Notes under the pieces: generated by a model
The model's input: the letters and a program-made list of their open reading frames with translations, nothing else
What the model was told of the DNA's origin: nothing
Database searches by the model: none
Made by a program: the position numbers and the translations under genes
In this document: in pieces, positions 1 to 64,000 of the stretch
How positions within the stretch are numbered: the first letter of the stretch is position 1
Layout of the letters: each line of letters starts with the position of its first letter
DNA from: Ignavibacteria bacterium
GTDB lineage: Bacteria; Bacteroidota; Ignavibacteria; Kapaibacteriales; UBA961
Direction: 5' to 3'
Length of the DNA: 64,000 nucleotides
NCBI GenBank assembly: GCA_016873735.1
Contig: VGWD01000001.1
Coordinates: 186,001-250,000 of the forward strand

Positions 1-1
1 G

Positions 2-238
2 GCACATGATCAATTTCTGAAATATGCATCCGAGGATGTCATTCCGGAACCGGGTGATTTGATGTTCTTTCGATATGCAGACAAAGGAAATATAGCCCAT
101 GTCGGCATCTATGCCGGTGATGATTATATCATTCATGCCTCAGAAAAGAAAGGCGTTGTTCTCACCACTCTCGAATACATGCGCAAACATATAGTTGGTT
201 ATGGACGCATGCCCATTCAAGAATTCTCCTCAAAGTAA
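2..238 (+). CDS. NlpC/P60-family cell-wall hydrolase, C-terminal fragment (truncated by window edge)
   Basis: Frame 2 translates to AHDQFLKYASEDVIPEPGDLMFFRYADKGNIAHVGIYAGDDYIIHASEKKGVV...SSK*; PGDLMFF and HVGIYAGDDYIIHA are typical of NlpC/P60 domains. It starts before the window. Confidence 0.8.
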   Translation, partial: AHDQFLKYASEDVIPEPGDLMFFRYADKGNIAHVGIYAGDDYIIHASEKKGVVLTTLEYMRKHIVGYGRMPIQEFSSK

Positions 239-1461
239 GCAATCGAACAGAAGCTGACCGCAGATGCTGTATCGGGTTGATCCCACCATTGATATGAAAG
301 CAATTCTGCTTGCTGAACATTGTTCATGCTTTGAAGCAACATGTAATTTGGTGAACAACCGCAAATTCTGGAATGATCCGCTGAATTGGCTATGCGAGCA
401 AAGAATGCCTTTGCATCAATATCACATAATGCCTTCGTCACGGCTTCATCATGAATCGTGACATCAGTCTTCAATGACTGTGCTTGATCTGCATCACCGA
501 ATTTTCTGCCTATATGAGATAAATCACCACTAGATACAAACAATACTCGCTTATTGATTGTTGCGCAGTATTCTTTTATGATGCGAATGATTTCATCGAT
601 GCCATCATCATTCGGATGCTCTGCAAAAGAAAATCTATCTTGCATGCCATTGACCAATATTGGCAATAAAGAAAATGATGATGATCCATAAGCATATTGC
701 AAAAGCAATAGAACGAGTTCAATGGAATGATCATATCTGTGTTGTGAGTCATCTTTGGTAAGTGGCAATGCCGCTTGATCAAAAACATGTTTGACAAATG
801 CTTTGTCGGTATTGGTGATTCCAAGTGGCGTGACAAAATCTTTTTCGGTGAAGATAAAGCGTCCTTCCCCACCATAATGAGATGTTGCGAACAGCACTAC
901 CAGTTCAGGTGCCTCACTTGCTTCCAAAGCTCTCAGTACTGATGCATATACTTGCTTGCCTTCGGCCATTTCAACATGCGGTATAATGATTCCGGATAAT
1001 TGAGATGCAGTTCTGACAGGCATGGATTCTTTGTATTCATTAAGCAATGAGATAATTGCATCGGTTTGTTCGGGATATACTGTTCCCAAACAAAATGGAT
1101 CCCGGGTGGTCGATTCTCTAAATGCTTGATCAATGACTGATTTTGTGTCGTGAAACACTTCGTCAAACAAAAAACATCGATCACTCATTTGTGATATAAC
1201 ATCAAGAATGGCCTCAGCATCAACCTGCCCTTCATAAGCAATGTCGGCAATCTCCTCGCAAGTGACGCTCTCATCTTTTTGCAGGCAATCGAGTAATTTA
1301 ATTGCATGCAAAGCTAGAATCATGGGAGCACGAGAATAACGCAATGGATCATACATCAGAATATATTCATCTTCTCCATGAACATGTTTCATGAGTCCAA
1401 TGTCTGATCTGATCTTGGGTAATGCTGAATAAATGGTATACTTCATGAAATCCCCTCTCAC
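217..1461 (-). CDS. AmmeMemoRadiSam system protein B / MEMO1-like protein with an N-terminal extension
   Basis: Memo-like signatures (IIIPHVEMAEGKQVYASVLRAL, VVLFATSHYG, HRYDHSIELVLLLLQYAYG, LFVSSGDLSHIG). The start may be the internal Met at 1446 (MKYTIYSALP). Confidence 0.75.
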   Translation of the reverse strand: MRGDFMKYTIYSALPKIRSDIGLMKHVHGEDEYILMYDPLRYSRAPMILALHAIKLLDCLQKDESVTCEEIADIAYEGQVDAEAILDVISQMSDRCFLFDEVFHDTKSVIDQAFRESTTRDPFCLGTVYPEQTDAIISLLNEYKESMPVRTASQLSGIIIPHVEMAEGKQVYASVLRALEASEAPELVVLFATSHYGGEGRFIFTEKDFVTPLGITNTDKAFVKHVFDQAALPLTKDDSQHRYDHSIELVLLLLQYAYGSSSFSLLPILVNGMQDRFSFAEHPNDDGIDEIIRIIKEYCATINKRVLFVSSGDLSHIGRKFGDADQAQSLKTDVTIHDEAVTKALCDIDAKAFFARIANSADHSRICGCSPNYMLLQSMNNVQQAELLSYQWWDQPDTASAVSFCSIAYFEENS

Positions 1462-2906
1462 GAAAATTGTGTCAAATGCTTTTTATAGTGCTTTGCTTCT
1501 TCAAGCCATTGATCCTTTTTTTGAAGCAATAAATTCTTCGCCTCTTCATGGTCATTCGGAATAATGCCTTCCAATATCGCCTCCTCGATCATATGCTTGA
1601 TATAACCGATTGCAGGCGATGGTTGCAATGCGCATAATTCCATGATCTCCTCTCCTCTGACCGGCGATTGAAATGCTCGTAAGTGATCCCTCTCACGAAC
1701 ATCAAGAATTTTTTGATATACTTTCTCGTAATTTCTTAAGTAGCGTTCTGCTTTTTTTGAATTCTTTGTTGTGATGTCTGCTTTGCATAAAAGAAACAAA
1801 TCATCCAAAGTATCTCCGGCATGAACGGCAAGGCGTCTGATGGCGGAGTCCGTGACGCCATCATCAACGAGCACCATTGGTCTTTGATGCAATCTGACAA
1901 GTGTTTCAACATAATTAATATGCTCAAGCGGTAATTTCATGCGTCTGAATATGCCGGATTGCCATCGGGCACCCAATTCTTCATGACCATGAAATGACCA
2001 ACCAATCCCCTCGATGAAACGCTTTGTTTTTGGTTTTGCGATATCATGCATCAATGTTGCAAAACGCAGCCATACATTGTCAGACATTTCACAGAGATTG
2101 TCAAGAACTTGCAATGTATGGAGAAAGACATCTTTATGTGCATAACCATGATCGCCGACTTGTATCAATTCAATGCCTGACAAGGAATCCAATTCTGGAA
2201 AAACATATCTCAATAATCCGGTTTCATGAAGAATGTTGAGACCGATGCTTGGCTTTTTTGTCTTCAACAAATTGATGAATTCATCGCTGATTCTTTCTTG
2301 AGAAATGATCGAAATGCGATCAGCCATCGTTTTCATTGCATTGATCGCTTCAGGGTCTACTTCGCATTCAAGTTTTGAAGCGAATCGAGCGGCACGCATC
2401 ATGCGTAATGGATCATCACTGAAAGTGATAACCGGATCGAGAGGCGTTCTCAATAATTTTTTTTCCAGATCGGATTGGCCATCATGCAGATCTATGATCG
2501 ATCCGAATGAATCAGCTTGCAATGATAGGGCAAGGCAATTCACCGTGAAATCTCTTCTATTGATGTCATCTTCAAAAGTACCTTCCGTCACAATGGGCTT
2601 GCGAGACTGTTCTTTATATTCTTCTTTTCTTGTCCCAACGAATTCCAAGAGATATTCACCCACGGGCACCAATGCCGTTCTGAATCGCTCATAGATAACG
2701 GCTTTTGAATGTTTGGATTCAGCCACAAGATGTGCGAATGCAATTGCATCACCAACAACGGTAAAGTCTATATCTTTGGAATCAATGCCGAGAATGCGAT
2801 CTCTAACATATCCACCAACAACATAGATTGAATAACCATTGCGGTCAGCCAGCTGTGCAAGATCATGAATGATTTCAGGAATATCTGTCAATACTCGTTG
2901 CTTCAT
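1458..2906 (-). CDS. CCA tRNA nucleotidyltransferase / poly(A) polymerase family with HD domain
   Basis: Nucleotidyltransferase motif VVGGYVRDRILGIDSKDIDFTVVGD, RRDFTVNCLA, DPLRMMRAARFASKL, HD motif LMHDIAKPKT. Confidence 0.92.
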   Translation of the reverse strand: MKQRVLTDIPEIIHDLAQLADRNGYSIYVVGGYVRDRILGIDSKDIDFTVVGDAIAFAHLVAESKHSKAVIYERFRTALVPVGEYLLEFVGTRKEEYKEQSRKPIVTEGTFEDDINRRDFTVNCLALSLQADSFGSIIDLHDGQSDLEKKLLRTPLDPVITFSDDPLRMMRAARFASKLECEVDPEAINAMKTMADRISIISQERISDEFINLLKTKKPSIGLNILHETGLLRYVFPELDSLSGIELIQVGDHGYAHKDVFLHTLQVLDNLCEMSDNVWLRFATLMHDIAKPKTKRFIEGIGWSFHGHEELGARWQSGIFRRMKLPLEHINYVETLVRLHQRPMVLVDDGVTDSAIRRLAVHAGDTLDDLFLLCKADITTKNSKKAERYLRNYEKVYQKILDVRERDHLRAFQSPVRGEEIMELCALQPSPAIGYIKHMIEEAILEGIIPNDHEEAKNLLLQKKDQWLEEAKHYKKHLTQFS

Positions 2907-2907
2907 T

Positions 2908-4128
2908 TCACCAAATCCAAGAAGATGCGGCAGAATATGCTTCTTTCGCGGCTTCGTCCAATGTGTGTGAACATGTAGTCAAGTGACCCATTTTCCGGCC
3001 TTTTCGACAATCTTTTTTTCCATACAAATGCACTGTGGTATGCGGATGCTTCAATGTATCAACCGGGCTGTCCGGAACACCCGGCCCTGTTCTGGTTCCC
3101 AATAAATTCACCATCACCGCTGCAGGAACTTTCATCTCGGGTGATCCGAGAGGAAGATTAAGTATCGCGCGAATGCAATTTTCGAATTGCGAAGTATGAC
3201 ATGCCTCTATGGTATAATGTCCGGAATTATGTGGACGGGGTGCAATCTCATTGAAGAGCACTTTCCCATCATTGGTAAGGAATAACTCTATGCCAAACAC
3301 TCCGATTCCATTGATTGCTTCCACACATGTTTGTGCCATGTCTCGGGCTAATCGGGCAATTTCTTCTTCCACTCTCGCAGGAGCAAGAACATATCTGCAA
3401 ATATGATGTTCTTGAATTGTTTCAACGCATGGATATACCGCTGTTTCTCCCCTTCTATTGCGAGCGACCATCACTGCCAATTCTTTTGAAAAATGCACGA
3501 ATGCTTCGCACATGACTTCACGTGGAGCTTCCTGATCTGTAAACCGATTCCATGCTGCTTGTATATCAGATGCTTGATTGATTGTAGCATTTCCATAACC
3601 ATCATAACCAAGCGTTCTTGTTTTCATGATGAATGGATAACCATATTGATTACCAAATGCAATTGCATCATCGATTGAATGGCAATCAGCAAATGGCGTG
3701 ATTGCTATTCCGGCTTGTTGCATGGTTTGCTTTTGGATGAACTTGTCCTGCACCAATGCAATTGTTTCCGGCAAAGGAAAGACGGCTCTTTTTTCTGCGA
3801 TGCGTGTGAGTATATTAGGATCTATGAATTCATTTTCCAATGTAATGATATCTGATGTCTCGATGAATGCTTCAAGTGCTTCTTCATCATTCCAACCGGT
3901 ATCCCATGATTGTGATGTCATCAAACCCGCCGGTGAATCTTCGCCATGCTCAATGATTGCTGTTCGCATACCCATCTTGAACACATCTTGGGAGAGCATT
4001 TTGGCCAATTGCCCTCCTCCCAAGATTCCTATGGTTTGAGGACGCGGTTCATATGTTGCATAGATTGAAGGTAACATGTCTTTCATCCGGATTGGAATTG
4101 CAAAGATACGGATTTGAACAAACAACAA
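2908..4128 (-). CDS. purK: N5-carboxyaminoimidazole ribonucleotide synthase (PurK)
   Basis: ATP-grasp protein: IGILGGGQLAKML, GYPFIMKTRTLGYDGYGN, FNEIAPRPHNSGHYTIEAC. The start may be downstream of 4128. Confidence 0.93.
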   Translation of the reverse strand: MLFVQIRIFAIPIRMKDMLPSIYATYEPRPQTIGILGGGQLAKMLSQDVFKMGMRTAIIEHGEDSPAGLMTSQSWDTGWNDEEALEAFIETSDIITLENEFIDPNILTRIAEKRAVFPLPETIALVQDKFIQKQTMQQAGIAITPFADCHSIDDAIAFGNQYGYPFIMKTRTLGYDGYGNATINQASDIQAAWNRFTDQEAPREVMCEAFVHFSKELAVMVARNRRGETAVYPCVETIQEHHICRYVLAPARVEEEIARLARDMAQTCVEAINGIGVFGIELFLTNDGKVLFNEIAPRPHNSGHYTIEACHTSQFENCIRAILNLPLGSPEMKVPAAVMVNLLGTRTGPGVPDSPVDTLKHPHTTVHLYGKKDCRKGRKMGHLTTCSHTLDEAAKEAYSAASSWIW

Positions 4129-4181
4129 TCCGCCGCGAATTCAGCAACTCGCGACGGATATGTATTCTATGAGACTATGTA

Positions 4182-7100
4182 TCAGCGATTGATGGTAAAG
4201 GGCTTTACTTCCGTGAATGGGCCTGCCATGATTCTACAGAAATAATTGCCATTTGGCAATGCATCACTTGGAATAGCAAGGCGATATTCGCCCGGTTCCA
4301 ATATTTCATCAACTGCCAATGAGACGCGCTCACCAAGAGAGTTATAGATTTCAACTGTGGTGGCTACTTTGAATCCGATGCTATAGTCAATGGAAATATT
4401 GCCTGATTGCAATGGATTCGGTGAAACTCCTTTCAATGAGAATGCACTACTTCCAAATGAAATGAGTCGACCATTGATGAAACATGCATCCAATGAAACT
4501 GTTCCGGGCTTTGTTTTAATTGGTGTACAAAGAGAACGATCTCTGGTTGTAGCATCAGTGATGTCAATCATATATGTTGCTGAATCACTCATCAATATCT
4601 TGAAATCACCATTGATGAAATCACCATTGGTTGGATTGGTTGTTCCACTTGCAGTGATTGCAAGACCATCCTTTCCTTCAGTTGCGGTTATTGTCCAATT
4701 TGGAAGACCCGGCCCCGCCTTGATTGAACCTGTTTCATAAGCCATCATGTCTGAATCATAGTGAAGCTTCATGTCGATGGAGCGCACTTGAGTTACAGGC
4801 CATTTTGATTGATCCTGTATGCTGCCTTTCACGGAAATAGTCTTGACTGTTCCGGCTTTTACTTTATTCATCGCACTTGGTGATACTTCAAGCAAAATCT
4901 CAACAGAGATTCCGACGCCTATTAATTCAATAAAATCAGTACGGATATTACCTTGAGCATCTTTGAGATTTGTTGGAGTGATAAGTACGTCTGCCTTATA
5001 TGGTCTTGCTGCATCCGGTGAGAATGTCACGCCAACGATGTAAGAACCACCGGGCTTAATGGTGATCGGATATGTTTGTGGATCCAAAGTGAATGAACCC
5101 GCATCTGCACCGATCATCTGCATGTCACCAATGATCAAATCATCAGTTCCCGGATTTGTGATGGTGGATGTCAATCGCTTGTCATCGCAGAAAATCACAT
5201 TTCCATAATCTATAGGGGTAACTTTCATATCCGGATAACGGGTTTCTATGCCTGTTCCGATTACATCTACATTCGCGATGATTCTCGGATCTTCAATTGT
5301 TCTTGTTCCCGGGGTAGCATCATTGTTGATGTCAACAGCGGTTATTCTTTGACCAATATCAGTTGGTTTGAATTTTACGGGGATTTGCAATTCTCCACTA
5401 ATAGGGATAGAAACATTTGATGGCAATGTTGCGGGAGAATCCCATTCAAAATCGGAGGCATTTGGTCCGCTTGCACTAAAGTCCATGGACTCAATAAACA
5501 ATGGAGCACTTGTGCTTGTATTCTTGATAATCACTACGCCATTGTTTGCAGAATAACTTCCAACCAAAACCGGGTTTTGGAATATATATCCTGTTGCTTG
5601 AATTTTAGGTAGAAAACCATATCCTTTTAGTGTTCCTGTTGCAGAACCTGCATTATTTGCACTCGCCGTGATGGTTGTCGTATGATCAAATTCACTTGTG
5701 GGTTCATATTCAATCTGAATTGTGACTTTATCACCATTATTTCTCAAAATGAATGGTGCCGCATCACTTACAGGAGGATTGACATTGATGATTCTGAAAT
5801 TAGGATTTGCCGGTGTTGCAAGTTCTACTTTCGCGACATTCGCAGGAGCAGATCCTGAATTCGTCACATAGACTTCCTTCACCAATACTGTTCCCTGACG
5901 ACGTTTGCCCCAGTCTTGATCGGTAATGATCAATCCGGGTTGAATTCCAGTACCATACCATGTTGAATTTGGAGAACAGTCATCACCATAAGAATCTGAC
6001 TCGAATACGGCGATGATCGTATCTGATTTCTCTTGTGTCGGGTTGAAACAGATTGAATTGAAAAATACATTCGCCTTCGGTGCGATCTTGAATGGGAATG
6101 CAGGATTTGAAGGTGATGAAACGGTGAATGGCAGGCTTACGCCTTTGATGCCTGTAATTGTAAGTGTATCTGTACCTGTATTCGAAATTCTCAAACCAAC
6201 AGATGCATTGTCATCCTTGCATACTTTTTGATTTATTGGCACTCTGCCTGCATTCCATTGAGGTTCAACAGCAATGCAAGGGCGAACGCCTTGTCCTTTC
6301 AAAGGCCATTTGAATTCAGCACATTCGGTTTTTGCAAGTAATGAATCGATATCGAATGTTTTTTCATCCGGCATTTCTCTGATTGGCGTATAAGTTATCT
6401 TCACATCACGACTTTCACCGGCTTTCAAAGGCGTGGTATCAGCGCTTATGAGTGTAAACTCTTTGCCGAATCTTGTTTTGATTTCTTTAAGCTTTATTTC
6501 ATTCGTGCTTTCATTCTTGAGTTGAACCGTCATTTCTTTGGTTGTGCCCAAACGGACACGGCCAAACTCTACTGGATCAGGGTTCAAAGCGAGTTTATCG
6601 ACTGTATAGCGAACGCTGTCGATCGTATAATTTCCTGCACGATCCATCACGACGAAAATCGCGAATGCATCTTTGGTTTTATCCAATACCTTGAACTTGA
6701 ATTGAAACTCTTTCACTTTTGGATCAACCACGATTCGATCTGCAGTGATGAATACCAAAGCATAATTCGTTGAAACAGAGTCTATCATTTCAATCGAGGA
6801 AATACCTTGATCAATTTGTGCTGTGTCCGGTGGTGGCCCAAAAGAGCGCACCTCAGTTGCAGTATATGTGAAATCTCCACAGTCCTCTTCAAATGTGAGA
6901 ACAGGAGGCAAGGTATCAATTTCATCCAATTTTCTGATGGCCATCGCTGCCGGCCAACCATAGGAGTCGAAAGAGCTGAATCCATAAATATAGCCGCCAA
7001 ATCTTGTCTGGCTTGTCACTCTATGTGGACCCGGCATAACATTTACATTCTGCCAATAAAGGTTGGTTCCCGGTATGCGATTCGACAAAAATGTAGGTTG

Positions 7101-8447
7101 TCGAATCCAAATAGGCTTGCCATCCAATATTACTGACTTGAGTTTTTTCTGTTCTGCATCGGTTGAATCTCCCTCTGCAACAACATTAAACCAATTGGTG
7201 CTAAATGCGCTGTTTGCAGGGGATTGAAAAACCGTTGCTTGAATATATTGCTCTTGTGGTGTGACGATGATCATGAATGGATCGAATATATTACCCATAT
7301 CCCAATTGGCGGAATATGAATACTGCATGACCAAAATCGGTTTGTCTGCTTCCCAAACTGAAGTGCCTCGAAATCCTTCAACCAATCCACGACCTACATA
7401 CTGATCGAAATCCTCGAAAAATTCACCGGCATTGAGAATACCTTCTCTTTGCCCAAGAAGGTCGCCACTGACTTTGTCATAGTATTTCATTTTCCAGCGT
7501 GTCTGATTCTGCGATGCAATGATTCTGAAAAAATCGCCTTTATTGTCACGCTTATATTCAACGGTTGCATAACGCTTGCCCCATGCTTGCACTGGCGGGA
7601 GCATTTCCACTATATGGTCTCGGCCATTTACATTTGTTGCAGGTATCATCACACGTTCTACATATGAAACCAGACCAATTGGTTTATTGGATGTAATTTT
7701 TGAACCCGACATGTCGAATACACCACGTGTGGATGCTTCGCCTTTCACATTGAAGATTTGCCCTTTCATCAATGTTTCTTTGATGGTCTTTCCAAGGCGA
7801 TTTCCTTTTACTGTTTTTGCACCTGCATTAGATGCTCCCCTGCCTCGCAGAAGAATGGAAATTTCAGTGTCATCCTCAGAGGCAATCACGGTGAAGCCTG
7901 TAGCCCATCTGCGAGCTTCATTGAAGTCATAATAACTGAGATGAATATACTCGGTTCCCCAAACACTTGTGGGTAATGCAAGAAATCCCTCGGAAGTCAC
8001 CGGCTTTGCATTCAATACATAAACGGAAATTGGAGCATCCGCAAACACATGCACACCAATATCATCAGGCACTTCGCTGGATGTTACTTCCCATGCAGTG
8101 GAAACGGAACCGTCTCTTGTGCTAAATGTAACAACTTCGAGAGCACGCAATGCTTTTTTACGGCTAAACCCTTGGCCAGGTACTTCCAATGTAACAACGG
8201 TATTTGTGGAACCTGTCACATATATTTCAATGGCATTCAACGGTGCCTGAGCATTGTCATTCATTGGGATGGAAAACCAAAAGTCTTTCCCTTGAGCTGA
8301 ATTATTCAAGACAGCTTCTGGAGCAGGAAATTTCTTCGCCACTTCCGGAAAATTTTGTCTGTGTGATTGTGCTTGCAATCCAATTACATTCATTGCAATG
8401 GCAAGCAAACAGACGACAATTCGTACACTACTGTTCATTCTCATCAC
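4182..8447 (-). CDS. Large secreted protein: IgGFc-binding-like N-terminal region, choice-of-anchor (ASH/HYDIN-like) repeats, T9SS type A C-terminal domain
   Basis: Signal peptide; GKDFWFSIPMND... IgGFc_binding-like region; repeated 'DFGxVxxGxxxxxxVxxxNxG' modules (VEFGRVRLGTTKEMTVQLKNES; DYGNVIFCDDKRLTSTITNPGTDDL); C-terminus SPNPLQSGNISIDYSI...YFCRIMAGPFTEVKPFTINR. Confidence 0.8.
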   Translation of the reverse strand: MMRMNSSVRIVVCLLAIAMNVIGLQAQSHRQNFPEVAKKFPAPEAVLNNSAQGKDFWFSIPMNDNAQAPLNAIEIYVTGSTNTVVTLEVPGQGFSRKKALRALEVVTFSTRDGSVSTAWEVTSSEVPDDIGVHVFADAPISVYVLNAKPVTSEGFLALPTSVWGTEYIHLSYYDFNEARRWATGFTVIASEDDTEISILLRGRGASNAGAKTVKGNRLGKTIKETLMKGQIFNVKGEASTRGVFDMSGSKITSNKPIGLVSYVERVMIPATNVNGRDHIVEMLPPVQAWGKRYATVEYKRDNKGDFFRIIASQNQTRWKMKYYDKVSGDLLGQREGILNAGEFFEDFDQYVGRGLVEGFRGTSVWEADKPILVMQYSYSANWDMGNIFDPFMIIVTPQEQYIQATVFQSPANSAFSTNWFNVVAEGDSTDAEQKKLKSVILDGKPIWIRQPTFLSNRIPGTNLYWQNVNVMPGPHRVTSQTRFGGYIYGFSSFDSYGWPAAMAIRKLDEIDTLPPVLTFEEDCGDFTYTATEVRSFGPPPDTAQIDQGISSIEMIDSVSTNYALVFITADRIVVDPKVKEFQFKFKVLDKTKDAFAIFVVMDRAGNYTIDSVRYTVDKLALNPDPVEFGRVRLGTTKEMTVQLKNESTNEIKLKEIKTRFGKEFTLISADTTPLKAGESRDVKITYTPIREMPDEKTFDIDSLLAKTECAEFKWPLKGQGVRPCIAVEPQWNAGRVPINQKVCKDDNASVGLRISNTGTDTLTITGIKGVSLPFTVSSPSNPAFPFKIAPKANVFFNSICFNPTQEKSDTIIAVFESDSYGDDCSPNSTWYGTGIQPGLIITDQDWGKRRQGTVLVKEVYVTNSGSAPANVAKVELATPANPNFRIINVNPPVSDAAPFILRNNGDKVTIQIEYEPTSEFDHTTTITASANNAGSATGTLKGYGFLPKIQATGYIFQNPVLVGSYSANNGVVIIKNTSTSAPLFIESMDFSASGPNASDFEWDSPATLPSNVSIPISGELQIPVKFKPTDIGQRITAVDINNDATPGTRTIEDPRIIANVDVIGTGIETRYPDMKVTPIDYGNVIFCDDKRLTSTITNPGTDDLIIGDMQMIGADAGSFTLDPQTYPITIKPGGSYIVGVTFSPDAARPYKADVLITPTNLKDAQGNIRTDFIELIGVGISVEILLEVSPSAMNKVKAGTVKTISVKGSIQDQSKWPVTQVRSIDMKLHYDSDMMAYETGSIKAGPGLPNWTITATEGKDGLAITASGTTNPTNGDFINGDFKILMSDSATYMIDITDATTRDRSLCTPIKTKPGTVSLDACFINGRLISFGSSAFSLKGVSPNPLQSGNISIDYSIGFKVATTVEIYNSLGERVSLAVDEILEPGEYRLAIPSDALPNGNYFCRIMAGPFTEVKPFTINR

Positions 8448-8557
8448 GCTCCGTGATTATATAGAGTAAAATTGATCGATTTCATCATGTAAAATACCTC
8501 AAAATCCGCATTAAGCCAATTATCAATCAGGAATGTGGATATCTCAATACATTAATG

Positions 8558-9418
8558 CTATTTGGAGGACCATGTCATATTGTCTATCAGCCTTGTCTTG
8601 CCCAAGAAGCCCGCGATAAGAAGAACGATTTGATCGGTCTCTGAGAACTCATCGGGCATTTCAAGAGTATCACCCAAGGCGGCATTGCAATATTGTATCT
8701 CAAATTCAGGGCAACCAGCAAGGATGTCCTTCATCGACTCTTCTATGCTGATTCTTCTACGATTTCCATCCCGAATAAGCGATAGACCTGTCTGCAGTGC
8801 CGATTGTAACACCAAAGCCGATTTTTTTTCTTTGGGGCTTAGATATACATTACGAGAACTCATGGCCAGACCGGACGATTCACGCAAAGTTGGAATCACC
8901 TGTATATCTATCCCCATATTCAAATCCTTCACCATCTGCTTTATCACCAAAGTTTGCTGATAGTCTTTTTGTCCAAAATAGGCCGCATCCGGCTTCGTGG
9001 CGGCAAACAACTTTGCAACGACTGTTGCAACACCCTCAAAATGCCCCGGTCGATACAATCCTTCGAATGATTTGCTTATGTTGCCGATTGAAATGGTGGT
9101 TTGAAATTCAGGGGGATACATTTCATAAATCGATGGTATGAACACATACTTGCCACCGGCTGCCAAAATGATAGCGATGTCTCGTTCGGTGTCTCGCGGA
9201 TAGCGCTCAAAGTCTTCCTTTGGACCAAATTGCAGGGGATTGATAAATATGGTCGTGATCACGATGTCATGATGTTTGACTGCCTCCCGAATGAGCGAGG
9301 CATGCCCTTCATGCAAATACCCCATTGTTGGAACGCAAGCAATGCTTTTACCTTCTTTGCGAAGAGCATTGGAAATGGACTGCATGTCTGAAATTGATTG
9401 GATTACATTAAGGGACAT
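8558..9418 (-). CDS. panC: Pantothenate synthetase (pantoate-beta-alanine ligase)
   Basis: VPTMGYLHEGHASLIREA, FINPLQFGPKEDFERYPR, AYFGQKDYQQTLVI, SSRNVYLSP. Confidence 0.96.
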   Translation of the reverse strand: MSLNVIQSISDMQSISNALRKEGKSIACVPTMGYLHEGHASLIREAVKHHDIVITTIFINPLQFGPKEDFERYPRDTERDIAIILAAGGKYVFIPSIYEMYPPEFQTTISIGNISKSFEGLYRPGHFEGVATVVAKLFAATKPDAAYFGQKDYQQTLVIKQMVKDLNMGIDIQVIPTLRESSGLAMSSRNVYLSPKEKKSALVLQSALQTGLSLIRDGNRRRISIEESMKDILAGCPEFEIQYCNAALGDTLEMPDEFSETDQIVLLIAGFLGKTRLIDNMTWSSK

Positions 9419-9421
9419 ATC

Positions 9422-10210
9422 ATGATTAACATTTCAATGATGGGATTCTTGTTATTTGCGGGGTTATTTGCCTTCACTGATAGCCATGGACAAAAACCAC
9501 ACAAATATACCACCAAAAACAAGTCAGAGAGTGGTCTCTTTGATAGTCTCATGAAACAGTGCTTCAAAAACAATACTCTGCGCTGCGACTCATGCGATAC
9601 AATTTTGCTGAGGAGATATCTGAAAGAATCATCGATATATGCAGGGAATGGTACACGCAATCAACAAGCAAGACTTTGCACTTTGATAAATGTGTATCAT
9701 GCTTGGTTGATCCTTACTCTTTGCACATCCAATGGCTTACAAAGAATCACGAATGATACGATGCTTTTGAACAATGATACATTGATGATTGACAAATCGA
9801 AGTATACACTTGAAACCTTAAGAACAAGCATACTTGAAATGGCTCAAAAAGAGCAATTGTTGATATGGTGTTCTTTATGGAATGGCACTGTTTCCGGGGC
9901 TTCGCATCCAAAGAAGGAATTTCTTCCTAAAACGTTTTCATCCACAATCAAAGCAAAAGCAAAAGCATATTTCAAATCTTCACATGATGAATACTCTTTG
10001 GATAGATCTAAAGGGATAATAAGTTTATCGGAATCATTATTGCGGGAATTGTCCCTTATCAAAGGGGGTACTATGCGAGATGCGCTCTATATCTTGGAAG
10101 TGATTCTACCTTTCATTCCGGAATCTGATGCAGCTTATTGCCTCGTGAATAAACACATGCTTCGTGTCAGAAGCATCGTGGTGTCAGACAGAATACCAAT
10201 CGCTCAATGA
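9422..10210 (+). CDS. Secreted DUF547-like protein
   Basis: Signal peptide MINISMMGFLLFAGLFAF; DUF547-like pattern TLINVYHAWLILTL...KSKYTLETLRTSIL. The track ORF starts at 9398, but the Met at 9422 precedes the signal peptide. Confidence 0.5.
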   Translation: MINISMMGFLLFAGLFAFTDSHGQKPHKYTTKNKSESGLFDSLMKQCFKNNTLRCDSCDTILLRRYLKESSIYAGNGTRNQQARLCTLINVYHAWLILTLCTSNGLQRITNDTMLLNNDTLMIDKSKYTLETLRTSILEMAQKEQLLIWCSLWNGTVSGASHPKKEFLPKTFSSTIKAKAKAYFKSSHDEYSLDRSKGIISLSESLLRELSLIKGGTMRDALYILEVILPFIPESDAAYCLVNKHMLRVRSIVVSDRIPIAQ

Positions 10211-10212
10211 TT

Positions 10213-11166
10213 TTAATCCAGCATATGCAATGCTTGATGCAATCCGGCCTCATGTGCTTGTTGGGTTACATTCACATAACGCTGAGCTATGGATGGTGAA
10301 ACTATGCGCATCCTTTGCATGATATGTTCAATGTCTTTTCCTGCCAATGCCATGATACATCCGGCGGTATGACGCAAAGAATAAGGAGACAATACCTTTT
10401 GTCGCTCTGGAGATATGCCCGATTTTCTCATTCTCTTTTGAAAAGCATCGCGCAATCCTCGAACACTCATCCTTAGGCCTAATGAGCGATTACTCAAACT
10501 ATGAAAAAGCGGGGCATCCTGGATCATGACTTCAGGGAATCGCTTGTGCAAATAGCTCGACAAAGCTTCTTTTGCAAAATGAGAAAGTTTCACTTCGCAT
10601 TGTTTTTCACTGATTGTCTCGGGCAGCTTGATCAACGCATTTATGGATAGTGTTCGAGTATCGGCAATTGTCAAGCTTAACAATTCCTGTTCTTTCAACA
10701 TTGATCCAAGCATGAATGAAAATAATGCTCTATCACGCAATCCATGCATACTTTGCATATCCATTGAATCAAAAAACATCACTAATTCATCACTAGAGAA
10801 AAATGATGGAATTACAGAGATTGGATTGGATTGTGCGTGAACAAGCTTCGCGGGATTTCGAGGAAGAACTTTCGCTTCCACCAGATATTGCGAGAATCTT
10901 CTCAATGATGTGAGATATGTCGCAATGGAAGGAGGTTTCAATTGCTTTATTTCTATAAGATGAGCTTTGTACCGTTCAAAATCTTTGATGCGGAATTTGA
11001 ATTTTCTATCCTGCATCACAAATGACAAAAAACATCGTAAAGAACGGGAATAGGTATCAGCTGTATGGGATGATGCGGATTTACGAATATTGGATTCAAA
11101 TACTGAAATGTGCTCAGCGAGAATGGCATTTCTAATTGTGACGGGTTGATACATGTCATTGATCAT
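10213..11166 (-). CDS. Tyrosine recombinase/phage integrase-family protein with atypical active site
   Basis: N-terminal SAM-like fold (HTADTYSRSLRCFLSFV) and catalytic-domain pattern (RDRALFSFMLGSMLKEQELLSLT, SPYSLRHTAG, IAQRYVNV). Confidence 0.8.
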   Translation of the reverse strand: MINDMYQPVTIRNAILAEHISVFESNIRKSASSHTADTYSRSLRCFLSFVMQDRKFKFRIKDFERYKAHLIEIKQLKPPSIATYLTSLRRFSQYLVEAKVLPRNPAKLVHAQSNPISVIPSFFSSDELVMFFDSMDMQSMHGLRDRALFSFMLGSMLKEQELLSLTIADTRTLSINALIKLPETISEKQCEVKLSHFAKEALSSYLHKRFPEVMIQDAPLFHSLSNRSLGLRMSVRGLRDAFQKRMRKSGISPERQKVLSPYSLRHTAGCIMALAGKDIEHIMQRMRIVSPSIAQRYVNVTQQAHEAGLHQALHMLD

Positions 11167-11185
11167 GTTTCACCTACGATCTTCC

Positions 11186-12505
11186 CTATTTGCCAATAAT
11201 GATCACTTCGGTTCGACGATTCAATCGTCTGCCAAATTCAGTTGTATTGCTTGCGATGGGCTTAGAATCTCCAAAGCCGGCAGATTCCAATCGTTTAGGA
11301 TCTATGCCTTTCTTTTTGAGATATTGTCTAACCGCTTCTGCACGCAACATGGAGAGTTTGCGATTCAGTGACTTGCTTCCACGAGAGTCTGTATGTCCTT
11401 CTATGCGAACGGATACTTTGGGCCTATTCAGAAGAAATTCACGCAAGATTTCCAATTCATAGACCGAATCTGGAAGTGTTGAACTATTTGTTTGAAAAAG
11501 AAGATTCTCGATGATGAGCTTTCTACCTAATTCCACGATAGGTATGATTTTCCGTACAATTTCTCTTTTTTCTTGATCAACTATGCCAACGCTCAATGAA
11601 TCAGGTATCGCGGATTTATCAGAACGATAAGTAATCGCAAACAAATTGGTAAGCTGAGTGGAATAATCATCAAGGATTGTTGCAAATGGAGTTGAGATAT
11701 CAAACATTGAACCACGAGTACCCTCTGTCAATGTTCGATAGTCCTGCAAAACGGGAGGAACAATAGTGAATAATCTGATCGAATTATCCTTCAATGTTTG
11801 AATGATGGACTCTGTCGTTTGCAATGTCCTTCCCTGTCCACGCTCACCCTTCTGATGATACGGTGCATCAGTAATGATGATTGCAACTTTGTTCGCGGCC
11901 GGTCTGAATTTCATTTTCGACATATCAGACAATGCTTCGAGCGCATTTTCTTTGTCATCTCCGCCACCTGTTGCCCAAACGCCGGTGAGCCATTTGCCGA
12001 AATCTTTTACATTGTCTGTAGGGTTATATACTTTTTCTACGACATCAGAAAACAGAACAAGCCCAACTCGATAATCAATACCTTTTGCGGAAACATTCCC
12101 GACAAACTTTTCGATATTATTTCTAATTGCATTGATATATGTTCCCATTGTGGCAGTAACATCAAGCACAAACACGAAATCTATTGGAATATTCTCTTTG
12201 AAAGAAATCTTCTCGATTGAAATCACTTTCTTTGTGACCCCATTTTCAACCACTGAAAATTCTTTTGGATTCAATGTGTCCAATGCGGTCCCATTTGCCT
12301 TTACCGCTTCAACAATCAATTTCACTTCAGGAAATTTCGTGATGTCTATGTTCTGAATAGCCATCCGAATATGTCCCTGACCCATTTTCAAGCGCGCGGA
12401 CTCTGCTGCTTGTTTTGCTTGAGCTTTGACAGAATCTGTTTGGGCATACAAGCATGTTGCAGAAATCAACAGGAAGATTGTAAGAATGGTGGTGAAGAGA
12501 TTCAT
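11186..12505 (-). CDS. VWA domain - OmpA-family peptidoglycan-binding fusion protein
   Basis: VWA (DFVFVLDVTATMGTYI) plus C-terminal OmpA motif (IEGHTDSRGSKSLNRKLSMLRAEAVRQYL...NRRTEVIIIGK). The track ORF start (12547) lies inside a terminator hairpin; MNLFTTILTIFLLISATCLYAQ (12505) is the likely start. Confidence 0.88.
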   Translation of the reverse strand: MNLFTTILTIFLLISATCLYAQTDSVKAQAKQAAESARLKMGQGHIRMAIQNIDITKFPEVKLIVEAVKANGTALDTLNPKEFSVVENGVTKKVISIEKISFKENIPIDFVFVLDVTATMGTYINAIRNNIEKFVGNVSAKGIDYRVGLVLFSDVVEKVYNPTDNVKDFGKWLTGVWATGGGDDKENALEALSDMSKMKFRPAANKVAIIITDAPYHQKGERGQGRTLQTTESIIQTLKDNSIRLFTIVPPVLQDYRTLTEGTRGSMFDISTPFATILDDYSTQLTNLFAITYRSDKSAIPDSLSVGIVDQEKREIVRKIIPIVELGRKLIIENLLFQTNSSTLPDSVYELEILREFLLNRPKVSVRIEGHTDSRGSKSLNRKLSMLRAEAVRQYLKKKGIDPKRLESAGFGDSKPIASNTTEFGRRLNRRTEVIIIGK

Positions 12506-12527
12506 AATCTTGGTCTTACAAAAGAAA

Positions 12528-12559
12528 CCCCCTGACAAGATAAACATCTGGGCAGGGGG
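12528..12559 (-). terminator. Rho-independent terminator-like hairpin downstream of the 12582-13979 CDS
   Basis: ccccctg...cagggggg-type inverted repeat; on the minus strand GGGGG is followed by TTTCTTTTG. Confidence 0.65.
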
Positions 12560-12581
12560 AACACTGTTTTGAGCATGTGTC

Positions 12582-13979
12582 TTAAATATTAAGACGCAAT
12601 ACAGGTGAAATCATAAATACTGACTGATCGAATTGTCTTGATTCGCTACGCAATGGAATAGAGTAACGAGCATCCAAATACAACCATTCTCCCAGCAATG
12701 GAAGATAGAGTCTTCCAAGAAATATCTGATTTGAATATTGAGCACTCAACCCAAATGGAAATGTTGATTGATTGCGATATTCAACTTTTGCATACAGCCA
12801 ATCCAAAAATTCAGTTGGATGGAAGAATGTTAAACCATCGACTTTGTCATTCAATGCAAATGGACCTGTATCATTTCCAAGACGGTTGATTGCAACTTCA
12901 CGAACTTCGGTATAATTGATACCCAAATCAAAGCGCACATAATTTTCCGGATTCTCGGGGTCGAGCCACCAATTATAGAATAAACCAGTATTACCTGTGA
13001 TTCTCAACAATGGCGCAACCACTAAAGGGTCACGTGGACTGGCCGGATTACTCTTGAAATATGCTGCATAGGTAGCACGCTCAATTGTCTTGAGTGTATC
13101 TATACCTTGCAATGGCACCTCAACATGAAATGTGATACCAAAGTTTGGTTCAAAGGGGGCATGAAAATCAAAACCAAAGATTCCTTTTCCGCCATATGCT
13201 GCATTCAATCTACGTTGCGGCAAGAAATTGAGCATGCCATTGGACGTATCTTGCATGCGATATCCCATACCGATATGAAAATGCAATAAATTTGGAATGG
13301 CCTTGCGTGTTGCGATATCTTCATTGACATACAAAGGATGTTGAACCATCACTTTTGCTTCGCCGGATGAGATGAAAGGCAATCCTGCACCTTCGGTACC
13401 AATCACGGAACGAATCCAATATCCATCTTCTTTCCCGATTTTAAGCGTTTGCTCAAAAGCAGACAATGAATATGAATGTGTGGTATTTGTTGGCATTTCA
13501 AGATAATTTGTGATTGCTTCGATTTGTGCTTGTGATGGAGCAGAAGCAACGGGAACATCTTGATAGCAATATGGTCTTTTGGGATTAATTAACGTTGACA
13601 AAAGTGTTTTCAACTTGGAATCAACTTGATCCGCAGTCATCTTTTCTTTTCCGCATTCAATCAGAAGAATATTATAATCGGGATTCTTCGGATCTTTGAT
13701 CGGAGCTGAAGTGATGAGAATGGTTCTCATGTCCAGATTTTCTGCCGGCCTTCCGTCCAACTTGAATACCTGGAAAATCTGCAATTGCAAATTCGGCTCG
13801 CAAACACTCCAGCGGGGAAAATAGGGCAATAAGCCGGGGTCGACGGACTTCAAACTTGCCAATGCAAGTGAATCACTCGTCTGGGCTTGTGCGGTCATAA
13901 CTCCAAATCCGCTCATCGAAATGATGCATAGGAGGAAGAAATGCAAGTAACGTTGTTTTATCATGGTTTTCATCACCAT
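12582..13979 (-). CDS. Secreted/outer-membrane protein of unknown function (probable beta-barrel C-terminal half)
   Basis: Signal peptide, barrel-like alternating strands (YVRFDLGINYTEVREVAI, LYLDARYSIPLRSESRQF), C-terminal ...SPVLRLNI. Confidence 0.55.
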   Translation of the reverse strand: MVMKTMIKQRYLHFFLLCIISMSGFGVMTAQAQTSDSLALASLKSVDPGLLPYFPRWSVCEPNLQLQIFQVFKLDGRPAENLDMRTILITSAPIKDPKNPDYNILLIECGKEKMTADQVDSKLKTLLSTLINPKRPYCYQDVPVASAPSQAQIEAITNYLEMPTNTTHSYSLSAFEQTLKIGKEDGYWIRSVIGTEGAGLPFISSGEAKVMVQHPLYVNEDIATRKAIPNLLHFHIGMGYRMQDTSNGMLNFLPQRRLNAAYGGKGIFGFDFHAPFEPNFGITFHVEVPLQGIDTLKTIERATYAAYFKSNPASPRDPLVVAPLLRITGNTGLFYNWWLDPENPENYVRFDLGINYTEVREVAINRLGNDTGPFALNDKVDGLTFFHPTEFLDWLYAKVEYRNQSTFPFGLSAQYSNQIFLGRLYLPLLGEWLYLDARYSIPLRSESRQFDQSVFMISPVLRLNI

Positions 13980-14041
13980 TTATATCAAGTAATGTTCAAA
14001 TCAAATGTTATCGACACTATGCCGATGCATTTCATGCTGAA

Positions 14042-15835
14042 TTAGAAATTAAACAGCATTTGTAATGATGGAAGAACGATTGTTTGCTCTTCCCATGGTT
14101 TTGGATCGCGAAGTGCAGTCTGGAAATATTGTGCTTGGAAACGCAAATCGAATCCATTCACAACAGGAACCTGTGCCCACACATCACCAGAAACGCAACC
14201 ATCAAAGAATTGCATGGATGCACCCCAAGGCACAGTGCGAGATCTATTCATGAATTCTACACGACCTGAAAGTCCGGCAACTACTTCTGAACCCTTAATT
14301 CCGCTCATCGCTGCAACTTTCAATTGATCAAAGCGATTGAGAATTGCCAAATCTTCATAGGAATATTGATCCACTTGACGATTCTTCTTTTCATAAACAG
14401 GACGACCATTGTTGTCATTGCCATTCTGTTGTTCCAATTCAGCAAAACGTTGAATAACATACATCGTAGCTCCAAGTTTGAATCGGAAAAACGCTGTTCT
14501 GTCGATGTCTACTGCAAATGAATAATGCGCCTGAGCATGGAAACGTGGCAAATAACTTAAATCAAGATTTCTGTATGATGCCGAATCGGATGTTCCGCTT
14601 GTATTACGACCTGAAAACATGAACTGAGTCGCAACGGGATTAACTGCTGCCGGACCAAATACATAGCTTCCATTGAAATTGAACACACCACCTTGATTAA
14701 GAAGCTTGATTGGGAAATCAAGTGATCCATAAATACCAAGACCTGCATTTGTCAATTTACGTTGTGCGCTAAACACATCGGTTGCCAATGAAGACCAACC
14801 ATTTGTAGGAAGAATGATGCCAAATTTGTTGGATTGCCACATGACATTGAGTGTCATGCGCTCACTCCACAATGATGGATAATTGATCTCAGGCATTCCA
14901 TAGCGAAGCTCAACTCCATATAATGGAAGATGCTTATTATAAATTCGCTTTACCGTGGAATCACCTTCACCTTCTTCAGGAATGAGATTACCCTCTTCAT
15001 CGAATTCTTCAAGTTTTCCATAATGACGGAAACGAATCAAATCGAATAATCCAATCGTCAATTCATTGGGAGCATTATATTCTTGGGGTTGTCCATCAGT
15101 GATGCGAAGATATTGTTGTATATCATCTTCATTGATTGGATATGTTGTGCCATATTTCTGTGGAAGAAATGTAGCATCTGCTCCAATTCCTTGAGCTTCA
15201 GCAGTGATGTTTTCAGCATCATTCTGAAGAATTTTTCTTTCAAGGTATTCATAGAGCGTTTTGGCTATACCGAGTGTATCGGGCGAGCTTACTTTTTGCA
15301 AATCATTTGCAAGGAAAATACCCTTTGGTGGATCAATGATCTCATCAATCTTGGCAACCATTTCTTTATTGCCGGATGTGAGCAAGCCGATGATTTCAAA
15401 TGGTTCACCTACTCTGAATCGAGTGGTCACCACATAGGCTCGGCTGAAGAGTTCGTCCTGCCATTTTGTATAGAGACGATAGTATTTTTCATATTCTCTA
15501 TCGTCATTGTTCATGTTGCCACCACCATTATTCTTCAAGAAGAGTGCAACATCTGCCTCACCTTCATCAATGGCTTCTTGAATAGCATCCTTTTTCTTGG
15601 ATCTATTGGCAGCAGCATTGGCTTTTGGCTCAGGTACGCCCAATAAGGGATTGATTGCCGTTACGGTTGGGTCATCAACCTGAAACAGGAATACATTAGA
15701 GTATCTATAACTCTTGAATTTTCCGAGGATTGATCGGATCTGTGCAGTTTGTTGCGCTTGCATTTGCACTGCAGCAAAGACCATCAGGCAAAGCATGGGA
15801 AGTACTGCCATTGGTCGAACAAATCTTGAACTCAT
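14042..15835 (-). CDS. Outer-membrane beta-barrel protein of unknown function
   Basis: Signal peptide (MAVLPMLCLMVFAAVQMQAQ); many amphipathic beta strands; C-terminal aromatic residue (LPSLQMLFNF). Confidence 0.6.
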   Translation of the reverse strand: MSSRFVRPMAVLPMLCLMVFAAVQMQAQQTAQIRSILGKFKSYRYSNVFLFQVDDPTVTAINPLLGVPEPKANAAANRSKKKDAIQEAIDEGEADVALFLKNNGGGNMNNDDREYEKYYRLYTKWQDELFSRAYVVTTRFRVGEPFEIIGLLTSGNKEMVAKIDEIIDPPKGIFLANDLQKVSSPDTLGIAKTLYEYLERKILQNDAENITAEAQGIGADATFLPQKYGTTYPINEDDIQQYLRITDGQPQEYNAPNELTIGLFDLIRFRHYGKLEEFDEEGNLIPEEGEGDSTVKRIYNKHLPLYGVELRYGMPEINYPSLWSERMTLNVMWQSNKFGIILPTNGWSSLATDVFSAQRKLTNAGLGIYGSLDFPIKLLNQGGVFNFNGSYVFGPAAVNPVATQFMFSGRNTSGTSDSASYRNLDLSYLPRFHAQAHYSFAVDIDRTAFFRFKLGATMYVIQRFAELEQQNGNDNNGRPVYEKKNRQVDQYSYEDLAILNRFDQLKVAAMSGIKGSEVVAGLSGRVEFMNRSRTVPWGASMQFFDGCVSGDVWAQVPVVNGFDLRFQAQYFQTALRDPKPWEEQTIVLPSLQMLFNF

Positions 15836-15879
15836 TATCTGCTTTCTCCGGGATTACGTGGGGGATAGCATGAAAAAAA

Positions 15880-18078
15880 TTAAAATACGATGTTAAACTT
15901 GCAAGACTTCGTCGCATCAGGAGATGTTTCTCCACTCGGCAATTGCGCAGCAGCCTTGGCTTGTATCTTGATAGAACCTCCGGTTCCACGTGGTATTGGA
16001 AGCTTACCATCGAGTCTGTAACTCTGGGTCCACTTTCCGCTCGTGAGCTTTGGCTCACCAACAGTCACCACTTTATAACCTTTGATATTTTGTTCCTTCA
16101 CTTCGAACTTCACACCTTTGATGGTTGCAATGATATCTGGATATGTCGGTGCTTTGATTTCAACATTCACGAAGAATATCGGTGTCTTGGCATCCGTAAT
16201 GCGAGATGCATCACCGCAGACAACTCTCGGACGCTTCGGACCTGGTTGTACTTCAACCGCATTCGAGCCATCAGTTGGGAATATCTGTACTTGAATTGAC
16301 TGATCTTTTGGATCTTGCCAAACGATGCGGACACTAACTCGGTCTGCATCAATCGGAATATTGTATCCATCATTTGCTCCGACTTGCAAGCCGATGACAG
16401 GTGATTTCTTTGTCGTTCCATCTATGATGGTTCTGAACTGACTACCCGGAATCGTGCTTCCTGAAGTTGGAACGGCGGTGAATTCAACCGCATCACCTTT
16501 GGCCAAAAACTTTACCAACCCGCTGATTTCTTCTTCATTTTTCACATCATCGCCCTCTTCAGTTTTGACGGTAGCCAAACCTGTAGAGAAAATTTTCAAA
16601 TTCATTTCTTCAACGACTGTCTTGCCTGCTGAAGACAATGAAGCTGTCATTTTATATTCGCCTGGTGATAAATCACGATTGACTTCAACTTTGTAACGAC
16701 CTGCTTTTCCATTTGTGCTCGTTGGGCCTACTTTGGTTATGCTCACTCCTGATGTAGAACCATTGAATTGAATGGTTGGAGTTGCTTTGTCATATAGGTT
16801 GGCTACGAATGTTGCAACGTATTTACCGGCTTTGTCGAATGAATACAATTGACCATTATCATCCCATGTGATGATGGGATCTTCTTGCTCAATCTCAGGT
16901 TGCTGAACAAAGATGTCAATCTCAATGCTACCCTTGTTCTGGTCAAATGTGGTATATCTACCTGGTGATAGAAGTTTTGCGATATAACCGAACAAATCAA
17001 TTCGGCTGGTATTCTGCGCTACTTTTTCTCCACCACCATCAATGACTTTCTTCTTTGCTGATTCCAATTGATCATTAAATTTATCAAGATCCAATGAACC
17101 TTTGGCAAATGCATCAGCTGAAGGAATACCTGTTCCGGATAATTGATCTGATAATTGGCGCTGAACGCTTCTCAAATCCTTAACCTTCAATTGAACGGTA
17201 CCAATATTTACTTTTTGATCATCTTTCAAGGAATTAAATTTCTGCTCTGCAGAAATACCCATGATTCGATTCGTCTGTGAACTAAAACGCAATTTATACC
17301 AACCCGGTTTGCTCGGTGGTTGGAAATTGCAGACAAATGCTCTCTTTGTCAATTTGCCATTATTCGATTGACGAAGTCTATCGGTTTTTTCTTCTGAATA
17401 GCCAAATATACGATTCACTCTCGCAGAATCAGGTGGAGCAAATTGAGCTATATCACCTGCTTTCACGGATGATTCACCATAAAATGGTTCTTTGAAATTC
17501 TTCATGGATTTTGTGCTCAATTCCAATTTGCGCGTTGCCTGCAATTCCCAGGTTTCAGTGGACGTTGCATTTGGCGGATTCGCAAGTCTCATCCCCGATT
17601 GTGGGGATGATTGTACTTTCTTGAACTCTGATGCAGGTGGTGAAGGTGGCACATCCACTTCTTTACTTGGATGAAAATACACCTCATACTGCAATTCCTG
17701 AACATTCGCGAGTTTTTTGAGTGTCTCTATTTTTTCTTTTTTCTGCGCATCATCCAGTCCATCCATATTCATAGCAGATGCAACATCTGTAACTCCAACT
17801 TCGATATAGTAAGTGCGGAATTTCTTGAAATACTTTCTTTGCTCTTCTGGGAGTTTTTCTGACAAAACAATGGCATCCTGAGGTCTCGTATTGATACCCT
17901 CGGTTCCGGCACCCGACTGCAACTGCGTCAGAATACTCTCAACGATACGCATTGATTCCTGCTGCTTTTTAACTAGATGCTCCTCAGCTTCATCGCGTTC
18001 AACGATGATGATAAGAAGTTCCAGAATAACTGCAAGATAGAGAACGAAATAAACCTTTCCGGCTCCGCCTTTTGACAT
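15880..18078 (-). CDS. GldM/PorM-like periplasmic protein with one N-terminal TM (tentative)
   Basis: MSKGGAGKVYFVLYLAVILELLIIIVERDEAEE...: short cytosolic tail, one TM, helical segment, then several Ig-like beta-rich segments, resembling GldM architecture. Start corrected from 18123 to 18078. Confidence 0.45.
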   Translation of the reverse strand: MSKGGAGKVYFVLYLAVILELLIIIVERDEAEEHLVKKQQESMRIVESILTQLQSGAGTEGINTRPQDAIVLSEKLPEEQRKYFKKFRTYYIEVGVTDVASAMNMDGLDDAQKKEKIETLKKLANVQELQYEVYFHPSKEVDVPPSPPASEFKKVQSSPQSGMRLANPPNATSTETWELQATRKLELSTKSMKNFKEPFYGESSVKAGDIAQFAPPDSARVNRIFGYSEEKTDRLRQSNNGKLTKRAFVCNFQPPSKPGWYKLRFSSQTNRIMGISAEQKFNSLKDDQKVNIGTVQLKVKDLRSVQRQLSDQLSGTGIPSADAFAKGSLDLDKFNDQLESAKKKVIDGGGEKVAQNTSRIDLFGYIAKLLSPGRYTTFDQNKGSIEIDIFVQQPEIEQEDPIITWDDNGQLYSFDKAGKYVATFVANLYDKATPTIQFNGSTSGVSITKVGPTSTNGKAGRYKVEVNRDLSPGEYKMTASLSSAGKTVVEEMNLKIFSTGLATVKTEEGDDVKNEEEISGLVKFLAKGDAVEFTAVPTSGSTIPGSQFRTIIDGTTKKSPVIGLQVGANDGYNIPIDADRVSVRIVWQDPKDQSIQVQIFPTDGSNAVEVQPGPKRPRVVCGDASRITDAKTPIFFVNVEIKAPTYPDIIATIKGVKFEVKEQNIKGYKVVTVGEPKLTSGKWTQSYRLDGKLPIPRGTGGSIKIQAKAAAQLPSGETSPDATKSCKFNIVF

Positions 18079-18270
18079 ATCTTGACTCCGCTTGAGACCT
18101 AAGACAGTAATGCAATGATACAAATGCCAATCGGGATTGTCATTTGTCTTTGTTTAAGTGTGTTATATCGATGCCATAAGCCCTGTGATCAAATCAAAAG
18201 GCTTACTTTCTTCTTCTGTGCCACGAAAAAATCCGTGTTCAGCTCCATGGTCGAAACCAATGGACTGATA

Positions 18271-18504
18271 TTAGTTTTTGGGTGCTACTTCTTTTTTTGT
18301 AATGTCAGCTGAAGATTTGGAGCAATTGTCGCCCTTTGCTTCTTTTGAACTCATCTTCTTTTTGCAGCAAGCCATTCCATTTTCTTTAGAAGCTTCTTTT
18401 GCACATTCTGCCTTTGATTTTGTACCGCAATCAGCAGTCATCATTACAGGCGCTGCGATGAACGCACTCAATACAAATGCCATGATCATGTTTTTGGCTC
18501 TCAT
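18271..18504 (-). CDS. Small exported Lys/Cys-rich protein
   Basis: 77 aa; signal peptide MRAKNMIMAFVLSAFIAAPVMMTA then DCGTKSKAECAKEASKENGMACCKKK...; five Cys. Confidence 0.5.
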   Translation of the reverse strand: MRAKNMIMAFVLSAFIAAPVMMTADCGTKSKAECAKEASKENGMACCKKKMSSKEAKGDNCSKSSADITKKEVAPKN

Positions 18505-18524
18505 GATAACTCCATATGGATATA

Positions 18525-18533
18525 TGTGGATAA
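18525..18533 (-). promoter_or_regulatory. DnaA box (perfect TTATCCACA on minus strand)
   Basis: + strand tgtggataa. Confidence 0.6.
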
Positions 18534-18693
18534 TTTTTCTGAAAGAACAGGATGTTAATCGTCACTGAAACGCAATATATTGATTAACTACCCCATGGAC
18601 AAAGAATTTTTCGATTCAAAGGTGCTCTGAATCATCCCCTGCCACCAATATGACAATGGAATGACCGAATTCCTAACAAGGGAAAAACAAAAG

Positions 18694-18702
18694 TTATCAA
18701 CA
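18694..18702 (+). promoter_or_regulatory. DnaA-box-like site TTATCAACA (one mismatch)
   Basis: ttatcaaca in the same intergenic region. Confidence 0.4.
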
Positions 18703-18738
18703 TCATCTAATGACATGAAACTACACATCCTATGCGTT

Positions 18739-18747
18739 TTTTCCACA
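18739..18747 (+). promoter_or_regulatory. DnaA-box-like site TTTTCCACA
   Basis: ttttccaca, compatible with TTWTNCACA. Confidence 0.45.
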
Positions 18748-18787
18748 TAATTCCATAGTTTAGGGGCTTGTCAGCATGGTGAATAAG

Positions 18788-18796
18788 TTATCCACA
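18788..18796 (+). promoter_or_regulatory. DnaA box (perfect TTATCCACA)
   Basis: ttatccaca 14 bp before the cysteine desulfurase start codon. Confidence 0.6.
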
Positions 18797-18809
18797 TTTC
18801 CAGATTTTA

Positions 18810-19940
18810 ATGATCTATCTTGATAATTCGGCCACGACGCACATTGATGAAGAAATTTTGGATGCAATGCTGCCCTGGATGAAGGATTTTTTTGGAAATC
18901 CGTCATCGGCATATGCTCTTGGGAGGAAAGCAAGAGTGGCAATTGAAGAAGCAAGGGAGGAAATTGCCGCATCAATCAATGCTCACCCTGCAGAATTGAT
19001 ATTCACAAGCGGTGGAACAGAGGCAAATAATGCGATTTTGAAGAGCGCATGCATCGAATCTGCATTAACCGATGCATTGGCTGTATCAGCAATTGAACAT
19101 CATGCTGTGTTCCATCCATCGGAATGGCTTGCAGATCAAGGATTTACATTGAAGATACTTGGGGTTGATTCACGTGGTGTTTTAGAGCAAAATTGGTATG
19201 ACTCATTACCATCAGAGAAAACGCTCATCAGTATAATGCAAGCAAATAATGAGACCGGGGTGATTCAACGGATTGATACGATGCGCGCATTGATTCCTGA
19301 ACAGTCATTCATTCATACTGATGCGGTGCAGAGTTTTGGGAAAATTCCTATCGATGTCCAGCACTTAGGGATTGATTTTCTTTCCATATCCGCCCATAAA
19401 ATTCATGGTCCGAAAGGGATTGGGGCTATGTATATCAGAAAAGGAATTGATTTTAAGTCTCATCAACATGGTGGTGGACAAGAGAGGAACAGACGCGCCG
19501 GCACTGAATCACCGGCTTTGATCGTGGGTTTTCAAATCGCGGTTAGGAATGCAATCCGTCAATTGGAAACCAGGCAACAGCATATGAGATCCCTGCAGGA
19601 ATGCATGCGTGCATTAATGAAGGAACATATTCCCCAGGCAAGGATCAATACACCTGAAGATTCAGCAATATGCCTCCCTTCAATCATCAATGTTTCTTTT
19701 CAGCATATCAATGATGGTGAGGCAATTCTCCAATTGATGGATATGGCCGGAATAGCCGTATCAAATGGTTCGGCTTGTGTCTCCGGCAGCCAGCAACCAT
19801 CTCATGTGCTTAAAGCCCTTGGATTGAGCGATCAAGAGGCAAAAGCCGCAGTACGATTTTCTTTCAGTAAGGATAATACTGTTGAGCAAATAACAGAAGC
19901 TGTTTTGGAATTACAACAGATCATTGCTTCTTTGTCTTGA
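18810..19940 (+). CDS. Cysteine desulfurase (NifS/IscS family)
   Basis: MIYLDNSATTHIDEEILDAM, FTSGGTEANNAIL, SAHKIHGPKGIGAMYIRKG, GTESPALIVGF, NGSACVSGSQQPSHVL. Confidence 0.95.
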   Translation: MIYLDNSATTHIDEEILDAMLPWMKDFFGNPSSAYALGRKARVAIEEAREEIAASINAHPAELIFTSGGTEANNAILKSACIESALTDALAVSAIEHHAVFHPSEWLADQGFTLKILGVDSRGVLEQNWYDSLPSEKTLISIMQANNETGVIQRIDTMRALIPEQSFIHTDAVQSFGKIPIDVQHLGIDFLSISAHKIHGPKGIGAMYIRKGIDFKSHQHGGGQERNRRAGTESPALIVGFQIAVRNAIRQLETRQQHMRSLQECMRALMKEHIPQARINTPEDSAICLPSIINVSFQHINDGEAILQLMDMAGIAVSNGSACVSGSQQPSHVLKALGLSDQEAKAAVRFSFSKDNTVEQITEAVLELQQIIASLS

Positions 19941-20487
19941 TTGGCTCTCCACCAATCCGCAGATAAGGTTTCATCTTTTCGAATTTTTTTTCTCCGATTC
20001 CTTTCACATTCATGATGTCATCGATTGTCGCAAAAGATTGTTGCTTGCGATAAGCGAGTATTTTCTCCGCAGTTGAGGGACCAATGCCGGGCAATTGCAT
20101 AAATTCTTGCGCACTTGCTGTATTGATATTGATGATGCTCGGTTGTTTACCTGTTTTTTGGGGATATGTTGGTCTGATTCCGGCATCTAGCAAAGAAGGA
20201 ATGGTGTCTTTTGTTGAATCTCCCGAAAGCATGTTTTCCATTCTTTTGTCTTCGGCTTTGATGATGCTATCGATGATGAAATGAGCTCGAATCATGCCAT
20301 CGTGAGCGCGGATTCCCTGCATGCTTATGACCCCTGTTCTTCGTAGGATCATGCCCGTCAATCCACCACTGATCAATATGATCAAAATCACAACTTCTTG
20401 TCTTGTCATACCGAAAGCAGATTGCAAGAGCATCCGTAATTGCTCTCCGACTTTTTTGCTTTTCATTGAAATATCCCCTGAAATCAT
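19921..20487 (-). CDS. ComEA-like helix-hairpin-helix protein with N-terminal TM
   Basis: ININTASAQEFMQLPGIGPSTAEKILAYRKQQSFATIDDIMNVKGIGEKKFEKMKPYL. Confidence 0.88.
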   Translation of the reverse strand: MISGDISMKSKKVGEQLRMLLQSAFGMTRQEVVILIILISGGLTGMILRRTGVISMQGIRAHDGMIRAHFIIDSIIKAEDKRMENMLSGDSTKDTIPSLLDAGIRPTYPQKTGKQPSIININTASAQEFMQLPGIGPSTAEKILAYRKQQSFATIDDIMNVKGIGEKKFEKMKPYLRIGGEPIKTKKQ

Positions 20488-20494
20488 TCAACGA

Positions 20495-21676
20495 TCAACC
20501 CGAAAAAGCACCTTTCATTCGTTCAAAAAATGCGGATGAGCCATGCCCTGAACGCTCATCTCCATAGGTTCTTTCCGGATTAACATGCTCGGATTGAGCA
20601 AGTTCTTTCAATATCTTCTTTTCATCACTTGACAAACTTGTTGGAACATGCACATTCACATGCACATGTTGATGACCTCGCCCGCCGGCCTGCAAATGCT
20701 TGATTCCCTTTTCCTTCAATGTTATGACAGTTCCCGGTTGTGTGCCTGCTTTTACTTGTATTTCTTCCATACCATAGAGTGTCGGGACTTGTACTTTCGC
20801 GCCCAAAGCAGCTTCCGGATAACTCACAACCAACTCGAAAAGAATATCGTCTTGCTCACGGATGAAATGCGGATGTTCTTTTTCTTCGATCACGATGAGT
20901 ACATCGCCCGCCTGACCACCCCGTTTACCGGCATTACCTCTGCCTCGAAGAGGAATATAATTTCCTTCACTCACACCTGCCGGAATGTCAACGCTTTCCG
21001 TGGTCTCACCCGTGATTCGTCCTTCACCGGAGCATGTAGCACACATTTCTTTGATGATTTTCCCTGAACCCGAGCAATTTGCACATGGTGCGATATTCAC
21101 GAATTGACCAAACATCGAGCGAGATATTTGACGTACCTCACCGGCACCATTGCAAGCCGTGCATGTTGTATAACCCGAACCGCCTTTTGTACCTGTTCCC
21201 GAACATGAATCACAAGTGCAGTATTTTTTGATTTTGAACGTTTTGGATACACCCATTGCAATCTCTTCCAATGTCAATTGCATGCGAACCCGCATGTCCT
21301 GACCGGACTGCCCCATGGACTGCGATCTTCTTTGCTGTCCACCACCAAAAAATTCATCAAAAATGGAATTGCCGCCACCACCGCCAAAGAATTGATTGAA
21401 GACACTAAACACATCATTCATGTTTTGATATGAATGGAAATCTTGTCCGCTCTTCATGCCATCATGACCATATCGATCATATCGAGCGCGTTTATTGTCA
21501 TCACTCAATACTTCAAAAGCTTCTGTTGCTTCCTTGAATTTTTCTTCGGCTTCTTTATTTTCAGGATTGCGATCCGGATGATATTGCAATGCAAGCTTTC
21601 TGTATGATGATTTAATCTCATCTGCTCCCGCCTGCTTGCCCAATCCGAGCACTTCATAATAATCTCGTTTACTCAT
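20495..21676 (-). CDS. dnaJ: Molecular chaperone DnaJ
   Basis: J domain [17 protein letters not shown]...HPDRNPEN; zinc-finger CxxCxGxG repeats; C-terminal domain. Confidence 0.97.
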
Positions 21677-21691
21677 TGCATTCCATATAAT

Positions 21692-22231
21692 TTAGTCCGG
21701 GCTTCCGGCTGATGTGACAACCTTCGTGTGCCGTATCACTTTTTCTCTCAATGTATATCCACGCTGAATTTCATGAAGTATATGCCCCTCTGGTGCATCA
21801 TGCGAAGGCATATGTGCAAGTGCTTCATGCACTTCAACATTGAATGGGTCGCCGGGGGCAATCTCAATCGGTGAAACTCCCGCTTCTTCGAAAATCTTGA
21901 TTGCTTTCGCATAGATCATCTCCACGCCTTTCAAAAACCCCTCAGGATCCGTGGATTGTTTTGCTGCTTCCAATGCTGTATGCAAATCATCAACAAACGG
22001 CAGCATTTTCAAGATGAGATGCTCATTCGCAAAATCAATGAGGTCTTGCTTTTCCTTCATTGTTCTTCTACGATAATTCTCAAATTCAGCCGATTTTCTC
22101 AATAATTGATCACGAAAATCATCTCGTTCAAGAATGATGCTCTCCATTGCGGAAAGCTCTGTTCCGGAGTTTTCCGCGGATTCACCTTGGTTTTGCTCTT
22201 CAGATGCAGGCATGTCTAAATCTTCATTCAT
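21692..22231 (-). CDS. grpE: Nucleotide exchange factor GrpE
   Basis: FENYRRRTMKEKQDLIDFANEHLILKMLPFVDDLHTAL, GYTLREKVIRHTKVVTS. Confidence 0.95.
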   Translation of the reverse strand: MNEDLDMPASEEQNQGESAENSGTELSAMESIILERDDFRDQLLRKSAEFENYRRRTMKEKQDLIDFANEHLILKMLPFVDDLHTALEAAKQSTDPEGFLKGVEMIYAKAIKIFEEAGVSPIEIAPGDPFNVEVHEALAHMPSHDAPEGHILHEIQRGYTLREKVIRHTKVVTSAGSPD

Positions 22232-22275
22232 CGGTAAATACCTTTTTGTTTATCTGCCTTTAGGCTCATTTTTAA

Positions 22276-22283
22276 CAAATTTA
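22276..22283 (-). promoter_or_regulatory. TAnnTTTG-type -7 element (TAAATTTG) upstream of grpE-dnaJ
   Basis: caaattta on + strand; matches the Bacteroidota-type -7 consensus. No well-spaced -33 element seen. Confidence 0.35.
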
Positions 22284-22400
22284 CGGCTAAATTCGCCGAA
22301 AAACAGGCACAACTGACGATATTTTTAAACATTCATTTTATTTCGGTTGGAATTTCCGAGAAATGATTTGGAATTTATACTTACGTTGTCGAATTTTACG

Positions 22401-22408
22401 TAAATTTG
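22401..22408 (+). promoter_or_regulatory. TAnnTTTG-type -7 element (TAAATTTG) upstream of the RNase E/G gene
   Basis: taaatttg about 55 bp before the ATG at 22463. Confidence 0.4.
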
Positions 22409-22462
22409 CCATAGTATTACAATACTCTCAAATGAGCAAAGTTCTCTCTTGCAAAGGATTGA

Positions 22463-24298
22463 ATGAAAAAAGAAATTTTGATATCGTCCACATTGAATGA
22501 AACAAGGATAGCAATCACCGAACATGGTGAATTGGCAGAATTGTTTGTGGAAGTCCCTGAAAAGGAACGATATGTGGGTAATGTATATATGGGGCGTGTG
22601 GAAAAAATCATTCAAGGAATGAATGCCGCATTCATTGATATTGGTTTGAGTCAAGGTGCTTTCCTTCATTTTTCCGATGTAGATTCTTCATTGGAGGAAT
22701 CCTTCAGCACTGATGATGAAGATGATGGTGAAGATCTGGTTCGTGGTAAATCCAAGCCGAACAAAGGTTTGATCACGATGAATTTTGCTCCGCCTCAACA
22801 AGTGAATATTCCTGCTTCAGATATTATCGAAGCAGATGTGAATGAAATGATTGCCGAGCTGCTTGATCAGCCAACGATTGGCAAACCCAGGGGCTTCAAG
22901 GCATTCATCGAATCTCTCAAACAGCATGCATTCGCACCGATTCATGTTGATGAAAAGCCAGCATTATCAGATGCAGCGGCAATTGCATTGCGTTTGAAAA
23001 AAATGCCTGAAAAACAAGGTAATGCCAAACCATTACCAACATTCAGCACAAAACGTTCCGGTACTATCAGCATCAATCTCCAGCCAAAGCAAACTATCAT
23101 TGTACAGGTTGTAAGAGAAGGATATTCATCCAAAGGGGTGAGAGTCACAACGAAGATTGGTTTGCCGGGGAGATATATGGTTTTGCTTCCTTTTGAGCAA
23201 TTGATCGGTGTTTCAAAAAAGATACCATCCATTAAAGAGCGCAAGAGATTGCGGTCGATTGCAAAAACATTCGTGCCTGATGGAATAGGCTGCATCATAA
23301 GAACTGCGGCTGAAGACAGAACAGAAGTTGAATTGCAAAGAGATTGGGCTTTGCTCATGGAGCAGTGGAAGGAGATGGAAGCCAATGTCATGAAGGCAAA
23401 AGCACCTTCGCTCCTGTATAAAGACAAAAGTCTTGCTGGCAGTGTGATTCGCGATTTGTTTTCCGAAGATGTTCAAAGAGTTGTGTTCGACTCCATGCAT
23501 CAGCATAAAGAGACCATGAATTATTTGGGAATAGCCGATCCGGACTTGCAGTCCAAGGTGGCTCTCTATGAAGGTCGCAAGCCACTTTTTGACTATTTCG
23601 GCATAGAAAAGTCGATACGCGAGACATATGAAAGAACCGTTCGACTTCCCGGCGGTGGCTCTATTGTGATTGATCAAACAGAGGCATTGCATGTGATTGA
23701 TGTGAATAGCGGTCGATCCTCCGCGGGTGAGGCCGAGCAGGAAAAAATCGCATTCAAAACCAATATGGAAGCGCTCAAGGTTGCTGCAAGGCAATTGCGT
23801 CTTCGTGATATCGGAGGAATGATCATCATTGACTTCATCGATATGCAGCTAGAGGAAAATCGAAAGAAAATTTATAATGAGATGAAGCGCGAATTGCTCA
23901 GAGACAGAGCGAAGACCGTTGTTTATCCCATTACACAGCTTGGTTTGCTGCAAATTACAAGACAAAGAATTCGTCAGGCAATCTCTGAACGCCTCTCTGA
24001 TACATGCCCAACTTGCGAGGGTGCAGGCAGAATTCCTTCTCGATCATTGATTTTTCAAGAAATCGAACATTGGATTCGCTTGTTTAGAGGTCAACAATTG
24101 GATTTTGGCATAGATTTGCATGTACATCCTGATATGGCTGCATATCTCACCAAAGGACCAATCTCAAGATTGTCGAAAATGATGATACGATATCTCATTC
24201 GCATACACCTGACAATTGATGATAGATTGGCCCCGGATGATTTCCGTTTTTATTCGATGAAAACTTTTACCGATATTACTGCTGATTATTTGTTGTAA
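22463..24298 (+). CDS. Ribonuclease E/G family protein
   Basis: YVGNVYMGRVEKIIQGMNAAFIDIGLSQGAFLHFSD; VDVNSGRSS; IIIDFIDM; CPTCEGAGRI. Confidence 0.95.
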   Translation: MKKEILISSTLNETRIAITEHGELAELFVEVPEKERYVGNVYMGRVEKIIQGMNAAFIDIGLSQGAFLHFSDVDSSLEESFSTDDEDDGEDLVRGKSKPNKGLITMNFAPPQQVNIPASDIIEADVNEMIAELLDQPTIGKPRGFKAFIESLKQHAFAPIHVDEKPALSDAAAIALRLKKMPEKQGNAKPLPTFSTKRSGTISINLQPKQTIIVQVVREGYSSKGVRVTTKIGLPGRYMVLLPFEQLIGVSKKIPSIKERKRLRSIAKTFVPDGIGCIIRTAAEDRTEVELQRDWALLMEQWKEMEANVMKAKAPSLLYKDKSLAGSVIRDLFSEDVQRVVFDSMHQHKETMNYLGIADPDLQSKVALYEGRKPLFDYFGIEKSIRETYERTVRLPGGGSIVIDQTEALHVIDVNSGRSSAGEAEQEKIAFKTNMEALKVAARQLRLRDIGGMIIIDFIDMQLEENRKKIYNEMKRELLRDRAKTVVYPITQLGLLQITRQRIRQAISERLSDTCPTCEGAGRIPSRSLIFQEIEHWIRLFRGQQLDFGIDLHVHPDMAAYLTKGPISRLSKMMIRYLIRIHLTIDDRLAPDDFRFYSMKTFTDITADYLL

Positions 24299-24308
24299 GA
24301 GGTACAGC

Positions 24309-24563
24309 ATGGCAACAGAACATTATCAGGAATTGCTCAAGCTTGTGCAAAGCTTTGAAAAGGACTTCGACAAGTTCTACAATGCGCGCAATAAGGAGGC
24401 TGGTGTTCGCCTTCGCAAGCACATGCAAACATTGAGAGAAGCGGCTCGCAGCATCAGAGATGATGTGCAGACTGCAAAATCAACTTTCCCCATTAAAAGG
24501 GAAGATCTCTCTCTACGCAATGCGCAAAGGAATCCTGCATCCAAAAATCCTGATCAGGAATAA
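24309..24563 (+). CDS. Small histone H1-like protein
   Basis: 84 aa, KLVQSFEKDFDKFYNARNKEAGVRLRKHMQTLREAARSIRDDVQ, resembling Bacteroidota histone H1-like proteins. Confidence 0.6.
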   Translation: MATEHYQELLKLVQSFEKDFDKFYNARNKEAGVRLRKHMQTLREAARSIRDDVQTAKSTFPIKREDLSLRNAQRNPASKNPDQE

Positions 24564-24614
24564 ATTCCCCATCCCGCTTTAACGGGAATCTTTGTGAATT
24601 GTTTATAGAATCAC

Positions 24615-25457
24615 ATGGACTTACGGCTCATTTTGATCCTGACGGGGATCATTGTCAGTTTTCTTTCACTTGCTCTGCTGGTAACACTGCAGGTGAGCAG
24701 GAGTGTGAGAAATGGCATACGCGTGCTACGCGAATTGTCAATCGGGAGCACATCACACTTTTCAATTGAAGGGTCTCTTCAATCCTGCCCGGAACCCGTT
24801 CGGAATTACCTTCGTATGGCGATGGTCAATTCCAAACAATTGATCCACTTCGCACGCATTAAACAGATTGGAGAATTCAGAACTTCGCCTGATGGTGATT
24901 GGTCTCCCTCTCGCGCGGACGGACATTATCTTGCAACAAAACCCGGATTTATCTGGAAAGCCCGATTCGGTGGTGGTTTAATACCTTCAAAGATTGCCTG
25001 GCTTGAATTATTGGATGGACGCGGATTTGGTTCGGTGAAATTTCTCGGTCTATTCACTTTATTGAATCCTTCGGGCCATGAGGCTGACACTTCCCTTTTG
25101 ACACGCTACCTCATGGAGGCGATTTGGTTTCCAACGGCATTGCTGCCCAGCAATTTACTGAGGTGGAAACCCATCGATGAGCATTCCGCGGAAGCAGTCC
25201 TGCATTATGGCTCAATTCATGTTTCAGCCGTGTTCACATTCAATGATCGCAATGAAGTGGTGAATATCAGGACTGAAGACAAATACAGAGATTTCAGAAG
25301 TTCTTTCGAAAAAGCTACATTCACCCTGCATTGTAGTAAATATCAGGTTTTTGACGGTATGACCATCCCGACTTCCGTGGAATTCGTTTGGAATCTTCCC
25401 AAAGGGGATTTTTCATATGGGAAGTACCAAGTGGTGCAAACCAACTATGAATTTTGA
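24615..25457 (+). CDS. DUF6544-like (DUF6920) family protein
   Basis: N-terminal TM; motifs KPGFIWKARFG, SLLTRYLMEAIWFPTALLPS, PTSVEFVWNLPKGDFSYGKYQV. Confidence 0.6.
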   Translation: MDLRLILILTGIIVSFLSLALLVTLQVSRSVRNGIRVLRELSIGSTSHFSIEGSLQSCPEPVRNYLRMAMVNSKQLIHFARIKQIGEFRTSPDGDWSPSRADGHYLATKPGFIWKARFGGGLIPSKIAWLELLDGRGFGSVKFLGLFTLLNPSGHEADTSLLTRYLMEAIWFPTALLPSNLLRWKPIDEHSAEAVLHYGSIHVSAVFTFNDRNEVVNIRTEDKYRDFRSSFEKATFTLHCSKYQVFDGMTIPTSVEFVWNLPKGDFSYGKYQVVQTNYEF

Positions 25458-25563
25458 CGAAATGTAATCTTCTGTTTGAGACTTATCCTCATACCCCGAC
25501 AGCTCATCAAAAAACACTATATTTGTTTAATGTTTTCCTTTGATGTTTAAAGGCTCACAATAC

Positions 25564-26895
25564 ATGTATACTAGTCCTCATCTTGTTATTCCCCAGATTA
25601 AAGATCTTCACAAGATCGATGTGTACACAGCAAATGGTGGATATGAGCAACTTCGCAAAGTGCTCTCTTCAATGTCTGCGGATGATGTCATCAATAATGT
25701 CAAAACATCCGGATTGCGCGGCCGCGGCGGTGCATGTTTCTCCACAGGCATGAAATGGAGTTTCATGCCCAAATCAAATGACAAACCCAAATATCTTGCA
25801 ATCAATGGCGATGAATCAGAACCGGGTTCTTTCAAGGACAGACAAATCCTTGAATACAATCCTCATCAATTGATTGAAGGTATTCTTATTGCAGGATATG
25901 CAATGGGTATCACAAAGGCATTCATCTATATTCGTGGTGAATATCACAAGTGGGTTCGTTGCACTGAAGATGCGGTTAAAGAAGCATATGCAAAAGGCTT
26001 CATTGGCGATGGAATGAAATCAGCATTCGGTACTTCTTTCAGCATGGACATTGTAGTCCACAAGGGAGCAGGTGCTTATGTCTGTGGCGAAGAAACTTCG
26101 CTTATGAATTCAATTGAAGGTGAAAGAGCTTATCCTCGATTCAAACCACCTTTCCCTGCAAATAAAGGACTATGGGGTTGCCCAACAACTATCAACAATG
26201 TTGAAACACTCGCGACTGTTCCTGCCATATTCGCAATCGGCGCGGATGCATATAGCAAAATAGGTGCGGCAAAACATCCGGGCACGTTGCTTTTTGGCTT
26301 ATCCGGACATATCAATAAACCCGGTGTTTATGAATTGCCTACAGGCATTCCATTAAAAGAATTGCTTTATGATATTGGCGGTGGTATTCCCGGTGGTAAG
26401 AAGATAAAGGCAATCATTCCCGGTGGAAGCTCCATGCCACCGATTCATCCTGATGAGATTGACCGCGTATTGATGGACAATGAATCACTGAAAGAATTTG
26501 GCTCCTATATTGGAACGGCAGGCGTCATGGTGATGGACGAAGACACGGATCTTGTGAAAGTTCTTCTCAGACTTGCTCATTTCTATCATCATGAATCATG
26601 CGGACAATGCACTCCATGCCGCGAAGGTTGCGGTTGGATGGAAAAGATTTTGAATCGCATGGTAAAAGGCGAGGCCACTACTCATGATGTGGATTTGCTC
26701 TTCAGTGTTGCTTCAAACATTGAAGGTAATACAATCTGTGCATTGGGCGAAGGTGCAGCATGGCCCGTAAAAGGATTCTTGAAAAAATTCAGAAGTGAAT
26801 TCGAGCAAAGAGCAAAGCCGAGTCGCGAATTCTTTTCATTGAATGTCGTTCATGGAAAAGAAGCCACGCGAAATCAATTGATTTTGACCCAATAA
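25564..26895 (+). CDS. nuoF: NADH-quinone oxidoreductase subunit F
   Basis: GLRGRGGACFSTGMKWSFMP, CNGDESEPGSFKDR-like (AINGDESEPGSFKDR), GAGAYVCGEETSLMNSIEG, ESCGQCTPCREG. Start corrected to 25564 (MYTSPHL). Confidence 0.95.
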   Translation: MYTSPHLVIPQIKDLHKIDVYTANGGYEQLRKVLSSMSADDVINNVKTSGLRGRGGACFSTGMKWSFMPKSNDKPKYLAINGDESEPGSFKDRQILEYNPHQLIEGILIAGYAMGITKAFIYIRGEYHKWVRCTEDAVKEAYAKGFIGDGMKSAFGTSFSMDIVVHKGAGAYVCGEETSLMNSIEGERAYPRFKPPFPANKGLWGCPTTINNVETLATVPAIFAIGADAYSKIGAAKHPGTLLFGLSGHINKPGVYELPTGIPLKELLYDIGGGIPGGKKIKAIIPGGSSMPPIHPDEIDRVLMDNESLKEFGSYIGTAGVMVMDEDTDLVKVLLRLAHFYHHESCGQCTPCREGCGWMEKILNRMVKGEATTHDVDLLFSVASNIEGNTICALGEGAAWPVKGFLKKFRSEFEQRAKPSREFFSLNVVHGKEATRNQLILTQ

Positions 26896-26915
26896 GAATA
26901 TTCCACGATCAAAAC

Positions 26916-26945
26916 AAAGGATGTTTCAAGAATGGAACATCCTTT
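26916..26945 (+). terminator. Terminator hairpin downstream of nuoF
   Basis: aaaggatgtt...aacatcctttttc inverted repeat followed by T-run. Confidence 0.75.
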
Positions 26946-26977
26946 TTCCATATCTCCCAAAGCAGCAAGAGGAAACA

Positions 26978-27538
26978 ATGGTAGAACATCATTCAACGGT
27001 TTTGGTATTCATCGCATCAGGTGTTGAAGAAATGGAAGCGGTGACGGTTTGCGATATACTCCGCAGAGGAGGATTGAATGTGATTGTTGCCGGTGAAAGC
27101 GAAATCATCACGGCTTCAAGAGGCATGAAATTTCTTCCTGATGTTACCTTTGAACATATCGCTGATGATGAAGAATATCTTGCAATAATTCTCCCCGGTG
27201 GCTCAAGAGCAGCAGATACATTCTGCAATCATCCTCATGTTGAGAAGATCCTACGTGCTCATATGAAACGCAATTCCATCATTGGAGCAATGTGTGCAAG
27301 CCCAAGCGTATTTGCCGCTTATGATTTACTTCCGCAGGGAACTGCTATGACTTCTCATTCCGGTGTAAAACATTTGATTGAGTCTCGATATGAATATGTT
27401 GACGAAAAAATCGTGGTCAATGAACATGTACTCACATGCCAAGGGGCAGGATGCAGTATTGATTTCGCCCTTACGATTTTGTCAATGTTGTCAGGGAATG
27501 AAATATCTCAACAAGTCGCGAAAGACATTGCTTATTGA
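26978..27538 (+). CDS. DJ-1/PfpI family protein
   Basis: VLVFIASGVEEMEAVTVCDILRRGG, IILPGG, IGAMCASPSVFA (nucleophile Cys). The track start 26921 lies inside the terminator; ATG at 26978 has an upstream aagagg. Confidence 0.9.
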   Translation: MVEHHSTVLVFIASGVEEMEAVTVCDILRRGGLNVIVAGESEIITASRGMKFLPDVTFEHIADDEEYLAIILPGGSRAADTFCNHPHVEKILRAHMKRNSIIGAMCASPSVFAAYDLLPQGTAMTSHSGVKHLIESRYEYVDEKIVVNEHVLTCQGAGCSIDFALTILSMLSGNEISQQVAKDIAY

Positions 27539-28154
27539 TCCAATTGTTTTTGGGCAATTATCGTACAATGCTTCAAGGGAAATTGATCCAATTCCAAATG
27601 GCGCAATCGGCATGCATGCTGTTGAAGAATCAAGATGTTTTGCTCTATCCCAAGTGAGCTATAGTAGAATGACCTTTCATGCCAATTGGATATATGCTCC
27701 CCGATCTCATCGCCAATCGTAAATAATAGAATCCCGCCTTCTTTGAACATCGAAATCATCTTTATGAGTACGAATTCTTGCTTATCGAATGGCACATAAA
27801 AATACTATCCCATGCAATGATCAAGTCAAATCGTTCACTTGTATTCCACTCTATTATGTCCGCATGAAGCATTGTAGCAGCCGGGTGATGTTTATGTGCT
27901 ATATCCAACATTGCTCTTGAACAATCCAGCCCTATCACCTGAAATGCATGCGACTCCATCAGACGAATCAATCTACGGCCTGAAGCACAACCTATATCCA
28001 ATGCAGTCCTTCATTTTTGCTCCATTCCACAAAACTTGATGGCACGCATCAGTGCTTCGGTTCCATAAGAAGAATCTTTAAGTTCTTCATCCCATACATG
28101 TGCGATGGCATCATAGTGGGATGATATGTCCGAAGCATGCTCTCTGTCATTCAC
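27532..28154 (-). pseudogene. Disrupted class I SAM-dependent methyltransferase
   Basis: Reads GTG (28154) VNDREHASDISSHYDAIAHVWDEEL...CGMEQK, then TGA at 28011-28013, then RTALDIGCASGRRLIRLMESHAFQVIGLDCSRAMLDIAHKHHPAATMLHADIIEW...DLIIAWDSIF; after a frame change near 27795-27802 it continues VPFDKQEFVLIKMISMFKEGGILLFTIGDEIGEHISNW... Confidence 0.82.
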
Positions 28155-28161
28155 CGTTTAA

Positions 28162-29157
28162 TCATTCCTGACTTTTTTCATTAGAACCATGAATTGCCAG
28201 ATCATTCATGTCATATGCATGAATGATATCGGCGACAAGTCGATGACGAACAACATCTGTTTTGTCAAAATAAACGAATTCTATTCCTGGTATTGACTGA
28301 AGGATTCTTTCCACATCAACGAGACCTGAATCCTTTTTATATGGTAAGTCAATCTGTGTGATATCGCCTGTAACGATACATTTTGAATTTCTACCAAGGC
28401 GAGTGAGAAACATTTTCATCTGTGTACGGGTTGCATTTTGCGCTTCATCCAAAATGATGAATGAATTATTAAGAGTTCTTCCTCTCATATATGCCAAGGG
28501 CACAATTTCAATGATGCGTTTTTCACTCATGCTTTTAAATTTTTCAGCAGATACCATGTCGGTTATGGCATCAAGAAGAGGACGCAAATAGGGGTCAACT
28601 TTTTCCGACAAATCACCGGGCAAAAAACCCAAGGATTCTCCAGCTTCAACTGCAGGACGTGATAGTACAATACGGGTCACTTCATTGTTTTTTAATGCTG
28701 CAAGAGCAAGTGCCACTGCGAGATATGTCTTTCCTGTTCCTGCAGGTCCAATCGCAAAAACCAAATCATTGTCAAGAACTTTGGATACCATTTCTGCCTG
28801 ATGCTGATTTCTCGGCTTTATGGATTCACGCTTTCCTGCAAGGACAACTGTATTAAGGGAAATGGTCGAGGCATTGCCCTGTACTTGCGGCATCGTTGAA
28901 TCTGCAAATTGCAGGACTGCATTCACATCATCGGAGGTAAGCATCCCTTTCCTACTCAGAATATATTGCAATTCATTAAGAGTTTTTTCGATGACCTTTA
29001 CTTCTGAAGGTTCACCACGAATGATGATCGTATCACCCCTAACCGTTATGCTTGATTGAAATCTTGATTCAAGCATCGTAAGGTATAAATCATTGTATCC
29101 CAATAGTTCCGAAAGATCTGTCTCATTGATTTTTACTTTTTTTTCTATGCTGTCCAT
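28162..29157 (-). CDS. PhoH-family ATPase
   Basis: FAIGPAGTGKTYLAVALALAAL, RPAVEAGESLGFLPGDLSEKVDPYLRPL, FIILDEAQNATRTQMKMFLTRLG. Confidence 0.95.
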   Translation of the reverse strand: MDSIEKKVKINETDLSELLGYNDLYLTMLESRFQSSITVRGDTIIIRGEPSEVKVIEKTLNELQYILSRKGMLTSDDVNAVLQFADSTMPQVQGNASTISLNTVVLAGKRESIKPRNQHQAEMVSKVLDNDLVFAIGPAGTGKTYLAVALALAALKNNEVTRIVLSRPAVEAGESLGFLPGDLSEKVDPYLRPLLDAITDMVSAEKFKSMSEKRIIEIVPLAYMRGRTLNNSFIILDEAQNATRTQMKMFLTRLGRNSKCIVTGDITQIDLPYKKDSGLVDVERILQSIPGIEFVYFDKTDVVRHRLVADIIHAYDMNDLAIHGSNEKSQE

Positions 29158-29183
29158 GCATTATCTAGTGTGAATGGAAAAAA

Positions 29184-29214
29184 AATACCCCTCGCAATAT
29201 GTCGCGAGGGGTAT
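29184..29214 (-). terminator. Terminator hairpin downstream of the LysM protein gene
   Basis: tacccctcgc...gcgaggggta with a T-run on the minus-strand transcript. Confidence 0.8.
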
Positions 29215-29267
29215 AATCATTCATTGAATGAATACATCAATATTAGCTTTGCTGCCTTGGGTTAGCA

Positions 29268-30086
29268 TTATTTGAGCATTCCTGAATTTTGTGGTGCAGG
29301 TGTTTCATTAGCTTTTTGAGCAGCTGCACGCTTCTTTTTCCAGTACGCACGTTCGGCTTTCATTTCATCCGAAGTTTTGGGCGCGGATGCAGGAAGCATC
29401 AATTTTTGACCCGGGAAAATCACATCAGGATTGCGAATGATCTCTGTATTGGCTTGCCATACTTTTGGCCATAATAATGCATCATTGTAGATTTCTGCTT
29501 TACCGGCAATATTCCACAAACAGTCGCGATCATCGACCCATGTACCAACAACATAATCTTTGGTTGGTTTAGATCTGTATAGCGAGCGGATATCACGAGC
29601 CAACTCAGTTATGCGATTGAAATATGGCGGATTTAATGAGATTCTCTCAGAACGTAATTTGTTCAATTCTGTTTCAAGAAATCTCAATTCTTCTTGGCGC
29701 TCAATCAACTGAGCTTCATTAAGACCTTTAATGGAACGAACTTTTCCTTCCAATACTCCAAGACGTTGCGCAAACTCTTCAAGTTGCTTTTGTGTTGCAT
29801 TGAGTAATGCCAGAATATCCTCATTGTTTTTTTGAATGCTGGCATTGGTGGAAGTGAGCGACTGATTCAACGTCGCAATTGATGAGACCAAACCTGCATG
29901 ACGGTCTTTGAGGTCTTTTACACGCTGCTCCCATTCTTTGATGCAAATATCACCTTGATCTTTGGTGAATGGCTTCGCCTTCATTTGTGCTTCTGAAGCA
30001 TTGCAGTCAGGAGGTGCTTCTTGTGAAAAAGCAGTTTGACCAAATGCTAGCATGATGAGTAAATACATATAAATGACATGTTTCAT
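29268..30086 (-). CDS. Exported coiled-coil protein with LysM-like C-terminal domain
   Basis: Signal peptide; coiled coil; WNIAGKAEIYNDALLWPKVWQANTEIIRNPDVIFPGQKLMLP is LysM-like. Confidence 0.78.
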   Translation of the reverse strand: MKHVIYMYLLIMLAFGQTAFSQEAPPDCNASEAQMKAKPFTKDQGDICIKEWEQRVKDLKDRHAGLVSSIATLNQSLTSTNASIQKNNEDILALLNATQKQLEEFAQRLGVLEGKVRSIKGLNEAQLIERQEELRFLETELNKLRSERISLNPPYFNRITELARDIRSLYRSKPTKDYVVGTWVDDRDCLWNIAGKAEIYNDALLWPKVWQANTEIIRNPDVIFPGQKLMLPASAPKTSDEMKAERAYWKKKRAAAQKANETPAPQNSGMLK

Positions 30087-30121
30087 ATATCAGTCTCCAA
30101 AAAGGAAATTCATTAAGTAGA

Positions 30122-30484
30122 TTATTTCTTGCCTTTCTTCTTCTTTGCAGGGGGTGCCGGTGTTTCGATGACACCTTCATTGGAAGGCGGCACATAGTCC
30201 GGCCAAGAATTAGGCCATGATTGTAATTTCTGCTTGATGAATTCAATGTTTTGTGAAGACTGTCTATCCTCGGCTTGTCTGGCAGCAACTTCTCTTTCAA
30301 GAGCAGATTTTTCTGCTTCCTTTTTCTTGATATCTTGTTCCAAGGAAGCTGCTTGCTCCTTTAATTGTCTGAGCTTGGTTAACTGCTCATCTGTGATTTT
30401 TGGAGTGCACCCGGTATTCGTCAACATGAATACGACGGCAAACACGCCAATAATCAACGAAGTGATATTCCACGATGTACGCAT
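30122..30484 (-). CDS. Putative coiled-coil lipoprotein
   Basis: MRTSWNITSLIIGVFAVVFMLTNTGCTPK (lipobox-like) followed by coiled coil and Lys-rich tail. Confidence 0.6.
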   Translation of the reverse strand: MRTSWNITSLIIGVFAVVFMLTNTGCTPKITDEQLTKLRQLKEQAASLEQDIKKKEAEKSALEREVAARQAEDRQSSQNIEFIKQKLQSWPNSWPDYVPPSNEGVIETPAPPAKKKKGKK

Positions 30485-30595
30485 ATAGCTCCTTGCCATG
30501 AAGTGGAAAACAAAATTGTGTTATCTATTATTGCTAATTTACGGCTTGAATGGTCTTTTGACAAAGATTTTTTCGGTAAACTACCCCCTATTTCC

Positions 30596-33500
30596 ATGAA
30601 TATTCGGCATCAAGCAATGATAAATCCCCATAAACTTGGATTCATGCTTCAAATCAGCATTATTCTAGGTCTGTTTTCATTCAATATTGCCTTTTCCGGG
30701 GAATTTGTCGCGTCAATTGAACAGTCTTCCAAAACCCACATCATATCAATGCTTCAGGAAAAAGGACTTCAATTGCGCTTTCCTTTTGAATCACTGCAAC
30801 TACCCAATTCAGAGAAAAACGATCAGGTTTTGTCCGGTAAGTCCAAACAAGCCCTTCAGTATGTAAAGAACTTTTTGATCATTTCCTCTCAAGATGACAA
30901 TGACATATATTCACTGAATATTGTTGGCCTCAAGATACATGGCCCGATGAGGACATTCACTTTGGACAATCAGACACCGAATGATTCTCTCTGGTCAAAA
31001 CAATGGGCTTTGCAGGATTTAAATATCACTCAGGCCTGGAATATTACCAAGGGCGATAATGTGGTGGTGTCTATTATTGACACCGGTTGCGACATCGATC
31101 ATCCTGATCTTAAAAAAAATATCTTTATCAGATCAGAAGAAGACCTCAATAAGAATAATCGATTTGATGCATGGCCTTCAACTGAAATTCGTGATGGAAT
31201 TACGGGAGATATCAATGGTATTGATGAAGATGGCAATGGCTGGGCAGACGATGTCACCGGTTATGATTTTGTGAATCAATCATTCACGAATATCGGCGAT
31301 GATCGAATCCCTGATCCAATCGTCAACGATGAACAGGGTCATGGCACAAGCGTTGCAGGTATCATAGGTGCTCAGGCAAATAATACAATCGGTATTGCCG
31401 GTATTGCTCCAAATTGCAAACTCATGACTGTCCGCGCATTCGATGCAACAGGCAATGCAGAAGAAGATGATGTTGCTCTTGCAATTGTCTATTCCGCACT
31501 CGCTGGTGCTCGCGTGATTTGCATGAGCTTTGGCGATGCGGTGTATTCACCCATGACAAAAGCCGCGATTGATGTGGCGCACTCACTGAATTGTGTATTG
31601 ATTGCCTCGGCAGGAAATGATGGAAGAACAGGCAAACGCTATCCCGCAGGCTATGAACATGTGATTGCGGTTGGCGCGACAAATCAATTCAATTCTCGCG
31701 CACCTTTTTCTTCTTATGGCTCGAGAATAGGCATGGTTGCACCGGGAACGGGCATAATGACAACTGCAAGACGTGGTGGCTATCGCTCTTTTCAAGGAAC
31801 ATCAGCATCTGCACCGATTGTTGCTGGAACTGCGGCTCTGGTTCTCAGCGTGAATCCGGCTTTAAACAATGATGATATCACCGGCATGATGCTTTCGTCG
31901 GCAAAAGATTTAGGTGAAATCGGATGGGATATTGAATATGGCGCCGGACTGGTCAATCCACTGAATGCGCTTGGCAAAAAGGGTCGCTATGAGGCGGGAA
32001 TCACTTCTCCAAAACGCGATGCAATCATCAATGTGAAGAATCAGACAGAACTTGCAATCATTGGCTCGACGATGATTCCCATGTTCAATTCTTGGTCTTT
32101 GGAATATGGAATAGGAGAAAATCCCTCAACATGGAATCCGATAAAGATATATGCGCAAGATCGAATCTTGAATGATACGCTTGGTAAGTTACGCATCAAT
32201 GATTCACTCTTTCACAAGAATCTTGTATTGCGTTTGACTTTGCTCCAACATGATCAGCGAACGATTGAATATCGCAATGACATCATGCTGATCTCTCCCG
32301 ATTCATCTCTGCGATTGATTTCTTCTAGCATTGATTCGGTATGGCGTGATGATCGCATGGTTTCGATGATCAGCGCTAAATTCTCACATCCTTGTCGAGC
32401 TTCTGTTCGCATCATTCATGATGCTGACACACTCTTTCTCAATGATGATGACAAAGTGAATTTCGCGCATCATTATCTCCTTCCCTATCTGAAAGGCGAT
32501 GGATATTCGGCTGAGATTCATGCTGGATTTTTACATGCGAGCGATAGATTTCTTGCCACGCTTCAAGGCAATGCGCCGAGCGGAACAGGCAATCCTTTTT
32601 CTGCGGGAAGAAAACAGTATTCCATGCCCATGACATATCTCTATGAAAAATCCATCAAAGATAATTTCGGTAATGCAGCCATCATTGGCACGGATTATAC
32701 CACGGGAAATTTTGGCAATACGCGCATCTTTTCTTTCAATGGAAATAGTTTTCAAATCACAGATTCCATCACTGAATCATGGATCGTGAAAGGCAGCGCG
32801 GATGTGAATGGTGATGCCGAGCCGGAAGTGCTCGCACATTCTCTCGGCGAGATGCGACTCTTCGGCAAAGCATTCAAAGGCAATGCGCTTTCAGCATTTG
32901 GCAAAGTTTTGCTAAAGGAAACTCTCATTCCCGGCATCAAAGAATTTTGGAGTGCGGGTCTTGCAGATATCACGGGTGATGGCATCGCGGAGATATTTGG
33001 TTTCAGTGATACAAATTGCGTGATACTGACTTATGCTGACACTACATTTACAATACTCGGCTTCATGCCGAATAATTCAAAACGAGGTCCTTCAGGCTCT
33101 ACAAATAGCATGCGACCTCCTGCTATTTCAATTACGAATTTGGATGGCGACAAAAATCCCGATATCATCTTTGGTGATACCGATGGCGATGTTATCTATT
33201 ATGAATATGAAAATACGAATTTCGTGTTGAAGCAAATCATCGAATCCGATGAATCTGGTGCCACGGAATTCACTCGTGCGGGCGATCTTGATGGCGATGG
33301 AATTTCCGAAGTGATTGTTGGAAGATATCGTACTCCGGAATTGAATGAGCAAAGAGAATATGATGCGCCTTTGTGGTCGCTTACTGTGCATAAAGTCGTG
33401 CAAGACACACTCCAAGCCATTCACAGGGAATTGCTTTATGGCGCGCGCGTCGGACTCGAATATCGCAATGGCATCAGCATGGGTAACCTTGACGATAAGC

Positions 33501-34849
33501 TCGGCGAGGAAATCATTCTCTGTGCATTCCCGAATGCCTATGTTTTTGGCTTTGAGAATAATCGACTCATCAATCGTTTTCATTATCCTCAATGTTTTTC
33601 GAATAGTGCGGTGATTGGTGATATTGATGGCAATGGTAGAAATGAATTCGGTTTCGGAGATGGCAATGCGATTCGTTTTTTTGAAATGCAGTCCAATGAT
33701 GGAAGCGATATTCCGCGAGGGCTCACCGCAATTTCCCTTGGCTCAACTAAGGCAAAACTATCATGGTCCGGCAATGCGGATTCTTATGAGATTCTGGCAG
33801 TTGAGAATCCAACATTTGTGAATGATACTCTTCGTTCACTTGCTTTCACGGATTCCAATCATATCGAAATTGCATCTCTCAACAATCGCACGCTCTATGA
33901 ATTCTATGTGATTGGCATTAAGGATGGAAATAGAAGCGATCTTTCGATTCCCGCCTATGTATTCACGCATGAAAGATTCGCTCCGGGAAGAATGTCGAAA
34001 GATCTCACGATTCTGAATAATGGAAATGCCCTGAAGATTCGTTATACAGGTCCACTATCGAGCATTTATCCTGCTCCCAAAGCATTTCGTTTTTCAGGAA
34101 ATGAGCCAATCATTCATACCACGATTCCCGCAGGAGATTCTTCCATCATCTTGACATTTTCGGAAGTTTTGAAACCCAATACGATGAACACATTGCATTG
34201 CGGAGAGATAAATGATGCCTTTGATTCACCGACTCTTGCAGACAGCATTGTATTTATGACTGATAGTACGCTTCGCATCATTCCGACATTCGTCATCAGT
34301 TCACTCAAAAGCTCACCATATTCATTGATCCTCTCTTATTCAGATGCGGTGAACATGAAGCAAGCGATGGATATGAATTCCTATTTATTGGAACCTATAG
34401 GGGAGATCTCTTGGATAGACAGCATAGATCGGCGGACTGTGATTCTAAATATCAATCCGGACAAACCGCTGAGATCGATAGGAAGAGAGTATTATCTTGG
34501 TGCAAAGCAAGTGACATCAGCATTGGGTCAAAGTCTGCATCCAAAAGGTTCCTCAGCAACATTCTTCATTTCTCCCTATTGGGATGATATGTTCTGTTAT
34601 CCGCAGCCATGGAACACACAAGAAACTTCGATGCTCACATTTGCGGGTGTGCCCAATAATGCAACACTGATCATCAGAAGGATAAATGGAGAAATCATCG
34701 CCACACTCAAAGAAAATAATGGCGCCGGTGGAATCATGTGGGACGGAATGCTTTCAGATGGAACGACCATTCAAAGCGGAGTCTATCTCTATTCGATTGA
34801 CATGGGAGGCAAACAACAGATGCATAAGTTTACAGTGATTCGGAAGTAG
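30596..34849 (+). CDS. Secreted S8 subtilisin-like protease with FG-GAP/VCBS-like repeats and T9SS C-terminal domain
   Basis: Asp: VSIIDTGCDIDHPD; His: GHGTSVAGIIGA; Ser: QGTSASAPIVAGTAAL; FG-GAP-like DVNGDAEPEV, DITGDGIAEIF, NLDGDKNPDIIFGD, GDLDGDGISEVIVG, GDIDGNGRNEFGFGD; C-terminus resembles a sorting domain. The start could be 30503, 30596 or 30617. Confidence 0.88.
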   Translation: MNIRHQAMINPHKLGFMLQISIILGLFSFNIAFSGEFVASIEQSSKTHIISMLQEKGLQLRFPFESLQLPNSEKNDQVLSGKSKQALQYVKNFLIISSQDDNDIYSLNIVGLKIHGPMRTFTLDNQTPNDSLWSKQWALQDLNITQAWNITKGDNVVVSIIDTGCDIDHPDLKKNIFIRSEEDLNKNNRFDAWPSTEIRDGITGDINGIDEDGNGWADDVTGYDFVNQSFTNIGDDRIPDPIVNDEQGHGTSVAGIIGAQANNTIGIAGIAPNCKLMTVRAFDATGNAEEDDVALAIVYSALAGARVICMSFGDAVYSPMTKAAIDVAHSLNCVLIASAGNDGRTGKRYPAGYEHVIAVGATNQFNSRAPFSSYGSRIGMVAPGTGIMTTARRGGYRSFQGTSASAPIVAGTAALVLSVNPALNNDDITGMMLSSAKDLGEIGWDIEYGAGLVNPLNALGKKGRYEAGITSPKRDAIINVKNQTELAIIGSTMIPMFNSWSLEYGIGENPSTWNPIKIYAQDRILNDTLGKLRINDSLFHKNLVLRLTLLQHDQRTIEYRNDIMLISPDSSLRLISSSIDSVWRDDRMVSMISAKFSHPCRASVRIIHDADTLFLNDDDKVNFAHHYLLPYLKGDGYSAEIHAGFLHASDRFLATLQGNAPSGTGNPFSAGRKQYSMPMTYLYEKSIKDNFGNAAIIGTDYTTGNFGNTRIFSFNGNSFQITDSITESWIVKGSADVNGDAEPEVLAHSLGEMRLFGKAFKGNALSAFGKVLLKETLIPGIKEFWSAGLADITGDGIAEIFGFSDTNCVILTYADTTFTILGFMPNNSKRGPSGSTNSMRPPAISITNLDGDKNPDIIFGDTDGDVIYYEYENTNFVLKQIIESDESGATEFTRAGDLDGDGISEVIVGRYRTPELNEQREYDAPLWSLTVHKVVQDTLQAIHRELLYGARVGLEYRNGISMGNLDDKLGEEIILCAFPNAYVFGFENNRLINRFHYPQCFSNSAVIGDIDGNGRNEFGFGDGNAIRFFEMQSNDGSDIPRGLTAISLGSTKAKLSWSGNADSYEILAVENPTFVNDTLRSLAFTDSNHIEIASLNNRTLYEFYVIGIKDGNRSDLSIPAYVFTHERFAPGRMSKDLTILNNGNALKIRYTGPLSSIYPAPKAFRFSGNEPIIHTTIPAGDSSIILTFSEVLKPNTMNTLHCGEINDAFDSPTLADSIVFMTDSTLRIIPTFVISSLKSSPYSLILSYSDAVNMKQAMDMNSYLLEPIGEISWIDSIDRRTVILNINPDKPLRSIGREYYLGAKQVTSALGQSLHPKGSSATFFISPYWDDMFCYPQPWNTQETSMLTFAGVPNNATLIIRRINGEIIATLKENNGAGGIMWDGMLSDGTTIQSGVYLYSIDMGGKQQMHKFTVIRK

Positions 34850-34866
34850 GAATTAATCCCCAAAAA

Positions 34867-35142
34867 CTACCCTTGCACCCTCTTCACCATCTTCCAGGAA
34901 ATGTCCTGTTCTTTCGATTGTTGAGAGATCGTGCTTCCGCGCATTTTTGCGCATAGGACGGATACTGAAGTGCGCATGATTTCAATTTCACCTTTTTCTT
35001 TTATACGCTTTGCTTGCAGACTTGGCGTTTCCTTACCTGATTCATCCACGGAAACGAAGCGTTCCTGAATTTCATAGATATGTCCATTCGGCGCGATGAA
35101 TATATCACCGGGCAATGGATCCGAAAGTGGATTTCTCATCAT
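34867..35142 (-). CDS. Small hypothetical protein overlapping dsbD by 4 bp
   Basis: 91 aa ORF in the same orientation, start overlapping the dsbD stop. Confidence 0.5.
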   Translation of the reverse strand: MMRNPLSDPLPGDIFIAPNGHIYEIQERFVSVDESGKETPSLQAKRIKEKGEIEIMRTSVSVLCAKMRGSTISQQSKEQDISWKMVKRVQG

Positions 35143-37178
35143 TGAAGGGCCTTTTTCAAGAAGTTCTGAAACTTCTCTGTTTCAGGTGTATAGCCGGTTT
35201 GATCAATCGCTTTGCCATCGGGAGTGAGAATCACATAGAGTGGCAATTCGGCGGATTGATATTGTTCCTGCATCATGCGTTCATTTGCTTTGTCTTCAGG
35301 ACGATTGCGATCGGTATATAAACGCACCTTGATCATCTTGCCCATAAGCTCGGAAATCTCAGGACGAGGGAATACATTCTTTTCCATCTTTCTGCAATTG
35401 GTACAAGTCACGCCCGTAAAATCAATGAAGATTGGTTGATTCTTCTCTTTCGCCAATTTCAGTGCTGCTTGATAATCTTCCGTCCATTCCTCTTCTTCGG
35501 ATTTTGTGGAACTACCCATCGATGCGGTTGCAGTGGGGACTGTTGAGTCCGAATAAATGAATGCTTCGAATTCACCTACGGGACGACCAAAAATTCCCTG
35601 CAATAAATAGAAGGAAACAGTCGCAAACATCAAGGCCCATACAACGCGCATTGCACCAAGATTCTGTACGGGAGAATCGAGTTTCATGCGGAAAAGACCC
35701 AAGATATAGAGCATGCTGAGAATACTGCAACCAACCCAGAATGCAAGAATGAGTTCACGAGAGAATAAACCCAATTCCCAAGTTGCATCAGTTCTGCTGA
35801 GATAACTCAATGCGAGCGCAAGTTCGAGGAAACCAAGAACCACTTTCACATTATTCATCCAAGTACCGGCTTTGGGCAATTTATTGAGTCTGGAAGGAAA
35901 AAGTGCAAGCAAGAAAAATGGCAAAGCAAATGCCGTTGAGAATCCAAGCATGCCTAGCATCGGATAGAATAGATCTCCTTCGCCTCCCTTCACCGCGCTT
36001 GCGGCCTCACCGAATGCGGCAGCAACAAAACCAAGTGTACATGTGAATGAAGTGATGGAGAATGTGATGCCCATGAGCAAAACGCTACCAAAACTATTTC
36101 CTTTTGAGGATGCCGAATTGAGTTTATTGAGCAAACTCGGCGGAAGCATGATTTCAAATGCACCGAAGAGATTGAATGCGAATACGATGAATATCGTTGC
36201 GAGGAATAAATTCATCAATGGATCATTCGCAAAATTTCTGATGCCGGCGGCATTGGAGAGAAGTGCAAACAAGAGACCCAAAATGGTGAATGTCGCGATG
36301 ATACCAGTTGCAAAAACCATGGAATCAACCACGCTTTTGGCACTCGGCTTTTCGGAACGCTTTGTAAAAAACGACACCGTGATTGGAATCATCGGATAGA
36401 CACATGGCGTGGTGAGCGCGGCAAAACCGGCAAGTATGGCGGCCCATAAAAATGAAAATACACCTTCATTCTTGGCATCATTATATTCTTGCTGAGATTC
36501 AGATACCTTGGCTTCAGCAACCTTTGTTTCACCTTTTTGCGGAGCTTGAGGTTTCGCTTGTTCAGACTGGGTCACGGCGGTTGAATCTACAGCAATAAGC
36601 GCAGTATCAGCCGCAGTGATATCAGTAGCTTCTTGAATGACATTCATCACAATGGCATAGCGCTTCTTGGGATAGGTACAAATACCCTCATCCGTACATA
36701 CTTGTGATTCCACTTCCAGAGAGTCTGCATATATGCCTTTCTTCAATGTTTTTTTCGTGATGAGTGGAATGATGATCGTCACCCTTCCATGCCATATACC
36801 AATTTGCACTTCGAAGGTGGAATCATAGGAAGTTTCGGAGCGAGGTGCCTGCAATCTTCCGACGGCAAACACTGTGTTTTTCAATGCTTTGATCGTGGTT
36901 GGAGATGGGCCAATACCCGATCCGGACTTCGCATTGCGTCCATTCTGCAAATGATCATAAGCATGCCAGCCGGATTCGATGTCGATCGAGAGGCGCACCA
37001 TGACGGTATCACCGGCTTTCACGGAAAACTGCTGTTTATCAAGAGCAAATTTTGCATGCTCCTTCAAACCGGATTGAAAACCAAATGTAGTGGTCACACA
37101 AAGCAGTGCCAATATAAGTGGCATCAACTTGCTGAATAATGTAGTATGGGTTGAAATCTTCATGGTGATGTCAAGCAA
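35139..37178 (-). CDS. dsbD: Thiol:disulfide interchange protein DsbD
   Basis: N-terminal DsbD-alpha-like domain, central multi-TM region (TTPCVYPMIPITVSFFTKR), C-terminal thioredoxin-like domain (DFTGVTCTNCRKME). Confidence 0.92.
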   Translation of the reverse strand: MLDITMKISTHTTLFSKLMPLILALLCVTTTFGFQSGLKEHAKFALDKQQFSVKAGDTVMVRLSIDIESGWHAYDHLQNGRNAKSGSGIGPSPTTIKALKNTVFAVGRLQAPRSETSYDSTFEVQIGIWHGRVTIIIPLITKKTLKKGIYADSLEVESQVCTDEGICTYPKKRYAIVMNVIQEATDITAADTALIAVDSTAVTQSEQAKPQAPQKGETKVAEAKVSESQQEYNDAKNEGVFSFLWAAILAGFAALTTPCVYPMIPITVSFFTKRSEKPSAKSVVDSMVFATGIIATFTILGLLFALLSNAAGIRNFANDPLMNLFLATIFIVFAFNLFGAFEIMLPPSLLNKLNSASSKGNSFGSVLLMGITFSITSFTCTLGFVAAAFGEAASAVKGGEGDLFYPMLGMLGFSTAFALPFFLLALFPSRLNKLPKAGTWMNNVKVVLGFLELALALSYLSRTDATWELGLFSRELILAFWVGCSILSMLYILGLFRMKLDSPVQNLGAMRVVWALMFATVSFYLLQGIFGRPVGEFEAFIYSDSTVPTATASMGSSTKSEEEEWTEDYQAALKLAKEKNQPIFIDFTGVTCTNCRKMEKNVFPRPEISELMGKMIKVRLYTDRNRPEDKANERMMQEQYQSAELPLYVILTPDGKAIDQTGYTPETEKFQNFLKKALQ

Positions 37179-37191
37179 GTACGATTCGGAA

Positions 37192-37701
37192 TCATTTCAC
37201 TTTCACTGCAAAAGGCAGAGAAATTGTTCTTGGTGGCAAACACATATTGCCATCGCATAATTGATACGATACTTCTATCGGAAATTTCACGGTTCCTTTT
37301 GTTGCCGTAGATTCAATGATGACAGGCAATGTGCAACTGAAAGAACCTTTATAGGAATGAACATCCATTTCGAATGATTCATCATATTTCGTAAGTGGTT
37401 TTGGAGCAATGACGGGCGCATGTTTCACTTGACCGGTGGTATCTGTAAAGAAGACATCGGTTTGTTGCGGACCGATACCTTCTTTGTTGATCATGATGGT
37501 GAAACCATAGATATACCAAGGTTTCTTGAGCGTGAACTTCACCGGAACATTGATGGTATCACCTGGTTTGCCACTGATGGATGACTTCACTTTCACTGTG
37601 CACTGCGAAGGTTCTGCTGAATAAACCATGCTTTGCGGGATATTGAATAATGCGCAAAACAATAGTATGTGCAGAGGATTGAGGAGAATTCTCATCGACA
37701 A
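37192..37701 (-). CDS. Stand-alone DsbD N-terminal (alpha)-like exported domain
   Basis: Signal peptide; GDTINVPVKFTLKKPWYIYGF... and SYQLCDGNMCLPPRTISLPFAVKVK parallels the DsbD N-terminal domain. Confidence 0.72.
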   Translation of the reverse strand: MSMRILLNPLHILLFCALFNIPQSMVYSAEPSQCTVKVKSSISGKPGDTINVPVKFTLKKPWYIYGFTIMINKEGIGPQQTDVFFTDTTGQVKHAPVIAPKPLTKYDESFEMDVHSYKGSFSCTLPVIIESTATKGTVKFPIEVSYQLCDGNMCLPPRTISLPFAVKVK

Positions 37702-37779
37702 TGGCCTGTCATGGTTGATGTTGATGGGACAAAATACAAAAAAAAGCCCAACTTCAAGGGATTGTCAGAGATGAGAAAA

Positions 37780-37816
37780 AGCCCGTAACATGGCAAAAAA
37801 GAGCATGATGCGGGCT
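37780..37816 (-). terminator. Terminator hairpin downstream of the DUF4249 gene
   Basis: agcccg...cgggct inverted repeat; minus-strand transcript ends ACGGGCTTTTTCTC. Confidence 0.65.
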
Positions 37817-37826
37817 TAGGTTGGAT

Positions 37827-38711
37827 TTACTGGTTTTTCAGCAGAAATATTTCTTGTTCAACATAAGAGCCGGACCCAAAGACTCCCAAACCACCGGTCA
37901 CACTCGCCAAACGATAATCATATTGATTTCCACCCCAGCCGGCCTTGAACCATTTCAAGAAATTTTGATCGGGAGCAACAATGCCGAGTTTATGTTTTCC
38001 ATACCATCTGAATGCGGTCCAAACCACGGGTGCTTTAGTTCCCTGGAAAAATCCATAGAGCGTCATATTACGAAGTCGTGGATTGTCCGGATTTCTTCTG
38101 AAAAATCGAAAGATTTTCCGATTACTGTCTGCGGTTGGAGGATTAAGATATTGTCCATATCCCAAGGTATCCAGAGAAGATATCACAATTAGATATTCTG
38201 GAATGCCTTTCACTTGCGTCCAACTGATGGAAAGTGAATCGGGAGCGAAAAGATTCAATGTGTCTGTTGGATATTGCAAAACTGATCGAGGTGGAGTTAT
38301 CCATTTCACGCGCTCAGGTGTATAGGTTGTACCGGTTATGCGTTTTCCATCAGATAATTGCACTAGCAAATCATAACGAGTGGATGGTTCAACCAAAACT
38401 TGTTCATTCTGATAATGATATTCCCCGCCGCGTTCTGATTTCACGAATTCTAGATGCAGAGTGTCTGTCTGATTGCGAATGATTGCAACTTTTGCATCTT
38501 TCACGATGCTGTTTTCATAGACAAATGAATCCGCAACCGGCTGACTTTTCGTGATCATGATTTCTTTGATGGGTTCATCCACCAAGAGATATGCTTCAAC
38601 TGCATATTGTGGGACATAATCAAAAGCAACAGGATCTTCACAACTTGAAAGACCGATGATCGTGCATGCCGCACAAAGAAACACTGCGATATATTTCATG
38701 GTAATACTCAT
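37827..38711 (-). CDS. DUF4249-like lipoprotein
   Basis: Lipobox IIGLSSCEDP; YAVEAYLLVDEPIKEIMITKSQPV; adjacent to a TonB-dependent receptor, as is common for DUF4249. Confidence 0.8.
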   Translation of the reverse strand: MSITMKYIAVFLCAACTIIGLSSCEDPVAFDYVPQYAVEAYLLVDEPIKEIMITKSQPVADSFVYENSIVKDAKVAIIRNQTDTLHLEFVKSERGGEYHYQNEQVLVEPSTRYDLLVQLSDGKRITGTTYTPERVKWITPPRSVLQYPTDTLNLFAPDSLSISWTQVKGIPEYLIVISSLDTLGYGQYLNPPTADSNRKIFRFFRRNPDNPRLRNMTLYGFFQGTKAPVVWTAFRWYGKHKLGIVAPDQNFLKWFKAGWGGNQYDYRLASVTGGLGVFGSGSYVEQEIFLLKNQ

Positions 38712-40996
38712 TAGAATTTCACCTCCAATGCAACAGTTGGAAGAATTGGCAAGAGTCGTACATCCGTCACTTCGGTCACTTCCTTTGAAGTGTCATAAAA
38801 TCTAAACCAGATATCTCTTCTGGAATACACATTGAAAATATCAATCATAACCCGAGCGGGTAAACCCCACAAGGTTGTATTATAATTCACATTGAAATTC
38901 AGTTGATGTGTATTTGGAAGTCTCAGACCATATCGATCTCCCGGTACAATATGCGGAGAGTCGATTGTCTCACCGGGTTTTCTTGTGGCAAAACGAGATG
39001 TTGCCCCCGTATAGGATTGACCACTTTGAAAAGTGAATGTCGCACCGAATTCCCAAGTTTGATTGAGTTTATATAATCCGACTATTTTGATATCATGTCT
39101 GCGATCATATTTTGGACGAAATATTCGGCCTTGATTCACGCTGTCGAATTGACCAAACACATATCCCAATCCATAGCCCACCCAGCCGGTGAATGCTCCC
39201 ATTTTTTTCTGCAAGAAGAATTCAGCACCATAGGCTTCGCCATCACCTGTAAAAAACACATCACTGACTGTTCTACCTTGCGTATTGTTTACCTTCAATT
39301 CACTGATATTTCTGAGGTCTTTATAATAGAAATCAAAATTCATGTCATAGCCCTCAAAAGGCTTGGTCTCAACACTGAAAATATAATGTGTTGCCTTTGA
39401 TGCCGGCACTGTATTGTCTGTTGGAAGCCATGTATCAAAGAAAGTGAAATCAGGTTGCGTTGCAAGTCTTAAATATTGATGGAATATTCCCCAAGATGCC
39501 TTAAGCACGATATCTTCCTGAAACTGATAGCGAACCGCAATGCGTGGATCAATCGTGAATATCTTGCTCGAATCCCAATAATTGAATCGGAAGCCGGTTT
39601 GCACTGAAAACAAATCACTGAGTTGATAATTGCCTTGCAAATAATAGGCATGGGTATAATCACTTACCGTAAAATTCGTGAGACCCCCTTCGCTGATTGT
39701 TCCGGACTGTGCAACCGTATCTGCATTCCCTGAAAAATTCTGCATATAACCGAATGTATAGGATGTACCTTCATAGCCGGTTTTGATGGTCAACGCATCA
39801 CTTGCAAACCATTCAAGATCAGCTCTTGCAGTATAATCAAGAATTGTGTTTTCAATCTTGAAACTAAATCCACCATTGTTTCCGGTAAAGCCATTCACAT
39901 ATCGGCTTCCACCAAGATTGACGGAAGTGAAGAGATTATCTCCGAAAACATGCGTCCAACGAAATGCGCCATTCGTATTGCCTATGCCAACTTCAAAGTC
40001 AATTCCGGGTGCATCAAGTACGAGTTTGTCTGCACTCATGAAGCCACTCAAAGATATCTTATCATTTTCACCCAAGTCTTGCGTGACTTTTGCATTCAAA
40101 TCATAAAAATTGAAATTCGGGAGTGGTTCATTTGGATCTTCAGGTAAAGCACCGAGTAGTAAATCAAGATAGGTTCTGCGGCCACCAAGGAAAAATGCGC
40201 CATTGCCGATAGGACCTTGAAATGACCCACGAGAGGAAATCAAACCAAGAGAAGCGACGCCTTCATATTCATCTCTATTTCCATCTTTTTGAGTAAGATT
40301 TAGTACTGCTGACAGTCTGCTTCCATATTCAGCCGGATAGCCACCCTTGATCAATTCAACATCTTTGATTGCATCCGGATTGAAGGCTGAGATGAAACCA
40401 AACAAGTGTGAGGGATTATAGACTGTTGATCCATCGAGGAGAACAAGATTTTGATCCGGAGATCCACCGCGAACATAGAGTCCGCTGGAGATTTGAGATG
40501 AAGTCAAAACACCCGGAAGGAATTGTAATGCTCTGAACACATCCGCTTCACCACCTACGCGTAATTGCGTGAGCTGTTCCATCGGGATATTAACACGTGA
40601 AATGGAAATCTCTCTTTTTTCTACCTCACGATCTGCTTCGACATTGACTTGATCGGCAAGAACATCACCTTTTTTGAGTTTGATGCTGACTTTCTTTTGC
40701 TCACCCATGCTAAGAGTATGTTCTTGTTGCATTGTCGTATAGCCAACACCGGAAATTTTCAATATGACTTTTCCGGGTTTGATGGAACGCAAAGTGAAAA
40801 AGCCCTGCTTACTGGTATATGCCCCGATTTTGGTGTCTTTTACTGTGACCATCACACGAATAAGAGGCTCCTTGGAATCTGCATCCACAACAAAACCTGA
40901 AATCGAGGCCATATCAGATGGCTCAGGTTTTATAGCATATAACAAATCAGGAAATGTACTCGTGATGAAAAGAATAGTGAGAAAGGTGCGGATCAT
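38711..40996 (-). CDS. TonB-dependent receptor with carboxypeptidase-regulatory-like N-terminal domain
   Basis: ISGFVVDADSKEPLIRVMVTVKDTKIGAYTSKQGFFTLRSI; plug domain (GGSPDQNLVLLDGSTVYNPSHLFGFISAFNPDAIKDVELIKGGYPAEYGSRLSAVLNL); C-terminal VALEVKF. Confidence 0.93.
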   Translation of the reverse strand: MIRTFLTILFITSTFPDLLYAIKPEPSDMASISGFVVDADSKEPLIRVMVTVKDTKIGAYTSKQGFFTLRSIKPGKVILKISGVGYTTMQQEHTLSMGEQKKVSIKLKKGDVLADQVNVEADREVEKREISISRVNIPMEQLTQLRVGGEADVFRALQFLPGVLTSSQISSGLYVRGGSPDQNLVLLDGSTVYNPSHLFGFISAFNPDAIKDVELIKGGYPAEYGSRLSAVLNLTQKDGNRDEYEGVASLGLISSRGSFQGPIGNGAFFLGGRRTYLDLLLGALPEDPNEPLPNFNFYDLNAKVTQDLGENDKISLSGFMSADKLVLDAPGIDFEVGIGNTNGAFRWTHVFGDNLFTSVNLGGSRYVNGFTGNNGGFSFKIENTILDYTARADLEWFASDALTIKTGYEGTSYTFGYMQNFSGNADTVAQSGTISEGGLTNFTVSDYTHAYYLQGNYQLSDLFSVQTGFRFNYWDSSKIFTIDPRIAVRYQFQEDIVLKASWGIFHQYLRLATQPDFTFFDTWLPTDNTVPASKATHYIFSVETKPFEGYDMNFDFYYKDLRNISELKVNNTQGRTVSDVFFTGDGEAYGAEFFLQKKMGAFTGWVGYGLGYVFGQFDSVNQGRIFRPKYDRRHDIKIVGLYKLNQTWEFGATFTFQSGQSYTGATSRFATRKPGETIDSPHIVPGDRYGLRLPNTHQLNFNVNYNTTLWGLPARVMIDIFNVYSRRDIWFRFYDTSKEVTEVTDVRLLPILPTVALEVKF

Positions 40997-41261
40997 GTAC
41001 TTTATGGTGATGATGAATAATCTCTGATTAACTCAAAAGCAATCGATATCTGAGAAATGCTTAATTGACTAAAAAAAATCGCGTGAAAATGTAAAACTTG
41101 TGATAGTAAAACGATCCGGAGGTACAGATAGTTTCATGATTCTGAAACAATAAAGTCATTCTTTGTAAGCTTTTGACAAATGTATAGTAATGAAGATGGC
41201 TACAACTGAACTTTTGTTCAAAATTGCTATGGATTTGATCATCAAAATCTGTTGTATCTGG

Positions 41262-41972
41262 TTATCGCAATAGACCGAGCATGTCTTTCACGGCTTGAGG
41301 AATGCCCGTGAACAGAGCTCTGGAAATAAGTGCATGACCTATGCTGACCTCCACCAAACCCGGAATTGCTTTGATTGGGGGAATATTATGATAGTTAAGA
41401 CCATGCCCTGCTGTCACTTTCAATCCTAGTTCATGAGCTATTGAGCCGCCAATAATCAAGTGATTGAGTGCTTCTTCGGCTTTGACTCCTGTGGATTCGG
41501 CATATGTTCCTGTATGGAATTCAATGATGTCGGCACCAATGTTTCGGGCAGTTTCTATCTGCTTTGAATCCGGCTCAATAAAAAAACTGACCTCTATGCC
41601 TAATGCATGCATTCTTTGAACAAGTTCTCGATATCTTGATGGATCAATGACAATGTTTAGTCCACCATCAGTTGTCAATTCCGCTCTTTTTTCCGGAACA
41701 ATTGTCACAAGTTCGGGTTTCACATCTTCAGCAATGCGAATGATTTCTTCTTCGGCTGCCATTTCGAGATCAAATTTTGTATCGAGTTCTTTGCGTAATG
41801 CGTACACATCAGCATCTTGAATATGCCGACGATCTTCCCGCAAATGACATACAATCCCCACAGCGCCGGCTTCAATCGCAAGACGAGCCGCATGAATTGG
41901 ATTGGGATGGGAGCCGCCACGAGCATTGCGCACCGTTGCCACATGATCGATATTTACAGCCAAATGAATCAT
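41262..41972 (-). CDS. pdxJ: Pyridoxine 5'-phosphate synthase
   Basis: LAVNIDHVATVRNARGG, GIVCHLREDRRHIQD, AGHGLNYHNI, VSIGHALISRALF. Confidence 0.96.
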   Translation of the reverse strand: MIHLAVNIDHVATVRNARGGSHPNPIHAARLAIEAGAVGIVCHLREDRRHIQDADVYALRKELDTKFDLEMAAEEEIIRIAEDVKPELVTIVPEKRAELTTDGGLNIVIDPSRYRELVQRMHALGIEVSFFIEPDSKQIETARNIGADIIEFHTGTYAESTGVKAEEALNHLIIGGSIAHELGLKVTAGHGLNYHNIPPIKAIPGLVEVSIGHALISRALFTGIPQAVKDMLGLLR

Positions 41973-42030
41973 GACAATTCCAAAATGAGAGAATGTTTTC
42001 TCTTACAAATGTAAGAGTGAACTGAAAAAC

Positions 42031-42061
42031 AAAAAGGACATATCGCAAAATATGTCCTTTT
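42031..42061 (-). terminator. Terminator hairpin downstream of the 42081-44507 CDS
   Basis: aaaaggacata...tatgtcctttt inverted repeat. Confidence 0.75.
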
Positions 42062-42080
42062 CATGAAAATGTAGGTAGAA

Positions 42081-44507
42081 TCAATCTTTATTGACAAATG
42101 GAACTGTAACCGATTTACCCGAAGATGTTGTAAACATCACATACAGCATGCCTTTGTGCAATCCATTCAGAGAAAGCTGCTCGGTATGATCACCAAACAT
42201 ATAGTATTTTTTCGGTAGTGATCTTACAACTCTTCCTGATTCATCATATACTTTGATTGTAAGATGATCCGCATCCAACATAGTGAAAGAGACTTTAAGA
42301 AAATCCCCTTCCTTATTTGTTATCGGGATGATATTCGCATGCATTTCATTGGCATTTCCAGAGAACCTGCGTTCATTGATTGCATAACCATTTTGAACTG
42401 GCACGGTTCTCATGATTCGTGACTCATTTCGGATATTCACCACTCCGGTAATCATGGTTGTATCCTTCATAAAATCATCGGACTTGCAAATGATACGAAG
42501 GAGTTCACCTGAATTTGTAAGTCCGTCAGGAGCATCAATGATAGCTTTCAGCGTTTTTCCAATGATCTGCTTGGAACGAATGTGCATGTTTTTTGCAATT
42601 GATAATGCAGGGTTTATTGTAACATCATGAGGAATCAAATATCCATCTTCGAATTGAAGATTGACTTCATATACTGAGCCACCCCAATCAGAGGCATCAT
42701 CAAATGTTCTGAGTACAATCACAGATTCGTTTTTATCCGATGAATCAATTTTGTTGTCGATAAGGATTGGATTTATGATTGTATTACTTCCAAAAAAGTT
42801 AAATGGCATCTCACGGCAAATGCTCTGATTATCTACATTGCTGAATCCTGTTTGATTGGATTGTATGCTTCTTGGAATATTTGCATTTTCATTGTCGCAA
42901 AAACTTGAAGGACCCGGATCACAGAAGAACATCTTCCAAGCACCTTCACTCGCTTTAATGCCGAATTCATAAACGGTATGTGGGCTTTTGTCTCTTGCTG
43001 AAACATCCATTCCGAATTTTCCACCTTTAACTATGCTTGTATCATTCGAAACATCATTACCATTTAGGAATACACGGATTCCTTTTCTAAGACTATGATA
43101 TACAAAAATACCCCAGTGTTCGCTTCCATTTCTGGTTGTTAACTCGAAAAGATTATAACAGTTTTCTTTATCCGGCTCTTCACTTCCGAGCACCCAATCA
43201 TTCAGGATATACAATGTTCCATCGCAATAATCAGCATATAAATCGGAAAATCTTCCACTTGCCGCTCTTACACTTGACCATTCTTTCGTGCTATCAGGAA
43301 AGCGTGTGAATTTTCCGTCAATTTTATGTTTTGATAAACAGTTTAAAACCGGATTGACAGATCCGGATCTTCCGATTCTGGACCCAGAATTTCCTAATGT
43401 TCCAGCAATGACCATAGATTCGGTTGTCAAACCTGCTGCTCCTGCAAGTGGGACATATCGTTCATCTCTTCGTAACTCAATGCCATTCGAAGACAAGACT
43501 CCATGGAAATATGAAGGATCTTTGACCAATCCAAAATGCGTGGAATTACAACGAACGATGGGTCCGAATGATTCAACGGGATTGGAATAAACAGGCAAGA
43601 TGAAATTACCCGGTTTCACTTTGATAGCGAATTCATATATCGTATGCGAAAATGAAGCCAATGGAGAAGATGAGAATGAATAGTCCGCACCAATCACAAT
43701 GTCCGGATCTTTGGAAACATCAATTCCATTCTTTTTTATGGTATAACCATTGCGTACATTATTATTTATTTTTATCTCCCAATGCTCTGCACCATCACCT
43801 GTCACCATTTCGAAATAACTGAAACAAGTGGATGCATCGGGCTGCTTGCTTGTTTTACTCCAATCACTTAGTACATAGAGCATTCCCGTTTCTGCGCAAT
43901 AATCCATATAGAGATTGGAAAATTTGCCCTGAATAGGAATGATATCACTCCATTCTTGTTTACTACCTGATACTCTCCCTGAAAACACTCCGTCAATAAT
44001 ATGCATGGGTGTGCAGTTTTCATAAGGAGTATTGGAATGCCCTCCGGGAGGATTATATACTACTGGTCCGCGAGGTAGACCTGAAGGATTCTTTCCGGCT
44101 TCAATCGGCTTTCCATATTGATTTAGAGGATCCGGATTGATACCATCCGGCAATGCAGATTGTGACATTGCACCATTGCGAATAGTCATAATTGTGGTTA
44201 TGGGATCAATATCTCCTGATTCGTATTCATGCGATACCAGAACGTCCCCTGCATTGGTTTCGATTGGAACTCTGAATGTGATGATTTTGCCGCTGACATT
44301 CACGATTTCGGCTTCGATCGAACCAACTTTTACAATATGTTTTACCCTGGGACCGGATTGGAAAATACTTTCCTTGATCACCAATGAAACAAGATCACCT
44401 GCATATGCAGGATTTGGAAATACGGATAGTGTGGCTGAATATAGTGCATGAGCAGTAAAACAAAACCCCATCACCCCAAGTACAAGAAATAGTACGAGTT
44501 TACACAT
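42081..44507 (-). CDS. Secreted protein with internal tandem ~135 aa domain duplication and T9SS-like C-terminus
   Basis: Signal peptide; two copies of IDGxF...EW...GxFSxLYxDYC...LY(V/I)L(S/N)DW...PD...C...FE...G.EHWxI...; C-terminal sorting-domain-like segment (VYDESGRVVRSLPKKYYMFGDHTEQLSLNGLHKGMLYVMF). Confidence 0.75.
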   Translation of the reverse strand: MCKLVLFLVLGVMGFCFTAHALYSATLSVFPNPAYAGDLVSLVIKESIFQSGPRVKHIVKVGSIEAEIVNVSGKIITFRVPIETNAGDVLVSHEYESGDIDPITTIMTIRNGAMSQSALPDGINPDPLNQYGKPIEAGKNPSGLPRGPVVYNPPGGHSNTPYENCTPMHIIDGVFSGRVSGSKQEWSDIIPIQGKFSNLYMDYCAETGMLYVLSDWSKTSKQPDASTCFSYFEMVTGDGAEHWEIKINNNVRNGYTIKKNGIDVSKDPDIVIGADYSFSSSPLASFSHTIYEFAIKVKPGNFILPVYSNPVESFGPIVRCNSTHFGLVKDPSYFHGVLSSNGIELRRDERYVPLAGAAGLTTESMVIAGTLGNSGSRIGRSGSVNPVLNCLSKHKIDGKFTRFPDSTKEWSSVRAASGRFSDLYADYCDGTLYILNDWVLGSEEPDKENCYNLFELTTRNGSEHWGIFVYHSLRKGIRVFLNGNDVSNDTSIVKGGKFGMDVSARDKSPHTVYEFGIKASEGAWKMFFCDPGPSSFCDNENANIPRSIQSNQTGFSNVDNQSICREMPFNFFGSNTIINPILIDNKIDSSDKNESVIVLRTFDDASDWGGSVYEVNLQFEDGYLIPHDVTINPALSIAKNMHIRSKQIIGKTLKAIIDAPDGLTNSGELLRIICKSDDFMKDTTMITGVVNIRNESRIMRTVPVQNGYAINERRFSGNANEMHANIIPITNKEGDFLKVSFTMLDADHLTIKVYDESGRVVRSLPKKYYMFGDHTEQLSLNGLHKGMLYVMFTTSSGKSVTVPFVNKD

Positions 44508-44531
44508 AACGTTACCCTAAGAAAAATAAAT

Positions 44532-44553
44532 GGGTGGCTCCCCCGAGCCACCC
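44532..44553 (-). terminator. Terminator-like hairpin downstream of VWA gene A1
   Basis: gggtggctc-cccc-gagccaccc; minus strand followed by ATTTATTTTTC. Confidence 0.7.
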
Positions 44554-44567
44554 GAAAACTCATATGT

Positions 44568-46475
44568 TTATTTCGTGATGATCATCGGACGCATGATAGT
44601 CATTCCGTCGATCTTTATCACCACTGAATAGTATCCCTGTGGTTCACCTGACAAGTCAAGTGCTATTTTATAACGACCTTGATCTTGTGGTGCATTGAGA
44701 ATAGTACGAATCAATGTACCATCTTGAGCGTAAATTTCAATTGAAACATTTCCATAAGTACCTACTTCATATGCAAGAACTGTGTGTCCATTGCTAGGGT
44801 TTGGCATTAATTCGGAAACGGGTGAATCCATATCACCATAATTGATGAACACATTTGTTTCATCAACAGTCGTATTGACTGAATCACACTTTGTCCGGTA
44901 AGTAATTGTATTTATCTCAACTTTGCCATTCACAGGCATGAACACTTTGATAGTGCGTAGTGTATCACAAACTCCTCTGCAAGGCGGAACGGGAACTCGT
45001 ATGACGCAGCATCTATCATTAATCACTTCACGAGTCAATTGTTGATAAACTGAGTCCAAAGATGCAGATGAATATACTTCAAATGTTTTCCCTCTTGTCA
45101 ATCGAGCCAATTCTTTCAAATCTGCCAGACCTGCCTGATCGAGTGGGTCTTCTTTATTCAAACCAAATGCTATGGAATATATCGGCAGTGGATTGATGGT
45201 GTCTTCTTTTATTTTCCTGACAACAGCATTAAAGTCCGGAAATCGATTATTTCCTCCATCGCTTAAAAGAATTATCGCTCTATTAGGATTCGGATGTTTT
45301 TTAATGGAATCGATAGCACGAATAACTGCTTCATTCATGGCTGTGAAATCGGATGGAATCAATTTATCGATGGCATCTTTAAGCAAGAATTTATTATTTG
45401 TCCATGTTTGATCAACCTTGCTAGTATCGGAAAATGAAATGATCATAGCCTCATCTTTTGGCCCCAAACGATCAACGAATTCCTTACTTGCAGTTTTGGC
45501 CGCCTCGATTCGTATCCTGCTATCTGTGGGGCTGATAAAATCCATCATGCTTCCCGATCTATCGAGTACCATTGCCAGGGCAACTCCTTTTTCTTTCTTT
45601 TGATCGCATGATATAGAGTCAGGACACAAGAAAAATGAACTGTCGACTATCGAATTATTGCTATCTAATCCACAACCTACTTTGTGAAAAATCGCCAAAT
45701 CATTAGCACTTTCAAGAATATTCTTTCTTCCCGATACTGCATTTGAATCCTTTACAAACACACCGACTGTGACGTCCAAAGCTATAAGCTCACCAAGAGG
45801 ATTATAAATACCTACGGGCTTTTCACAAAATTGTATCACGGATTCTTCGATTGTCACTGTCAATTCATCCACATTGTCTGAATATCCGGGTATGAGTCTC
45901 TCCAGAGTCAAACTTTCAATCGAATCAAGGATATTGAACTTGAATGGATTGCCCGTACCAGGAATTTGGAATGTGTATGTATGATTGGTTTCAAATGATC
46001 CTGCATATCTTGGATTCAGAGGTTGCCCATCCAAACGGAACCCCAAATGTTTGAATGCATTGATACGAGTCCTTACATTCTTGCGCAAATTTGGGATCGT
46101 ATTCATTTGCGTATTGGTTGGATAACTATTTGTATCAGAATATGGAAGCTGTAGTACATAAATTGGATATGTGTCATTTCCATTCACAAATGTCATAAAG
46201 GGCCAAACCGAATGAGATACATTAGGACTTACTGAGTAAATACCCCAAGCATCTCCCATGACTTTTGATGTATTGCCGGTGAATGAAAAAGAGCCAGTAA
46301 CTGTAATTGTGTATAATGAACCAGGATCAGTATTGAATGTTGTTTTTACGATTTCGGGTGAATTTGCCTTGACAGTCATAACTTCCTTGACTGATTTGCC
46401 CGGTTGAGCCGTCACATAAGTCTGCATGAACCCCAGCAAACAGAAGACGATAGATAGTATGTGATTTCTTTTCAT
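44568..46475 (-). CDS. Secreted VWA-domain protein, type A (copy A1), T9SS C-terminus
   Basis: Signal peptide; YTITVTGSFSF; MIDAS AMVLDRSGSM; CCVIRVPVPPC...TITYRTKC; C-terminal LMPNPSNGHTVLAYEVGTYGNVSIEIYAQDG. Start corrected from 46514. Confidence 0.82.
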   Translation of the reverse strand: MKRNHILSIVFCLLGFMQTYVTAQPGKSVKEVMTVKANSPEIVKTTFNTDPGSLYTITVTGSFSFTGNTSKVMGDAWGIYSVSPNVSHSVWPFMTFVNGNDTYPIYVLQLPYSDTNSYPTNTQMNTIPNLRKNVRTRINAFKHLGFRLDGQPLNPRYAGSFETNHTYTFQIPGTGNPFKFNILDSIESLTLERLIPGYSDNVDELTVTIEESVIQFCEKPVGIYNPLGELIALDVTVGVFVKDSNAVSGRKNILESANDLAIFHKVGCGLDSNNSIVDSSFFLCPDSISCDQKKEKGVALAMVLDRSGSMMDFISPTDSRIRIEAAKTASKEFVDRLGPKDEAMIISFSDTSKVDQTWTNNKFLLKDAIDKLIPSDFTAMNEAVIRAIDSIKKHPNPNRAIILLSDGGNNRFPDFNAVVRKIKEDTINPLPIYSIAFGLNKEDPLDQAGLADLKELARLTRGKTFEVYSSASLDSVYQQLTREVINDRCCVIRVPVPPCRGVCDTLRTIKVFMPVNGKVEINTITYRTKCDSVNTTVDETNVFINYGDMDSPVSELMPNPSNGHTVLAYEVGTYGNVSIEIYAQDGTLIRTILNAPQDQGRYKIALDLSGEPQGYYSVVIKIDGMTIMRPMIITK

Positions 46476-46519
46476 AGTTGTTCTCTCATAAGAATATTGT
46501 GTAGTGTTCAGCATGACCC

Positions 46520-48460
46520 TTACTCCTGAATGATTATTTCATGCTGTTTGATCATGTTCCCTTTTGCGAACACTTTTGCTATATATTTACCTGTCGCAAG
46601 ACCATTTGTGCTTAATGTCACGCTATTTGATCCTTTTTTCAGGTTTTTGATATTCATATAATTGATCAGCTTTCCGGATGCATCATATAACTCAACGCGA
46701 ACTTGGGTCGAGCCGGATAATTGCAAAGGGAATGTTGTATTCAATTGCGCTGATTTTTTTCTCGCGGGAATGACTTTCGTATACAATTCTTCCCCGTTTT
46801 GTCTTTTACTGAGAAATGTCTTGGCGCAATTTGTTTTATATGTGGTAGCTCTGGCTGTAACACCACCCTCAAAAGGATAGTATATCACGATTGTTCGCAC
46901 TGTATCCCCACTGCCTTGCTCACAAGGAGCAACGGGATATTCAATTGAACAACATTCTTGCTCTCTGATATCTCTGCTAATCAATGCATATGTTGAATCC
47001 AGTGCTTTACTATTGGTGATCTGGAACACTCTACCGCCGGAAGCTACTGCGATACTGTCCATTTTTTTTAATCCCGCCAAATTATTTTCAACTCTTATAC
47101 TATCAATAAACTTCTCTGTTGGATCTGTTATTGTGGTGTCAATTCTGGTATCCATCCCGAGAGCCAAAATAAATATAGGGATATTGCGAGTGGCAGGCAG
47201 TTCATTGATCACAACCTGTGCATCAATTGGAGCAATATTATTTGCTCCATCGGTTAAGGCAACAATTGCTTTCAAACGATTATCATGACTTTTCGTTCTG
47301 GCAATGGCAGTGATCAATGCTTTATGCAATGCAGTTTGCAATACAGTGGTATTCAATCTTGCACTGAATGTATTGATGCTATTTTGCACGGTTTGTTTAT
47401 TTGGGGTCCAATTGACATCAACATTGATATCTGAAGTATCAGAGAAGGATAACATCAAAACGGAATCTCTAGAAGAAAGCCTGTTTAAAAAATTTGTTGC
47501 GGATTTTGTTGCAGCGTCAATTCTGGGTGTTTTATCATCTCTGCTCACAACATCCAACATGGAGGAAGTTCTGTCAAAAAGCATTGCAATGGATACCGAC
47601 TCAACCGATTTATTGCAACTTATGCTGTCAGGACAAACAAACTTTCCATTGTCATAAATGGCGATCTGATTTTTGTCAAACAAAATATTACGTTTTCCTG
47701 TTGCCTTATTGGTATCTGTAACAAACACTGAAACATCAACTTTGATACCTGTCATTTTTGTGGTATCATTCGGATCAAGTTGTGGTGCGGCTGAACAAAT
47801 ATTTACAAAGTATGGGATGATTTCTTCAATCAATACTTCGATTTCTCCAGAATTATTGTCATAATCACCTTTCAGCAAAGAATCGGCATTTGTATATACT
47901 GAATCAATGATTGCAAACGTTAATGAATTGCCGTCTCCTGCTCTTTCAAATTGATATTGATGATTGATAGGATCATATGCTGTTTTTGCTATTGGCTCAC
48001 CGTTTAATCTAAAGCCCGTCCACTTTTTCAAATTGAACTTATAATCGGGAAACACAAATAGTGGAAATGAATCATATGGGAATGACATGGTATCACCAAC
48101 CCACATTGGTAATTTGTATCCGGGATATGTATCACCGGAAAGTGTGTCGACATATTCCTCAGCAGGCCATTGATTGTTTGCTATTCTGGAAATAGGTGCA
48201 TCATACACATATCCTGCATCTATGCCATTGCCTAATTGTTCCGGCCAAATGGAAAATTCCCCTTTTAATGTGATTCTGTATCTCTTTCCTGAACGCAATT
48301 CTTCTGAAGCAATCGAAGAACCGGAATTTGCTTTGATCTTCAATAATTGCGGGAAATCTGCATGCAACTCTACACCACCAAGAATCACCAGAAGTAGTAG
48401 ATAGCGCATAAAGTGTGTTATAATAAACATCAATGTACCCTGTAAAAAATGTGTTTTCAT
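46520..48460 (-). CDS. Secreted VWA-domain protein, type B (copy B1), T9SS-like C-terminus
   Basis: MIDAS-like AMLFDRTSSM; FVCPDSISC; CCSIEYPVAPC...TTYKTNC; C-terminal QVRVELYDASGKLINYMN...TGKYIAKVF. The track start is 48472. Confidence 0.82.
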   Translation of the reverse strand: MKTHFLQGTLMFIITHFMRYLLLLVILGGVELHADFPQLLKIKANSGSSIASEELRSGKRYRITLKGEFSIWPEQLGNGIDAGYVYDAPISRIANNQWPAEEYVDTLSGDTYPGYKLPMWVGDTMSFPYDSFPLFVFPDYKFNLKKWTGFRLNGEPIAKTAYDPINHQYQFERAGDGNSLTFAIIDSVYTNADSLLKGDYDNNSGEIEVLIEEIIPYFVNICSAAPQLDPNDTTKMTGIKVDVSVFVTDTNKATGKRNILFDKNQIAIYDNGKFVCPDSISCNKSVESVSIAMLFDRTSSMLDVVSRDDKTPRIDAATKSATNFLNRLSSRDSVLMLSFSDTSDINVDVNWTPNKQTVQNSINTFSARLNTTVLQTALHKALITAIARTKSHDNRLKAIVALTDGANNIAPIDAQVVINELPATRNIPIFILALGMDTRIDTTITDPTEKFIDSIRVENNLAGLKKMDSIAVASGGRVFQITNSKALDSTYALISRDIREQECCSIEYPVAPCEQGSGDTVRTIVIYYPFEGGVTARATTYKTNCAKTFLSKRQNGEELYTKVIPARKKSAQLNTTFPLQLSGSTQVRVELYDASGKLINYMNIKNLKKGSNSVTLSTNGLATGKYIAKVFAKGNMIKQHEIIIQE

Positions 48461-48730
48461 ATAGCCTGTCATTGCAGGCCCCCATAAAATCTATCCATGT
48501 TGACCTCATACTCAGGGGGTGTTTGTAATCGGTACACATTAACTAATTCAAATATAGTGCCAATATGAATAACATGAATCATCATGGAAATAGTTCAAGC
48601 TATGTAACTATATTCATATCAATATGTTATAGACTTTTCAACATCTTTCTCGATACACATTCTAGCTATGTTTTGCACTGTAGATGTGTGTAAGTTATTT
48701 CACACTATTTTCTGTTGTGTGAAGGCAAAA

Positions 48731-48758
48731 AAAAAGCAGGTTTTTCAACCTGCTTTTT
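48731..48758 (-). terminator. Terminator hairpin downstream of VWA gene A2
   Basis: aaaaagcaggtt-tttc-aacctgcttttt (near-perfect stem, potentially bidirectional). Confidence 0.82.
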
Positions 48759-48761
48759 ATG

Positions 48762-50705
48762 TCATCTTACGATATACATTTTCCTTGATATTGTCTCCGT
48801 GCCATGCCTTATGACAATGGAGTACATACCTTGCGGCTCGGAACTCAAATCAACATTCAGGCGATATCTTCCAATATCCTGGAATCCATCAAGCAAAGTC
48901 CGAATTGGGACTCCATCTTGATTGAATATTGCAATTAATACATTACCATATGTTGGAATTTCATAAGCCAAAGCAGCCAATCCATTTCCTGGATTAGGCG
49001 CAATATCAGATACATTGAAGGGCTCACCATTGCTAATCAGCATATCATCATATTCTTCAAAGATTGAATTGTATGTTGTATCGCATTTGGTTCTATATGT
49101 AAAATTCCTTGTTATGATTTTTCCTTGGACAGGAAGAACCAAAGTGACAACCCTCACTGTATCTCCTTTATTTTCACACTTAGGCACTTTATAGATGATT
49201 TTGCAGCATTTCTTTCTAAGAATTTCTCTTGTTCTCAAATTCGCATAGACATCATTGAGTTCTCTAGCACTATTGATGAGATAGAATTGTCCACCGGACT
49301 CTCTTGCAATAAGTTTCAGTGTATCAACTCCTGCCAGGTCTTCAGGGTCTTTGCTTAGACCAAGTGATATGCAGTAGATTGGTACTTTGATAGGACTGGA
49401 TTTTATCTCTTTCAAAACAGCATCATAATAGATTTTACGATTGACAGAATCAGGATGATGTTGATCTGAGCCATCGCTCAACAATACAATACCCTTTACA
49501 GGATTTGTTCCTTTGCGAACTTTATCCAATCCTTTAATGATTGCCTCATATAAAGATGTCCAACCCTCTGCTTGAATTTGACCTATGGCATTCTTAAGTA
49601 ATTGCTTGTCATTAGTCCAATCCTGATCGAGAGTTACTTGGGTTGCGAAGGACATCACAAACCCTCTATCTTGCACTTTCATTGAATCAATAAACTTATT
49701 TGCTGCCACTTTGATCGCATTGATTCTAATTGATGTATCTAGGGCTTTATCTATTTCTAATGTCATTGAACCGGATCTATCAACAAGAAGCCCTATATCC
49801 AAACTATCCTGTATGCCTGTTCTCGTTTCACAGATAACTTCTGTTGGGCAAATGAAATAGTCTTTGTCAAATAAGCCGATTTTTCCTGATCTAAACTGAG
49901 ATTCCGTGACATTCTGCAAAGAGTCGGTCAAGACAGAGACATCAACTTCCAATTCAAACGTGGAGTCTGTTTGTTGCTTGGCTTGAACATCGCAGAATAC
50001 GAGATTTTTGGTCTTTTCTATCTTTACGGTCAAACTTCCCGAATTATCCGCATATCCACCTTGAATGCCTTTTTCCGTACGACTAATCACTGAATCGAGA
50101 ATGCGCAAGGATATCTCCTTTCCATCGCCAATCCATGTGAATGTATAGGTATGATCGCTCAATCTGAACGGTCTTTGTATTGGTAAATAGTTATTCAATG
50201 GTACATCATTGAATCGAAATCCAATATGTTTGAACGGGTGAATCCTCGTCTTGAGTGAATAGCCGGGTGCATTATATCTTCTCGAGATTTCTGAGATTTG
50301 AGAATCAGTCGGTATTACATCTGGATCCTCCACAGCCAAGGGCAGGAGATATACAGGCATTTTCCATAAAGTGGTTTGATTTTCATATGCCTCCATTGGC
50401 CAGAAGCCAGTGGTCAATTGTTTGGAAGGAACATGATACACATACATGGCATCCACTCCATAAGCAGTGAATTCCGGCCACATCGAATATGTACCCGTGA
50501 CCGTTATCGTATAGCTTTGACCTAGGATTGAGGGTGCTGTGGTAATGATTTTGGAATCATTGGCTTGCAAAACAATTGTTGTGTCATCAAATGCATAGAG
50601 ATTCACACCTGAACACAGTAAGCAAGCCCAAAACAACATATGCTGTAGGGTTTTCATTGTATTTCTCATTAATTGTGAATGTGATTGAACTATTGACTTC
50701 ATCAT
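48762..50705 (-). CDS. Secreted VWA-domain protein, type A (copy A2), T9SS C-terminus
   Basis: YTITVTGTYSMWPEF; MIDAS GLLVDRSGSM; FICPTEVIC; CCKIIYKVPKC...FTYRTKC; C-terminal IAPNPGNGLAALAYEIPTYGNVLIAIFNQDG. The start may be 50669 or 50657. Confidence 0.82.
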   Translation of the reverse strand: MMKSIVQSHSQLMRNTMKTLQHMLFWACLLCSGVNLYAFDDTTIVLQANDSKIITTAPSILGQSYTITVTGTYSMWPEFTAYGVDAMYVYHVPSKQLTTGFWPMEAYENQTTLWKMPVYLLPLAVEDPDVIPTDSQISEISRRYNAPGYSLKTRIHPFKHIGFRFNDVPLNNYLPIQRPFRLSDHTYTFTWIGDGKEISLRILDSVISRTEKGIQGGYADNSGSLTVKIEKTKNLVFCDVQAKQQTDSTFELEVDVSVLTDSLQNVTESQFRSGKIGLFDKDYFICPTEVICETRTGIQDSLDIGLLVDRSGSMTLEIDKALDTSIRINAIKVAANKFIDSMKVQDRGFVMSFATQVTLDQDWTNDKQLLKNAIGQIQAEGWTSLYEAIIKGLDKVRKGTNPVKGIVLLSDGSDQHHPDSVNRKIYYDAVLKEIKSSPIKVPIYCISLGLSKDPEDLAGVDTLKLIARESGGQFYLINSARELNDVYANLRTREILRKKCCKIIYKVPKCENKGDTVRVVTLVLPVQGKIITRNFTYRTKCDTTYNSIFEEYDDMLISNGEPFNVSDIAPNPGNGLAALAYEIPTYGNVLIAIFNQDGVPIRTLLDGFQDIGRYRLNVDLSSEPQGMYSIVIRHGTETISRKMYIVR

Positions 50706-52594
50706 TGTACTACCTCCACAGGAAGTTGATGAATCATTGTTCCATTCACTCTGATGACAGCTCTATAATAGCCCCTTTCTATTCCTTTGATTTTCAGTGG
50801 TATCTCTTGCTTGCCTGCCTTATGATTCTGTTTGTACACTTCCCCAATCAGGAGACCATTTGCATCATATAGTTCTATGACTACTTCGCCCTTGGCATGT
50901 TGAGGAATACTCAATGCAAATTGACTTGCATTCTTGATTTGAAGAATGCGAATCGGTTTCTGAATTGAAGAATATGTAGGATCAAGATCTCTCATGCGCA
51001 TACCTGCCAAAAGCTTTTTGCAAGGCGTTTTATAGGTGATGTCTTTTGTTTTCACAGATCCATTATCCATGAAATAGATCGTTGCAGTTCTCACGGTATC
51101 GGCTTTTGATGTATCACATGGGGCTATGTCTTTAAAGAAGACAGTACAACATTCTTCGCTTTTCACTTCCGTGCTTAATTGATCGTAAACCGCTGTGAGC
51201 TCGGCAGCATTTTGAACAGTAAAGAATTTCCCATTGGAACGTTTTGTGATTTCTTTCATATTTTCCAATGCTTCCGTGATTCCCGGCTCTTGTGGGTCAA
51301 ATCCCAAAGCAACAATGTAAATTGGAAGTGTCCCACTAGTTGAGATTGCATTATATACCGCCTGAACATCCGGTTCTATATTATTGACTCCATCGGTAAG
51401 TGCAATAATTGCTTTCTTTGTTGCAGTCTGTTTTTTTGTCTCATCAATTGCTTTAATCAATGCAGCATAAAATGCGGTTCTTCCATCGATCCTGCTATAG
51501 ATGCTATTGATTGTATTGACAGCAGTTGGATTTTGATTTTTCTTTGACCATGGCTTATCTATCGAAACACTATTTGCAAAGGAAATGATGCTGAGATTAT
51601 CCTCTTCGCTCAGTTTATTGACAAATGATATCCCGGCTTGTTTTGCTGCATCGGCTCTAATTTCTCCGGTATTTCGATTGATGTCAAAGAGCATGCTGCC
51701 GGATCTGTCAAACACCATTGACAATGCCAATGAACCCTTGATTTCACTTGAGCAAGAAATACTGTCCACGCAATAGAAAGTCCCCTTGTCATAGAGACCG
51801 ATTCTCTGAAACTCTCCTTCAGTGAGAAGATTTATCGGCTTGGAATTGGGATCAAATGCATTTTTCAACAATGCTATATTGATTTTCACGCCATTCATTT
51901 TTCCATTAGCGTCTGTAGTTGCTTCATGATTGCCACATTCATCCACATAGATTGAGTCAGGGCCGGTTTCTTCGATTCTCACGGTGAGATGACCCGCATT
52001 ATCAAGATATGCAGGCAATGTTCTTCCCGAGACCACACTGATGACTGAATCGAGGATTTGGAATGTGAGGGGTCTTCCCAAGCCAACTGTTACATAACTG
52101 TACACATTGTTTGCATTATATGCTTGCCTTGGCAACATCGGCGAACCATCGATTCTGAAGCCCATATGATTTCTGAAATCAAACTTGTACAGGGGAAACA
52201 GAATGCTGATGATTGGATTATTCGGAGGAAATATCTCCTGAGATCCAACCCAATGCGGCAATGGAAGAGAAATCACCGTATCAAGCGGATAAATGATATA
52301 CTGCTCTTCCGGCCATCGCATGGCTTCGATTTCGCTTTGCGGTGCATCATAAATATAATTTGCATCGACACCGACCGAATCAATGTTCGGCAACCACCTC
52401 CACATGGAATAAGTACCGGACACGGTGACTTTATACCGCACGCCGGGCCTTAACACGGAAGATTGAACGGGTTTCCCCGTAAATGACGGAACGCTAATGG
52501 TCTCGGGAAATTGAGCCGAGAGCATGGCGCTGTTGAAGAGGATTCCAAGACAACATAGGACTCGAATCCACAACCTGAGTTGGGTAGTTTTCAT
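50702..52594 (-). CDS. Secreted VWA-domain protein, type B (copy B2), T9SS-like C-terminus
   Basis: YKVTVSGTYSMWRW; MIDAS SMVFDRSGSM; FYCVDSISC; CCTVFFKDIAPC...ITYKTPC; C-terminal EVVIELYDANGLLIGEVYKQ. Confidence 0.82.
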   Translation of the reverse strand: MKTTQLRLWIRVLCCLGILFNSAMLSAQFPETISVPSFTGKPVQSSVLRPGVRYKVTVSGTYSMWRWLPNIDSVGVDANYIYDAPQSEIEAMRWPEEQYIIYPLDTVISLPLPHWVGSQEIFPPNNPIISILFPLYKFDFRNHMGFRIDGSPMLPRQAYNANNVYSYVTVGLGRPLTFQILDSVISVVSGRTLPAYLDNAGHLTVRIEETGPDSIYVDECGNHEATTDANGKMNGVKINIALLKNAFDPNSKPINLLTEGEFQRIGLYDKGTFYCVDSISCSSEIKGSLALSMVFDRSGSMLFDINRNTGEIRADAAKQAGISFVNKLSEEDNLSIISFANSVSIDKPWSKKNQNPTAVNTINSIYSRIDGRTAFYAALIKAIDETKKQTATKKAIIALTDGVNNIEPDVQAVYNAISTSGTLPIYIVALGFDPQEPGITEALENMKEITKRSNGKFFTVQNAAELTAVYDQLSTEVKSEECCTVFFKDIAPCDTSKADTVRTATIYFMDNGSVKTKDITYKTPCKKLLAGMRMRDLDPTYSSIQKPIRILQIKNASQFALSIPQHAKGEVVIELYDANGLLIGEVYKQNHKAGKQEIPLKIKGIERGYYRAVIRVNGTMIHQLPVEVVQ

Positions 52595-52914
52595 GACATC
52601 CCTAAAAATGTAAAAAGAATAACCCGCAATGATGGGGCCCCGGATAATCGGATTTTATCACATGAATAGATGCAAACCCTCATACTCTTGAGGACATCAT
52701 ATTCATCGATACTGAAACAAGTTTGAGATTTGTAGAATATTGCCTAAAGTGTCGCACCCGCGATATCCCTTTCAGGCTTATTTCATGCATTGGAAATTTC
52801 CCTTTTCCAAATACCCATGAATTACTTGCTACAAAACACATAACAAATTACATATTTCACACTTATATGCAAGAAAGAAATTGAATGCCGAATATTCCAA
52901 CTTAATATATAGGC

Positions 52915-53868
52915 TTATGCTTTGCAGGGCTTGATTTTTATCGATTTCTCAATAACTATAGGCATTAGATCTGCATCATGATCTGATTCCTTGATTAGGA
53001 CATATCCTTTTTTCTTGGGATCTTTTCTAATCAATATTCTTCCAGGTTGAAGATGATCATACCAAACCATGAAGGGTTTGATGGGAATTATCCAAGATGA
53101 ATGATGCAAAGACCATACCCTATAAGCATGCCAAGTTGATGTAAACCAGTCAGGATACAACCCTATTTCATCCCCGCCATCCCCATTCAGATCTCCTAAA
53201 TTTTCAATTTTTCCTCCAAGGCATTGTTCAATTTTCAAAGTAGGGATTTTGGGATTTGAACATCTTGCATAACTATCGCATGGTCCTTTACATTCTAATT
53301 CTTTTTCCAACAATTCCGGTGCAACCACCCACATATATTCCTTGATTCCATCGCCATTGACATCGACTTCAATTGCATGACGAGGAATCTGTGCTTTTTG
53401 GGTCTTTTGTTTACTTTTCTTGATATCATCAGTTACTATGTCACTTTCCAATATTATTTTCCAATTCCCCGAGATTTTGCGGAAATGTAAATAGGAAGGA
53501 TAATCCTTGACAGTTTCATTGATATACACACGTTTTTTAAAATTGCAGACATAATCTCCATTTGCAAGCTGATCGATTTGAATGGTGGATATGATAAGTT
53601 GTCTGAAATGGGGGTGCTTTTTGAAGAGCCGTTCTTTATCTGCTATGCATTTCTTTTTGGTGTATTGAGATCCATAATATTTAACTGTTTGAGCATAGAG
53701 TGAATTCAATAATTGTATATTTCTTCCATTATGGGCTTCGCTCCAATCCTGCACATGCATGATTAAGACAGGATTATCACTTATACTCCCCTGCAATGAA
53801 TCAAATGGCATGGTCATGAGAATCACAATCAACATTGATTGGACTTTATCCTTGAATTCAATCAGCAT
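52915..53868 (-). CDS. Exported hypothetical protein with NTF2-like region and FG-GAP-like segment
   Basis: VQDWSEAHNGRNIQLLNSLYAQTVKYYG...YLHFRKISGNWKIILESDIVTDD (NTF2-like); NLGDLNGDGGDEIGLYPDW. Confidence 0.5.
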   Translation of the reverse strand: MLIEFKDKVQSMLIVILMTMPFDSLQGSISDNPVLIMHVQDWSEAHNGRNIQLLNSLYAQTVKYYGSQYTKKKCIADKERLFKKHPHFRQLIISTIQIDQLANGDYVCNFKKRVYINETVKDYPSYLHFRKISGNWKIILESDIVTDDIKKSKQKTQKAQIPRHAIEVDVNGDGIKEYMWVVAPELLEKELECKGPCDSYARCSNPKIPTLKIEQCLGGKIENLGDLNGDGGDEIGLYPDWFTSTWHAYRVWSLHHSSWIIPIKPFMVWYDHLQPGRILIRKDPKKKGYVLIKESDHDADLMPIVIEKSIKIKPCKA

Positions 53869-53888
53869 GAATCAAACCCCAATAATAA

Positions 53889-55196
53889 TTATGATGAATA
53901 TTCCTCGGATTGTTCTATGCTCTCACTTTCCCAGAGTAGTCTCGCACTACCGATCAAGGCAATCAAATAGCCGGTGGTGATTAGTCCGGAACGCGATTCA
54001 AATACACCCTCCGCATAATTGGTGATGCTATAGCAAATGAGAGCTGTTGCCGAACCAAGTGCCAATATTTGAATAAGGGGGTCATGTCTGTTTTTCCGAG
54101 CCACTATAACCCCGGTGATAATGTGATACAAGATGATCAACCAGAAGGTTACGGCAAGTGGTATACCGGCCTTGAACATCAGTCCCGAATATCCATTATG
54201 AGAATATACAGCCCGCAAATGAGCCATAAGAATGAGGTCATAACGCAAATGTTCTTTTTGGAATCCATTACCACCCAATGGATAATTCATCACACCTTTC
54301 ATCACTTCCTGTGTTTCCAGAACCCTTCCAAGATATGATCTATCCGTTGAGAGATTGACGCTGCTCGAAAGCCGGGTCTCAACAACCGTAAAAGCCAATT
54401 CCGAAGCATTTGGGAAAAATGTGACAAGCACGAAAATTGCCATTGCGATGAAACCAACAAATGTGCCGATCAATAATCGTCTTTTGGAGGCATCCAGCAG
54501 AAATACAAGAATGAAGAGACTGAGAAGAAAAGCCACCCATGATGTACGGGCAAGCGAAGCCACAAGAACAAGAATATACAATGTGGCAAATGCAATGGAA
54601 AAGATGCGAGCAGTCGTGCTTTTGACACAGATGAACATAAGCAATGCTATGATGCCGGCGGCACCAAACATGGATGCATCATTTCGAACTCCTTTATATA
54701 GGACTTCATATCCATATTGAAATTTTGAGGTGACTTGCTTGTATTCATATAGATTGTAAACACCAAATGCGGCAAATACAATCGAAAGAAGAACAATCAA
54801 ATACAAAATCTGTGTGCGTGTTCTGAAATGCTCGCGAATTGGAAAATAAAAAAGTATCAAAACAGGTAATTGCCAACTTCGAATCCACTGCATTGGCTCA
54901 ACATCATTTCCATAAGAAACAATTACGCTGAAAAATGATGCCACAAAGAAGAGTCCTGCCAATACATCGCCACCATTCCGAAATATCTTTCTTCTTTTCA
55001 CCAAAAGATGCCATAAAAACCACAATATCAAAGAGCCATGATAAAAGGCGGCAATCAACACTTCAATCATTCCGATCCCGGCATCGGTTGACTTACTGAA
55101 AAAAGGCATGATGATGATGGCAAAAGACAACCAGATTCGAGCTAGAATCGAATCGCTGTAATCGCGAGGATCATATGGAAGATTGAATAATGACAA
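53889..55196 (-). CDS. O-antigen ligase/polymerase-like (Wzy_C) membrane protein
   Basis: About ten TM segments; VLVASLARTSWVAFLLSLFILVFL; periplasmic loop; HLRAVYSHNGYSGLMFKAGIPLAVTFWLIIL. Confidence 0.75.
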   Translation of the reverse strand: MSLFNLPYDPRDYSDSILARIWLSFAIIIMPFFSKSTDAGIGMIEVLIAAFYHGSLILWFLWHLLVKRRKIFRNGGDVLAGLFFVASFFSVIVSYGNDVEPMQWIRSWQLPVLILFYFPIREHFRTRTQILYLIVLLSIVFAAFGVYNLYEYKQVTSKFQYGYEVLYKGVRNDASMFGAAGIIALLMFICVKSTTARIFSIAFATLYILVLVASLARTSWVAFLLSLFILVFLLDASKRRLLIGTFVGFIAMAIFVLVTFFPNASELAFTVVETRLSSSVNLSTDRSYLGRVLETQEVMKGVMNYPLGGNGFQKEHLRYDLILMAHLRAVYSHNGYSGLMFKAGIPLAVTFWLIILYHIITGVIVARKNRHDPLIQILALGSATALICYSITNYAEGVFESRSGLITTGYLIALIGSARLLWESESIEQSEEYSS

Positions 55197-55330
55197 AAAG
55201 AACCTGTTGTTGCTTAATTTGAATTTTGAATGTTCGGCAAAATACTTGTTTTAAGGGATAAGTCTGCATAGTCGCTTTTTGGGAGGGTTTTGAGTGGTGT
55301 TGTAAAGGTATGTATTGGGGAAATTGTGCA

Positions 55331-55404
55331 CACCGAGCACGTCTCGGCTGCGCTCATCTCGGCTGCGCTCGATGAGCAGTTTGTACACCGAGCGGAGCCG
55401 AGGT
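55331..55404. repeat. REP-like element: 15-bp tandem direct repeat plus inverted copy
   Basis: tctcggctgcgctca (55342-55356) and tctcggctgcgctcg (55357-55371) followed by inverted cgagcggagccg within acaccgagcggagccgaggtg. Confidence 0.75.
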
Positions 55405-55427
55405 GGACATTATGCAAAGCCGAGGTG

Positions 55428-57272
55428 TCAGTACTTTGGGTTCTCAGCCAATGCCTTCATAAATGCAATGATATCAGAAATCTCCTGTTTCGTCAGATTC
55501 AATTTGTCAGATGGCAATGTTTGATTTGGAACATCAATTCCAAGTCCTATGCCACCACCACGATTGTAAAAATCCATGACTTCTTCTAGCGTTTTATATG
55601 CTCCATTATGCATATATGGTGCTGTTAAGCGTACATTACGCAAACCGGGAGTTTTGAAAGCATGCGCATAGATTGGGGATTTGTATTTGTATATACCACC
55701 TTTTCCAAGATCAGGATCAATCTTTTTTGAAGTTGGATGAGTGGGTACACCAAGAACTTCTGATTCCATGTCGGTGAAATGAGGCGGAACCAAACCCGAG
55801 AAAGTTGGTGGAAAATGACATGTGCCACATGCGGCTTTTCCCATAAAAAGATTAAACCCATTCTTCACTTTTTGAAGATTTTTTCCGGCTAAAAGAGTTG
55901 ACTTCTCTCCACGAAGCACTGAATCGACAGGAGTCTCGAATGAAATCAAGCTGCGAACATATGCCGATAAAGCTGAGGAAATGGTTGTGGCATTGATTCG
56001 ACCCGATTCAGAAGGGTATGCACTCTTAAACGCATCCACAATCTTGACATCCTGTGACAGTCTTTGAGCAATTTCAAAATAATCAGTATTAAATTCAATT
56101 GAACTTGATACAACATGCTCAATTTGCTCTTCAAGATATGTTGTACGGGAATCATGAAAATAACGAGGTGACAATGCCACATTGAGAAGACCTGGTGTAT
56201 TTCTGTCTGTAAATGAATGTGGAACTGAACCGGGACTTTTCGCATGTCCATCCATGAATGCATGCTGGGGATCATGACAAGTGGCACATGACATCGAACC
56301 TGATTTGGATAAAGCATTACTTCGAAATAACATTGCACCCAATACTATCTTTTCTTCTGATGGTCTTTCATGTTTATTTCGAGCATATCCATAAGGATCA
56401 TATGTAGAAGTGTGATATAATGTCGGAACTTCATATTGAATGATTCTATTTTTTCTTGAAACTTCAGTATTTATCTCAATTCCGGATTGAATGTGCAAAG
56501 AACCAATCAATGCATAAACCGGATTTACATAGTCTTTGGTGAATCCCCATCTGTCAAATGCATCAAAACTCCTTGAGGCAGATAACATATTTTTCCCTTT
56601 TCGAAGAAGTAACTTTAGAGAATCTGATTGTATTTTTGATGTTCTTTGAAATAAAGGCGCATAATAACTCAGGGCTTTGCCGGCACTCTCCCAAGATATT
56701 GCCGACTCCTTCAATGCATCACTAAAACCCGGAGTATCAAATCCGGATATTCCTAGTGTTCCGATTCGCATGATATTATTTCTAACAGCTTCAAGTATGA
56801 TGCGATCGCTCAATGCTACTGACTGGATCATACTCTTTGCATCAACAATATGTTGTTTGAGCTTTTGGATATTGTATGTCAACGCAGGATAATCAATAAC
56901 ATCCTCATTCAAGATTTCTTCCATCACCTGCAGTCCCTCAGGTTCTATTTCCATGATGGATGGTATGGATTCATCCAATCGTGGCAATGGTGGACCATTG
57001 ATCAACTGTACAGCTTCAGGATCTATATGCGCCAGAAACCACTCAAATTGCTTATATGATGCTCTGACCTGTGCGAATTGATATTTCAGCAAAGTTGTGT
57101 TTACTTGTTGTTTGACACCTTTCTCGAATGAGGACAATGTAGTTTGCATTGAATCAATCGAAGACATGATTTCAATTCTTACTTTCTCAGGTAGAGTGAG
57201 TTCTTCCTGCTTCATCGATATGACAATAGTTGTGCAAAGCAAAGCAACCAATAGAGAGAGTGTTTTTTTCAT
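55428..57272 (-). CDS. Cytochrome c peroxidase/MauG-family di-heme protein
   Basis: Two CxxCH motifs (SCATCHDPQHAFMDG; ACGTCHFPPTFSG), C-terminal MHNGAYKTLEEVMDFYNRGGG. The track start 57326 overlaps a terminator; likely start 57272 (MKKTLSLLVALLC). Confidence 0.9.
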   Translation of the reverse strand: MKKTLSLLVALLCTTIVISMKQEELTLPEKVRIEIMSSIDSMQTTLSSFEKGVKQQVNTTLLKYQFAQVRASYKQFEWFLAHIDPEAVQLINGPPLPRLDESIPSIMEIEPEGLQVMEEILNEDVIDYPALTYNIQKLKQHIVDAKSMIQSVALSDRIILEAVRNNIMRIGTLGISGFDTPGFSDALKESAISWESAGKALSYYAPLFQRTSKIQSDSLKLLLRKGKNMLSASRSFDAFDRWGFTKDYVNPVYALIGSLHIQSGIEINTEVSRKNRIIQYEVPTLYHTSTYDPYGYARNKHERPSEEKIVLGAMLFRSNALSKSGSMSCATCHDPQHAFMDGHAKSPGSVPHSFTDRNTPGLLNVALSPRYFHDSRTTYLEEQIEHVVSSSIEFNTDYFEIAQRLSQDVKIVDAFKSAYPSESGRINATTISSALSAYVRSLISFETPVDSVLRGEKSTLLAGKNLQKVKNGFNLFMGKAACGTCHFPPTFSGLVPPHFTDMESEVLGVPTHPTSKKIDPDLGKGGIYKYKSPIYAHAFKTPGLRNVRLTAPYMHNGAYKTLEEVMDFYNRGGGIGLGIDVPNQTLPSDKLNLTKQEISDIIAFMKALAENPKY

Positions 57273-57292
57273 AGACTTAGATGTATGTACAA

Positions 57293-57324
57293 AAAGGTCT
57301 GATCTCTTTGAGACCAGACCTTTC
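57293..57324 (-). terminator. Terminator hairpin downstream of the PhoX-like gene
   Basis: aaaggtctgatctc...agaccagaccttt inverted repeat. Confidence 0.7.
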
Positions 57325-57340
57325 ATGAAGAAGATATTAT

Positions 57341-59191
57341 TTACTGAATGATGATCTTTTGAACATCACCACGAATATTTTGAACAAAGTATGTTCCCGG
57401 AACGAGTTCTGAAATGTCAACTCTATCAGTATTCCAAGCCACTTTTACTCTTTGTCCACCAATCGTATAGATTGAAACATCAGATTGCTCATTGAAGTAT
57501 AATGTTCTTGTTGCAGGGTTCGGATAGACTTGAAATCCTTGATATTCTTCAAATGAAGGATCTTCGAATACCGAAGTCACATATTTATCAAGTCCGGTTA
57601 GAAGCATTGTACATGAGTTTCCGAAATCACCTGTACTACCGGAAGATGGATGCTGTGAATTGATGAACATAGCTTTACCATCAGGGGTAGGTATTGCACC
57701 TGTGACCTCTGCTCCATTGGGAGTGATGAGCAATCTGCGCAAATCATCAAGAGTTGGATTTGATTTACTCATGTCTAGTACATACATCTCGCAAATATTA
57801 TTACCTGAACCATCAATATCAGGATTACCTACTCTTCCTTTGCTTCTACCATTTAAATCTTCTTGAATAACCAGATAATTCTTGCCATTCAGATTCCAAG
57901 AAACAATTCCATCAGGGTTGGAAAGATGTACTTTATTTGTAGCATAATTTGCTGCCTTTCCACCTTCGAGAAATACACTCATTTTATTGGTCGCAGGATC
58001 AAATTCCAATACCCGACCATAATAATCAATGATCACTGTATCTTTTGTTTTCATTATTGAATCAGAGAATGGACCGGTATACACATCTCTATCCCATAAG
58101 TGTTTTGCAAGTTTACCGCCAGTTTTTAACCCATCTTTGAAACTTGTACCTGAATTGTCGCGACCTGTTTCTGTAATGTACACTTTGCCATTTACATCAG
58201 TGATCCATTCATGTCTTGTGAACATTGTCGCACCCTTTTTAAGTGCCACAGCACGAATGCTAAGCATGGAATCAAGGGAATTTTCAAGCGGCAACCATGT
58301 ACCGCTATTTCCATCTACAGATTGCTTATATGCAAACAATTGACCCTCATTAAAATTTCCGGGCTGATTCGCAACAAACTTGAAGAATACAGCAGGCTGT
58401 GCATCATCTGTTAGATAGACTGTTTTGTCATCAGGCATCACTACTCCACCTTCATGCTCAAAGCGACCCCAATTGTACATTTTACGAGTGGCTTTTGCCT
58501 GTGCTGGATCAATTTCGACAAGCCAATTGAAATTTTGGAATTTCTTGATTGACCTTCCGGCAAAACTTGCCCCAGTGGGGATTGTCCAATCATTTGTGTC
58601 TCTAATACCGAGACCCGGCGCTGTTGCTTGACCAACGCCCTTTCCATAGGCTGCAAAAACAGTATCCTTTCCTTCCACAGGAACTAGGCCGACATTGATA
58701 TCTTTATTGGATGTTTGAACCCACTCTTCAGCTGTCCAAATTCTTCCATTCCGAGCACTGATTCCACCGCAATTTGCAAGTGTGTTTCCAACGGCAGTGA
58801 AATCAACATTACGATAACCACCATTAACGATATAGTCACCGGTTGAAGTTTTCTTGACTTTGAATACTGTCATCCCGCCTCCATCACCAAGAATATCGTC
58901 TTTGACACGCATTTCATGGTTGATGGTAATATATGCAGAATCATTAGGAGCTTGTAGGTTGATCGGAGTATAGCCTATAAAGTCATGCCATTGCTTGGCA
59001 AGTTGCTTTTGACCATTGATACCAATGACTGTATCCTTACCACCAACGAATACCAATTTTGACTGAAGTGGTGATGGTGGAACAATAATGGTTTTTGCAT
59101 TGAAATTGGTATCCAATGCAGGAAAGATCTGCTGAGACATTGCCGTGCCACCGGCAAGCATCAAGAGAAGGAAACCGTAAATAAAGTTCAT
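57341..59191 (-). CDS. PhoX-like (DUF839) secreted protein with T9SS C-terminal domain
   Basis: YITINHEMRVKD, GRIWTAEEWVQT, VYLTDDAQPAVFFKFVA, NPDGIVSWNLNGKNYLVIQEDLNG; C-terminal VYPNPATRTLYFNEQSDVSIYTIGGQRV. Confidence 0.85.
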   Translation of the reverse strand: MNFIYGFLLLMLAGGTAMSQQIFPALDTNFNAKTIIVPPSPLQSKLVFVGGKDTVIGINGQKQLAKQWHDFIGYTPINLQAPNDSAYITINHEMRVKDDILGDGGGMTVFKVKKTSTGDYIVNGGYRNVDFTAVGNTLANCGGISARNGRIWTAEEWVQTSNKDINVGLVPVEGKDTVFAAYGKGVGQATAPGLGIRDTNDWTIPTGASFAGRSIKKFQNFNWLVEIDPAQAKATRKMYNWGRFEHEGGVVMPDDKTVYLTDDAQPAVFFKFVANQPGNFNEGQLFAYKQSVDGNSGTWLPLENSLDSMLSIRAVALKKGATMFTRHEWITDVNGKVYITETGRDNSGTSFKDGLKTGGKLAKHLWDRDVYTGPFSDSIMKTKDTVIIDYYGRVLEFDPATNKMSVFLEGGKAANYATNKVHLSNPDGIVSWNLNGKNYLVIQEDLNGRSKGRVGNPDIDGSGNNICEMYVLDMSKSNPTLDDLRRLLITPNGAEVTGAIPTPDGKAMFINSQHPSSGSTGDFGNSCTMLLTGLDKYVTSVFEDPSFEEYQGFQVYPNPATRTLYFNEQSDVSIYTIGGQRVKVAWNTDRVDISELVPGTYFVQNIRGDVQKIIIQ

Positions 59192-59457
59192 GTTTCATCC
59201 ATGCAAAAAGTTAATAATGAATTTTGCATGCAACTTATCGTCTTGATGTTTCGTGAATGTTTCCCTAATGTGAAGTTTCTATAAATTCACTAAATGAGAG
59301 GTTGACCCTTACATAATATGAGATGTCAATTACACAATAACTGTGAATTTATGATTAATCGTTCGGAGTTTACAAAAAGAACATTGAAAACGAGTTGAAC
59401 ATTATCAGATATCACAATCTCATATAGTCAGTGGCACCATCTTGATAAGATAGAGAT

Positions 59458-61518
59458 TCAATCCATTTGCAATAAAAATGTTTGCATTGCCCCTCTATTT
59501 TTTAACATTGTCTCACCCATGGAGACGGTTGCGGGTTGTTCACCCATTTGCTTAGCGAGACTTACCAGGAAGTCATTACTTATATGAATTGCATTTGGCT
59601 TCCCCGTACTTTCTAATCTACTTGCTATATTGACAGCATCACCCCATAAGTCATAAGCAAACTTTTGTAGGCCTATCACACCTGCTATTACCGGTCCCGA
59701 GTGAATTCCTATTCTAATCTCGATATGATGTCCATTGAATGTGAATTCCTTGGTAGCTTTTACAATATCCTTTGCGAAGTTTGCCATTCGCAAAGCATGA
59801 TCTTCAACTTTTTTGGGAATACCACATACTGCCATATATGCATCACCTATTGTCTTTATCTTTTCTATACCATGTTTAGAAGCCAAAGTATCATAAATAG
59901 AAAAATATTCATCCAATTCTGATAAAAGATTGGCTGGACTATAGTTTTTTGCTATTGCTGTAAATCCGATTATATCTGAAAAGAAAATGCTGACCGATTC
60001 TTCTTCATCGGCGATACGGTGTTCTCCCTTTAACATGCGTTCTGCAATTTCATGCGGCAGTAGATTGATGAGTAGCTTTTTTTGTTCAGCCGCTGCCGCC
60101 TTCTCAATCTGATGCATTTTCTCATACTCGGCCAATCTTCTATTTCTATCAATAATTTCAGCTTGATTTCTAACCGTATTCCCTACAATTTCATCATTGA
60201 GTAAATGATACTGATCATATGCTTTATATGCGTTTTCCCAGCTGCTTAGTTCAGCATATAATCCGGACAAAGTTTTATAAATGCGCATCATATCCATCTT
60301 TTTTTGTTCTTTCGATGCCGCTTCCATAGCCTTTTGCAAATAATCGAGCGCTTTCTCTTTTTTAGGATCCGCTTCCCTGAATTCTGCAAACAATAAACCA
60401 AGATTGTAGAGAATGTTGATTCTTTGAGAGTATTGATGTTTACTTGTAAAGAAATCCAATACCTTCGTAAAATACTCGAATGCTTGTTCATATTCAGTTC
60501 TGGCTAAATGTAGTTCACCAATCGATTGATAACATGACATCATATTCACTTCATCATCTTTTTCACTGAAAATCTTCAATGCCAGGTTATAATGCAATTC
60601 CGCTTTTTCATAGTCTCTCATCATAAAATATGATGAGCCTAGATGTAGATAGCAATGTCCAACAAGACTTTCATTTCCAAGTTCATTATGTATTTTTGTT
60701 GCTTGTTCAAAATACTCATTGGCATTCTCATAATACTCAAGCGAAAATTGAATATTTCCCATATTAATAAACAGGGTGGCCATTGTGCTCTTTCGATTTA
60801 TTTTCGAACATATGTCAAGACCTTTTTGATAACTTGTCAAAGCACTTGAAAAGTCACCCAATTCTTTATACACATTCCCTGCATTATTGTAAATCGACGA
60901 TAAACTAGCTTGATTGTCTGCTTCAATACAAAATAGTTCCCCCATTCTATACTGCTTTAATGAATCTTCATAATTCCCTAGTTCAAATTTCATCATTCCA
61001 AGATAAACATAGGAGGTTCCTATATTCCCCGGATTATTAGATTTTATAAAGTGTTTCAATGAAAGTTCATATTCTTTCTCTGCCTTTTCATACTCACCTT
61101 GATTATAATACATACTCCCCAGCAAAATATAAGCCTTACCCGCAAGATCCGGAAACTGCTCAGGATCTATTAAACCAATGGCTTTCCCGATATATTGTTT
61201 CCCTTCTGTAAACTCATATTGAGATATCTTCACTGTTGCTATAGATATGAGAGTTTTACTTAGCATTTCAGAAGATATTTCGGAATCATGTACTTCAATA
61301 ATATCTTGCATTTGAACTGCAATTCTCGCCATATTCTTACTATCTGCGACTTTTTGATAAGCTTCAAAATAAAATTGGAAACATTGCATTCGCCAATCTA
61401 GATTGTGAGCATCCCAATGAGTAGTGTTTAACAATTCAGAAACTTCATCAGCCAATTGAGTGAATTTATATTCTGCGATAAGCTGTCTAAAATAGCTCTC
61501 TTTTTCTTGTATTATCAT
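59458..61518 (-). CDS. Cytosolic TPR-repeat class III adenylate/guanylate cyclase
   Basis: About eight TPRs (AYILLGSMYYNQGEYEKAEKEYELSLKHF etc.); cyclase domain SIFFSDIIGFTAIA, GIEKIKTIGDAYMAVCG, RIGIHSGPVIAGVIG, YDLWGDAVNIASRLES. Confidence 0.93.
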   Translation of the reverse strand: MIIQEKESYFRQLIAEYKFTQLADEVSELLNTTHWDAHNLDWRMQCFQFYFEAYQKVADSKNMARIAVQMQDIIEVHDSEISSEMLSKTLISIATVKISQYEFTEGKQYIGKAIGLIDPEQFPDLAGKAYILLGSMYYNQGEYEKAEKEYELSLKHFIKSNNPGNIGTSYVYLGMMKFELGNYEDSLKQYRMGELFCIEADNQASLSSIYNNAGNVYKELGDFSSALTSYQKGLDICSKINRKSTMATLFINMGNIQFSLEYYENANEYFEQATKIHNELGNESLVGHCYLHLGSSYFMMRDYEKAELHYNLALKIFSEKDDEVNMMSCYQSIGELHLARTEYEQAFEYFTKVLDFFTSKHQYSQRINILYNLGLLFAEFREADPKKEKALDYLQKAMEAASKEQKKMDMMRIYKTLSGLYAELSSWENAYKAYDQYHLLNDEIVGNTVRNQAEIIDRNRRLAEYEKMHQIEKAAAAEQKKLLINLLPHEIAERMLKGEHRIADEEESVSIFFSDIIGFTAIAKNYSPANLLSELDEYFSIYDTLASKHGIEKIKTIGDAYMAVCGIPKKVEDHALRMANFAKDIVKATKEFTFNGHHIEIRIGIHSGPVIAGVIGLQKFAYDLWGDAVNIASRLESTGKPNAIHISNDFLVSLAKQMGEQPATVSMGETMLKNRGAMQTFLLQMD

Positions 61519-61693
61519 GGAAATAGATTTAATAGTTTAGTGATTATTACTTCAAACTTTCAAACTTTATAATAGTATTAAGTATATTTTATAAATAATT
61601 GAATTTACATATTAAAAAAAATAATCACTCATTTTTTTTAGAAAAGTGATAAATCATTGTATAAATCCTTATTATCTCTATTTATCTAACATC

Positions 61694-63997
61694 TTATTTT
61701 TTTAGAATAAAATATGTATGTCCTGCGCGATGAACTACATAATAACCCATAGGAAATAGTTGCATATTTATAGTTGATGTTTTTTCTTGTAATAGAATCT
61801 TTCCTGATAAATCATAGAGCCGTACTAATTCATATTTATTGCCAGAGAACTCAAGACAACCATCAACCAACATATATGATGTGCCATCTATCTCTTTGTC
61901 TCTAATAGAAACAGTACCTTTTACAATACACATTGCTTCTTTGGTTGTATCTGCACATTGTCCATTCGAAATAATGCAACGAAATTTTTGTCCATCCCTC
62001 TTCTGATCAATTGATAAAAGCGTCAATTCTTGTGTTGATGTACCAATTATACCAGATGAATCTTGCATATCAATAAAATCCACTGTCATTAGTTCTTGCC
62101 ATCTATATGCAGCATTTAGTGCAGATGATTTTGCAAAAAATCGAGCAATTCCATTTTCCTGAACTTCTATATCTTTTGGTGATTCAATCATTGGTTTTTC
62201 AGGTTGCTTTAATATTATGGTAGATTGTGTTTTACATCCATTCGCATCTTCAATAATTACTGTATATGTTCCTTGTTTAAGGCCTCCGATTTCTCTAGTA
62301 AATTGAGTAGGAGTTGTTGACCATGAATATGTATATGGTGATTTTCCATTTGAAGGTTCTTGAACTCGAATTTTTCCGTTTTCTGCATTATAACAGGTAA
62401 TTGTATCTACTATATCAATTTGTAATGGTCCCAAATTACAGTCGAGAAATTCTTTAATAGCTTTCATTTTGTAATTTCTAAATGGTTTTGTTGGGTCATC
62501 TGTCAGGCCCCAACATCCATATCTATTATAAGCACTTGAAAGTGTAAAATGCATTGCCAATCCGCCCTGTAAATCTTTCCATCCTTCCTTGTATTGTTGT
62601 TTCATAATCTTACCCATTTCTGCTGTTCTATGAGATTGTATCAATGCTGCTAAATTTTGAGTGCTACCCCCTGAAGGAACATGTGGGCCACCCTCATATG
62701 AAGTACATCCCCCAATCAGATTCCATTGTTTTGCTTTTTGAATAAATCTTGTTCTATTAAAATTATCATTTGGATTAGTACTTTGTGAAATTATCTGCTG
62801 AATCATGCCTTGATTAATGATACTGGTATCCTTTGAATTAGGTGAGTCTGTTTGAAAATACAAGGCCGTGCTGATAGCATAGATATATGAGCTTGGTTCT
62901 CCAAATACTCTTTTGATATAGTTTAGATGATTATCACTTCTTCCTGGATACACTTGTTGCCCAGCCATTATCACTCTAACTCGTTTGTTCAATGAATTAT
63001 TACCAAATTCTCTTTCAAACCACTTTGCTATTTGTACGGTTCTTCTTGCATGATTTTCGTCAAATGTAATGCCCAGTGATTGTGCTTGAGCTGCATTATA
63101 AGGGCCATGAGTTTCTTGAGTTGGTGACCATACTTCATTACTCGACTCTACATATATGTCAATTTCAGGATTGAGAGTACTTTTTAATAATGAACATAAT
63201 TGTTGAATATACAATGAATCGGTGGACATATGAATATTTATCCATATATCTTTCTTCATAATATTTGCAAAGGTAATAATATATTCCCAGCACCATCCAT
63301 CTCTCTTTCCGTTTAAATTTACCATAGATATTTGACACGCATCACGAGATGTCTTTCTCTGCTTCCATACTTGTATTGCAGGAAATATTGGTTCTCCACC
63401 CCAAATATTTTGGACATTATAAAATCTATAACAAGAAAAATTTGCTGCTTTGCACAATGCAATATATTGATCTGTAAATATTTTATCTGTATTCAATTCA
63501 TAGCCTGGTCTCATAACTTTCAATTCTGTAATACCAGAATTCAATGAAGCAGATTGCGTCCTGCGTGTGTTTCTTATATTTAAAAAAACAAGTCCATGAT
63601 TTGAATTTGGATAGCCCCCAAGTATAATTTCAAAATATGTAGTATTGTCAAGAGAATCATAAATAACATTTTGTATGCTTGCGGATGTGCCTGTTATACG
63701 AATATCTCCTTTACCTTTAAATGAACTTTTATATATTCCACTATAATCAATTCTATATTGCTCTGGATCATCAATACTTCCACTCCATTCTGTTGCTGGC
63801 CTACCATCAAGTAATACTAAATCAAAGTCACTCATTGGCCAACCTAATGAGTCAAATTTAGATACATTGCTATATCTATTAGTATGATTAACAATATTAG
63901 TAAATGTATAATCATTTGTGATATTAACACCCAAACCAAAATCAGGTGTTGCATACACTGTCAAAACACTATATATAAATAAACACATATATAGCAT
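61694..63997 (-). CDS. Secreted putative clan GH-A-like glycosidase with SprB-like repeat and T9SS-like C-terminus (5' end at window edge)
   Basis: IDIYVESSNEVWSPTQETHGPYN (NE acid/base-like), GGCTSYEGGPHVPSGG (possible nucleophile E); ITCYNAENGKIRVQEPSNGKSPYTYSWSTTPTQFTREIGGLKQGTYTVIIEDANGCKTQ (SprB-like); C-terminal YELVRLYDLSGKILLQEKTS...MGYYVVHRAGHTYFILKK. Confidence 0.7.
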   Translation of the reverse strand: MLYMCLFIYSVLTVYATPDFGLGVNITNDYTFTNIVNHTNRYSNVSKFDSLGWPMSDFDLVLLDGRPATEWSGSIDDPEQYRIDYSGIYKSSFKGKGDIRITGTSASIQNVIYDSLDNTTYFEIILGGYPNSNHGLVFLNIRNTRRTQSASLNSGITELKVMRPGYELNTDKIFTDQYIALCKAANFSCYRFYNVQNIWGGEPIFPAIQVWKQRKTSRDACQISMVNLNGKRDGWCWEYIITFANIMKKDIWINIHMSTDSLYIQQLCSLLKSTLNPEIDIYVESSNEVWSPTQETHGPYNAAQAQSLGITFDENHARRTVQIAKWFEREFGNNSLNKRVRVIMAGQQVYPGRSDNHLNYIKRVFGEPSSYIYAISTALYFQTDSPNSKDTSIINQGMIQQIISQSTNPNDNFNRTRFIQKAKQWNLIGGCTSYEGGPHVPSGGSTQNLAALIQSHRTAEMGKIMKQQYKEGWKDLQGGLAMHFTLSSAYNRYGCWGLTDDPTKPFRNYKMKAIKEFLDCNLGPLQIDIVDTITCYNAENGKIRVQEPSNGKSPYTYSWSTTPTQFTREIGGLKQGTYTVIIEDANGCKTQSTIILKQPEKPMIESPKDIEVQENGIARFFAKSSALNAAYRWQELMTVDFIDMQDSSGIIGTSTQELTLLSIDQKRDGQKFRCIISNGQCADTTKEAMCIVKGTVSIRDKEIDGTSYMLVDGCLEFSGNKYELVRLYDLSGKILLQEKTSTINMQLFPMGYYVVHRAGHTYFILKK

Positions 63998-64000
63998 TTT

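Follow-up and report, generated by a model that had tools for sequence, protein, structure and literature searches.

Four neighbouring genes in an Ignavibacteria genome of 2.26 Mb (99.9% complete) raise the question which envelope machine they encode, and whether the first of them is a divergent form of GldM. The genes lie in a 64-kb stretch of DNA, which is referred to as the window in the following. A sequence-only reading of this stretch had taken them for a GldM-like protein, two outer-membrane proteins and a VWA-OmpA fusion, and had suggested that they form a noncanonical type IX secretion system (T9SS) or gliding module or another envelope-spanning machine.

A conserved, unannotated four-gene cluster

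The four genes, named M, O1, O2 and VWA-OmpA here, are consecutive open reading frames (ORFs) on the minus strand that span positions 11186-18078 of the window and are separated by only 44, 62 and 34 bases in that order, in agreement with the sequence-only reading. M (15880-18078, minus strand) encodes a protein of 732 aa with its N-terminus inside, a single hydrophobic transmembrane (TM) helix at residues 9-27 and tandem Ig-like periplasmic domains, and it is the proposed motor shaft discussed below. Its start is a conserved ATG, while the ORF caller picks an upstream TTG at 18123 instead. O1 (14042-15835, minus strand; 597 aa) and O2 (12582-13979, minus strand; 465 aa) encode exported proteins. 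O1 is composed of a periplasmic N-terminal part and a barrel-like C-terminal part, and O2 is its paralogue in the latter region (hhalign 99.2%, E 1.1e-19). Both proteins end in OMP-like C-termini, as had been proposed, and their C-terminal parts would therefore presumably be beta-barrel-like; neither protein has a relative in Pfam or in the PDB, both of which were searched. VWA-OmpA (11186-12547, minus strand; 453 aa) is the predicted fusion of a VWA domain (residues 123-263, E 1e-11) with an OmpA domain (residues 350-444, E 8e-19), in which the Asp/Arg pair D387/R402 is invariant in 12 sequences. O1, O2 and VWA-OmpA each carry one N-terminal hydrophobic segment, and VWA-OmpA may actually start only at Met 15. 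With its C-terminal peptidoglycan-binding OmpA domain, VWA-OmpA resembles PorE and other OmpA-family anchors of T9SSs and is proposed to be a peptidoglycan anchor. Unlike PorE, it carries a VWA domain in place of the other domains of that protein, and the PorE model NF052230 matches only the OmpA part, with a score far under the cut-off (63.6 vs 600 bits).

The search for orthologues of M was positive in 94 of 99 relatives, each a member of the genus, family or order. The order M-O1-O2-VWA is preserved in the same orientation and with mostly short gaps at loci L097, L098, L100, L101, L103-L106, L108, L033 and L034, and the order is found also at locus L109 of an outgroup family. The exceptions among the loci read were L099 without a match for VWA, L102 without a match for O2, and L107 with M only. 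As orthologues of M occur in nearly all of these relatives and the gene order with its short gaps recurs in most loci examined, the cluster is not a chance arrangement; it is real, conserved and unannotated. A small Cys-rich exported ORF of 77 aa (18271-18504, minus strand) lies 5' of M and is a possible further member of the cluster; small Cys-rich ORFs are situated 5' of M in relatives as well (81 aa in L034, 133 aa in L098, 117 aa in L103 and 114 aa in L104). A scan for promoters and terminators returned no more sites than were obtained in shuffled sequences. Directly 3' of the cluster lies a gene for a XerC/D-like tyrosine recombinase (10213-11166, minus strand), which is kept in the close relatives L033 and L034.

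Protein M compared with GldM and PorM

An alignment of 18 M sequences contains 103 invariant columns, 38 of which fall into residues 1-54 and 65 into the other 678 residues. Residues 1-54, comprising the cytoplasmic tail, the TM helix and the helix following it, are the most conserved part of M, and this invariance would fit a helix that is buried in a membrane complex. The AF2 model of M (pLDDT 84.5, pTM 0.50) consists of a single long N-terminal helix followed by beta-rich domains with short helical inserts. M thus shares with GldM and PorM the single N-terminal TM helix and the Ig-like periplasmic rod, so that the GldM-like architecture that had been claimed for it stands for these two features. 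The helical-bundle first periplasmic domain of the GldM type is absent from the AF2 model, a prediction only, which has one long helix at this place.

The assignment of M to the GldM family as a divergent member finds no support. Neither Pfam nor NCBIfam scans of M returned a family above cut-off, or a row for GldM. When the product of 15880-18078 was compared with profiles and structures of GldM/PorM, as the sequence-only reading had proposed, profile-profile alignment against 17 canonical GldM sequences by hhalign gave probabilities of 9.8% for the M proteins of the order and of 5.1% for the M-like proteins of the class, and a Foldseek search of the model against the PDB returned generic tandem-Ig proteins only, with GldM/PorM not among the top 50. 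Moreover, the GldM model TIGR03517 has no match in this genome. This model works elsewhere, being positive in 39 of 148 genomes of the phylum, and it matched none of the genomes of the class within this sample. Family models, profile-profile alignment and fold comparison being all negative, we do not assign M to the GldM/PorM family; M is GldM-like in its layout and not a GldM by the criteria tested.

L-like proteins as candidate partners of M

The sequence-only reading had also stated that no GldL-like gene adjoins the cluster, which is right for this locus, though three unannotated genes elsewhere in the genome encode proteins with a two-helix core, called L-like here (463 aa on contig C10, 353 aa on contig C25, and a frame of 290 aa on contig C13). 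Short M-like proteins occur in other orders of the class, where they follow a protein of 174-355 aa with such a core, and a profile of the latter (A3) detected L-like genes in 114 of 294 genomes of the class. The core reads GAAxLIIxxGxRGL...LExxML. Its G, R and E do not vary among 34 diverse sequences; the Glu lies in the last TM helix and the Arg at the end of the preceding helix. In 17 canonical GldL sequences the counterparts G16, K27 and E49 are invariant, E49 being essential for the motor (PMC8986121). L-like proteins thus have the two-helix core of GldL, in which a basic residue follows the first helix and the second contains an invariant Glu. The spacing from G to the basic residue is 11 in both families, and from there to the Glu it is 22 in GldL and 20 in the long L-like protein of this genome (20-22 among the forms compared). 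Alignment by hhalign places both cores in the expected register, with a probability of 44% for one small alignment and of 0.4-12% for larger ones; the local score of the TM core is 16.5 forward compared with 10.9 against a reversed profile, and reversed profiles do not align. The statistical support for homology of L-like proteins and GldL is therefore marginal at the level of sequence, and the GldL model finds no match in the L-like proteins of this genome.

The long and medium L-like proteins have two TM helices beyond the two-helix core, and the AF2 model of the long form (pLDDT 78.7, pTM 0.67) shows four TM helices, and its last helix is long and cytoplasmic. A Pfam search of the L-like proteins returned no MotA/ExbB match, and Foldseek gave no significant match to ExbB, MotA or GldL (ExbB 9ddo_B at rank 17, E 3); we therefore reject their classification as ExbB/MotA by fold. 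In comparison with the 5:2 motors MotAB, ExbBD and TolQR, the long L-like protein resembles MotA in its four TM helices, its large cytoplasmic part and its long last helix, and M resembles MotB and ExbD in combining a single TM helix with a periplasmic part. Both differ from these motors, the L-like proteins by the lack of a Pfam match to those families and of a significant fold match, and M by its tandem Ig-like domains, with the OmpA domain residing on a separate protein. The pair is laid out like GldLM/PorLM (TIGR03513, TIGR03517) as a two-protein inner-membrane unit: the two-helix core of L carries the invariant Glu in its last TM helix, and M has a single TM helix, with its N-terminus inside, and an Ig-like rod in the periplasm. 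A genome that encodes SprA, PorU and a PorV-family protein is a further shared feature. Unlike GldLM/PorLM, M lacks detectable homology to GldM, the long and medium L-like forms carry two extra TM helices, M lies beside O1, O2 and VWA-OmpA and not beside GldK and GldN, and the L-like and M genes are mostly unlinked in the order.

Linkage and co-occurrence connect the two proteins. An L-like gene is situated directly upstream of an M-like gene at five loci of other orders (L112-L116) and in f55 (L168). Within this order both genes are mostly unlinked, and the L-like genes of this genome are linked neither to the M of 15880-18078 nor to the PorU2-like gene described below. At locus L107, an L-like gene of 465 aa (E 2e-47 to the long form of this genome) precedes a full-length M of 755 aa by 100 bases, and this genome contains a second, shorter pair with an L-like gene directly upstream of an M-like gene (L152). 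Outside the order, all 15 class genomes with an M-like match have a strong L-like match, and none of the 20 listed without M does (Fisher p 3e-10, without correction for shared ancestry; matches with E > 0.003 were treated as noise).

Further genes were observed around L-like loci. At L112 (9000-16001) and L113 (8683-15778), a short L-M pair is followed by an exported protein of 366 aa and by further exported ORFs some 460-510 aa long; among the latter, one family is related to O1 (hhalign 85%). The family of exported 366-aa proteins in other lineages was considered as a split-off piece of M and rejected, as it shows no similarity. Two TPR proteins that have an adenylate/guanylate cyclase domain at the C-terminus are encoded in the window (59458-61518, minus strand) and at L150:9927-11747, the latter near an L-like gene. 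The second L-M pair has a gene for a BamG-like OMP upstream of it (L152:9519-10757; NF053685, 200 bits vs cut-off 250).

A candidate motor, its probable client and the alternatives

A published tool detects T9SSs by models for GldK/L/M/N together with SprA, PorU, PorV, PorQ, SprE and SprT, and reported the system in Bacteroidetes only (PMC4793230); it may occur in Ignavibacteriota (PMC11285876). This genome encodes SprA and PorU (770.8 bits vs cut-off 420). The gene after that for PorU belongs to the PorV family (271 bits vs cut-off 90 with the PorV/PorQ family model, 234.7 vs 250 with the PorV equivalog), and proteins with sorting tails are encoded in and near the window. The genome thus has the components by which we recognise a T9SS genome. 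A genome-wide search for canonical GldL, GldM and GldN, as the sequence-only reading had recommended, returned none over cut-off. The best GldL match (E 0.067) lies outside the L-like genes and is a chance match only, and GldN was absent from this genome and found over cut-off in none of 80 class genomes. A match of the GldL model at 29673-30005 was rejected, as the ORF at 29268-30086 is exported and lacks the two-helix core. The neighbours of M are O1, O2 and VWA-OmpA, and not gldL, gldK or gldN.

Large ORFs of similar size form a run at 44568-59191 on the minus strand (at 44568, 46520, 48762, 50702, 55428 and 57341); the three that were scanned have VWA domains and weak C-terminal matches to type IX sorting tails. 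The 1421-aa product of the ORF at 4182-8447 (minus strand) matches IgGFc-binding and HYDIN/ASH-like domains and, weakly, cohesin, and its sorting tail scores barely over the NCBIfam cut-off (24.0 vs 23 bits). The ORF at 61694-63997 (minus strand) likewise has a sorting tail barely over the NCBIfam cut-off, together with a match to the SprB repeat that stays under the threshold.

In 18 loci of the order, the long L-like gene adjoins a gene for a C25 protease on the same strand. The three of these proteases that were scanned are nearest to PorU2 or PorU in NCBIfam, at about 200-240 bits and below the cut-off, and the homologue in this genome (281 bits) is unlinked to any L-like gene. As PorU of this genome sits with the PorV-family gene, we read the L-linked protease as PorU2-like and reject it as PorU.

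The invariance of the TM end of M, the G/R/E core of the L-like proteins, and the adjacency and concordance of both argue for a motor. Our preferred reading, which we hold with slightly better than even confidence, is that M is the shaft of a GldLM-like motor driven by the proton motive force, with O1/O2 as its outer-membrane partners, VWA-OmpA as its peptidoglycan anchor and the T9SS or surface motility as its probable client. M would extend a short cytoplasmic tail, place its TM helix inside a ring of L-like proteins that are encoded elsewhere and span the periplasm with its Ig-like rod. Proton flow through this ring, using the invariant TM Glu and Arg, would turn or bend M and so carry movement to the outer membrane at O1/O2, while VWA-OmpA would hold the outer-membrane part to the peptidoglycan. 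Proton use, the ring stoichiometry, the contact of M with O1/O2 and the client are features that we infer. The most likely client would be the T9SS of the lineage, either for export or for cell-surface movement of its cargo, because the long L-like gene lies beside the PorU2-like gene in so many loci and because SprA, PorU, the PorV-family protein and sorting tails occur without a match for GldL, GldM or GldN. The proposal of a noncanonical T9SS or envelope machine is thus strengthened by these components and by L-like partners of a type linked to a PorU2-like gene in relatives, and a T9SS role of the cluster, being linkage-based, is likely but unproven. We count against this reading that M lacks detectable GldM homology, that O1/O2 likewise show none to a known family, that the match of L-like proteins to GldL is weak and that they have no significant fold match, as well as the mismatch in distribution of SprA and L-like genes, the missing linkage of L-like genes to M or to the PorU2-like gene in this genome, and the below-cut-off, PorU2-like nature of the L-linked protease.

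The main weakness of the T9SS client is the distribution of SprA. This protein is present in 292 of 294 class genomes and, being nearly universal, useless as a discriminating T9SS marker; compared with L-like genes in 114 of the 294, many SprA-bearing relatives either do without the pair or have it beyond detection. The L/M-type proteins might hence form a proton-driven trans-envelope machine outside the T9SS, for instance a Tol/Ton-like coupler serving outer-membrane stability, outer-membrane protein assembly or uptake via O1/O2, for which the position of the second L-M pair downstream of the BamG-like gene and the ExbB/MotA-type four-TM layout of the long L-like protein would also speak. That the long L-like gene recurs beside a PorU2-like gene, that a genome without recognisable GldL, GldM and GldN has SprA, PorU and a PorV-family protein, and that the cluster contains no uptake genes all count against this explanation, which is rather unlikely, though it deserves serious consideration. 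We regard it as improbable that M and the L-like proteins are true GldM and GldL orthologues of a diverged T9SS core that have passed beyond sequence detection: the same topology, the order of L before M where both are linked and the similar spacing of key residues would be expected of such orthologues, but the negative hhalign comparison of M with GldM, the marginal alignment of the TM cores, the missing helical-bundle domain and the extra TM helices of the long and medium L-like forms stand against it. A passive envelope scaffold or adhesin complex without a motor is very improbable. Structural and adhesive proteins often contain Ig-like rods, VWA and OmpA domains, which would speak for it, but the extreme conservation lies at the TM end of M and not in the rod, and M co-occurs strictly with a membrane protein that bears invariant charged TM residues.

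Going beyond the motor reading, it is conceivable, and we propose it only tentatively, that the T9SS or surface motility of this clade is driven by a distinct family of motors, which by sequence belongs neither to GldLM nor to MotAB. Its parts would be a MotA-like ring protein with four TM helices and a core in the style of GldL, a shaft made of the Ig-like rod, a pair of outer-membrane barrels, and VWA-OmpA as the anchor. No description of the L-like/M pair was found in the literature searched, to which subscription papers and preprints did not belong. T9SS detection leans on models for GldK/L/M/N, while in this class SprA is nearly universal, GldM was absent from the genomes sampled and GldN was found in 0 of 80. 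Should the missing motor be the L-like/M pair, it would explain how these T9SSs are energised and would supply four uncharacterised genes for testing. It would furthermore add a four-TM relative to the GldLM motor, which was described to be without obvious sequence homology to MotAB (PMC9389320), and a distinct motor family, if true, could show how the two-TM GldL relates to the four-TM MotA.
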